DNA from: an uncultured Elusimicrobia bacterium | GTDB lineage: Bacteria > Elusimicrobiota > Elusimicrobia > Elusimicrobiales > UBA9959 | Assembly: GCA_937870775.1 (NCBI GenBank) | Contig: CALMZU010000318.1 | Coordinates: 1-37,416 of the forward strand | DNA length: 37,416 bases | Direction: 5' to 3' | Part shown: positions 1-37,416 of the stretch, in pieces | Position numbering within the stretch: the stretch's first letter is position 1 | How the letters are laid out: each line of letters starts with the position of its first letter | Made by a program: the position numbers and the translations under genes | The notes under the pieces: model-generated | What the model was told of the DNA's origin: nothing | The model's database searches: none | What the model saw: the letters and a program-made list of their open reading frames with translations, nothing else

Positions 1-863
1 AGTCCTGCCTGTTCATGACGGCGGGCGCGGTGGAGCGGCAGGCCGGCACCAACGATCTCTCGAAGCTCGGCGGCCTGTTCCGCGCCATGCCCGTGACCGG
101 CCTGTGCTTCCTCGTGGCCGCTGTCGCCATCTCCGGCATAGCCCCGCTCAACGGCTTCTTCTCCAAGGAACTGATCTTCAGGGGCACGCTGGACACCGGC
201 TGGACGCTGTTCTTCATAGCGGCCGAGGTCGGTTCCTTCCTCACCCTTTCCTCGATGCTGAAGCTCGGCCACTCGGTCTTCTTCGGCGCCCGCCCCGGGA
301 ACCTCGGCGGCGTCAAAGAGGCGCCGTTCGGCATGCTGCTGCCTATGCTGGTCCTGGCCGCCGTCTGCGTGCTGTTCGGCTTCGGCGCCAGCCTGCCGGT
401 GCAGTACTTCATCTCCCCGGCGCTGGCCGCCCTCGGCCTGCCCGCCGGCGAGCTGGCCGGTTTCCACGCCAACGGCCTGTTCTGGGTCTCGGTCATCGTG
501 GTGCTTTCCGCCATCTCGTGGCATATGCTGAACCTGCGCGGCGAAGGCGCCGCCCGCGTCTCGGACGCGCTGCGCGGCACGCCCGGCCTCAAGTGGATAT
601 ACGACGCGGCCGAGCGCCGCGCCTTCGACCTGTACGAGCAGGTGATGGGGAAACTGGTCCCGTGGGCCGCGAACCTGCTGTTCAAGGCCGACCGCTTCTT
701 CGACTGGGTCCTGGACACCGCCCCCAGCTCGGCGGCCAACGCCCTCGGCGGCGCGGTAAAGCGCTTCCACAACGGCTCTTACCCGCTCTACATGGCGCTG
801 ACGCTGGCCGGCACGCTGGCCTACCTGCTGCTCCTGGTCGGCGGCAACGGAGGACTTAAATAA
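1..863 (+). CDS. NuoL/HyfB-type antiporter-like subunit (5' truncated)
   Basis: C-terminal part of a large membrane subunit of a complex I or group 4 hydrogenase complex, a proton- or sodium-translocating antiporter-like subunit. The frame is open from base 3 (S-C-L-F before the ORF-track Met), so the true start lies upstream of the window. The segment TGTxDLxKLGGL..MPVTG followed by ISGIAPLNGFFSKELI is the family signature, where the conserved helix carries the FxSK lysine. Several more hydrophobic segments follow, ending in a C-terminal helix (residues about 255-277 of the visible part). Its stop overlaps the next ATG (TAATG), so it is translationally coupled to the NuoN-like gene. NuoL and other family members such as MrpA, HyfB and FpoL cannot be told apart from this fragment alone. 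Confidence 0.88.
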   Translation, partial: SCLFMTAGAVERQAGTNDLSKLGGLFRAMPVTGLCFLVAAVAISGIAPLNGFFSKELIFRGTLDTGWTLFFIAAEVGSFLTLSSMLKLGHSVFFGARPGNLGGVKEAPFGMLLPMLVLAAVCVLFGFGASLPVQYFISPALAALGLPAGELAGFHANGLFWVSVIVVLSAISWHMLNLRGEGAARVSDALRGTPGLKWIYDAAERRAFDLYEQVMGKLVPWAANLLFKADRFFDWVLDTAPSSAANALGGAVKRFHNGSYPLYMALTLAGTLAYLLLLVGGNGGLK

Positions 864-2293
864 TGGACAAGGGACTTCTCGCTTATCTGCTGATCCCGCT
901 CTTCAGCGCGCTGGTGATACCTTTCGCGGCCAGGGGCCGCGAGAAGCTGGCCGACATACTGGCCAACGTCACGCTGCTCGCCGGCCTGGTGAACCTGCTG
1001 TGGCTGGCGCTGCGCCCGTCGGTGATAGCCGGCGGCTTCGAGGAGATCCCCGGCGACGGCCTGTCGCTGCTGCTGGTGACCGCGATCTACCTCGTCGCCT
1101 TCTGCGTCACGTTCTTCTCGGCATGGTTCGTGCCCGCCGGGATGCCCAACAGGCGCGCCTACTACTCGCTGATCCTGGTGTCGGTGGCCGCGATGACCGG
1201 CGTCGTCACGGCGGCCGACTTCTTCACGCTGTACATCTACATCGAGGTGCTGGCGGTGACCTCGTTCGCGCTGATCAGCACGGACGACTCGCCCAAGGGC
1301 CTCGAGGGCGCGCTGAAGTACTTCCTGCTGTCGTTCCCGGCCTCCGCGCTGATACTCGGCGGCATAGCCGTGCTGATGATGACGCTGGGCAGCCTCTCCT
1401 ACGACAACCTGCACATCTTCATGTCCTCCGACGTGCCGGCCGGCCCCGTGGTGTTCGGCGCGGCGCTGATGATGCTCGGCTTCCTTATAAAGTCCGGCGT
1501 GGCCCCGTTCCACATGTGGACCCCTGACGCCTACCAGGGCGCCTACGCCCCGGTCTCGGCTCACCTCGCCGGCATAGTCACCAAGATCTCCGGCGTCTAC
1601 GCCGTGGTCAGGATGGCCTCGCTGCTGCGCTTCTTCGACGGGCGCGCGCAGGGCCTGTCCGCGCTGCTGATGCTGCTCGGCCTGGTGTCGATAGCCGTCG
1701 GCGCGCTGGCCGCGCTGCGGCAGACCGACCTGAAACGCATGCTCGCCTTCTCGAGCATCAGCCAGATAGGCTACATAATCCTGGCGGCCGGCCTCGGCAC
1801 GCCGCTCGCTCTGATAGGCGCGGTGTTCCACCTCATCAACCACGCCACCTTCAAGACCGTGCTGTTCCTCAACAGCGCCAGCGTCGAGAAGGCGACAGGC
1901 ACCACCGACATGGACAAGCTCGGCGGCATGGAGCACGCGATGCCGTGGACCTCGTGGACCTCGGTGATAGCGCTGTTCTCCACCGCCGGCGTACCGCCGC
2001 TGTCGGGCTTCTGGAGCAAACTGCTGATCATCCTCGCGCTGTGGGAAGCCGGCCTCAAGGGCTACGCCGTCATAGCGCTGCTGTTCAGCACCGTGACGCT
2101 CGCGTACTTCGTGATGATGCAGCGCAAGGTCTTCTTCGGCAAGAAGTCCGACGCCGCCGCGGCCGCCACCGAGGTGTCCGCGCCGCTCCTGGCCCCGGCC
2201 GTGCTGATGAGCGCCGCGATAGTGGCGCTGGGCCTGCTGTTCCCGTACGTCTTCTCCTACCTTAAGATGATGGCCGGGAGGATAATACTATGA
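863..2293 (+). CDS. NuoN/NuoM/MrpD-type antiporter-like subunit
   Basis: 476-residue polytopic membrane protein of the proton-translocating antiporter family (Proton_antipo_M), acting in the membrane arm of the hydrogenase/complex I-like complex. Key residues are visible: the TM5 glutamate in YIYIEVLAVTSF, the broken-helix lysine in GFLIKSGVAPFHMWTPDAY, and the second charged helix HLINHATFKTVLFLNSAS. About 14 hydrophobic segments span the protein. It starts on the TAATG overlap with the previous gene and ends on an ATGA overlap with the NuoJ-like gene. Length fits NuoN or MrpD (about 480-490). The exact letter is uncertain because NuoM, NuoN, MrpD and HyfB/HyfF are close relatives. Confidence 0.9.
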   Translation: MDKGLLAYLLIPLFSALVIPFAARGREKLADILANVTLLAGLVNLLWLALRPSVIAGGFEEIPGDGLSLLLVTAIYLVAFCVTFFSAWFVPAGMPNRRAYYSLILVSVAAMTGVVTAADFFTLYIYIEVLAVTSFALISTDDSPKGLEGALKYFLLSFPASALILGGIAVLMMTLGSLSYDNLHIFMSSDVPAGPVVFGAALMMLGFLIKSGVAPFHMWTPDAYQGAYAPVSAHLAGIVTKISGVYAVVRMASLLRFFDGRAQGLSALLMLLGLVSIAVGALAALRQTDLKRMLAFSSISQIGYIILAAGLGTPLALIGAVFHLINHATFKTVLFLNSASVEKATGTTDMDKLGGMEHAMPWTSWTSVIALFSTAGVPPLSGFWSKLLIILALWEAGLKGYAVIALLFSTVTLAYFVMMQRKVFFGKKSDAAAAATEVSAPLLAPAVLMSAAIVALGLLFPYVFSYLKMMAGRIIL

Positions 2294-2778
2294 ACTATTA
2301 CCACACCCTTCTGCTGTGCGCCACCGTGGCGCTGGCCGTCTGGGCAGTGATGGCCCGCGGGCTGCTGCTGTCCGCCGTGATGCTGGCCCTGGTCAGCGTC
2401 GCGGTCTCGCTGGCCTTCTTCAGCTACGGCGCGCCCTGGGCCGCCGTGTTCGAGCTGTCGGTCTGCGCCGGGCTCATCACCGTGCTGTTCATCGGCGCGG
2501 TCAGCCTGATACGCCGCGAGGAGAGCGCCAAGCCGGAGAACAGGGCGCGCTTCCACGCGCTGCCGCTGGTGCTCGCCATCTTCGCGATAGCCTCCTGGTT
2601 CGCGCTGCCGCCCTTCTTCGCCGAGCTCTCGTCGTGGATCAGGCCCGGCACCGGCGGGGGGCAGATAGGCCTCGCGCTGTGGGACCTGCGCCGCCCCGAC
2701 CTGCTCGGCCAGGTGCTTATGCTGGCGGCCGGCGTGTTCGTCATTAAGTCCGTGCTGCCCGGGAGGACCCAGAAATGA
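2290..2778 (+). CDS. NuoJ-like membrane subunit
   Basis: 162-residue membrane protein with about five hydrophobic segments. The stretch FELSVCAGLITVLFIGAVSLI matches the third-helix region of NuoJ, and resembles the MrpB/MbhD-type helix of group 4 hydrogenases. In complex I this helix forms the pi-bulge that links the quinone site to the antiporter subunits. It is the usual partner of the NuoK-like gene, which follows with an ATGA overlap. A polar loop (about residues 76-92, RREESAKPENRAR) separates the first three helices from a longer segment containing many Pro and Gly. Identity rests on position plus the helix signature, because NuoJ is poorly conserved. Confidence 0.8.
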   Translation: MNYYHTLLLCATVALAVWAVMARGLLLSAVMLALVSVAVSLAFFSYGAPWAAVFELSVCAGLITVLFIGAVSLIRREESAKPENRARFHALPLVLAIFAIASWFALPPFFAELSSWIRPGTGGGQIGLALWDLRRPDLLGQVLMLAAGVFVIKSVLPGRTQK

Positions 2779-3080
2779 ACCAATTCGCCATAGACTGGTA
2801 CCTTATAGCCCTGCTGATCTTCACCGGGCTGTACTGCATGCTGGCTTCCCGCAGCCTGGTGCGCCAGCTCGTCGGGCTGGAGATAGTCTCGAAGGGCGCG
2901 ATGCTCTGCGTGATCTCCGCCGGCGCCTACTCCAACAACATCGTCTTCGCGCAGGCCATACTGATCACGATGATCGTGATAGAGGTGGTCGTGGTGGCCA
3001 CCGGCCTCGCGCTGCTCGTGAAGAACTTCCGCGTCAACGGCTCCGCCGACGTCTGGCAGCTGAACGGGATGAAAGGATAA
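2775..3080 (+). CDS. NuoK/MnhC-like membrane subunit
   Basis: 101-residue three-helix membrane protein of the NuoK/MrpC/HyfE-like family. Two membrane-embedded glutamates sit where NuoK has its proton-path acids: in QLVGLEIVSKGAML (helix 2) and in AILITMIVIEVVVVATGLAL (helix 3). The length matches NuoK (about 100 residues). It starts on an ATGA overlap with the NuoJ-like gene. In complex I this subunit joins the antiporter subunits to the NuoH/NuoJ core and passes charge along the membrane arm. Little doubt about the family. Confidence 0.9.
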   Translation: MNQFAIDWYLIALLIFTGLYCMLASRSLVRQLVGLEIVSKGAMLCVISAGAYSNNIVFAQAILITMIVIEVVVVATGLALLVKNFRVNGSADVWQLNGMKG

Positions 3081-3084
3081 GGCC

Positions 3085-3426
3085 ATGGAAATACTGCTCT
3101 TCCCTCCGGTCGCGTTCGCCGTCTCGCTGCTCTTCGTGATGGGCCTGGCGGCGCTGCTGTCCCCGCTGGCGGCCAAACCCGCCCGCGTACCCGGCTCCGC
3201 CAAGCACCAGCCCTACGGCTGCGGCGAGGAGGTGCCCGAGGACAACGCGAAGGCGATACCCGACTACCAGGGCTTCTTCCCTTTCGCTATCTTCTTCACG
3301 CTGCTGCACGTCGCGGGCCTGATGCTCGCGACCTGGAGCTTCAACCCGATCTCCGCCGGCATAGAGCTGGCGGCCGGCTACATAGCCGCGGTCGCGGTGA
3401 TACTCGCGATACTCTTCGTCGGATAG
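3085..3426 (+). CDS. NuoA-like membrane subunit
   Basis: 113-residue three-helix protein resembling NuoA. The family's loop-plus-helix signature (YECG..P....R.P..FY..) appears here in diverged form as PYGCGEEVPEDNAKAIPDYQGFFPFAIFFTLLHVAGLML. The YxCGE cysteine is kept, while the acidic FDLE of respiratory NuoA is replaced by LLHVAG. A NuoA subunit is typical of complex I and complex I-like assemblies and is absent from simple Ech/Mbh hydrogenases, so its presence beside a [NiFe]-ligating large subunit is informative. It lies 4 nt after the NuoK-like gene in the same operon. Confidence 0.75.
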   Translation: MEILLFPPVAFAVSLLFVMGLAALLSPLAAKPARVPGSAKHQPYGCGEEVPEDNAKAIPDYQGFFPFAIFFTLLHVAGLMLATWSFNPISAGIELAAGYIAAVAVILAILFVG

Positions 3427-3433
3427 GCCTGCT

Positions 3434-3871
3434 ATGAAAATAAAAGACAAACTGATAACCTGGGCCCTGCTGAAATCGCCCTGGATACTGCACTTCAACT
3501 CCGGCGCCTGCAACGGCTGCGACATCGAGATCGTGGACGCGCTGACCCCGAAGTACGACATAGAGCGCTTCGGCATGGTGCTGAAGGCCACGCCCCGCCA
3601 CGCCGACATCCTGGTGGTCAGCGGCCCGGTGACGCGCCAGCAGGCCAAGCGCCTGAGGACCATTTACGAGCAGATGCCCGAGCCCAAGTTCGTGATGGCC
3701 GTGGGCGCCTGCGCCTGCTCCGGCGGCGTGTTCAACGGCTGCTACGGCGTGATCCCCGGCGTCGACAAGACCCTGCCGGTGTCGGTCTACGTGCCCGGCT
3801 GCCCGGTGCGCCCCGAGGCCATCATCGACGGCGTCGTGAAGCTGATACAGAGCGTCGAAGGGAAGAAGTAA
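3434..3871 (+). CDS. [NiFe] hydrogenase small subunit / NuoB-like
   Basis: 145-residue iron-sulfur subunit carrying the proximal [4Fe-4S] cluster (N2 in complex I) that takes electrons from the active site. Ligand cysteines are visible: C26 and C29 in SGACNGCDIE, C93 or C95 in VGACACSGG, and C123 in PGCPVRPEAI. The first motif is CxxC, as in hydrogenase small subunits, whereas respiratory NuoB has a tandem CC pair. That supports a hydrogenase function. About 145 residues is normal for the compact group 4 small subunit. It lies 7 nt downstream of the NuoA-like gene. It could be called NuoB, HycG, MbhJ or EchC by family. Confidence 0.92.
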   Translation: MKIKDKLITWALLKSPWILHFNSGACNGCDIEIVDALTPKYDIERFGMVLKATPRHADILVVSGPVTRQQAKRLRTIYEQMPEPKFVMAVGACACSGGVFNGCYGVIPGVDKTLPVSVYVPGCPVRPEAIIDGVVKLIQSVEGKK

Positions 3872-3881
3872 GGAGCCCGAC

Positions 3882-4358
3882 ATGAGCGAATTCGAGAAAG
3901 AAGAGAAGATAAAGGGCGCCCTCGAGGCGCAGTTCCCCGGCGTCGTGAGCAACGCCGCCGTGCAGAGGAAGAACCGCGTGTGGCTGGACTGCGCGGCGGA
4001 CAAGCTGCCCGCCGTGCTGGACTGGATGCGCGGCCAGGGCTTCGACCACCTCGCCACCGTGACCGGCTTCGACGAGGGGGAGAACCTCGGCGCCGCCTAC
4101 CACATGACCGACACGCACATGATAGTGACCGTGAAGGCGCGCACCCCGCGCGCCAACCCCTCGCTGCCCAGCGTGCTCTCCATATTCCCCGGCGCGCTGT
4201 CCTACGAGCGCGAGCTCGAGGACATGTTCGGGATAAAGGTGCAGGGCCTGCCGCCCGGGCGCCGGTACCCGCTCGACGACGATTTCCCGAAGGACCAGTA
4301 CCCGCTCCGCAAGGACTGGAAGTTCGTCCCGCCGGCGGACGAAGTGGAGGCCAAATAA
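3882..4358 (+). CDS. NuoC/HycE-N-like 30 kDa-type subunit
   Basis: 158-residue hydrophilic subunit of the NuoC (complex I 30 kDa) family, which is fused to the large subunit in HycE-type enzymes but separate here. The C-terminal signature is clear: SYERELEDMFGIKVQGLP...RYPLDDDFPKDQYPLRKDW. A good AGGAG Shine-Dalgarno lies 8 nt before the ATG at 3882. The stop overlaps the start of the large-subunit gene (TAATG), as expected for two proteins that assemble together on the cytoplasmic side. The role is structural, positioning the large and small subunits. Confidence 0.9.
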   Translation: MSEFEKEEKIKGALEAQFPGVVSNAAVQRKNRVWLDCAADKLPAVLDWMRGQGFDHLATVTGFDEGENLGAAYHMTDTHMIVTVKARTPRANPSLPSVLSIFPGALSYERELEDMFGIKVQGLPPGRRYPLDDDFPKDQYPLRKDWKFVPPADEVEAK

Positions 4359-5551
4359 TGTCAAAGATAACCATCCCGCTGGGCCCCCAGCATCCCGCGC
4401 TCAAAGAGCCCGAGAACTTCATGCTCGTCCTGGAGGGCGAGCAGATCTCCGGCGCCACCGTGAACCTCGGCTACAACCACCGCGGCATGGAGAAGGCCGC
4501 CGAGGAGCGCACCTACATACAGAACCTCTACCTGATAGAGCGCGTCTGCGGCATCTGCTCCCACTCCCACACGACCTGCTACATCACCAACGTCGAGGAG
4601 ATAGCCAAGGCCGAGACCCCCAAGCGCGCGCTCGCGATACGCGCGCTGTTCGGGGAACTCGAGCGCGTGCACAGCCACCTGCTGTGGCTCGGCGTCGCCG
4701 CCTACGAAATGGGCTTCGAGACGCTGTTCATGTACACCTGGCGCGACCGCGAGCAGGTGCTCGACTGCCTGGAGATGCTCTCCGGCAACCGCGTGCACTA
4801 CTCCATCAACACCATAGGCGGCGTGCGCCGCGACATCTCGGCCGAGCAGAAGGCCGAGGTCCTGAAGCGCATCGCCTACCTCGAGGAGCGCACGAAGTAC
4901 TACGTGAAGATCGGCACCGAGGAATCCACCATACTGGCCCGCACGCAGAACGTGGGCAAGCTGCCCTACGACGTGGCGATACAGCGCGGCGCGGTGGGCC
5001 CCACGGCCCGCGCCTCCGGCGTGGCGCGCGACGTGCGCAAGGACGAGCCGTACCTGATCTACAACGAACTGGACTTCAAGGTGATCACGCACGACACCTG
5101 CGACGTGTTCGGCCGCCTGGTCGTGCGCGTGCTGGAGCTCGTCGAGTCCTACAAGATGATCAAGCAGATCCTCAACGGCCTGCCCGAGGGCCCGATAGCG
5201 GTGAAGGTGCCCATGCGCCTGCCGGCCGGCGAGGCCGTGAACCACTACGAGGCGCCCCGCGGCGAGGACATCCACTACCTGAAGGCCAACGGCACCGACA
5301 AGCCCGACCGCGTGAAGGTGCGCGCCCCCACGATGGCCAACCTGCAGAGCGTGGCCTATATGATGGAGGGCGGGTGGCTGGCCGACGCGCCGCTGGTGAT
5401 AGCGGCCATAGACCCGTGCATGTCCTGCACCGACCGCGCCGCCGTCTGGGACCCCAAGAAGGGCAAGACCACGGTGTACGGCTGGGAAGAGCTGCGCAAG
5501 ATGGGCATAGAGCACTACAAGCGCCGGGGCGTGGACTTCAGCCGGCTGTGA
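4358..5551 (+). CDS. Group 4 [NiFe] hydrogenase large subunit (NuoD/HycE-like)
   Basis: 397-residue catalytic subunit. The ORF track extends it to 3980, but that extension overlaps nuoC out of frame. The ATG at 4358, on the TAATG overlap, gives the standard N-terminus (ITIPLGPQHPALKEPE). Both [NiFe]-binding motifs are intact: L1 RVCGICSHSHTTC (C64, C67) and L2 DPCMSCTDR (C354, C357). Respiratory NuoD has lost these cysteines, so this is predicted to be an active group 4 hydrogenase (proton reduction or H2 oxidation coupled to ion translocation). The 37 residues after TDR resemble the C-terminal propeptide that HycI removes from E. coli HycE. No Hyp maturation genes are in the window. The exact group 4 subgroup cannot be set by eye. 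Confidence 0.92.
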   Translation: MSKITIPLGPQHPALKEPENFMLVLEGEQISGATVNLGYNHRGMEKAAEERTYIQNLYLIERVCGICSHSHTTCYITNVEEIAKAETPKRALAIRALFGELERVHSHLLWLGVAAYEMGFETLFMYTWRDREQVLDCLEMLSGNRVHYSINTIGGVRRDISAEQKAEVLKRIAYLEERTKYYVKIGTEESTILARTQNVGKLPYDVAIQRGAVGPTARASGVARDVRKDEPYLIYNELDFKVITHDTCDVFGRLVVRVLELVESYKMIKQILNGLPEGPIAVKVPMRLPAGEAVNHYEAPRGEDIHYLKANGTDKPDRVKVRAPTMANLQSVAYMMEGGWLADAPLVIAAIDPCMSCTDRAAVWDPKKGKTTVYGWEELRKMGIEHYKRRGVDFSRL

Positions 5552-5566
5552 GCAAGGAAATCTAAA

Positions 5567-6508
5567 ATGGAAATAACGCTTCCTCTGTTCTACCTGATAA
5601 TCTTCCCGGGCTTCCTGTTCCTGGCGGTCTACGGGCTGTGGCTGCAGTGGCTGGACCGCAAGCTGTGCGCCGTGATGCAGAACCGCGTCGGCCCGCCGTG
5701 GGTGCAGCCCTACGCGGACTTCGTGAAGCTGCTGGCGAAGGAAGTGATAGTGCCGGACGCCGCCGAGAGCGGGATGTTCCGCGTGCTGCCGTTCTTCGCG
5801 ATGGCCGCCGTGATGACCGCGCTCCTGTGCATACCGGTGACCGGCGCCGCGCTGTTCCCTTTCCAGGGCGACATGGTGGCGGTGATCTACCTGCTGACCA
5901 TCCCGACGGTGACGTTCTTCCTCGCCGGCTGGAGCTCGACGAGCCCCTACTCCACCGTGGGCGCGATGCGCGTGCTGACGCAGCTGTTCGCCTACGAGGT
6001 GCCGCTGATGCTGGCGCTGATAGGCCCGGCCATACTGGCCGGCACCTGGAGGCTGTCGGGCATAGCGGAGTTCTTCTCCGCGCACCCGGCGCTGATGCCG
6101 GCCCAGGCCATAGGCTTCTTCGCCGCGCTGATAGCGCTGCAGGGCAAGCTCGAGCGCCTGCCCTTCGACATCCCGCACGCCAAGAACGAGATAGTCGGCG
6201 GCCAGTTCACCGAGTACTCCGGCAGGCTGCTGGGGTTCTTCAACCTCGCGGTCGACATGGAGCTGGTCGTGGGCGCGGCGCTCCTGAACGCGGTGTTCCT
6301 CGGCGGCCAGAACGGCTTCACCGGCGCGGCCGCGGCGGCCGTGTTCCTGGCGAAGACGATCGCCATAACCTTCCTGCTGGCGCTGCTGAAGTCGCTGATG
6401 GCCCGCATACGCATAGAGCAGATGATCAACTTCTGCTGGAAGTACCTGGCCCCGGCGGCCATGGCGCAGGTGGCGCTGGACATATACCTCAAGTACAGGC
6501 TTGGATAA
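5567..6508 (+). CDS. NuoH/HyfC-type membrane subunit
   Basis: 313-residue membrane subunit that anchors the catalytic arm to the membrane arm. About eight hydrophobic segments are visible. Family motifs include LQWLDRKLCAVMQNRVGPPWVQPYADFVKLLAKE (cytoplasmic loop 1), AYEVPLMLALIGPA and LPFDIPHAKNEIVGGQFTEYSG, the loop that in complex I lines the quinone channel. An AAGGA Shine-Dalgarno precedes the ATG, 15 nt after the large-subunit stop. The family includes complex I NuoH and hydrogenase HyfC/HycD/EchB. The acidic residues of the loops (E, D) are kept, consistent with a working ion-coupling module. Confidence 0.92.
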   Translation: MEITLPLFYLIIFPGFLFLAVYGLWLQWLDRKLCAVMQNRVGPPWVQPYADFVKLLAKEVIVPDAAESGMFRVLPFFAMAAVMTALLCIPVTGAALFPFQGDMVAVIYLLTIPTVTFFLAGWSSTSPYSTVGAMRVLTQLFAYEVPLMLALIGPAILAGTWRLSGIAEFFSAHPALMPAQAIGFFAALIALQGKLERLPFDIPHAKNEIVGGQFTEYSGRLLGFFNLAVDMELVVGAALLNAVFLGGQNGFTGAAAAAVFLAKTIAITFLLALLKSLMARIRIEQMINFCWKYLAPAAMAQVALDIYLKYRLG

Positions 6509-6511
6509 AAC

Positions 6512-6913
6512 ATGAAACACCCCGCTAGGATATTCAAAGAAGCGATAATGCACCTTTTCAAGAAGCCGGCCACCTGCGGCTACCCTTTCGAGAAGGCGAA
6601 GGTGATGCCCAACTTCCGCGGCCGCATAGACTTCGACTCGTCGAAGTGCATCGGCTGCCAGATGTGCGTGCGCGTGTGCCCGGCGAAGGCGATAGAGATA
6701 AAGCTCTCCGCCGAGCAGCCGCCGGCGCCGGCCCCCGTCGAGGGGCAGCCCGCGGCCCCGGTGAAGAAGAAGTTCGACTGCATCATGAAGCTCGACCGCT
6801 GCGTGTACTGCTGGCAGTGCGCCGAGACCTGCCCCAAGAAGGCGCTGATCATGACGCAGGACTTCGAGCTGGCCCACGTGGACCGCAAGGAGCTCAGGCG
6901 CCACTACAAGTAA
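6512..6913 (+). CDS. NuoI/HycF-type 2x[4Fe-4S] ferredoxin subunit
   Basis: 133-residue ferredoxin-like subunit carrying two [4Fe-4S] clusters that wire the small subunit to an external electron carrier. The clusters are CIGCQMCVRVCP (C46, C49, C52, C56) and CVYCWQCAETCP (C97, C100, C103, C107). Between them lies an unusual Ala/Pro-rich insert (about residues 66-85, QPPAPAPVEGQPAAPV) where relatives have a short loop. No nuoE, nuoF or nuoG gene follows, so the likely partner is reduced ferredoxin or a module encoded upstream. The start at 6512 lies 3 nt after nuoH; a second in-frame ATG at 6548 is possible. Last gene of the operon. Confidence 0.9.
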   Translation: MKHPARIFKEAIMHLFKKPATCGYPFEKAKVMPNFRGRIDFDSSKCIGCQMCVRVCPAKAIEIKLSAEQPPAPAPVEGQPAAPVKKKFDCIMKLDRCVYCWQCAETCPKKALIMTQDFELAHVDRKELRRHYK

Positions 6914-6932
6914 GGCTCCGTCCCGCATGAAG

Positions 6933-6965
6933 GAAGCCGGCCCCCGGGCCGGCTTCTTCATTTCC
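6933..6965 (+). terminator. Intrinsic terminator of the hydrogenase operon
   Basis: Perfect 10-bp inverted repeat GAAGCCGGCC/GGCCGGCTTC with a 4-nt loop, followed by TTCATTT. It begins 20 nt after the NuoI-like stop and separates the operon from the mscS promoter. Confidence 0.8.
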
Positions 6966-6985
6966 AATCGGCGGGGGGAATTTTT

Positions 6986-6991
6986 TATAAT
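6986..6991 (+). promoter_or_regulatory. TATAAT -10 box of mscS, probably leaderless
   Basis: A perfect TATAAT ends 6 nt before the mscS ATG (6998). Transcription would start at or within 1-2 nt of the ATG, and no Shine-Dalgarno is present (CAATAT precedes the start). The -35 region is weak (TTCCAA at 6962-6967, 18-nt spacing). Confidence 0.7.
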
Positions 6992-6997
6992 CAATAT

Positions 6998-8065
6998 ATG
7001 GACATAGCCTCTATACGCAACTGGTTCGACACTTCCGTGGTGCTGGGCAACACGCCTTACGCCTACCTGGTGGCGCTGATAGCCTTCGGCGCGGCGCTGG
7101 CCCTGCTCTACATCATAAAGAACATCGGCATAGCCCGCCTGAAGGCGCTGGCCGAGAAGACCGAGACCGACCTCGACGACCTGGTGATCTCGCTGATAGA
7201 GAAGCTGCGCTGGTTCGAGTACCAGCTGGTGGCCCTCTACGTGGCCACCCGCTACCTGCAGCGCGCGCCGGTCTTCGACACCGCGCTCAAGGTGCTGCTG
7301 CTCCTGGTCTTCACCTACCGCGGCATCACCATAGTGCAGGACCTGCTCTCCTACTGGATCAACAAGATAGCCGCGCAGCGCCAGCTTTCCGGCGCGGCCA
7401 GGGCCTCGGTGGTGAACAGCACGCAGATCATCATGCGCGCGCTGGTCTGGGTGGCCGCGGTGCTGTTCATCCTCGACAACCTCGGGGTCAACATCTCGGC
7501 GGTGCTCACCGGCCTCGGCATCGGCGGCGTCGCGGTGGCCCTGGCCGCCCAGGCGATCCTCGGCGACCTGTTCAACTTCTTCGTGATACTGCTCGACAAG
7601 CCCTTCAACATCGGCGACTTCATAGTCTCCGACGCTGTCAGCGGCACGATAGAGCACATCGGCCTCAAGTCCACCCGCATACGCAGCATCTCCGGCGAGA
7701 TGGTGGTGGTCTCCAACTCCAACCTGCTGGGGTCCCGCATACGCAACTACAAGGACCTCACCAAACGCCGCGTGGTGTTCAAGACCGGCGTGACCTACGA
7801 GACTAAGCCCGAACTGCTCAGGCGCATCCCGTCGCTGATACAGGAAGCCGTGAAGTCGGTGCCCAAGTCGGAGTTCGACCGCTGCAACCTGTACAACTGC
7901 GGCGATTTCTCGCTGGATTTCGAGACGGTGTACTACCTCAACGAGCCGGATTACGCCGCCTACATGGCCGCGCACGAAAAGGTGCTGCTGGCCCTGATAG
8001 AATCTTTCGCCGCCGCCGGGGCCGAGATGGCCTATCCGACGCAGACGGTGCTGGTGAAGAAATGA
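6998..8065 (+). CDS. MscS-family mechanosensitive ion channel
   Basis: 355-residue small-conductance mechanosensitive channel that releases solutes on hypo-osmotic shock; inner membrane. About four or five N-terminal helices precede the pore helix, whose Gly/Ala pattern is plain: LTGLGIGGVAVALAAQAILGDLFNFFVILLDKPFNIGDFI (around residues 170-210). The beta domain follows (GTIEHIGLKSTRIRSISGEMVVVSNSNLLGSRIRNY), then the alpha/beta C-terminal domain. Length is in the usual MscS/YnaI-like range. Transcribed from its own leaderless-type promoter just after the hydrogenase terminator. The stop TGA is followed by an SD for the parvulin gene, so the two are probably co-transcribed. Confidence 0.92.
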   Translation: MDIASIRNWFDTSVVLGNTPYAYLVALIAFGAALALLYIIKNIGIARLKALAEKTETDLDDLVISLIEKLRWFEYQLVALYVATRYLQRAPVFDTALKVLLLLVFTYRGITIVQDLLSYWINKIAAQRQLSGAARASVVNSTQIIMRALVWVAAVLFILDNLGVNISAVLTGLGIGGVAVALAAQAILGDLFNFFVILLDKPFNIGDFIVSDAVSGTIEHIGLKSTRIRSISGEMVVVSNSNLLGSRIRNYKDLTKRRVVFKTGVTYETKPELLRRIPSLIQEAVKSVPKSEFDRCNLYNCGDFSLDFETVYYLNEPDYAAYMAAHEKVLLALIESFAAAGAEMAYPTQTVLVKK

Positions 8066-8076
8066 CGGAGGGGAAC

Positions 8077-8934
8077 ATGAAAAGAACGATACTGACGGCC
8101 GCGGCGCTGGCGCTGCTGGCCGGGACCGCGGCCGCGGCCGACCGGACGCTGGCGACGGTGAACGGGGAGAAGATAACGGCCGAGGACCTGACGAAGAAGC
8201 TCTGGTGGCAGCACGCCGCGCAGGGCCTGACCGACCTGGTGGACGAGCGGCTGGTGCTGCAGGAGGCCGCGAGGCTGGGCCTCAAGGCCGACGAGAAGGA
8301 AGTCGCGGCCCGCTACGCCGCCCTCGAGGCCGGCACGCAGGACAAGGCAGCTTTCGAGCGGAACCTGAAGTCGGTGGGCTGGAGCCCCGACGAGCTGCGC
8401 GGCCTGCTGCGCCGCCAGATGCTGATGCGCGCCGCGGTAATGGCGGCGAAGAAGATCGCCGTCACCGACGAGGACGCGAAGGCCTTCTTCGAGAAGAACA
8501 AGGACCGCCTCGGCGCCTCCGAGGCCGTGAAGCTGAGCCAGATCTACGTCAACACGAAGGCGGAGGCGGACGACGCCTACGACCTCCTCACCAACGTGGG
8601 TGCGGATTTCGCCAAGCTCTCCGCCCTGAAGTCCGCCGACGCCAGCCTCAAGAAGAACGGCGGCGCGCTGGGCTACATCTCGCGCGGCATGCTGCAGCCC
8701 GAGATAGAGAAGGAGGTCTTCGCGCTGAAGGCCGGCCAGTACACGAAGCCCATGCAGACCGGAGCGGGCTTCAGCATCTTCCGGGCCGACGAGATCAGGC
8801 AGGGCCAGCCCGCCTCCTACGAGAAGGTGCAGAACGACATAAAGACCGCCCTGCTGAACCAGGCCGTGACCCAGAAACTGCCCGAACTGGCGGCCGAGCT
8901 GAGGCAGAAGGCCAAGATAGCCGTAACGAAGTAG
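8077..8934 (+). CDS. Periplasmic PpiC/SurA-type peptidyl-prolyl isomerase
   Basis: 285-residue exported foldase. I chose ATG 8077 over 8062 because GGAGGGG lies 6 nt upstream of it and because it begins a clean signal peptide (MKRTILTAAALALLAGTAAAA, cleavage near residue 21). A SurA_N-like helical region (about 22-145, LVDERLVLQEAARLGL...) is followed by a parvulin domain: VKLSQIYVNTKAEADDAYDLL...GADFAKLSALKSADASLKKNGGALGYISRGMLQPEIEKEVFALKAGQYT....GFSIFRADEI. It assists folding of exported proteins. No lipobox is present, so it is soluble periplasmic and not PrsA-like. Whether isomerase activity is retained is unknown. Confidence 0.87.
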   Translation: MKRTILTAAALALLAGTAAAADRTLATVNGEKITAEDLTKKLWWQHAAQGLTDLVDERLVLQEAARLGLKADEKEVAARYAALEAGTQDKAAFERNLKSVGWSPDELRGLLRRQMLMRAAVMAAKKIAVTDEDAKAFFEKNKDRLGASEAVKLSQIYVNTKAEADDAYDLLTNVGADFAKLSALKSADASLKKNGGALGYISRGMLQPEIEKEVFALKAGQYTKPMQTGAGFSIFRADEIRQGQPASYEKVQNDIKTALLNQAVTQKLPELAAELRQKAKIAVTK

Positions 8935-8954
8935 CTTCGCAAAGCCGTAAAGAA

Positions 8955-8986
8955 GGCGGGGCCGGAATATCCGGCCCCGCCTTTTT
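8955..8986 (+). terminator. Terminator between convergent genes
   Basis: 11-bp inverted repeat GGCGGGGCCGG/CCGGCCCCGCC with loop AATAT, then TTTTT on the plus strand for the parvulin gene. On the minus strand the repeat is followed by TTCTTT, so it may also end the 9005-12519 operon. Confidence 0.85.
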
Positions 8987-9004
8987 CGCGCCCCGGGAGG
9001 GGGC

Positions 9005-9736
9005 TTACTGGGCGGCTTCGCCCTCGGAGGCTTCCTTCTTGCGCAGCAGCTCGTGCACTATGAAGTATACCACCATGCCGGCCAGTATTATCTGGGTGGC
9101 GTAGAAGTAGTTGCCGCCGGAGAAGGTGTACAGGTCGTCGAAGCGCCCGTACAGCAGAGAGAAGCGGGCCATCACGGTATTGCCGAACGACGCGCCGAAG
9201 TAGATCATCAGGAAGTAGACGCCGATGTTCGACACCTTCTTGAAGTGGCCCTGGTGCTCCACCGAGAAGAAGAAGTAGAACAGCACGCAGACCAGGCCCA
9301 CGGCCACGATCAGCGAGTTGACGATGGCCAGCGGCGTCATAGAGCTCACGCCCGCCAGCGGCTGCAGCGTGCCCATGATCTGGTTCATGAAGTCGGTGGC
9401 GAGGCTGGCCGGTATGGCGAGGCCCGCGCCGTAGCCCATCAGGAACGTGAAGCCGTACCGCGAGATCCACGAGATCTTCGGGATGAACTGGGTCATCAGC
9501 GAGAGGCCGAGGATCGACGGGACCAGCACCATCAGGTCGCCGTTGGAGATCGGGGTCCAGATCTTGGGGCCCCAGACCGAGAACACCGACACCTGGAACA
9601 GCCAGCCCATGCCGGCGCCGAGGTACAGGTGCTCCGCTATCTTGAAGAACGGATTGTCCTTGTAAAGGAAGCTGAACAGCGCTATCGTGAGGCCGGTCGC
9701 CAGCCAGGCTCCCGCTATCATCCAAGGTTCTGACAT
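9005..9736 (-). CDS. Polytopic membrane protein of the DUF6754-like operon
   Basis: 243-residue membrane protein; function not recognised. About six or seven hydrophobic helices. The N-terminus is MSEPWMIAGAWLATGLTIALFSFLYKDNPFFKIAEHLYLGAGMGW and the C-terminal cytoplasmic tail is charged (LLRKKEASEGEAAQ). A conserved-looking loop FKIAEHLYLGAGMGW and FSVWGPKIW could be family signatures. Last gene of the four-gene minus-strand operon, 24 nt downstream of its neighbour, with a strong AGGAGA Shine-Dalgarno. Its constant company with two other membrane proteins and an FN3/DUF6754-like protein suggests one membrane complex, which is inference. I see no transporter, protease or enzyme motif. Confidence 0.8.
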   Translation of the reverse strand: MSEPWMIAGAWLATGLTIALFSFLYKDNPFFKIAEHLYLGAGMGWLFQVSVFSVWGPKIWTPISNGDLMVLVPSILGLSLMTQFIPKISWISRYGFTFLMGYGAGLAIPASLATDFMNQIMGTLQPLAGVSSMTPLAIVNSLIVAVGLVCVLFYFFFSVEHQGHFKKVSNIGVYFLMIYFGASFGNTVMARFSLLYGRFDDLYTFSGGNYFYATQIILAGMVVYFIVHELLRKKEASEGEAAQ

Positions 9737-9760
9737 AGTTTTCTCCTGTCTCCTAAAGCC

Positions 9761-10582
9761 TTAAAGGAACTTGACCACCAGCAGTATGATGTTGGAGGTC
9801 AGTATCAGCACCAGCACCAGCAGGTTGCCGAGGTTCAGCGCGTCTATGCCGGAAGTGCCCTTGCCGGGCTGGCCCAGCAGCACCTCGTACTCGGCCGCGC
9901 CCTTCATGCCGCCGAGCAGGCCCTTGAGCTGGCCGGTCTGCAGGTAGGGGCCGTAGCCGGGCTGGCTGATGGCGGTGACGCCGCCCGCCACCGGCACGTT
10001 GAACTTGTCGCCGACGAGGGCGACCCAGGAATCCATGATGCCGGTGCCGGTCACGCAGACCACCATCGCCATGTTCTTGTAGTTCTTTATGCCGTTAAGC
10101 ACGGGCATCGTGGAGACGTCCCTGCCGTTGCGGTCCACGGTGTAGATGCCGTACATGTTGGAGGCCATCTGGGTCAGCGCCGCCACGACGTTGGGCATGT
10201 AGGGGAACACCACGTAGTCGACGCCGTCGACCTTATTGTATTCCTTGCTGACCTTGCTGAAGATCTCCTCTATCAGGCCGGTGGAGCCGGACACGTAGGT
10301 GACCACGCCGACGCGCAGGTTCTTCTTGAACGCGTGGCGCACCAGCGCGGTGGCCATCGGGTGCAGCTCGGGCTTGGTCGAGGGGTCATAATCGAGCGAC
10401 AGCATCAGGAAGGAGCCCGGGGGCAGGGCGTCTATGGCCTTGTATACCCTCTCGGTCTCCTGGGCTATGCTCTTGTTCGGCAGGCCGAGCGGCTTCATCA
10501 CCGGGATGAAGAGGGCCAGCGTGAGGAGCAGGAATATCCAGCGCCTGTCTATCTTGAAGAATTTCTGGAGCGTTTCTTTCAT
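9761..10582 (-). CDS. Membrane-anchored alpha/beta-domain protein, unknown function
   Basis: 273-residue protein, not recognised. One N-terminal helix (about residues 14-30, RRWIFLLLTLALFIPVM) with positive residues before it suggests a periplasmic soluble domain (about 40-235) that alternates beta strands and helices like a Rossmann fold (SFLMLSLDYDPS, NLRVGVVTYVSG, VDYVVFPYMPN, MAMVVCVTGTG). A C-terminal helix (about 248-272) follows. The last 50 residues (AAEYEVLLG...ALNLGNLLVLVLILTSNIILL) resemble the end of the DUF6754-like protein of the same operon. It lies 1 nt from the upstream gene's stop. A catalytic site is not evident. It could be a sensor or a receptor, which I cannot decide. 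Confidence 0.8.
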   Translation of the reverse strand: MKETLQKFFKIDRRWIFLLLTLALFIPVMKPLGLPNKSIAQETERVYKAIDALPPGSFLMLSLDYDPSTKPELHPMATALVRHAFKKNLRVGVVTYVSGSTGLIEEIFSKVSKEYNKVDGVDYVVFPYMPNVVAALTQMASNMYGIYTVDRNGRDVSTMPVLNGIKNYKNMAMVVCVTGTGIMDSWVALVGDKFNVPVAGGVTAISQPGYGPYLQTGQLKGLLGGMKGAAEYEVLLGQPGKGTSGIDALNLGNLLVLVLILTSNIILLVVKFL

Positions 10583-10583
10583 A

Positions 10584-11252
10584 TTAGTCCCTGCCGAGGT
10601 ACTGCTTCTCGATGCCGAAGATGATCTTGAACGAGGTGACCACCGCGCCTATGGCGATGCCGATCATGATGCCGCGCTTGCCGGCCACGGCGGGCACGGC
10701 CATGATCCAGCCTATCACCTGGGAGACGGTGTAGCCGGTCCAGCCGAGAACCTTGTCCCAGATCAGCTGGCCGAGCGGCACCTTGCCGAGTATCAGGATG
10801 AAGGCCGCGACGAACAGCACGAAGGCCTGCGCCGACTTTATCCTGAACGAGCGGTAGGCGGTGGACACTATGTAGAACGCGAGCACGGCGAACATCGTGC
10901 CGGCCAGAGCGTTGTAGATATGCCTGTAGGACCAGCCAAGGGCGGTTATGCTGCCCGCCTCCATCGTGCGGCCTTTTGTGACGATCGCGGGGACCACCAT
11001 GGCGAGGAAGCCGATAAACACGAAGATGCTGTAGCCCCAGCCGGGCACCTGCCTGGTTATCTTCCCGTAGTGGGTGCGGAACAGGCTGATGAGGCCCAGC
11101 ATGAAGGCGAAGGCCATCACTATGTTCTCCCACTTGCTGACGGTCTCCACGAAGTCCACGGCCACCTTGTGCGGGACATAATAGGAAAGCAGCGTAAGCA
11201 CACCGACCGTGAACACTATCGCGAGGGGTATGGTCTTTTTTATCAATTTCAT
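10584..11252 (-). CDS. Polytopic membrane protein, unknown function
   Basis: 222-residue membrane protein, not recognised. About six hydrophobic segments: near residues 7-25, 43-60, 72-90, 112-130, 140-158 and 195-212. N-terminus MKLIKKTIPLAIVFTVGVLTLLSYYVP. Between helices lie polar stretches such as FRTHYGKITRQVPGWG and STAYRSFRIKSA. Second gene of the operon: it begins directly after the DUF6754-like stop (TGATATG arrangement) and ends 1 nt before the next ATG, so the four products are probably made in step. No charged catalytic motif or known transporter signature is seen. Likely a structural membrane subunit, by inference only. Confidence 0.8.
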   Translation of the reverse strand: MKLIKKTIPLAIVFTVGVLTLLSYYVPHKVAVDFVETVSKWENIVMAFAFMLGLISLFRTHYGKITRQVPGWGYSIFVFIGFLAMVVPAIVTKGRTMEAGSITALGWSYRHIYNALAGTMFAVLAFYIVSTAYRSFRIKSAQAFVLFVAAFILILGKVPLGQLIWDKVLGWTGYTVSQVIGWIMAVPAVAGKRGIMIGIAIGAVVTSFKIIFGIEKQYLGRD

Positions 11253-11253
11253 A

Positions 11254-12519
11254 TCAATAGGCCTTGAAGACGTTGACTACCACGTTCACCAGGGTGTCCC
11301 AGTGGAACTTGGCGCCCAGCATCACGATGACGGTGCCGAAAAGCACCGCGAGCATGACGACGAGCTTGCCGAAGTCCTGCACCTTGAGGGCGCTCAGGAG
11401 CATCGGCTCCTTCGACAGGTAGGCGCCGGCGGCGTAGAGTTCCTCGCCGATGAGGGTGTAGTCGCAGGCGGTGAAGAAGAAGGGCAGCTGGCCCTCGGCG
11501 TCGGTGCCGGCTATCTGTATGGCGCCGTTGGCGGCGCCCACCTCGGCCAGGAGCAGGGCCTCGGCGGAGAAGTAGCCCATGAAGAACACGGCGGCCGGCT
11601 TCTCGCGGGCTATAAGGCCGTCGACCGAGGCGGCGAAGGAGAACTGGTCCTGGCTGACGAAGAAGTTGGAGTCGTCGCGGTAGGAGTCCGGGCGGCCGGC
11701 CTCCAGGTAGGACTGCTTCACGACCTCTTTGCAGACCGTCATCACGACGGGGTCGTAATGCGGTACCTGGATCATGCTGTCGTACTGCGCCACCTTCTTG
11801 GAGACCTCGCCCAGGATGAACGTCGAGGCTATCGTGCCGATGTAGCTGATCGGCTGGTTGCCGGTGGTGTAGTAGATCGGCTTGCCCATCTCGGTGGCGC
11901 GGCCGATCGCCTCGTCTATGGCGTCGAGGCCGGCTATGCGGCGTATGAACAGGCCCTTGCGCTTGGCGTGGGAGACGGCCCAGAAGAACACGCCCACCAG
12001 GACCACGAAGAGCACGACGTTATTGAGGCGGTCCAGGCGGAACCAGTTGCCCTTGGGCTCGGCGGAAACCGGCTCGGAGGCGGCGGTCACGACGCCGTTG
12101 ACGGAGGACTCCACCTTGAAATGCACGACGGTGCCGGCGGGCAGCTCGCCGAAGGCGGCGTTGAGGTCCACCTTCAGGGCATGCTCGCTCGAGGAGCCGT
12201 CCCAGGCCCAGAAGGGCAGGTCCACGCTCTTGCCGCTGTTGCCGGCGGCCTTGAATTCGTCGGCCTTTACCCAGCCGCCGTTCTCGACGGTGGAGGCGAA
12301 CACGGTGTACACCGTGTCGGGCGTCTCGGCGTGGCCGACCGGCCAGCGGAGCAGGGCGGCCCCGCCGACGTCGTAGGGCATGTCGGCGGCGGCGAAGCCG
12401 GTTATGGCCGCCGCCGGCTGGGCGGGGGCCTTCTTAACCGCGGCGGGCTTGGCCGCGAAGGCCGAGCCCGCCGTGAAAAGAAATAAAACGGCGAGATGGA
12501 GCGCTTTATTCTTGGTCAT
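11254..12519 (-). CDS. Exported FN3-like / DUF6754-like membrane protein
   Basis: 421-residue protein leading the operon. A signal peptide (residues 1-22, ..LFLFTAGSAFA) and an Ala/Pro/Lys linker precede a beta-rich region resembling fibronectin type III (about 48-155, GGAALLRWPVGHAETPDTVYTVFAS...GTVVHFKVESSVNG). A helix follows (about 166-186), with positive residues after it (SHAKRKGLFIRR), so the next domain should be cytoplasmic. That domain opens with GLDAIDEAIGRATEMGKPIYYTTG, which I associate from memory with DUF6754 proteins, and ends near residue 385 before a C-terminal helix. Its promoter is close to leaderless. The function is unknown; a DUF6754 profile search would settle the family. 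Confidence 0.75.
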   Translation of the reverse strand: MTKNKALHLAVLFLFTAGSAFAAKPAAVKKAPAQPAAAITGFAAADMPYDVGGAALLRWPVGHAETPDTVYTVFASTVENGGWVKADEFKAAGNSGKSVDLPFWAWDGSSSEHALKVDLNAAFGELPAGTVVHFKVESSVNGVVTAASEPVSAEPKGNWFRLDRLNNVVLFVVLVGVFFWAVSHAKRKGLFIRRIAGLDAIDEAIGRATEMGKPIYYTTGNQPISYIGTIASTFILGEVSKKVAQYDSMIQVPHYDPVVMTVCKEVVKQSYLEAGRPDSYRDDSNFFVSQDQFSFAASVDGLIAREKPAAVFFMGYFSAEALLLAEVGAANGAIQIAGTDAEGQLPFFFTACDYTLIGEELYAAGAYLSKEPMLLSALKVQDFGKLVVMLAVLFGTVIVMLGAKFHWDTLVNVVVNVFKAY

Positions 12520-12530
12520 ATCTGAAGAAT

Positions 12531-12559
12531 AATATACCTTTTAAGGACCCCTGTATCAA
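12531..12559 (-). promoter_or_regulatory. Sigma70-type promoter of the DUF6754-like operon
   Basis: On the minus strand, TTGATA (12554-12559), 17 nt, TATATT (12531-12536). The -10 ends 11 nt before the ATG at 12519, leaving a predicted leader of about 4 nt and no Shine-Dalgarno. The -35 directly abuts the T-run of the preceding operon's terminator. Confidence 0.75.
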
Positions 12560-12592
12560 GAAAAAAACGGACGGCCCGCTGGGGCCGTCCGT
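12560..12592 (-). terminator. Intrinsic terminator of the yej operon
   Basis: Read on the minus strand: ACGGACGGCCC, 4-nt loop, GGGCCGTCCGT, then TTTTTTTC. It lies 30 nt after the last ATPase gene and runs straight into the -35 box of the next operon. Confidence 0.88.
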
Positions 12593-12621
12593 CCGACGTG
12601 AAAACGCCCCGCGGAGGGGGG

Positions 12622-13608
12622 TCACACGTAAGGGCACGCGGCGAAGTGGCCGGGGGCCTTTTCGACGAGCTCCGGCACCTTCAGCGCGCACTCGGGCTTG
12701 GCCATGTGGCAGCGGGTACGGAAGCCGCAACCCGACGGTTTCGCGAGCGGGCTCGGCACGTCGCCCTTGAGTATGATGCGCTCGCCGCGGGTCTTGTGCG
12801 GGTCCGGCAGCGGGGCGGCCGACATCAGCGCCTTCGTATACGGGTGAAGCGGGTTCCTGTTGACGTCGCGGCTGGAGCCTATCTCCACCATGTTGCCGAG
12901 GTACATCACGGCTATGCGGTCGCTGATATGCTCCACGACCGACAGGTCGTGGGCGATGAAGAGGTAGGAGAGGCCGAACTCGGCCTGCAGGTCCTCGAGC
13001 AGGTTTATGATCTGCGCCTGTATGGAGACGTCGAGCGCGCTGACCGGCTCGTCGGCTATGATGAAGGCGGGATTCGTGGCGAGGGCGCGGGCCAGGCCGA
13101 CGCGCTGGCGCTGGCCGCCGGAGAACTCGTGCGGGTAGCGGGCGGCGTAGGCGGCGCGCAGGCCCACCTTCTCGAGCAGCCAGGCCACCTTCTCGCGTTT
13201 CTCCTTGGCGCTCATGCCGGGCATGTGTATGTCGAGCGGCTCGCTGACTATGGCCTCAACCGACATGCGGGGGTTAAGGGACGAGTACGGGTCCTGGAAG
13301 ACCATCTGCATGCGCGAGCGGAAAGGGCGCATGGCCTTGTGGTTCAGGCCCGCGATGTTGGACACCTTGCCGTCGGCGCCGGCGAAGAGCACCTCGCCCG
13401 ACGTGACCGGCGCCAGGTTTATCAGCGCTTTGCCCACCGTGGTCTTGCCGCAGCCGGACTCGCCCACCATGCCCAGCGTTTCGCCGGGCTTAACGGAGAA
13501 GGAAACCCCGTCGACGGCCTTGACCTCGCCGACCTTGCCGAGGAAGAGGCCGCCGTGTATGGGGAAATGCACCTTGAGGTCTTTTACTTCCAGTATGTTC
13601 TCGCTCAT
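12622..13608 (-). CDS. Oligopeptide ABC transporter ATPase (DppF/OppF-like, YejF C-half)
   Basis: 328-residue ATPase of the peptide uptake transporter. The ORF track begins at 13692, but residues before [15 protein letters not shown] overlap the upstream ATPase out of frame. The ATG at 13608, 2 nt after that gene's stop and preceded by AGAGGG, fits the family. Motifs: Walker [11 protein letters not shown]-loop [11 protein letters not shown], signature [14 protein letters not shown], Walker [14 protein letters not shown]-loop IAHDLSVV. The C-terminal oligo_HPY region carries cysteines (GCGFRTRC...EC...ACP). E. coli YejF fuses two such ATPases in one chain; here they are separate genes. Confidence 0.93.
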
Positions 13609-13610
13609 GT

Positions 13611-14603
13611 TCAGGCCCTCTTTTTGCATTTGTGGCACCTTACCAGCCGGCCGGGGGAGACTTCCACCAGTTCGGGCTCGCTCTCGCGGCACTCGGGGCC
13701 GGCCTCGGGGCAGCGGTTGTTGAACTTGCAGCCCTGCGGGAAGCTGAGTATGTCGGGCACCATGCCCTCTATCACGGGCAGGCGTTTGCCGGGCTCGTTC
13801 TTGAAGCCGGGCAGGGATTTCAGCAGGCCTATCGTGTAGGGGTGCATCGGCTCGTCGAAGAGCGGCTTCACCTCGGAGATCTCCTGTATGCGGCCGCCGT
13901 ACATCACGGCCACGCGCTGGCAGGTCTCGGCCACCACCGCGAGGTCGTGCGTGATGAGCAGTATCGCGGCGTCCTTGGTCTTCTTCTTGACGTCCAGCAT
14001 CAGGTCCAGGATCTGGGCCTGTATCGTAACGTCGAGGGCGGTGGTGGGCTCGTCGGCTATCAGCAGCGCCGGGTCCGAGGCCAGCGCCATGGCTATCATC
14101 ACGCGCTGGCGCATGCCGCCGGAGAACTGGTGCGGGTAATCCTTCAGGCGGGCCTTAGGGGACGGTATGCCTACGAGACCCAGCATCTCGGCCGCCCGCT
14201 CCTCCACCTGTTTCTCCGTCAGCTGCTCCTGGTGGAAGCGTATGGCCTCCATCAGCTGCCAGCCTATGGAGAAGACCGGGTTCAGCGAGGTCATCGGCTC
14301 CTGGAAGATCATCGAGATCTCCTTGCCGCGGATCTTCCTCATCTCGGGATAGGTCAGCTTAAGCAGGTCCCGGCCGCGGAAGATGATCTCGCCGCCGGTG
14401 ATCTTGCCGGGGGGATCGGGGATGAGGCGCAGTATGCTCAGCGCGGTCACGGACTTGCCGCAGCCTGACTCGCCGACGAGGCCCAGCACCTCGTTCTCGC
14501 AGATGTGGAAATCCACGCCGTCTACGGCCTTGGCTACCTTGTCCTCCACCTGGAAGCAGGTCTTGAGGCCCTTAACCTCGAGAAGTTTTTTCGTTCCGGT
14601 CAT
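13611..14603 (-). CDS. Oligopeptide ABC transporter ATPase (DppD/OppD-like, YejF N-half)
   Basis: 330-residue ATPase that pairs with the product of the next gene to power the Yej-type permease. Motifs: Walker [14 protein letters not shown]-loop [17 protein letters not shown], signature [14 protein letters not shown], Walker [20 protein letters not shown]-loop ITHDLAVV. The C-terminal oligo_HPY domain has four cysteines ([15 protein letters not shown]...RCHKC), which in some DppD/OppD proteins bind a [4Fe-4S] cluster. It starts 4 nt after the permease gene and ends 2 nt before the second ATPase, so the five genes form one operon. Confidence 0.93.
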
Positions 14604-14607
14604 ATTG

Positions 14608-15993
14608 TTACCTGAGCCTCGAGAAGACCTTCGGGTCGAAAGCCTCGCGCACGGCCTCGCCTATCATCACCACCGAGTACAGCGTAACGGCGAGCGCGAT
14701 GGAAGGGGTCAGTATCAAATGCGGGTAGTACTTCAGGTACTTCATGCCCTGGTCCAGCAGCGCGCCCCAGCTCGGCGTGCCGACGGGCAGGCCGAAACCC
14801 AGGTAGTCGAGCGAGACCAGAGAGCCTATGGTGCCCACTATGCTGAACGGCGCGAAGGTCACAAGCGGCACCAGCGAGTTAGGCAGGATGTGCTTCATCA
14901 TCACCGACCATTCGGTGGCGCCCATCGCGACGGCCGCCTGCACGTAGTCGCGGGCCTTCTCGCGGTAGAACTCGCCGCGGATATAGTAGGAGATGCCGAC
15001 CCAGCCCTGCAGCAATACCATCAGCGAGACCAGGAGCAGGAAGGTGGGCTGCACTATCGCGGCCACGATGATCAGCATGAACAGGAACGGTATGGCGGCC
15101 CAGATCTCTATCAGGCGCTGTATCAGTATGTCGGTCCAGCCGCCGAAATAGCCCATCACGCCGCCGATGATTATGCCTATCAGGTAGCCGGTGAACGAGA
15201 CTATCAGCGCGAAGGCCATGGAGATGCGGAAACCGTACACCAGCTGCGCGAAGACGTCGGTGGCGGAGTCGTCGGTGCCCAGCAGGTGGTCGGCGCCGGG
15301 CTTATGCGGCGGGCGGCCGGGCATGTCCATCAAATGCTCGCGCGGGGAATAGGGGTACACCGGCATTATGATGGAGGCCTTGCCGTCGGCGAAGGCGGCC
15401 TTGGCCGCCGTGACGTTCTTCAGGTCGGCCTCTATGTCCGGTATGGTCTCCTGCAGGTCCTGGTAGTCCTGGCGCTCCTCGGGCGTGGCCTTGGGGCCGG
15501 GCTTCACGGCCAGCTGGGCGCGCACGTCGGCTATCTCCGCCTCGAGCGCCTTCACCTGCCCGTCGAAGACCGACGGGTCCCGCTTCTCCGCGGCGAAGAG
15601 GCGGTAGTCCACCTCGCCGTCGCCGGTCTGGCCGTAGTCCGAGCGCTTCAGCACGGCGGAGGGGGACTTGAAGAACAGTATGCCGTCGGTCCACTCGGCC
15701 ACCGCCGGGAACGCGAAGTGCCCGCCGTAGCGTATGAACAGCGGCTTGTTGTTCACCATCAGCTCGAGGAAGAGCGACATCACGAACAGCGTGGAGATGG
15801 CCACGAAGGAATAGTAGCCGCGCTTTATGGTCTTGAAGCGCTTCATGCGCTTCTCCCAGTGCGGGGCCACCTTCATGTCGAAGCCGAGCAGCGTGCCGCC
15901 TCTGACGTAGAGCCACGGTATGGCCCGGAACGTCAGCAGGTAGCCTGCGGCAAGAAGTACGGCGGTCTCAATAAGTTTTATGATGACGGTCAT
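14608..15993 (-). CDS. yejE: YejE-like ABC permease with coiled insertion
   Basis: 461-residue inner-membrane permease. After an extra N-terminal helix (residues 5-25), the YejE-type region KRFKTIKRGYYSFVAISTLFVMSLFLELMVNNKPLFIRYGGHFAFPAV is close to E. coli YejE. The core BPD_transp domain (about 240-460) has LLGTDDSATDVFAQLVYGFRISMAF and the EAA loop GATEWSVMMKHILPNSLVPLV. It is about 120 residues longer than E. coli YejE: residues about 138-205 form a charged, heptad-like insertion (VKALEAEIADVRAQL...ETIPDIEADLKNV) in the periplasmic loop before the core. It starts on an ATGA overlap with yejB. In E. coli the Yej system imports microcin C and short peptides. Confidence 0.88.
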   Translation of the reverse strand: MTVIIKLIETAVLLAAGYLLTFRAIPWLYVRGGTLLGFDMKVAPHWEKRMKRFKTIKRGYYSFVAISTLFVMSLFLELMVNNKPLFIRYGGHFAFPAVAEWTDGILFFKSPSAVLKRSDYGQTGDGEVDYRLFAAEKRDPSVFDGQVKALEAEIADVRAQLAVKPGPKATPEERQDYQDLQETIPDIEADLKNVTAAKAAFADGKASIIMPVYPYSPREHLMDMPGRPPHKPGADHLLGTDDSATDVFAQLVYGFRISMAFALIVSFTGYLIGIIIGGVMGYFGGWTDILIQRLIEIWAAIPFLFMLIIVAAIVQPTFLLLVSLMVLLQGWVGISYYIRGEFYREKARDYVQAAVAMGATEWSVMMKHILPNSLVPLVTFAPFSIVGTIGSLVSLDYLGFGLPVGTPSWGALLDQGMKYLKYYPHLILTPSIALAVTLYSVVMIGEAVREAFDPKVFSRLR

Positions 15994-17036
15994 TTGCCGA
16001 ACCTTATCCTGGGGTCTATCATGGCCCAGATCACGTCGGAGAAGATGTTGCCGGTCAGCCTTATCAGCACCAGGAACACCATCGTACCGAGTATCACCGG
16101 GTAGTCGCGCTGCACCACGGAATTGAAGCTCAGGAGGCCCATGCCGGGGATGTTGCAGGTCTTTTCAATAAGGAAAGAACCGGCGAACAGCAGGCCCAGG
16201 GCGTTGCCGATACCGACGGTCAGCGGTATCAGCGAGTTGCGCATCGCGTGCACGAAGATGACGCGGCGCTCGGAGAGGCCCTTGGCGAAGGCGGTGCGCA
16301 CGTAGTCCGCGCCCAGGTTGTCCAGGAGGGAGTTCTTCATCAGCACCGTCATCGTGGCGAAGCCGCCCATGATATAGCCGAACACCGGGATGGCGGTGTG
16401 GTGCAGCTGGTCGACGATCTTGCCGAAGAAGGTGAGCTCGGCCCAGTTGTCGGACCTGAAGCCGCCGAGCGGGAACAGGTCGAAGTAGCTGCCGCCGCCG
16501 AGGAACACCATCAGCATCAGGCAGGCTACGAAGCCGGGTATGGCGTAGCCGAGGAACACCAGCATGGACGTGGCAGTGTCGTAGCCGGACTTATGCCTTA
16601 TGGCCTTGGTGACGCCGAGCGGCACGCAGATCACCCATGAAGCCAGGTAGCCTATGAGGCCGAAGTAGATGGAGATGGGGAACTTGGAGATTATCACGTC
16701 GAGCACCGGCTCGCTGTACACGTAAGAGCGGCCGAAGTCGAGGTGCATGATGCCCCACAGCCAGGCGCCGTACCCGACGGGGATGCTCTTGTCGAGATGG
16801 TAGTATTTCTTCAGGTCCTCCATCGCGGCGGCGGGGATCTGCAGTTCGCCCTGCTCGTTGGCCATGCCGGCCGAACCGCCCTCCTGCATCATGGCCATCT
16901 TTATCTGCAGCTGGGCCTGCTCTATGGGGCCGCCGGGCACCACGCGCAGTATGGCGTACACCATGAAGGTGATAGCTATGAAGGTCACCGGTATCAGCAG
17001 CAGCCGGCGTATGAAATAAGTTGTCATTCCGTGCAT
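15990..17036 (-). CDS. yejB: YejB-like ABC permease
   Basis: 348-residue inner-membrane permease of the peptide/nickel (BPD_transp_1) family. Close agreement with E. coli YejB is visible in VPGGPIEQA near the N-terminus, FLGGGSYFDLFPLGGFRSDNW, GGFATMTVLMKNSLLDNLGADYVRTAFAKGLSERRVIFVHAMRNSLIPL (EAA loop) and the C-terminus VQRDYPVILGTMVF...IDPRIRFGK. About six helices. It lies 1 nt after yejA and overlaps yejE by ATGA. Length matches YejB (364). The GGGSYFDLFPL motif separates YejB from generic DppB. Confidence 0.9.
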   Translation of the reverse strand: MHGMTTYFIRRLLLIPVTFIAITFMVYAILRVVPGGPIEQAQLQIKMAMMQEGGSAGMANEQGELQIPAAAMEDLKKYYHLDKSIPVGYGAWLWGIMHLDFGRSYVYSEPVLDVIISKFPISIYFGLIGYLASWVICVPLGVTKAIRHKSGYDTATSMLVFLGYAIPGFVACLMLMVFLGGGSYFDLFPLGGFRSDNWAELTFFGKIVDQLHHTAIPVFGYIMGGFATMTVLMKNSLLDNLGADYVRTAFAKGLSERRVIFVHAMRNSLIPLTVGIGNALGLLFAGSFLIEKTCNIPGMGLLSFNSVVQRDYPVILGTMVFLVLIRLTGNIFSDVIWAMIDPRIRFGK

Positions 17037-17037
17037 A

Positions 17038-18816
17038 TCAGTTCCAGGGCCTCACTTCGGTCTCTCCGACGGGCAGGCTGCCGCCGTTCTTCAGGGCCTC
17101 GTTCATGGCCTTCTCCTTGGCGGGGTCCAGCCACCAGTTGGAGACTATCGAGCGGTAATCGCCGATCTTGGGGAAATAGTTCGGCGCATGGCCGAACTTG
17201 TTGTAGTAAAGTACGCGGCTGAAACCGGAGCTCCAGCCCAACGCATAAGGATAGACGCGGAAGATAAGCTCGTCGATGCGGTGTATGATGCGGCGCTGGT
17301 CCTTTATGTTGAAGGCCGTGTCGTATTCCTTGCACAGCGCGTCCACCTCGGCGTTCTTGAAGCCGGGAAGGTTATTGTTATCGTTCTTGTCCGCCAGCGC
17401 GCCGCTCCAGGAATTTTCCGGGTTGGGGAAGAGCAGGCCGCCCCAGGAGGCATGATAGAGCGTGAAGTTACGCTCCCCGACCTTTTTCATGATGGTATTG
17501 TAGTCGGTCTGTTTGAGGTCCAGTTTTATACCGGCGGCCTTCAGGTCCTCTTGTATCACCTTGTAGATGCGGGTGAAACCGGGATCGCCGTATTCCAGGG
17601 TTATTTCGAAAGGCTTGCCATCCTTCGTCAGCCAGCCGTCCTTGTTGCGTTCGGCCCAGCCGGCGCGGGCCAGCAGCCGCTTGGCCATGCGCGGGTTATA
17701 GCGTATCTTCGGGTTGGTGGGGTTGGCCCAGTCGGAGCCCGGGTGGTAGCTGTCTATGAAGCCGTACTCGCCGAAGAAAAGCTTGTCTATGAGCTTCTCG
17801 CGGTTCAACAGCAGCGCGAAGGCCTTGCGCACGTTGCGGTCGTTGAAAGGCGGTTTGCGCATGTTGAACACGAAGCCCGAGACGCCCTGCGGCACCTTGG
17901 TGTAGACCTTGCGCTTCTGCACTATGCCGCGCTTCACCTTGTCGAAGTCCGACTCCTGCAGCCAGCGCTGCGATTTGTTGACCGGGTAGTAGTCCAGCTC
18001 GCCTTTCTTGAACTTCTCGAAGGCCAGTTCTTCGTCCATCACCACGGTCCAGACCAGCTTGTCGAAATTGTTCAGGCCTATATTGCCGCGTTCCTTCTCG
18101 CCCCAGTAGTTCTTGCGGCGGGTGAGCGTTATGGAGATGGGCTTCTTTATGTCCTCGGGCTTCAGCTCATAGGGCCCGGAGCCCGTCTGCATCTTCCAGT
18201 TATAGTCCTCGAGGTACTTGTCGCCGGTAAGCGCGCGCATTTCCTTCGCCTGGTAGATCTGCATGCCGCTGAAATACAGGAAAAGGCGCCAGTGCAGTTT
18301 CTTGGTGTGCACCGAGACCACGTCGGGGCTGACGGCCACCGGCTTGTCGAAGCTCTCGCCCCACATCATCGCCGAGTAGGGGTCCTTTATGTCCTTCCTG
18401 ACGCGGAACTCCCAGGTGGCCACCACGTCATCGGCCGTCACCGGGGTGCCGTCGGCCCAGCGGGCCTTGGGGTTTATATGGAAATAGAAGGTGCGCTTGT
18501 CCGGGGAGATCTTCCAGTAATCGGCCAGCACCGGGATGTACTCCATGGTCTCCGGGTGCAGCGTCAGCAGGCTCTCGTAGACCATGCCCTGCAGCTGGCC
18601 GGTAGTGGAAAGATTGGAGTTGGGACCCTCGGTGCGCAGCGTCGCCGGGAAGTCGGACCAGTAGGAGCGCAGCGTGCCGCCCTTCACGGCCTCGGTGGAG
18701 CCCATGAGGGGGAAGTTATTGTTGGACTGCCAGCCGGCCGGGTTGAAAGCGGCCGCGAGGCAGGGGGTGAGGAGCAGCAGCGAAAGGACAGCGAAGGTTT
18801 TATTGTTTTTCAGCAT
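17038..18816 (-). CDS. yejA: YejA-like oligopeptide-binding protein (SBP family 5)
   Basis: 592-residue periplasmic solute-binding protein. Signal peptide in residues 1-23 (FAVLSLLLLTPCLAAAF). The mature part shows the family 5 pattern: VKGGTLRSYWSDFPATLRTEGPNSN, YESLLTLHPETMEYIPVLADYWKISPDKRTFYFHINPKARWADGTPVTADDV, SGPYELK and VRKAFALLLNREKLI. Length and the YejA-type opening (FNPAGWQ...FPLMGSTEAVKGGTL) fit YejA over DppA. First gene of the five-gene operon. Upstream, TACTAT/TATCAT sequences about 35 nt before the ATG could be a -10, but the -35 is weak, so I list no promoter. Probable role is short-peptide capture from outer-membrane flux. Confidence 0.88.
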   Translation of the reverse strand: MLKNNKTFAVLSLLLLTPCLAAAFNPAGWQSNNNFPLMGSTEAVKGGTLRSYWSDFPATLRTEGPNSNLSTTGQLQGMVYESLLTLHPETMEYIPVLADYWKISPDKRTFYFHINPKARWADGTPVTADDVVATWEFRVRKDIKDPYSAMMWGESFDKPVAVSPDVVSVHTKKLHWRLFLYFSGMQIYQAKEMRALTGDKYLEDYNWKMQTGSGPYELKPEDIKKPISITLTRRKNYWGEKERGNIGLNNFDKLVWTVVMDEELAFEKFKKGELDYYPVNKSQRWLQESDFDKVKRGIVQKRKVYTKVPQGVSGFVFNMRKPPFNDRNVRKAFALLLNREKLIDKLFFGEYGFIDSYHPGSDWANPTNPKIRYNPRMAKRLLARAGWAERNKDGWLTKDGKPFEITLEYGDPGFTRIYKVIQEDLKAAGIKLDLKQTDYNTIMKKVGERNFTLYHASWGGLLFPNPENSWSGALADKNDNNNLPGFKNAEVDALCKEYDTAFNIKDQRRIIHRIDELIFRVYPYALGWSSGFSRVLYYNKFGHAPNYFPKIGDYRSIVSNWWLDPAKEKAMNEALKNGGSLPVGETEVRPWN

Positions 18817-18895
18817 TCCAAATCCGCCCGTTGAGAACCGTCAAAATCATGATAGTAAATCTGGCGCGTCCAGTGGAATATTTTTCGGCGCCGCC

Positions 18896-21061
18896 CTAGC
18901 GGCGGGCGGCGTCCACGTTCTTCATTATTATTTCCTTTACCACGTTGAAAGGCGGCGGGCCCGCGGGCTTGTCCTGCAGTTCGTAGACCGATACCCTGTT
19001 GAAAGGCCGCCCGTCCTGGGTCTCCGCGGAGGCGAACACTTCCTTTACGTGCCTGTCCCAGAAGTCGTTGAAGACGGCGCGGGCGCGGTCGTCCCAGTAG
19101 AACATCCGGTAGTCGCGGCCCAGCCTTATGCCCTCGGCCAGGTTCAGCGTCAGGTGGGTCACACCGTCGGCCCTGAGCCTGGCGTACAGGTCCTCGCCGT
19201 CCTTCGAGGCGGCGGCGTACTCCACTATGGCGGTGCGGTCGTATACCGAGCTCACTATGAAGTCCCGCTTCAGGTAGAAGCTCCTCTCGTCGCCTATCAT
19301 CAGCGCCTTGGAACCTGGCGGGGTGTTCTCGTTGACGAACTTCAGCGCGGCGTAGCCGCTGTACGGGTACGTGGGCTGAGTATGCGACAAGTAGTCGTCG
19401 GCGCCTACCGCGCCGGTGACCGGGCGCCAGCGGCCCTGCATGTAGAAGAGCAGCGCGCCCCAGTATACGCAGAGCAGGCAGACCGCCAGCGCCAGGCCGC
19501 GCAGCAGGCGTTTGAGCCCGGCGTGGCCAGGCGAGAACAGCGAGGCCGCTATCAGCAGCGCGGCGGCCGGGTAGGCCGGCATCAGGAATCGCACCATCGT
19601 CGACGTGACCGACCAGCCCAGCCAGGCGGCCAGGAAATAGGCCCAGAGGCCGGCAAGAACTCCCGCGGCCGGCCCGGCGGCGAGCAGGAAGGAGAGCGGC
19701 AGCAGCAGCAGGAACAGCGGGGAGAAATACTCGGAGTTGGCTATCTGCCCCATCGTGGCCTTCCACGGCGTGACCAGCCAGGAGAGCGGGGTAAGCGGCC
19801 CCATCTGCGCGGCGTGGGCGGCAAAGTCCCTGAGTTTCTGCGGATCGGTGCCGTGCCCCGCGCCGAACAAATTCAGCGCGAAGGGGAAGACCGGGTTGCC
19901 GGTATACAGCCAGTTCTTCGCGAGCCACGGCAGCACGAACAGCGACGAGACCAGCACGAAGACGGCCAGGTTGCGCAGCGCCGCCGCAGGGCGGGCGCGG
20001 CCGCTCCAGGCGTAGGCCGCCATCACGCCGGCCACGGCGAAGACGCCGGTGTACTTCACGCCCATCGCGAGGCCGCAGAAGCAGGCGGCCAGCCACAGCC
20101 AGCGCGGCTCCTCGTCGCGGCGCAGCAGAACGGCGTACAGTCCCAGAACGGAGAACAGCGTAAGCAGCATCTCGGTACCGGCCGACCAGGAGGCCATCAT
20201 GGCGTGCGGCACGGAGCAGAACACGGCCGCGGCCAGCAGGCCGGTCCTCAGCGAGAACCAGCGCAGCGACACGGCCAGCACGGCGCCCGCGATCAGCGCG
20301 CCGGCGAGGAAATTGACGAGCTTCGCCAGCACCGGGCCTTTCACCAGCAGCGCCGAGGCGTATATCATACCGTGGGTGAAAGGCATGTCGGAATAGAAAT
20401 TGAAAGGCATCCGGGCGAAGCCGTGCTTTATCACGTAGAAGTTGGGCACCGCCAGGTGGTAGACCAGCGAATCGTAGAAGATCTCGGGGCTCAGCGCGCC
20501 GGCCAGGTTCACCAGCAGCGCCAGCAGCAGAACGCCGAGCGCGGCCAGGTCGCCGGCGCGCGGGGACGGGAGCCGCGGCAGCGGCGCCGCCGGGCGGCGC
20601 TTCAGGTCCCAGGCGCCCCAGGCGCAGGCCGCGGCAAGGAAGGCCAATACCGGCCAGGCGTACAGCAGGCCGGCCGTCGACAGTACGAAGACGAAAGCGG
20701 CGAGCAGGCCGAGACCCGCGCCGCAGCAGAACACCGCCTCCTCGACGGCGTTCAGGAAAGAGAAGCCAGCGGCTTTGAGCGCGGCGCGGCCGGCGGCGAA
20801 GCAGGCGAACATGAACAGCGCTGCCGCGGCGAGGTCCAGCAGGTGGCCGGGCAGGGCCGAGAACAGGCCGGCGTACTGGCCCGGCGAGAGGATCACCGCC
20901 AGGGCGGAGAGGTCAGGCTTGAAGCGGGCGAAATAGGACTTCAGCACGGCCGCGGCCCAGGCGGCGGCCAGCGGCCAGACCAGCCAGGAGGGGAAGCGCC
21001 CTTCCTGCGGCACTGCGGCGGGCACCGCCTTAACGTTCTCTTTCCTGTGTTTTTTAGCCAT
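18896..21061 (-). CDS. GT-C-type membrane glycosyltransferase (ArnT/PMT-like)
   Basis: 721-residue polytopic protein with about 12-13 hydrophobic helices and a C-terminal periplasmic domain (about 555-721). The first large periplasmic loop has ALSPEIFYDSLVYHLAVPNFYVIKHGF, an acidic FYDSLxYH motif of the GT-C fold type, which uses lipid-phosphate sugar donors. YTGNPVFPFALNLFG later matches the PMT/DUF2029-like family. The N-terminal tail is basic (MAKKHRKENVK). Acceptor and sugar cannot be told. It stands alone between the yej operon and the MutL-like operon. Its ATG follows 4 nt after the U-run of the upstream terminator, with no Shine-Dalgarno, so expression may depend on read-through or an unseen promoter. 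Confidence 0.8.
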   Translation of the reverse strand: MAKKHRKENVKAVPAAVPQEGRFPSWLVWPLAAAWAAAVLKSYFARFKPDLSALAVILSPGQYAGLFSALPGHLLDLAAAALFMFACFAAGRAALKAAGFSFLNAVEEAVFCCGAGLGLLAAFVFVLSTAGLLYAWPVLAFLAAACAWGAWDLKRRPAAPLPRLPSPRAGDLAALGVLLLALLVNLAGALSPEIFYDSLVYHLAVPNFYVIKHGFARMPFNFYSDMPFTHGMIYASALLVKGPVLAKLVNFLAGALIAGAVLAVSLRWFSLRTGLLAAAVFCSVPHAMMASWSAGTEMLLTLFSVLGLYAVLLRRDEEPRWLWLAACFCGLAMGVKYTGVFAVAGVMAAYAWSGRARPAAALRNLAVFVLVSSLFVLPWLAKNWLYTGNPVFPFALNLFGAGHGTDPQKLRDFAAHAAQMGPLTPLSWLVTPWKATMGQIANSEYFSPLFLLLLPLSFLLAAGPAAGVLAGLWAYFLAAWLGWSVTSTMVRFLMPAYPAAALLIAASLFSPGHAGLKRLLRGLALAVCLLCVYWGALLFYMQGRWRPVTGAVGADDYLSHTQPTYPYSGYAALKFVNENTPPGSKALMIGDERSFYLKRDFIVSSVYDRTAIVEYAAASKDGEDLYARLRADGVTHLTLNLAEGIRLGRDYRMFYWDDRARAVFNDFWDRHVKEVFASAETQDGRPFNRVSVYELQDKPAGPPPFNVVKEIIMKNVDAARR

Positions 21062-21065
21062 AATG

Positions 21066-21105
21066 AAAAGCCGTAAGCCCAGGGACCGCCCTAAGGCTTA
21101 CGGCT
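21066..21105 (-). terminator. Intrinsic terminator of the MutL-like operon
   Basis: Minus strand: AGCCGTAAGCC, inner hairpin AGGG-CGGT-CCCT, GGCTTACGGCT, then TTTT. It ends 4 nt before the glycosyltransferase ATG, an unusually tight spacing. Confidence 0.8.
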
Positions 21106-21121
21106 CCTCCGCTGCGCCGCT

Positions 21122-22246
21122 TTATTTTTCCAGCACCTCTATGTTGGCGCGGGGCACCACGATGACCTCGCCGCCGTCGAGCTGGACCTCCAGCACGCGG
21201 GCGTGGCTCTCGCTGCCTATCACGGTCAGTTCCGGCGGCAGGCTCTTCACGGTGCCTATCACGCCGAAGTGCGGCTCGCGTATGATGCGGATGGGGTCGC
21301 CGGGCTCTATCCAGCCGCGGCCCTGGTCCTTCTTGCACTCGGTGACGTGCTTGGGGTAGCCGGGCACGATGATCTCGGGGCGCATCACGCCTGCGCGTAT
21401 CTGCGTGGCGCCGCTGACGCTGGCCTTCTCGCCGTTGCGCGACGAGAGCAGCTTGAAGGTGTACTCGGCCATAGGGATCATGCCGAAGCCCTCGGTCACG
21501 ATCAGCGTGATGCCGATGTTCTCGGTGCCGGTCTCGGCCACGCCGATGTCGTAGCCCAGCAGCTGGCGCAGGTCGCGGTCGTGTATGCCTCCCACCACTA
21601 TGGCGTTCACGCCCAGTTCCACGGCGCGCTTGATGGTGGCCAGGCTGGCGTGCTTGCCGCCTATCACGATCTTGCCCTTGTAGGTGTCCTTGATGTCCTC
21701 GGGGGTCAGGTCCTCGTCGGGGCTGTTGACCGCGACGACGATCTCGCCGTTGGTCTCGCCGCCGACGCCGAAGATGCCCTGTATGAAGGTGCCCTCGGCC
21801 TCGAGAGTGACGCCGAAATCGGGGGTGACCTCCACGACCTTGCCCTTCACGTAGGCCTTTATCGGCAGCACCTTGGGGGGCTCGCGCAGCAGTACCTGGC
21901 CGGTCACGTTGGAGATGCTCTCCACGGTGCCGTCCACCGTCGATTCTATGGTGGTCTTGAACCACTTCAGGAAGGGCTTGTTCTCGGCGATGGTCTCGCC
22001 CTTCTTAACCGGGTCGCCTTCCTTCTTCAGCATGAAGCCGGGAACTTCCTCGGGGCCGACCGCGAGGCGGTTGGCCACGTTGATGGAGAACACCTTGCCG
22101 GGCAGCTCGGTCTTCGCCACCACGTCGAGGGCGTCCACCTGCTGGTCCAGCGCCGCCAGCACCTTGCCGGGGATCGGCAGCAGGCGCTTCTTCTTGAGCA
22201 GCGTGCAGGGCATTACCTTGAGTCCGGGGGTATAAGCATGTGCCAT
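21122..22246 (-). CDS. Barrel-sandwich/KOW-like protein partnered with MutL-like ATPase
   Basis: 374-residue soluble protein, not recognised as a named family. The N-terminal third looks like a lipoyl/RnfC-type barrel-sandwich hybrid (GFMLKKEGDPVKKGETIAENKPFLKWFKTTIESTVDGTVESISNVTGQVLL, residues about 70-122). The middle alternates strands and helices (GKIVIGGKHASLATIKRAVELGVNAIVVGGIHDRDLRQLLGYDIG, about 195-240). A KOW-like beta segment lies near the end (PGDPIRIIREPHFGVIGTVKSLPPEL, about 318-343). No signal peptide or TM helix. A strong AAGGAG SD precedes it, 22 nt after the MutL-like stop. It probably acts with that ATPase (inference). Lipoylation is unlikely, because no DK-A motif is obvious. 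Confidence 0.8.
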   Translation of the reverse strand: MAHAYTPGLKVMPCTLLKKKRLLPIPGKVLAALDQQVDALDVVAKTELPGKVFSINVANRLAVGPEEVPGFMLKKEGDPVKKGETIAENKPFLKWFKTTIESTVDGTVESISNVTGQVLLREPPKVLPIKAYVKGKVVEVTPDFGVTLEAEGTFIQGIFGVGGETNGEIVVAVNSPDEDLTPEDIKDTYKGKIVIGGKHASLATIKRAVELGVNAIVVGGIHDRDLRQLLGYDIGVAETGTENIGITLIVTEGFGMIPMAEYTFKLLSSRNGEKASVSGATQIRAGVMRPEIIVPGYPKHVTECKKDQGRGWIEPGDPIRIIREPHFGVIGTVKSLPPELTVIGSESHARVLEVQLDGGEVIVVPRANIEVLEK

Positions 22247-22268
22247 AAATTTCTCCTTGTATCGTCCT

Positions 22269-24062
22269 TTACACCGGGTACATGCCGAGGGCCTTGTACC
22301 ACTTGTTCAGGTCGGCGCGGCGCTTCGAATGGTCCTTCGGCAGCGCGAACGGCCTGCCGCGGCCGTCGAGCACCAGGCCCACGACGCCGCCCTCGATGTC
22401 GGCCTCCACCTTGTTGCCGGAGCCGGCGCCCATATCGAAGCCCTTCACCGGCTTCGCCACCAGCTTCGCCTTCGGGGCCGCGAACGGCACGTGCACCATG
22501 TCGCCGAAGCGCAGCTCGCCGGCCTGGCGGCTGCCGTCGGAACCGGTCACTTCCCATTCCATGATCTTCTGGCCTTCCTTCGCGAGGCCCTTCGGCGCGA
22601 GGCAGGTGCCGAGGCGCACGAGGCAGTCGTTGTAGAACACGTCGAGCGCGGCCTTCTCGCTGATCTGCGCCAGCACGCCGAGGTGCGGCATCATGAAGAT
22701 GCTGTCGACGGCCATGCGGGTGATGCCCTCGGGCTGGTAGGCGTCTATCATCATCATCATCGACTGCGTGCGGCGGGGGGAATGCGCCAGGATGCCGCCG
22801 GAGCCTATGACGTAGTCGAGCTTCATCACGTTGATGAGGCTCTGGCCGGAAGCGGTCTGCTCGAAAGCGTCGGAGATCGAGCGCTCCTGCTGCACGCCCT
22901 TGAGGCCCACGGCCAGCGCCTTGTGCTGGTCGAAGGCGAGGCGCAGCGCCTCGCGGCTCACCGCGTGCTCTATCATCAGGTCCTCGACGGTCTGCGGGAT
23001 CGTCGTCGGGCGGATCATCTTGTTCTTCAGGCGGTTCCTGAGGTCCTGCTCCTCGATGTCGAAGGGCAGCCAGCGCAGGATGTTCGCGAGGCCGGCCTCG
23101 GCCATCACGTTGGAGATGGAGTAGCTCATGCCGAGGTTGGCGCTGACGGTGCGGTTGAAGACCTCGGAGAAGACGCTGAACACGTCGGTGGTGGCGCCGC
23201 CGATGTCCACGGCCAGCACGTTGAAACCGTTGGCCTTCGCGAACTTCTCGGTCATCGTGCCGACGGCCGCGGGGGTGGGCATGATCGGCGCGCCGACCAT
23301 CTTCATCAGGCGAGGGTAGCCCGGCGCCTGCTGCATGACGTGCTCGAGGAAGATGTCGTGGATCTTGTGGCGCGCCGGCATCAGGTTCTCGCGCTCGAGG
23401 CTCGGGCGGAGGTTCTCGGTGATGATCAGCGCGGTCCTGTCGCCGAGGATCTGCTTTATCTGGTCGTGGGCCTTGTTGTTGCCGGCGTAGATGACCGGCA
23501 GCTTGTAGGAGGCGCCGAGGCGCGGCTTCGGGTCGGCGGCCTTAAGGAACTGGGCGAGCTCGACGACGTGCGTCACGGTGCCGCCGTCGGTGCCGCCGGA
23601 GAGCAGCATCATGTCGGGGCGCAGCTGGCGGATGCGCTCTATCTTCTCGTGGTCCGCGCGGCCGTCGTTGGAGGCCAGCACGTCCATCACGATGGCGCCC
23701 GCGCCGAGCGCGCAGCGCTGGGCGGATTCGCCGGTCATCGCCTTCACGGCGCCCGCGACCATCATCTGCAGGCCGCCGCCGGCGGAGGAGGTGGAAACGT
23801 ATATGTCGACGCCCTTGCTGCCCTCGCACGGGGTGATTATCTTCTCGCCGTCGAGTATCTTGCGGCCGGAGAGCTCCTCCACCTCGGTGATCGAGTTCAG
23901 CACGCCCTTGGTGACGTCCTCGAACGGGGCCTCCACGGTGGTGGGGGCTTCGCCGCGGAAGGTCTGGCGGTAGGTGTCGCCCTTCTTCTCTATCAGTATG
24001 GCCTTCGTCGTGGTGCTGCCGCAGTCGGTAGCGATGATGACTTCAAGGTCTTTCTTTGACAT
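22269..24062 (-). CDS. MutL/GlmL-like ASKHA-fold ATPase
   Basis: 597-residue cytoplasmic protein of the MutL (GlmL) family. Nucleotide-binding motifs of the actin/Hsp70 fold are clear: phosphate-1 IIATDCGSTTTKAIL (residues 9-23) and phosphate-2 LAVDIGGATTDVFS (283-296), with LLSGGTDGG (153-161) and GSGGILAHSPRR as further conserved loops. GlmL lies beside B12-dependent glutamate mutase and is thought to support it, but no glmS or glmE is here. The protein is about 130 residues longer than classical GlmL (about 460), with a beta-rich C-terminus (about 495-570, GDMVHVPF...VEADIEGGVVGLVLDGRGRPF). SD AAGGAG; the start overlaps the upstream small gene by 20 nt. The substrate it activates is unknown. 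Confidence 0.87.
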   Translation of the reverse strand: MSKKDLEVIIATDCGSTTTKAILIEKKGDTYRQTFRGEAPTTVEAPFEDVTKGVLNSITEVEELSGRKILDGEKIITPCEGSKGVDIYVSTSSAGGGLQMMVAGAVKAMTGESAQRCALGAGAIVMDVLASNDGRADHEKIERIRQLRPDMMLLSGGTDGGTVTHVVELAQFLKAADPKPRLGASYKLPVIYAGNNKAHDQIKQILGDRTALIITENLRPSLERENLMPARHKIHDIFLEHVMQQAPGYPRLMKMVGAPIMPTPAAVGTMTEKFAKANGFNVLAVDIGGATTDVFSVFSEVFNRTVSANLGMSYSISNVMAEAGLANILRWLPFDIEEQDLRNRLKNKMIRPTTIPQTVEDLMIEHAVSREALRLAFDQHKALAVGLKGVQQERSISDAFEQTASGQSLINVMKLDYVIGSGGILAHSPRRTQSMMMMIDAYQPEGITRMAVDSIFMMPHLGVLAQISEKAALDVFYNDCLVRLGTCLAPKGLAKEGQKIMEWEVTGSDGSRQAGELRFGDMVHVPFAAPKAKLVAKPVKGFDMGAGSGNKVEADIEGGVVGLVLDGRGRPFALPKDHSKRRADLNKWYKALGMYPV

Positions 24063-24387
24063 TTGGCTCTCCTTGGTTGCCGCCCTCCGGCTTATCGTCC
24101 GCGCCGAGCTTGTCGACGAGGTAGGAAACGGCCTTGGGGTTCTCGAGCAGCTTAGCGTACCTGCTTACTTCGTCCTTTTCGAAAACGATGTTGAGTATGG
24201 GGGTAAGGAACGACGCGCTCTGCGCCCCCAGGTCGTGCACGGGCCGGGTGCTCTCCAGCGCGAAGGCCGCCAGGTCGCCCAGTTTGCGGGCCCTCACCTT
24301 GACGGCCAGCGCGTCGAGCAGCGCCTTCTCCTCCGCCGTAGGCTCCTGCGGCTCGGGTATCTTGAAGGCGTTGTCCCATATTCCCAT
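24043..24387 (-). CDS. Small hypothetical protein leading the MutL-like operon
   Basis: 114-residue soluble protein with no match I recognise. Mostly helical by composition (PTAEEKALLDALAVKVRARKLGDLAAFALESTRPVHDLGAQSASFLTPILNIVFEKDEVSRYAKLLENPKAVSYLVDKL), with a disordered acidic/basic tail. The segment RARKLGDLAAFALESTRPVHDLGAQSASFLTPIL could be an amphipathic docking helix pair. It is preceded by a good leaderless-type promoter and its last 20 nt overlap the MutL-like gene, which argues that it is real and works with the other two products. A small adaptor subunit is one possibility, which is inference. Confidence 0.75.
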   Translation of the reverse strand: MGIWDNAFKIPEPQEPTAEEKALLDALAVKVRARKLGDLAAFALESTRPVHDLGAQSASFLTPILNIVFEKDEVSRYAKLLENPKAVSYLVDKLGADDKPEGGNQGEPNVKERP

Positions 24388-24395
24388 GCTTTTTT

Positions 24396-24424
24396 ATTCT
24401 AATAAAAATAAAAGAATAAGCCAA
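24396..24424 (-). promoter_or_regulatory. Leaderless-type promoter of the MutL-like operon
   Basis: Minus strand TTGGCT (24419-24424), 17 nt AT-rich spacer, TAGAAT (24396-24401), then AAAAAAGC and ATG at 24387. The 8-nt gap and lack of any Shine-Dalgarno imply transcription starting at or next to the start codon. Confidence 0.7.
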
Positions 24425-24432
24425 ACGCCCCC

Positions 24433-24461
24433 TTGAAAGCCGGCCGGCCGCAAGGTATACT
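24433..24461 (+). promoter_or_regulatory. Sigma70-type promoter of the ASH-domain gene
   Basis: TTGAAA (24433-24438), 17 nt, TATACT (24456-24461). Start near 24468 leaves a leader of about 17 nt with AGGAG 9 nt before the ATG at 24485. Divergent from the MutL-like promoter; the two -35 boxes are only 8 nt apart. Confidence 0.8.
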
Positions 24462-24484
24462 TGGTGGGGGAGGAGCTATAAAGT

Positions 24485-26173
24485 ATGGACCCTAAACAAC
24501 TGCTCTCGTGGAAGGCGGCGGCTCCGCTCGCGGCCGGCACCGTGGCGCTGAGCCTCGGCATATCCTATTATGTCGGCGGCCCGGGCAGGGACGCCGCGCC
24601 GGACAGCTCCCGGAACGATTTCAAGTTCGCCCGTACGGGGCCGCTGCAGGCCCCGGGCGCCCCGGACGTGAGGGCGGTGACGCCCGGCCAGGGCTCTTAC
24701 CTCGATATGTTCCGCGAGGCCAACAAGAACTACGCGAAGGAGACGGCCCCCGCGGCCGCGCCGGCCGCCGCCAGGCAGGCGCCGCCCAAAAGCCTTTCCC
24801 GCAGGGAGAAGGACGACATACTGAAGAGCCTGCAGGAGGACCTGGCGGCCCAGGCCGCCGGCGATCCGTCCGCGGACGCGGGACGGTCCTCGGCCGGCGG
24901 CATGTACGCGGCCCGCGCCGGCGGCGGCGCGGAAAAAGATAATTCCTCCGCCGCCACCGCCGCCGGGGTCTCCAGGCTGCAGGCACAGCAGGGTTCCCAG
25001 GCCAGGCGCGGTTTCGGCAACGCGGCCTTCTCTTCGGGCTCCGGCGCCGCCATACGCCGCGGGGCCGACGCGCCATCCTTCCGCGCGCCGGGCCTTTCGC
25101 AGGGCGCCGGTTCCGCCACCACCGGCGGCGAAGGCGCGCTATCGCAGGCCGGTTCCGGCCGCTACGCCGGCGAATACGGTTCAAACGGCGGCGGACAGCA
25201 TTCCTCCGGGGACCAGTCCTCCTCCGCCTCCGGCGACAATTCCGCCGGCATGGGCGCCGGCGCCGGGAAAGAGAAGCCCTATCCGCTGATGTACGCCTGG
25301 CCGAAGTCCTTCGACTTCGGCACGATGGACGCCTACGAGACGGCCTCGCGCCAGGTGATAGTGATGAACATGGGCACGGCCGACCTCAAGGTGGGGCAGA
25401 TAGAGAATCTCGACGACGGGACGCCGTTCACCGCGCAGGACGACAAGTGCAGCAACAAGGTGCTGGCGCCGCGCAAGAGCTGCACCTTCAGCATACGCTT
25501 CGCCCCGACTGCGGCCAACAATTACCACACCGCGATGTACGTGCCGTCCAACTCCGACGACGGCTACGATTCTTACTCCTACCTGGAGCTCAAGGCCTCC
25601 TCGCGCTATTCCAGCCGGGGCTTCATGGGCCTGCGCGGCCTTTACCGCGGCTCAGGCGAGGGGCGCGTGAACGCGGCCGACTTCGGCATGGTGCCGGAGG
25701 GCTTCCCTTTCACGCAGGCCCTGCGCGTCACGAACACGTCGGGGGAGACCTGGGACGGCGTGGCGCTGGACCGCTCCGCGCTGCCTGCCTCCTTCACGGT
25801 GGCCTCGGACGGCTGCAGCGGCCGCGAGGTCCCGCCCGGTTCGCACTGCGACCTCACCCTGAAACTGGACCCTGCGGCCGCGGTCAACAGGAAGTTCTGC
25901 TCCGGGCCCTACGGCCAGTACGTGGCAAAGAACATGTACACCAACGCCACGGTGTACAGCCCCCGGCCGCAGTTCCCGCCGCTGACGCTCACCGGCCCGG
26001 TCGAGGCCTCGCCCGAAGGGCAGCTGAAGGTCACCGCGGCCTACCCCGACGACGACTACTACGCGAGGAAGCGCAGGCACCTGGTGCTGACGGTGCCCGT
26101 GAAAGCGAAGAGCTGCGCGCAGTTCCCGGTCTACGGGCTTACCAGCACGGGCAACTTCTATTATTTCAAGTGA
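24485..26173 (+). CDS. Membrane-anchored protein with two ASH-like domains
   Basis: 562 residues. An N-terminal hydrophobic segment (about 11-31, APLAAGTVALSLGISYYVGG) serves as anchor or uncleaved signal. Residues about 55-262 are a low-complexity Ala/Gly/Ser-rich stalk (GGGQHSSGDQSSSASGDNSAGMGAG). Two beta domains of the ASH/choice-of-anchor D type follow: one at about 264-365 (WPKSFDFGTMDAYETASRQVIVMNMGTADLKVGQI...KCSNKVLAPRKSCTFSIRFAPTA) and one at about 392-500 (ADFGMVPEGFPFTQALRVTNTSGE...CSGREVPPGSHCDLTLKL). Each has a matching cysteine pair likely to form a disulfide outside the cytoplasm. Function unknown; cell-surface or envelope binding is likely. It ends at a terminator shared with the convergent DUF192 gene. 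Confidence 0.82.
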   Translation: MDPKQLLSWKAAAPLAAGTVALSLGISYYVGGPGRDAAPDSSRNDFKFARTGPLQAPGAPDVRAVTPGQGSYLDMFREANKNYAKETAPAAAPAAARQAPPKSLSRREKDDILKSLQEDLAAQAAGDPSADAGRSSAGGMYAARAGGGAEKDNSSAATAAGVSRLQAQQGSQARRGFGNAAFSSGSGAAIRRGADAPSFRAPGLSQGAGSATTGGEGALSQAGSGRYAGEYGSNGGGQHSSGDQSSSASGDNSAGMGAGAGKEKPYPLMYAWPKSFDFGTMDAYETASRQVIVMNMGTADLKVGQIENLDDGTPFTAQDDKCSNKVLAPRKSCTFSIRFAPTAANNYHTAMYVPSNSDDGYDSYSYLELKASSRYSSRGFMGLRGLYRGSGEGRVNAADFGMVPEGFPFTQALRVTNTSGETWDGVALDRSALPASFTVASDGCSGREVPPGSHCDLTLKLDPAAAVNRKFCSGPYGQYVAKNMYTNATVYSPRPQFPPLTLTGPVEASPEGQLKVTAAYPDDDYYARKRRHLVLTVPVKAKSCAQFPVYGLTSTGNFYYFK

Positions 26174-26196
26174 GGCCCCCGGGGGGGAGCAAAAAG

Positions 26197-26230
26197 AGGC
26201 CGGGGCTATTTTGCCCCGGCCTTTTCTTTT
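26197..26230 (+). terminator. Bidirectional terminator between convergent genes
   Basis: AGGCCGGGGC / GCCCCGGCCT with loop TATTTT, then TTTCTTTT on the plus strand. On the minus strand it is followed by CTTTTTG, so it should also stop the 26206-27446 operon. The stem overlaps the stop codon of the DUF192 gene. Confidence 0.82.
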
Positions 26231-26691
26231 CCCCGGAAGACGGCTTTTATCGTCGAACCCGGCTTCAGCCGGTGCGCCCGCGCGCACCCCGCCGGCAGTT
26301 CCAGCACGAAGCGGGCCGGCGCGCCGGCGCGGGCCACCTCGGACTCGGGCTGACCCTCGTAGGAGCGCGGAACGCGGTGGAAGACCTTCGCCACACGCAG
26401 GTCCGCGTCGAGGAAGACCATGTCCAGGTCTATCAGGGTGTTCTTCATCCAGAAGGACTTGAAGCCGCCGTCGGAGAAGGCGAACAGCATGCCGCGGTCC
26501 GGCGGCAGGGACGCGCGGAACATCAGGCCGCGGGCCTGCTGCTCCTGCGTCAGCGCCAGCTCGGCCGTCACCACGAAGCCGTCGGGCAGCGTCAGCGAGG
26601 CCAGCGCGGCGCCGCCGGGCACCTTCACGGCGGCTAGGCAGACGGCCGGCAGCAGCAGCGCGGCGGCCGGCAGCAGGCGGCGGAAGTTCAT
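26206..26691 (-). CDS. DUF192 family exported protein
   Basis: 161-residue protein with a signal peptide (MNFRRLLPAAALLLPAVCLA, residues 1-20) and a full DUF192 domain: VTAELALTQEQQARGLMFRASLPPDRGMLFAFSDGGFKSFWMKNTLIDLDMVFLDADLRVAKVFH...FVLELPAGCARAHRLKPGSTI. The biochemical role of DUF192 is unknown. Its start overlaps the upstream gene by ATGA. The last codons lie inside the stem of the bidirectional terminator. Family assignment is firm, function is not. Confidence 0.9.
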   Translation of the reverse strand: MNFRRLLPAAALLLPAVCLAAVKVPGGAALASLTLPDGFVVTAELALTQEQQARGLMFRASLPPDRGMLFAFSDGGFKSFWMKNTLIDLDMVFLDADLRVAKVFHRVPRSYEGQPESEVARAGAPARFVLELPAGCARAHRLKPGSTIKAVFRGKEKAGAK

Positions 26692-27206
26692 CGCGCGCCC
26701 CCGGGCGGCGCGGCCGGCGGCGTGGACAGTTCCACGGCCGGAGCGGCGGTGGAGGTATAGACGGAGAGGAACAGCGGCAGCCGCAGGTCGGCGGCCTCCT
26801 TCAGGCGTCCGCCGGCGGCGAACAGTTCCATCGCGTCGGCCTTGTGAGCGGCCGCCAGCGCGCGCAGGCCGCCAGGGCGCAGGCCCGGCTCCAGCTTGGA
26901 GAAAGGGATGGAGGTCCGCTCGGAGAGCAGCAGCACGGCGCAGAGTTCCTGGCGGTACAGGCCCTGCCTCAAGTATTTCATGATCTCTTTTTCAGGCGAC
27001 GTCGAGCCGAACACCGCGTACAGCGTGGAACTGCTGACCTCGGCGCTGAGCGCCCAGGCGAAGGCGTCCTCGCCGAAGGTGTCGGAGCCCGGCTCCTCGT
27101 CCTTCATGAAGGAGTCGGGGCCCACCTCGGCGCCGAGAAATACCTGCGCCGCCGCGGGAACGCACGCGGCGGCGAGCAGGCAGCACAGCAACGCCAGGCT
27201 GCGCAT
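26688..27206 (-). CDS. Exported hypothetical protein
   Basis: 172-residue protein; family not recognised. Signal peptide at residues 1-20 (MRSLALLCCLLAAACVPAAA). A cysteine inside it (AAAC) is not a convincing lipobox. The mature region is helical with a repeat-like central part (SPEKEIMKYLRQGLYRQELCAVLLLSERTSIPFSKLEPGLRPGGLRALAAAHKADAMELFAAGGRLKEAADLRLP). The C-terminus is Pro/Ala rich. The central part may resemble proteins that count or sense envelope load, but I cannot name a domain. Middle gene of a three-gene operon between the RAM-domain and DUF192 genes, overlapping the latter by ATGA. Confidence 0.78.
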   Translation of the reverse strand: MRSLALLCCLLAAACVPAAAQVFLGAEVGPDSFMKDEEPGSDTFGEDAFAWALSAEVSSSTLYAVFGSTSPEKEIMKYLRQGLYRQELCAVLLLSERTSIPFSKLEPGLRPGGLRALAAAHKADAMELFAAGGRLKEAADLRLPLFLSVYTSTAAPAVELSTPPAAPPGGAR

Positions 27207-27212
27207 CGGACG

Positions 27213-27446
27213 TCAGAGAGAGGTGGTGACCAGCGTCTCGGTGGAGAGCACGCCGGGGATGCCGCGTATCTCCTGCACGACGATGTTGGAGAGGGTGGGG
27301 AGATCGTCGGTCTCCATGTCCAGCACCAGGTCCCAGCGGCCGAAGACGGCAGACATGTGCACTACGCTCTTGAGCGCCTTCAGTTTCACCAGCGTCTGTT
27401 TCTCCTTGCCGGGCATCAGTTTAACGAGTACGAGTCCAGTTACCAT
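27213..27446 (-). CDS. Stand-alone Lrp/AsnC ligand-binding (RAM) domain protein
   Basis: 77-residue protein consisting only of the RAM domain (VTGLVLVKLMPGKEKQTLVKLKALKSVVHMSAVFGRWDLVLDMETDDLPTLSNIVVQEIRGIPGVLSTETLVTTSL), the amino-acid-binding, oligomerising half of Lrp/AsnC regulators, without the DNA-binding helix-turn-helix. I use the ATG at 27446 and not 27512, because it is preceded by AAAGGA at a proper distance and by a consensus promoter, while the longer ORF would run through that promoter. Such proteins may modulate full-length Lrp members or bind ligands directly. It leads an operon with two exported proteins. Confidence 0.88.
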   Translation of the reverse strand: MVTGLVLVKLMPGKEKQTLVKLKALKSVVHMSAVFGRWDLVLDMETDDLPTLSNIVVQEIRGIPGVLSTETLVTTSL

Positions 27447-27460
27447 ATTATTTCCTTTGC

Positions 27461-27474
27461 GCGGCGTCCGCCGC
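27461..27474. repeat. Palindrome in the 5' leader of the RAM operon
   Basis: GCGGCG-TC-CGCCGC lies between the predicted transcription start (about 27477) and the Shine-Dalgarno. It would fold at the very 5' end of the mRNA, or serve as a two-fold operator. Which of these applies cannot be told from sequence. Confidence 0.5.
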
Positions 27475-27483
27475 GTCACCCCT

Positions 27484-27512
27484 ATTATACAACCGCCTAC
27501 CCCCGGTTTCAA
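27484..27512 (-). promoter_or_regulatory. Consensus promoter of the RAM-domain operon
   Basis: Minus strand TTGAAA (27507-27512), 17-nt spacer, perfect TATAAT (27484-27489). Predicted start about 27477, giving a leader of about 30 nt with an AAGGA Shine-Dalgarno. The best sigma70 match in the window. Confidence 0.88.
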
Positions 27513-27541
27513 TAGCGCGTGCGGGTTAAGGAGAAATTATT

Positions 27542-27547
27542 TATAAT
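27542..27547 (+). promoter_or_regulatory. TATAAT -10 box of dtd, probably leaderless
   Basis: Perfect TATAAT ending 6 nt before the dtd ATG (27554). The GGAG between them is only 1 nt from the ATG, too close to act as a Shine-Dalgarno. No good -35 is visible. Confidence 0.7.
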
Positions 27548-27553
27548 TGGAGC

Positions 27554-28009
27554 ATGAGGGCACTGATACAGCGAGTGAAGAGCGGGGCGGTAAAGACCGG
27601 CTCCGTGCACAACTCCATAGGGCGGGGCCTCGTCGTGCTGCTCGGCGTGGGCCGCGGCGACGCGGAGGCCGACGCCGACCTGCTGGCGGCCAAGACGGCC
27701 AACCTGCGCATCTTCTCCAATGATGAGGGGAAGTTCGATCTCTCCCTGCTCGACGTGAAAGGCGAAGCCCTGGTGGTCTCGCAGTTCACCCTCTACGGCG
27801 ACGCGTCCAAAGGCCGCCGTCCCGACTTCGGCGAAGCCGCGCGTCCCGAAGAGGCACGCGGGCTCTATGAACGCTTCGCCGGCGCGCTGGGCGCCGCCGG
27901 GGTGCCGGTGAAGACAGGAGTGTTCGCCGCCGATATGGAGGTCACGATAGTCAACGACGGACCGGTGACGATCTGGCTGGACACCGCGGCCGGAGGGGGC
28001 GCCCTATGA
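27554..28009 (+). CDS. dtd: D-aminoacyl-tRNA deacylase
   Basis: 151-residue enzyme that hydrolyses D-amino acids (and glycine from tRNA-Ala) off mischarged tRNAs. Signature motifs are intact: [17 protein letters not shown] (the SQxTL active-site loop) and the C-terminal [11 protein letters not shown] (the NxGPVT motif providing the cross-subunit Gly-Pro pair). Length is standard (about 145-150). It starts from a leaderless-type promoter, and its stop overlaps the next ATG (ATGA), so the lipoprotein-like gene downstream is coupled to it. Confidence 0.96.
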
Positions 28010-28701
28010 ACATGCGATACGTGAGGCTGGCCGCCGCGGGGCTCGCCGCCGCGCTGGCCTGCGCCTGCGCGAGCGGGCGCGCCTACAGGACCGACACCTG
28101 GGAGACCTGGACCAGCTGGAACGACTCCTACGGCGCCAGCGAGCTCAAGGACGACGGGGTCTACTACACCCTTTCCGCCAGGCAGGACGACACCCGGGAC
28201 GAGCCGTCGGACGGCTACGCGCCTGGGCTCATACTTTCCAAGGAGATACCCGGCTCCAGGTGGCAGCTGGACCTGGAGGCCGACTTCAACATACCGCCGG
28301 GCAGGGCCAAGCGCTTCTCCTACGGCGTGTGGATAGGCGGCGACGGCGCCAGGCCCTCGGTGGGCAACCCCTCGGCCGTCTTCAAGCTGGTGGTGCAGCG
28401 GCAGAACGGCCCGCGCCCTTCCGACGATTCGCTGATAGTCTTCCCCGTGCCCGGCGGGCGCTTCGTCAGGCTGCCGGCGGGGCTGAAGGTGCTGCGTTTC
28501 CGCCGCGACGGGAGTTCCTTCTCCGTGCTCTATTCGATGAACAGGCGCAAGTTCGTGCAGGCCCTGTCGGCCGAGTCGCCGGAGGCGGCGACGGCCCCTT
28601 CGCAGAAATTCTTCATGTCCGGTTTCGCCGGCGGCGATCCCGAAGGCGCCTGGGCCAGGATGAAAAGCCTGAAACTCGACGGAGAGGAGATGCTCTACTG
28701 A
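28006..28701 (+). CDS. Exported protein with concanavalin-A/laminin-G-like fold
   Basis: 231-residue protein with a hydrophobic N-terminus rich in Ala and Cys ([17 protein letters not shown]), a signal peptide and possibly a lipobox at C22 or C24, though the -3 residue is not ideal. The mature region reads as beta strands: [72 protein letters not shown] and [25 protein letters not shown]. These resemble DUF1349/LamG-type jelly rolls. Function unknown; carbohydrate or surface binding is plausible. ATGA overlap with dtd upstream and TGATG overlap with the next gene downstream place it in the dtd operon. Confidence 0.78.
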
Positions 28702-30128
28702 TGTCAGGAGAAAAACGCGATACCCTGCTGGTCATGAGCGTGGCGCTGGCCGTAACGCTGGCAGGCATCTTCGGAGGGGTACTTTTCCTGGGCATGGAGA
28801 AAGCCAGGCCCGGCGAAGGCTTCCATTACACTTTCGACCCGGCGCGGGCCAGGCTGAAGGCCTCTTCATATTTCGCCTACCTCGAAAAGGAAGGCTCGCC
28901 GGCCGCGGCCAGGGCCGCCGGCCTGGCCAGGAAGCTGCTGCCTTTCCTCGGCCCGGCGCCGCGCGCGGCGGAGGCCGGCCGCGGCACGGGCACGTCCTAC
29001 CGCCGTCCGCCAGGCCCTCCTGCCCCGGCGTCCGGCTACGGAGAAAAAAAAGGCGGCGAGGACCATCCGGACTGGGACAGCGTGTACGACCCGCCTTTTG
29101 CGCCGGCCTCGCGCCGCCCCGGTTATTCGCCCGGTTACGGGGGCGGCTACGGCGTGTCCCGCACCGCTTCCTCGCCTCGCGGCCTGAACGATTCCTCCGA
29201 ACCTCCCGACGTGAAAACCGCGGCGCGGCGCGAAGCGGGCCAACCGCCCAGGCCCGCTCCTGCGCCGGCGACGCAGGAAACGGCGCGGGCGGCAACAGCG
29301 CCGGGTGCCAGGCAAACCGCGGCCGGAGGGGAGAAACAATATGTGCCTGCAGGCTACGGCGACCGCGGCGCGGCGCGCGTCCCCGGCGTTAACTCCGGGA
29401 ACGCCCGCCCTCAGGTCCCCGGCGGAGGCCCTCTATCCGGGGGCATGGAGGCGATGAGCGCCCGCTCCGCGAGATCATACACGGCGAAGGTCTCTGGCGG
29501 CGTAGGCGGCGGCCAGTCCGCCGGCATGTCCGTCCCTTCCTCCGGCAGCGTGCCGAAAGTTTCAGGCGTCTCGGCCACTTCGGCCAGGCCCTACTCGGCG
29601 GTGAGCGGAGTCATGACCTCGGTGGTGACCGACAAGCTAAACGGCCGGGAGAACCCGGCGGTGAACCAGGCCGAGGCGGCCAAGACCCCGCCCGCCACGC
29701 TTACCAAGCCCGGGGGCGTCACGACTTCCGCGACGACGGCGGCATCGACGTCAACTTCGGCTTCCGGCCCCCAGCCGGCCCAGCAGGCTTCATCGCCGCA
29801 GACCACTGCGCCCGGCGAGGACCCGGAGGACCCGGCCAGGCTCCCGGCAGCCCGCGTAAAGGAACTGCAGGGGGAGATAGAGACCTCGCTCAGGCAGATA
29901 GAGAACGCCTACGGCCCCATGGCCGACATGTACTACAAATCCTGCGACAACAGCGCGCTGTGCGCCGAGCACGGGCTGAAAGGCGGCTACGTCACGATGA
30001 CCACGACCCTGGACGCCAGGATAGAACTCGGTCTGAAGTACGTGCAGAAGAAGTGGGAGCGCTACACGATAAGTTTCGATCCCGGCAGGGCCTTCGACGC
30101 GAAGGACGACGGGGAGGAGGGGCAATGA
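28701..30128 (+). CDS. Anchored low-complexity protein with C-terminal Cys-pair domain
   Basis: 475 residues. The ORF track starts at 28260, but that part is out of frame with the upstream gene. ATG 28701 (TGATG overlap, GGAGAGGAG upstream) begins a normal N-anchor (TLLVMSVALAVTLAGIFGGVLFLG, about 8-31). Residues about 75-375 are a long Pro/Gly/Ser/Thr/Ala stalk, without exact tandem repeats. A C-terminal domain (about 380-475) is helical: ARVKELQGEIETSLRQIENAYGPMADMYYKSCDNSALCAEHGLKGGYVTMTTTLDARIELGLKYVQKKWERY, with one likely disulfide. I do not recognise it. Its layout resembles the ASH-domain protein at 24485. ATGA overlap with the cupin gene. Confidence 0.78.
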   Translation: MSGEKRDTLLVMSVALAVTLAGIFGGVLFLGMEKARPGEGFHYTFDPARARLKASSYFAYLEKEGSPAAARAAGLARKLLPFLGPAPRAAEAGRGTGTSYRRPPGPPAPASGYGEKKGGEDHPDWDSVYDPPFAPASRRPGYSPGYGGGYGVSRTASSPRGLNDSSEPPDVKTAARREAGQPPRPAPAPATQETARAATAPGARQTAAGGEKQYVPAGYGDRGAARVPGVNSGNARPQVPGGGPLSGGMEAMSARSARSYTAKVSGGVGGGQSAGMSVPSSGSVPKVSGVSATSARPYSAVSGVMTSVVTDKLNGRENPAVNQAEAAKTPPATLTKPGGVTTSATTAASTSTSASGPQPAQQASSPQTTAPGEDPEDPARLPAARVKELQGEIETSLRQIENAYGPMADMYYKSCDNSALCAEHGLKGGYVTMTTTLDARIELGLKYVQKKWERYTISFDPGRAFDAKDDGEEGQ

Positions 30129-30604
30129 ACGCCGACGCGATCATAGACCGCCTTGGGCTTAAGCCGCATCCCGAGGGCGGCTTCTACAGGGAATCGTACC
30201 GCTCCGCGGGGACCGCGGAATCCGGCCGCGGCCAGCGCGCGCATTCCACGGCCGTGTACTTCCTGCTGAGGCGCGGCGAAACCTCGCGCCTGCACCGGCT
30301 GAAGTCCGACGAGGTCTGGCATTTCTACGGCGGAGGGCCGCTGACCGTGGCGGAGATAGCGCCGGACGGGACGACGAGGGAAACCGTCCTGGGCCCGGAC
30401 CTGGACGCCGGCCAGACGCCGCAGCACGTGGTGCCGGCCGGCAGCTGGTTCGGCGCCTTCCCGGCCGCAGGCACGGATTTCTCTTTCGTAGGCTGCACCG
30501 TGGCCCCTGGCTTCGATTTCAGCGATTTCGAGATGGCCGCACGCGACGAACTGACGCAGCGCTTCCCGCACGCCGCCGCATTGATAAGGAAACTGACGGA
30601 CTAA
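30125..30604 (+). CDS. Cupin_5 (DUF985) family protein
   Basis: 159-residue cytoplasmic protein of the cupin_5/DUF985 family: LGLKPHPEGGFYRESYRS, STAVYFLLRRGETSRLHRLKSDEVWHFYGGGPLTV, LGPDLDAGQTPQHVVPAGSWFGA and TVAPGFDFSDFEMA are all family hallmarks. The substrate of this family is not established in bacteria; epimerase-like or sugar-related roles have been proposed. SD GGAGGAGGGG precedes the ATG, which overlaps the upstream stop. It lies 8 nt before rnr and is probably co-transcribed with it. Confidence 0.92.
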   Translation: MNADAIIDRLGLKPHPEGGFYRESYRSAGTAESGRGQRAHSTAVYFLLRRGETSRLHRLKSDEVWHFYGGGPLTVAEIAPDGTTRETVLGPDLDAGQTPQHVVPAGSWFGAFPAAGTDFSFVGCTVAPGFDFSDFEMAARDELTQRFPHAAALIRKLTD

Positions 30605-30612
30605 AGGAAAAA

Positions 30613-32604
30613 ATGAAAAAACACTGGCACAGGAAGGAAAGGCGCGGGGCCGCGGGAGGCCACGAGGCCATAGTGGAGGGAGTGATACAGCACCACGGCA
30701 ATTTCGCCTTCCTGCTCTCGGAGAAGGAGGGCGGCTCCGACGTGTTCCTGCGCGGCCGCGGCCTGGACCTGGCCATGGACGGGGACCGCGTGCAGGCCAA
30801 GGTGCGCCCTGAGCGCACCGGCAGGCTCGCCGGCGAGATCATACGCGTCGTCAAGCGCGCCCACACCACCATGGTAGGCGTGCTCAGGCAGGCAGGCGCC
30901 GCCTGGACGCTGGCCCCCGAGAAGGGCAGCGCGCCGCCGGCCCTGGTGAGCGGCTTCGCGCCCGGCCTGTCGCCTGAGGACGGCGCCTTCGCCGTGCTGG
31001 AGGTGCGCCGCTGGCCCGAGGGCGGCAAGCCCGCCTCGGGACTTGTCACCGAGATACTCGGCGACCCCGGCGACGTCAGCGCGCGCATAGATTCCATACT
31101 CCGCGCCCGCGGCATAAACGAGGTCTTCCCCAAGGAGGTCAGCGCGGAGGCCGACGCGTACGGCCAGCGGCTGGACCCCGCGCAGTGGAAAGGCCGCGAG
31201 CAGCTCTTCGACCTGCCGGTATTCACGATAGACGGCGCCGACGCCAAGGACTTCGACGACGCGGTGTCCCTCGAGGAACTCCCCGGCGGGGCGCTGAGGC
31301 TCGGCGTGCACATCGCCGACGTGTCGCACTACGTGCGCCCCGGCACCGCGCTGGACCGCGAGGCCTACGCGCGCGCCACCAGCGTCTACCTGCCGGACCG
31401 CGTGGTACCCATGCTGCCCCATTCCCTCTCCGACAACCTCTGCAGCCTGGTGCCGCGCCAGGAGAGGCTGACGGTGTCCGTGTTCATGGACCTGGACCGG
31501 CAGGGCAAGGTGCTCAGGCGCCGCCTCGCCGGGACCGTGATACGCTCCTGCCGCCGCTTCACCTACGAGGAGGTGCAGGCGCTGCTCGACGGGGCGAAGG
31601 TCCCCGACGTGCCGAAGGCCGCCGCCGAGGCGGTGAAGCGCATGGGCCGCCTTACCGACGTGCTCTACGAGCGCCGCGTGCGCCGCGGCGCGCTGGACTT
31701 CAACCTGCCGGAATACAAGATCAACGCTGACCCGCACGGCCGCCCGCTCGGCGTGAGCCTGCGCCCGCGCCTCAAGAGCCACCGCCTCATAGAGGAGTTC
31801 ATGCTGCTCGCCAACGAGGCCGTGGCCACCGAGCTCTTCAACGCGCGGCTGCCCTTCCTGCACCGCCGCCACGACTCGCCGGACCCGCTGAAGCTCAAGG
31901 CGCTGGCCGAGGCGCTGGGCGACCTCGGTCTTTCCGCCGGGCACATACAGGGGTCCAACGTCTCGAAGGGCCTGCAGGACGTGCTGCGCCAGGCCGCCGG
32001 CCACCCGCTGGAACAGCTGGTGAACTCGCTGATGGTGCGCAGCATGCGGCAGGCCGTCTACTCGCCGGTGTCGCAGGGGCACTTCGGCATAGCCGCCCGC
32101 TTCTACTCGCATTTCACCTCGCCGATACGGCGCTACCCGGACCTGCTGACGCACCGCGCGGCGAAGGCGCTGATAGAGGGCAGGAAGTTCTCCTACGGCG
32201 TGCCGCTGGACAAGGCCGGCGAGCACTGCTCCGAGCGCGAGCGCGCCGCGGCCGAGGCCGAGCACAAGTCGGTGGACGTCATGCGCGCCGAACTGATGAA
32301 GGAGATGACCGGCTCGGTGATGGAAGGCACGGTGACCAGCGTTATAGACAGCGGCGCCTTCGTGGCGCTGGGCGAGACCGGCGCCGAGGGACTGCTGCGG
32401 GTCAACGGGCTGAAGCCGGGTTCGCGGGTGAAGGTGATGATAGCCGCGGTGAACACCGCCGAGGGCAAGATAGACCTGTCGCTCGAGGCCGGCGGCGGCA
32501 ACGCCGGGGCCGGGCGCTGGAAGGTCACGCCGCGCGCGGGGAAAGGCCCGGGGCCCGCTCCGCGCCGGACTAAAGGCCGCGGCAGGGGCCGGGGCCGCCG
32601 CTAG
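30613..32604 (+). CDS. rnr: Ribonuclease R / RNase II family exoribonuclease
   Basis: 663-residue 3'-5' exoribonuclease. Cold-shock-like RNA-binding domain at the N-terminus (EGVIQHHGNFAFLLSEKEGGSDVFLRG, about 22-50). RNB catalytic domain with the Mg-binding cluster DGADAKDFDDAVSLEE (about 204-219) and HIADVSHYV. C-terminal S1 domain (MEGTVTSVIDSGAFVALGETGAEGLLRVNGLKPGSRVKVMIAAVNTAEGKIDLSLE, about 570-628), then a basic tail (RRTKGRGRGRGRR). Shorter than E. coli RNase R (813): the N-terminal helix-turn-helix region is missing. Of its 20 Ile codons I count 17 ATA, 3 ATC and no ATT, a strong AUA preference. Ends at a perfect terminator. Confidence 0.95.
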   Translation: MKKHWHRKERRGAAGGHEAIVEGVIQHHGNFAFLLSEKEGGSDVFLRGRGLDLAMDGDRVQAKVRPERTGRLAGEIIRVVKRAHTTMVGVLRQAGAAWTLAPEKGSAPPALVSGFAPGLSPEDGAFAVLEVRRWPEGGKPASGLVTEILGDPGDVSARIDSILRARGINEVFPKEVSAEADAYGQRLDPAQWKGREQLFDLPVFTIDGADAKDFDDAVSLEELPGGALRLGVHIADVSHYVRPGTALDREAYARATSVYLPDRVVPMLPHSLSDNLCSLVPRQERLTVSVFMDLDRQGKVLRRRLAGTVIRSCRRFTYEEVQALLDGAKVPDVPKAAAEAVKRMGRLTDVLYERRVRRGALDFNLPEYKINADPHGRPLGVSLRPRLKSHRLIEEFMLLANEAVATELFNARLPFLHRRHDSPDPLKLKALAEALGDLGLSAGHIQGSNVSKGLQDVLRQAAGHPLEQLVNSLMVRSMRQAVYSPVSQGHFGIAARFYSHFTSPIRRYPDLLTHRAAKALIEGRKFSYGVPLDKAGEHCSERERAAAEAEHKSVDVMRAELMKEMTGSVMEGTVTSVIDSGAFVALGETGAEGLLRVNGLKPGSRVKVMIAAVNTAEGKIDLSLEAGGGNAGAGRWKVTPRAGKGPGPAPRRTKGRGRGRGRR

Positions 32605-32612
32605 AAGGCATG

Positions 32613-32643
32613 AAAAAAACCGGAGGAAGGCCTCCGGTTTTTT
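32613..32643 (+). terminator. Bidirectional terminator after rnr
   Basis: Symmetric AAAAAAACCGGAGG-AAGG-CCTCCGGTTTTTT. U-runs on both strands allow it to end both rnr (plus) and the acid phosphatase gene (minus). Confidence 0.92.
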
Positions 32644-32660
32644 CACGTCCGGGCGCCGGA

Positions 32661-33380
32661 CTATTTCTTCAGCAGGCCGCGCATTTTCTGCACGTCGGCC
32701 TGGTAGGCCGGCGACTTCAGCAGCGCCTCGTGGAACATCACGGCGGCGGCTTTGCCGGCGGCTATGTCGGTGGGGAAATGCACGCCGCCTATCACGCGGT
32801 CCAGCGCCACCCCGTCGGCCAGCGAGACGTAGTAGGCCTTGCGCGCCGGCTCGATGTCGCCCATAACCTCGGCGAAGACGCGGGAATAGGCCGAGTGGCC
32901 GCTGGGATAGGAATAGCCCCAGCTCTTCTTTATGCAGGGCTGCGCCTGGTCCGGGTAGGCCTTGTAGGGGCGGGGCCGCTTGTAGCGGTCCTTCATCGGG
33001 CTGACCACGCCGGCCAGGTCCGCCGAGACGCGGTCGAAGAATTCCTTCGCCTCCGCGGGCAGCGGCTGCCCGAAAGGGCTGTCGGATTCGAGGTAGTACT
33101 CGTAGCCGGCCTCGGAGGTCACGTTGGCGTGCTCGCATTCGGCCGCGGTGCGCTTGTTCTGCCAGGCCAGTATCTCGGCCAGGTCGCGGGCCTGGGCCTC
33201 GGAATCGGCCGCGGGCGGAGGGGAGAAAGGGGCGTCCAGCACGGAGGAGGGCTGCACGTAGTAGACCGCGGTGGAGGCCAGGCCGGCGGACTTCAGCGCC
33301 ATCCTGGCGGCCGGCGAGGAGCAGCCGGCCAGCAGCGCCGCGGCAGCCGCGGCCAGAAGGAATTTCTTGTTGAGTTTCAT
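32661..33380 (-). CDS. Class A (PAP2-type) acid phosphatase lipoprotein
   Basis: 239-residue lipoprotein (lipobox LLAGC, Cys20) of the class A non-specific acid phosphatase/PAP2 family. The three catalytic motifs are present: KDRYKRPRP, YPSGHSAYSR (nucleophile-assisting His) and DRVIGGVHFPTDI (nucleophile His and Asp). The fold is helical. The enzyme would remove phosphate from organic phosphomonoesters at the cell envelope. It has its own leaderless-type promoter, divergent from the peptidase, and shares the rnr terminator at its 3' end. Length fits PhoN-type enzymes (about 230-250). Confidence 0.93.
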   Translation of the reverse strand: MKLNKKFLLAAAAAALLAGCSSPAARMALKSAGLASTAVYYVQPSSVLDAPFSPPPAADSEAQARDLAEILAWQNKRTAAECEHANVTSEAGYEYYLESDSPFGQPLPAEAKEFFDRVSADLAGVVSPMKDRYKRPRPYKAYPDQAQPCIKKSWGYSYPSGHSAYSRVFAEVMGDIEPARKAYYVSLADGVALDRVIGGVHFPTDIAAGKAAAVMFHEALLKSPAYQADVQKMRGLLKK

Positions 33381-33386
33381 GGATAG

Positions 33387-33392
33387 ATTCTA
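33387..33392 (-). promoter_or_regulatory. TAGAAT -10 box of the phosphatase gene, probably leaderless
   Basis: Minus strand TAGAAT ends 6 nt before the ATG at 33380; the intervening CTATCC holds no Shine-Dalgarno. A matching -35 is not obvious. Confidence 0.6.
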
Positions 33393-33419
33393 GCAAACAT
33401 CGCGGCGCGTAAATAACCA

Positions 33420-33448
33420 TTGTAAACGCGCGTTAAAATATCGATAAT
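33420..33448 (+). promoter_or_regulatory. Leaderless-type promoter of the M20 peptidase operon
   Basis: TTGTAA (33420-33425), 17 nt, GATAAT (33443-33448), then ACTTCT and the ATG at 33455. The 6-nt gap and the absence of a Shine-Dalgarno point to a leaderless transcript. Confidence 0.7.
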
Positions 33449-33454
33449 ACTTCT

Positions 33455-34627
33455 ATGATGCCGGCCATCAACGAGAAGCGCATGGTACAGCTGTTCTGCG
33501 ACCTCGCGAAAATAACCTCGCTTTCGGGCAAGGAAGGCGCCATAGCCAGGCGCCTCTCCACGCTGCTCAAGTTCATGGGGGCCGAGGTCACCATAGACGA
33601 CGCCGGCCGCAAGATATCCGGCGAGACCGGCAACCTGATAGCCCGCTTCCCGGGCACCGTCCCCTGCGAACCCTTCCTGCTCTCCGCCCACATGGACACC
33701 GTCGGCCCGGCGCAGGACGTAAGGCCGGTCGTAGGGCGGGACCGCGTCACCTCCGACGGCACCACCGTGCTGGGCGCCGACTGCAAGGCCGGCATAGCCG
33801 TGATACTCGAGGTCCTGAAGGTCCTCGACGAGAACCGCCTGCCCCGCCCGCCGGTGGAGGTGGTGTTCACGATCAGCGAGGAAATGGCGCTGCTCGGCGC
33901 CAAGTACCTTGACTACGGCTCGCTGCGCTCGCGCTGCGGCCTCATCTTCGACAACGAACAGCCCATAGAGAACGTCATAACCAGCGCCCCCGCCGCCGAC
34001 AAGATGGACATAAAGGTATACGGGGCCGCGGCCCATTCCGGCGTGGCCCCGGAGAAGGGCATCTCCGCCATAAAGGTGGTCTCCGACGCCGTCTCGCGGA
34101 TGAAGCTGGGCCGCATAGACAGCATGACCACGGCCAACATCGGCACCATCTCCGGCGGCAGCGGCATAAACATAGTGCCGCCGCTGGTGGAACTGTCAGG
34201 CGAGGCGCGCAGCCACGACCCGGCCCGCCTGCGCCGCCAGACCCGCCACATGGAGGACTGCCTGAAGAAGGCCGTGCGCGGGGTGAAGGTGCGCGCCGGC
34301 GGCAGGCTGGTCACGCCGCGCTACGAATTCCTGGTGGAGCGCAAGTTCCCGAACCTGCGCATAGAGAAGAACAACCCAGTGCTGCCGCTGCTGGCCGGCG
34401 CGCTCAAGGCCGAGGGCCTGCGCATGAAGCCGTCGGCCTCGGGCGGGGGCACAGACGGCAACATCTTCTGCGGGCACGGCATAAAGGCGCCCGTGATCTC
34501 CACCGGCATGAGGGACGTGCACACCACGTCGGAATACCTGGACCTTAAGGATTTCTTCGCCTGCGCCCGCGTCACGCTGCGCGTGCTGCGGGACTGGTCC
34601 GGGACAGGGAGGGGCGGCAGCAACTGA
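33455..34627 (+). CDS. PepT-like M20 family aminopeptidase
   Basis: 390-residue zinc peptidase of the M20 family, PepT-like subgroup (tripeptidase-type). Metal and catalytic motifs: LLSAHMDTVGP (His, Asp), VLGADCKAGIAV (bridging Asp), FTISEEMALLGAKYLD (Glu base and metal ligand), AAHSGVAPEKGISAI (dimerisation domain) and GGTDGNIFCGHG with STGMRDVHTTSEYLDL (last metal His). Cytoplasmic, no signal peptide. Two ATGs in tandem (33455 and 33458); the first is placed for the leaderless start. First gene of an operon with a methyltransferase and lnt. It could process peptides imported by the Yej system, which is inference only. Confidence 0.9.
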   Translation: MMPAINEKRMVQLFCDLAKITSLSGKEGAIARRLSTLLKFMGAEVTIDDAGRKISGETGNLIARFPGTVPCEPFLLSAHMDTVGPAQDVRPVVGRDRVTSDGTTVLGADCKAGIAVILEVLKVLDENRLPRPPVEVVFTISEEMALLGAKYLDYGSLRSRCGLIFDNEQPIENVITSAPAADKMDIKVYGAAAHSGVAPEKGISAIKVVSDAVSRMKLGRIDSMTTANIGTISGGSGINIVPPLVELSGEARSHDPARLRRQTRHMEDCLKKAVRGVKVRAGGRLVTPRYEFLVERKFPNLRIEKNNPVLPLLAGALKAEGLRMKPSASGGGTDGNIFCGHGIKAPVISTGMRDVHTTSEYLDLKDFFACARVTLRVLRDWSGTGRGGSN

Positions 34628-34639
34628 CCGCCTGGAACA

Positions 34640-35218
34640 ATGGCACACGCTTTCGATCCCGCCGAAAGGCATAAACTGGACACCGCCGAAAGGCGCGCCG
34701 AGATGCCGCCGGAGACCACGCTGGTGAAGGCCGGCCTGAAGCCCGGCGACTCCGTGCTGGACATAGGCTGCGGCACAGGCTACTTCGCGCTGGCCGCGGC
34801 CAGGATGGTGGGGCACAAGGGCAGCGTCTGCGCTGTGGACATCTCCGGCGTGATGCTGGCCGAGCTGCGGTCCAGGACCGCCTCGTCGGGCATCTTCAAC
34901 GTCGAGACCTCCCAGACCCCGCACGGCAAGCTCGTCATACCTGAGGGGAACTACACGCTGGCGCTGATGGTCAACGTGCTGCACGAGGTGGACGACAAGA
35001 AGGCCTTCCTGGCCTCGGTGGCGGCCGCGCTGAAGCCCGGCGTGAAACTGGCCGTCATAGAATGGAAGAAGGCCGACACGCCGCAGGGCCCGCCGCTGAA
35101 AGAACGGATCTCCGAGGACGAGATGCAGGTGCTGCTCAAGAAAGCCGGTTTCTCGGAACCGGTCTCGCAGGAACTCTCCCCGTCGTACACTCTCTACACC
35201 TGCACCCGGAATGAATAA
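34640..35218 (+). CDS. Class I SAM-dependent methyltransferase
   Basis: 192-residue methyltransferase with a Rossmann core. SAM-binding motif I LDIGCGTGYFALAAARMVG (about 41-59), motif II CAVDISGVMLAELR, motif IV-like YTLALMVNVLHEVDDKKAFLASVAAALKPGVKLAVIEWK. The substrate is not evident; this compact UbiE-like type is often annotated only generically. The start at 34640 has a weak Shine-Dalgarno (TGGA), 12 nt after the peptidase stop. It overlaps lnt by 8 nt, so translation is likely coupled. Confidence 0.88.
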   Translation: MAHAFDPAERHKLDTAERRAEMPPETTLVKAGLKPGDSVLDIGCGTGYFALAAARMVGHKGSVCAVDISGVMLAELRSRTASSGIFNVETSQTPHGKLVIPEGNYTLALMVNVLHEVDDKKAFLASVAAALKPGVKLAVIEWKKADTPQGPPLKERISEDEMQVLLKKAGFSEPVSQELSPSYTLYTCTRNE

Positions 35219-36653
35219 GGCCAGGATAGAGAGCTACGCGCTGTCGGCGCTCTCCGGCCTGATGCTGGCCGGCGCCTTCGCGCCCTTCGGCCGCGCTTGG
35301 CTGGCCTGGGCCGCGCTGGCCCCGCTCCTGTACGCGGTCATCTCCAGCCACGGCCCCGCCGCGGCCGCCCGCCGCGGCGCCGCCGCCGGACTGGTCTTCT
35401 ACTGCATATCCCTTTCCTGGATGCCCAACGTCGTGGGCTGGATGGCCCCGCTGTTCTGGTGCATCTTCGCGCTGTGGCCGGCGCTGTTCGCAGCGCTGTC
35501 TAAGGCGCTCTACACCCATATGGAAGGCCACGGCATAAACGAGCCGCGCGCCCTGCTGTGGACGCTGGCCGCCGGCCTGAACTGGGCCGGCCTCGAATAT
35601 TTCCGCTCGGAGCTCTGGCCGCTGGAATGCCCCTGGCTCTGCCTCGGCTACAGCCAGGCGTACAGCCACGCGGTGTACCAGACGCTGAGCGTCTGGGGCG
35701 TGTACGGCCTCTCGGCGCTGATAGCCGCCTGCGGCGCGGCCATAGCGCTGCTGCCGCGCCGCCGCTTCCCGTGGCTGCCGGCCGCCGTCTGCGCCGCCGC
35801 GCTGGTGGTCTCCGTCTCCTGGGGACGCCGCCGCCTCGAGACCCAGCGCGCCGAGAACGGCCGGCCCGTGAAGGTGGCGCTGGTGCAGGCCGAGAACTCA
35901 GATATAGCCAAGCTCGCCCGCCTCAGCCTTACGCCCGAGGCCGCCGCCGCCGACCTGCTGGTCTGGCCCGAATACTCCGTATACCTGCCGTCCGCCGGCA
36001 GCGAACCATATATACGCCATATAGCCGCGGCGCTCAAGCGTTCTCGCTCCACGGCCGTGATAGGCGCCGTCGTGATGCCCGACAAGGCGCGCGGCGTGGA
36101 GCGGGCGAATTTCACGCTGATGCTCGACGGGGCAAAGAAGCCGATAGGCCGCTACGACAAGATGCACCCGGTGCAGTTCGTCGAGAGCGGCCTGCGCGGC
36201 AACCGCCGCCCGGCGCCGGTGGACACGCCGGCGGCCAGGCTGGCCCCGCAGATCTGCTACGACCTCGCCTTCGAGGACGGCTCGCGCCTGATGGCGCGCC
36301 AGGGCGGGGAACTCCTCGTTACCCCGACGCTGGACCCGGCGGAGTGGGGCGAACTGCAGCACCGCCAGCATTCCGACATGACCTCCGCCCGCGCGGTGGA
36401 GACCGGCCTCTGGGCGGTGCGCGCCGCCTCGTCGGGCTGGTCGCAGGTGGTGGACCGCTTCGGCTTCACCCGCGCGGAACTGGCCCCCGGCCGCGAGGGC
36501 GCGCTGTGCGCCACGGCCTGGGCCGCCCCCGGCGGCACGTTCTACACCCGGTACGGCTGGCTGTTCGCGCCGCTGGCTTTCCTGTTCCTGCTCGCCTCGT
36601 CGCTGTTCGCCTTCCGCGAGCGGCTGGCCAATTTGCTAAAATCATTCAGATGA
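35211..36653 (+). CDS. lnt: Apolipoprotein N-acyltransferase
   Basis: 480-residue inner-membrane enzyme that adds the third acyl chain to the N-terminal cysteine of lipoproteins. N-terminal helical part (about 8-205, SGLMLAGAFAPFGRAWLAWAALAPLLYAV; WAGLEYFR) and a nitrilase-like periplasmic domain with the Glu-Lys-Cys triad: LLVWPEYS (Glu about 252), GRYDKMHPVQFVE (Lys about 316) and APQICYDLAFEDGSR (Cys about 349). C-terminal anchor helix (about 449-467). Length is normal (about 500). Its presence supports an envelope with triacylated lipoproteins, such as the phosphatase upstream. The last codons contain the promoter of the following response regulator. Confidence 0.92.
   Translation: MNKARIESYALSALSGLMLAGAFAPFGRAWLAWAALAPLLYAVISSHGPAAAARRGAAAGLVFYCISLSWMPNVVGWMAPLFWCIFALWPALFAALSKALYTHMEGHGINEPRALLWTLAAGLNWAGLEYFRSELWPLECPWLCLGYSQAYSHAVYQTLSVWGVYGLSALIAACGAAIALLPRRRFPWLPAAVCAAALVVSVSWGRRRLETQRAENGRPVKVALVQAENSDIAKLARLSLTPEAAAADLLVWPEYSVYLPSAGSEPYIRHIAAALKRSRSTAVIGAVVMPDKARGVERANFTLMLDGAKKPIGRYDKMHPVQFVESGLRGNRRPAPVDTPAARLAPQICYDLAFEDGSRLMARQGGELLVTPTLDPAEWGELQHRQHSDMTSARAVETGLWAVRAASSGWSQVVDRFGFTRAELAPGREGALCATAWAAPGGTFYTRYGWLFAPLAFLFLLASSLFAFRERLANLLKSFR
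36637..36642 (+). promoter_or_regulatory. TAAAAT -10 box inside the lnt 3' end
   Basis: TAAAAT ends 7 nt before the response regulator ATG (36650), inside the last codons of lnt. No Shine-Dalgarno precedes the ATG (CATTCAG). The AT-rich stretch stands out from its GC-rich surroundings. No clear -35. Confidence 0.5.
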
Positions 36654-37416
36654 AAAGAGCCCAACGCATACTCTGCGTCGACGACGAGGACTTCAACCTC
36701 GACCTGCTGGAGACGCTGCTGACGCCCAGGGGATACGAGACCGTCACCGCGCTCAACGGCCGCGAGGCGCTCGACATCCTGTCGCGCAAGGCCGTGGACC
36801 TGGTGCTCCTCGACGTGAACATGCCGGTGATGAACGGCATAGAGCTCTGCTCCCGCATCAAGGCGGACCCGCAGCTGCGGCACATCCCGGTCATCATGAT
36901 CACCTCGCTGGACTCGCAGGGCAACCGCATGAAGGGCATGGAGGCCGGGGCCGAGGAGTTCCTGTCGAAGCCCTACGACCAGGCCGAGCTGCTGCTGAGG
37001 ATAGGCAACCTGCTGCGCACCGCCGAGTACGAGGACGCTTTCGAATACCTGATACTGGCGCTGGCCCGCGCGGCCGAGGCCAACGACATAGACACCGGCA
37101 ACCACATCCTGCGCGTGGCCGAGTACGCCGCCCTCGTCGCCCGAGAGCTCGGGCAGAGCGAGAAGTTCATAGAGAGCATACACAGCCAGGCCACGCTTCA
37201 CGACGTGGGCAAGGTGCACGTGTCGAGCCACATCCTGAAGAAACCCGCCCGCCTGACCGACGAGGAGATGGAGGAGATGAAGCTCCACACCACGTTCGGC
37301 GCGGTCATCATCGGCGACCACCCGCACCTGGAGATGGGCCGGCGCATAGCGCTGTGCCACCACGAGCGCTGGGACGGCACCGGCTACCCGAAGGGCCTGA
37401 AGGGGGAGGAGATCCC
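36650..37416 (+). CDS. Response regulator with HD-GYP domain (3' truncated)
   Basis: Not in the ORF track because it runs off the window; 255 full codons are visible. Receiver domain at residues 1-120: acidic pocket D11/D12, phospho-acceptor D55 ([13 protein letters not shown]), T85 and K107 (FLSKPYD). HD-GYP domain from about 135: [20 protein letters not shown] (H184, D185), [20 protein letters not shown] (237-256). Such proteins hydrolyse cyclic di-GMP or related dinucleotides under two-component control. The ATG overlaps the lnt stop (ATGA). A cognate kinase is not in the window. Confidence 0.92.
   Translation, partial: [255 protein letters not shown]

Follow-up and report, generated by a model that had tools for sequence, protein, structure and literature searches.

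A conserved four-gene membrane operon with a DUF6754 leader protein and its linkage to a MutL-type ATPase in Elusimicrobia and other bacterial phyla

The locus and its genes

In an uncultured Elusimicrobia bacterium, four minus-strand open reading frames, designated A, B, C and D (ABCD; Table 1), occupy positions 9005-12519 of the window, the term used here for the whole stretch of 37,416 nucleotides that was analysed. As claimed in a preliminary description of this DNA, the four are tightly packed, with 1 nt between A and B, 1 nt between B and C and 24 nt between C and D. All of them are real genes, as full-length alignments with relatives from other phyla were obtained for each one, down to about 30-40% identity. 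In agreement with the promoter and terminator that had been attributed to the operon, a promoter-like site ends about 11 nt ahead of A and a strong terminator-like hairpin follows D.

Table 1. Features of the locus, with positions in the window
Feature	Positions	Strand	Description
MscS-type mechanosensitive channel	6998..8065	+	PF00924; conserved neighbour in Elusimicrobia only
SurA/parvulin-type peptidyl-prolyl isomerase (PPIase)	8062..8934	+	PF13145; conserved neighbour in Elusimicrobia only
Bidirectional terminator-like hairpin	8950..8986	.	Between D and the convergent PPIase gene; 17-nt arms, 94% complementary
Gene D	9005..9736	-	243 aa; polytopic membrane protein, 5-6 TM; family conserved across phyla
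Gene C	9761..10582	-	273 aa; TM, Rossmann-like alpha/beta domain, TM; aligned with relatives
Gene B	10584..11252	-	222 aa; polytopic membrane protein, about 6 TM; family conserved across phyla
Gene A	11254..12519	-	421 aa; signal/TM, periplasmic FN3, TM, cytoplasmic DUF6754, TM
Promoter-like site of the ABCD operon	12531..12559	-	TTGATA-17-TATATT; 10/12 consensus matches; pattern match only
Terminator of the upstream Opp operon	12565..12594	-	13-bp stem, then T-rich tail; separates Opp from ABCD
Oligopeptide ABC transporter OppA-B-C-D-F	12622..18816	-	Pfam; inserted, outside the core
GT-C type membrane glycosyltransferase	18896..21061	-	721 aa; PMT_2-like; PF13231, E=1e-6
Gene E	21122..22246	-	374 aa; barrel-sandwich-like N-terminus and conserved alpha/beta region; weak RnfC_N match
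MutL	22269..24062	-	597 aa; GlmL-like ASKHA ATPase; PF13941, 426.5 bits, profile 1-449 of 450
Gene S	24043..24387	-	114 aa; small protein, first gene of the S-MutL-E unit
Weak promoter-like site ahead of S	24396..24424	-	9/12 consensus matches; pattern match only

The leader protein, A, had been described as an exported FN3-like protein with a DUF6754-like cytoplasmic domain. The latter is DUF6754 itself and not merely similar to it, as it matches Pfam family PF20539 with 359.5 bits (E=1e-107, profile 2-252 of 257), above the gathering cut-off of 27 bits for the whole-protein score. Structure comparison with Foldseek has shown the exported part to be an FN3 fold (best E 1.7e-4), and the meaningful matches of gene A were confined to this part. 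The FN3 domain is missing from some copies of A and is therefore dispensable. Confidence in the DUF6754 model is low, with much of it at pLDDT 40-60, so that no docking surface can be named. The topology of A has been drawn from the pattern of TM segments and charges, with an alignment that took in 35 relatives.

The remaining proteins are also as had been described, namely two polytopic membrane proteins of about six TM segments each (B and D) and an anchored alpha/beta protein (C). Gene B matched no family in Pfam, NCBIfam or the PDB, and a PDB profile search with D gave no match. For C, an AlphaFold2 model was obtained at a pLDDT of 90.3 and the positive-inside rule places its alpha/beta domain outside; the fold search returned generic Rossmann-like matches only, none of them close (best E 3e-3, TM about 0.3). 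By eye, the elements of A and C come in a similar order, and the best local profile-profile match falls in the corresponding region, but with a P of only about 0.07. Common descent of C with the DUF6754 domain of A, or of D with B, is unsupported by profile comparison.

Upstream of ABCD in the same window, an S-MutL-E unit extends over positions 21122-24387. MutL, a single-copy gene in the host genome, exceeds the PF13941 cut-off of 27 bits and carries a C-terminal extension of about 115 aa past the Pfam MutL model; glycine-rich motifs of the ASKHA type (DCGSTTTK, VDIGGATTD and GSGG) are retained, as read by eye. Its neighbours in the window are S, E, the glycosyltransferase and an ASH-domain protein. 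Protein E is about 50% identical between phyla, while S is homologous to a protein of Edwardsbacteria/UBP2, S2 (E=7e-11), and keeps its position in Elusimicrobia. A lipoate ligase gene lies near ABCD in nine loci, and lipoylation of E was considered; it is not claimed, because the candidate lysine in the second hairpin of E is an arginine in one relative.

Conservation, linkage and co-occurrence

B, C and D follow A in order in 62 of the 67 copies of A that were sampled. The ABCD groups, present in 54 of 60 genomes with one to five copies, are distributed over Elusimicrobiota, Edwardsbacteria/UBP2 and a WOR-3-type phylum, being near-universal and often duplicated in the sampled genomes of the latter two. 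Where A and B stand apart, C has been kept elsewhere in two of three such genomes. The MutL-E pair lies directly upstream of ABCD in genomes of all three groups, and the genomes with this linkage fall on either side of the deepest split of the concatenated tree. Even when unlinked, E accompanies the system, with 40 of 42 genomes that have it encoding E, compared to 1 of 12 that do not (raw counts, in which shared ancestry is ignored), and the presence and absence of MutL follow the same pattern relative to ABCD. In most genomes, a single MutL-E pair accompanies several ABCD sets. One genome encodes a paralogous MutL-E pair as a single fused frame of 950 aa.

Other neighbours are more restricted. 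In Elusimicrobia, the constant ones are the GT-C glycosyltransferase, which sits between E and A in most loci, and the SurA-like PPIase, which adjoins ABCD in about 24 genomes and shares its strand in two, where MscS, PPIase and ABCD all lie on one strand. The links to the PPIase and to the PMT-like glycosyltransferase are established in Elusimicrobia only, and no envelope theme has been found among the neighbours in WOR-3-type genomes. The Opp transporter occurs at this spot in six genomes and is missing from a close relative (L031). A Pfam scan of 145 flanking proteins revealed no dominant neighbour theme.

Comparison with known systems

Proteins A-D matched no known transporter or secretion component in Pfam, NCBIfam and PDB profiles, nor by Foldseek, which was applied to C and A. 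No PADLOC match to anti-phage defence was obtained for the seven proteins, and regarding a mobile origin, neither A nor E matched a plasmid and there was no meaningful PHROG match for A-D. The preliminary proposal of one undescribed membrane system has withstood both of the refutations set for it: its four genes co-occur in three phylum-level groups, and the comparison with known complexes, in which the structural part covered C and the FN3 domain of A, gave no match. Its limits have widened, as MutL, E and S further upstream belong to the conserved unit together with ABCD. The statement that no enzyme, transporter or secretion motif is recognisable concerned A-D; a recognised ATPase family is nonetheless involved through MutL.

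The closest known relatives share single components. The Pfam entry for DUF6754, a domain which gene A contains over its full length, describes a domain of unknown function only and covers neither the operon nor the partners B, C, D, MutL and E. MutL belongs over about 450 residues to the same ASKHA family as the GlmL/MutL accessory protein of glutamate mutase (PF13941, NF040745), but differs from it in the extra C-terminal region and in its partners, which are E and the membrane gene set. Protein E weakly resembles the N-terminal barrel-sandwich domain of RnfC (19.3 bits, under the cut-off of 25.6), and no Rnf subunit genes were noticed in the linked loci that were read. In the PilM-PilN-PilO alignment complex of type IV pili, a cytoplasmic protein of ASKHA fold works with small inner-membrane proteins. 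The likeness of this arrangement to the MutL system is one of analogy, with no sequence relation to pilus proteins in Pfam or NCBIfam.

An open-literature search found no paper naming DUF6754 or PF20539, no helpful account of ASKHA proteins of the GlmL type that have membrane partners, and no description of ABCD with MutL-E-S. With the parts listed as ABCD and MutL-E-S, hypothetical proteins that had been scattered can be tested as one system. Six proteins without assigned function are conserved in three or more phylum-level groups of barely studied bacteria, a level of conservation at which the system is likely to be important to its hosts.

A possible mechanism and its alternatives

The system is tentatively proposed to be a membrane complex in the cell envelope that is coupled to an ATPase, a reading favoured over the others but short of an even chance. 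A, B, C and D would constitute one inner-membrane complex, with B and D as the membrane core, the Rossmann-like domain of C outside, and A contributing the conserved DUF6754 domain on the cytoplasmic side and, in those copies that have it, the FN3 domain on the outer side. Cytoplasmic MutL-E, comprising a putative ATP-hydrolysing ASKHA protein (of the Hsp70/actin/hydantoinase fold class) and its putative adaptor E, would dock on the DUF6754 domain of A and drive or reset a cycle of conformational changes in the membrane part. The likeliest task of such a complex would be the handling of exported or envelope components. In favour of this reading are the conserved gene order, the linkage and co-occurrence of MutL-E with ABCD, the fused MutL-E pair, the ASKHA-type motifs of MutL, and the glycosyltransferase and PPIase neighbours in Elusimicrobia; the missing envelope theme in WOR-3-type genomes, and the distance there of most ABCD copies from MutL-E, count against it. 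A bolder claim is that this is a new kind of membrane machine, in which a MutL-family ASKHA ATPase powers a four-subunit membrane complex through E, present in one to five copies in nearly all sampled Edwardsbacteria/UBP2 and WOR-3-type genomes; this is regarded as doubtful. The association suggests that the GlmL/MutL ATPase family may have a role beyond amino-acid fermentation.

Several genomic contexts are consistent with a function in ion or energy handling, whereby ABCD would regulate or couple to a V/A-type ATPase, an Mrp antiporter or a membrane hydrogenase. One Edwardsbacteria/UBP2 copy is located inside a V/A-ATPase operon, between subunits C and F and together with roadblock-like proteins, and a V-ATPase subunit-I gene lies near ABCD in one WOR-3-type genome. 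MnhB/MnhG-like genes were found by eye close to A in three loci, and several Elusimicrobia have a NuoH-type membrane hydrogenase or complex-I-like cluster nearby. Nonetheless, A-D match no V/A-type ATPase subunit in Pfam, no acidic residue is conserved within any TM helix of B or D, and the neighbour scan showed no such overall theme. The host genome lacks the AC39 subunit (subunit C) of the V-ATPase, on which grounds a V-ATPase partnership as a general rule was rejected, and the wider explanation is considered unlikely. The roadblock-like genes at the V-ATPase copy also bear on a signalling or polarity scaffold, in which DUF4388 and roadblock proteins would read out the state of the membrane complex. 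A DUF4388 gene and two roadblock-like genes adjoin MutL-E-ABCD in Edwardsbacteria/UBP2 and the WOR-3-type phylum; however, such genes were not seen in Elusimicrobia loci and the matches to roadblock proteins are weak, with E from 2e-4 to 1e-3, which leaves this explanation with little probability.

Taking into account the family to which MutL belongs, it could also, like GlmL, serve a cobalamin enzyme as its chaperone or reactivase, with ABCD anchoring or supplying the enzyme or its cofactor. PF13941, the GlmL model and the ornithine-pathway GlmL-like model all match MutL, but the scores for the two named families are under their NCBI cut-offs (233.7 bits for NF040745, with an equivalog cut-off of 475, and 215 bits for the ornithine-pathway model, with a cut-off of 600). 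Together with the C-terminal region that GlmL lacks, and with loci in which reading by eye revealed neither a mutase nor a B12-binding gene next to MutL, this makes such a role very unlikely. It is also conceivable that ABCD works alone, and that MutL-E is an independent conserved pair sharing its genomes and neighbourhoods by chance. Stand-alone MutL-E pairs do exist (L178-L180), and most ABCD copies of the WOR-3-type phylum are unlinked to such a pair. Chance association is nevertheless quite improbable given the linkage in three phyla and the matched presence and absence of MutL-E and ABCD, and the genes remain together in one genome (G239) even where their order has been rearranged to MutL-E-A-B-D-C.

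The four-gene operon and its products

Four open reading frames lie on the minus strand where the preliminary description had placed a membrane operon (genes A, B, C and D), and intergenic distances of 1, 1 and 24 nt agree with the tight packing it reported. A promoter-like site is found immediately 5' of A, beyond it a terminator that closes the preceding Opp operon, and 3' of D a bidirectional hairpin. The host genome (2.64 Mb) carries a single DUF6754 copy.

Protein A matches PF20539 (DUF6754) at 359.5 bits, and its best relatives occur in Elusimicrobia MAGs (60–76% identity), which assigns the window to an uncultured member of Elusimicrobiota. For B, C and D, neither Pfam nor NCBIfam gave a family scoring above its cut-off. 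Family-averaged hydropathy was used to call transmembrane (TM) segments, giving about six each in B and D and a pair in C; A has a signal/TM segment, another after the exported part and one at the C-terminus. Judged by charges, the DUF6754 domain of A would lie inside and the domain of C outside. AlphaFold2 modelled C as TM–Rossmann-like–TM (pLDDT 90.3). The FN3 part of A, missing from some copies, gave a confident model matching FN3 structures; the DUF6754 part modelled poorly, giving no usable fold. No mention of DUF6754 was found in the literature searchable without subscription and none of the known complexes tested has these parts.

Distribution and linkage to MutL–E

Relatives of A also occur in Edwardsbacteria, UBP2, WOR-3 and MAGs labelled Thermotogota. 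More than 100 loci were collected and their genes mapped with profiles, revealing B, C and D in order beside 62 of 67 distinct A copies; A–B is separate from the rest in three genomes, with C located elsewhere in two of these. For the host and its close relatives, ABCD was detected in 34 of 61 genomes. It is present in all ten genomes of the Edwardsbacteria/UBP2 phylum (2–5 copies) and in 54/60 of the WOR-3-type phylum (1–5 copies), but in just 20 of 199 Elusimicrobiota, chiefly from a single family; none of 14 control genomes has it. A tree built from concatenated ABCD sequences unites those of Elusimicrobia in a single clade (support 1.0) and divides the remainder into at least two old paralogous groups, often found in tandem, one copy of each.

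In loci of Elusimicrobia, Edwardsbacteria/UBP2 and the WOR-3-type phylum, the genes for MutL, a GlmL-like protein, and E are found upstream of ABCD, usually preceded by that for a small protein, S, or its homologue S2; one genome has them arranged as MutL–E–A–B–D–C. Among 54 genomes, E is present in 40/42 with ABCD components and in 1/12 lacking them (Fisher p about 1e-8, with no correction for shared ancestry), and the pattern of MutL is similar. In an apparent exception (G032, locus L136), MutL sits at the edge of its contig, a position that can account for the absence of the other genes. Several ABCD sets are usually accompanied by one MutL–E pair, suggesting that this pair serves all sets of a genome.

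MutL matches PF13941 (426 bits), a family common to it and GlmL, but scores under the NCBI GlmL cut-offs and has a C-terminal extension past the Pfam model. E, about 50% identical between phyla, resembles RnfC only through a weak match to RnfC_N. Several WOR-3-type genomes hold a divergent paralogous MutL–E pair, which in G118 forms one 950-aa frame. At four loci (L168, L169, L170, L171) the second pair is 30–43% identical to that of the window, and at L168 it adjoins NfeD-like and SPFH-like genes. In one relative (L192, G002:C302), in-frame stop codons break MutL, which could reflect assembly error or a decayed gene.

Possible roles

What the analysis establishes is the gene set, together with its linkage and co-occurrence. 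From the topology of the proteins, the order of their genes, the fused MutL–E pair and the type of ATPase it is inferred that A, B, C, D and partners would form a physical complex, that MutL–E would act on the cytoplasmic domain of A and that ATP would drive a cycle. An envelope role is drawn from membrane topology and the Elusimicrobia neighbours only, commonly a PMT-like glycosyltransferase, a SurA-type PPIase and an MscS channel (MscS–PPIase–ABCD share one strand in two genomes). Taken as a whole, this ATPase-driven envelope complex is a tentative reading, with roughly one chance in three.

Ion or energy coupling by ABCD, favoured by one Edwardsbacteria/UBP2 copy within a V/A-ATPase operon, is rather improbable, and reactivation of a cobalamin enzyme is held to be similarly unlikely. 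A signalling scaffold seems no better a candidate, and mere co-residence of MutL–E and ABCD is given the same small weight; the remaining probability falls to mechanisms not thought of.

Neighbouring genes

Features of the window and of related loci
Feature	Position	Strand	Remark
NuoH-like subunit and 4Fe-4S protein cluster	about 15–6913	+	probably a membrane-bound hydrogenase or complex-I-like enzyme
ABCD	9005–12519	-	
Oligopeptide ABC transporter, complete	12622–18816	-	between glycosyltransferase and ABCD
Transporter permease	14608–15993		long, 461 aa; transport domain begins only at residue 273
S–MutL–E block	21122–24387		separated from ABCD by glycosyltransferase and transporter
HYDIN/ASH-type Ig-like domain protein	24485–26173	+	divergent from S
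Fused paralogous MutL–E (G118)	L167, 7760–10612	-	WOR-3-type genome
Lipoate-protein ligase genes	L108, L110, L111, L131, L138, L139, L147, L052, L055		near ABCD or MutL–E; nine loci, two phyla

The oligopeptide transporter is an insertion common to six Elusimicrobia genomes and absent from a close relative (L031). Among 145 flanking proteins scanned, no family predominated. In the Edwardsbacteria/UBP2 and WOR-3-type groups, MutL–E–ABCD is flanked by DUF4388 and roadblock-like genes and sometimes by a lipoate ligase. At L036, L037, L038, L056 and L057, the DUF6754 operon occupies the interval between subunits C and F of a V/A-type ATPase operon, with roadblock-like genes on either side, and at L050, L051 and L054 tandem ABCD sets adjoin 2Fe-2S, 4Fe-4S and FAD-dependent oxidoreductase genes.
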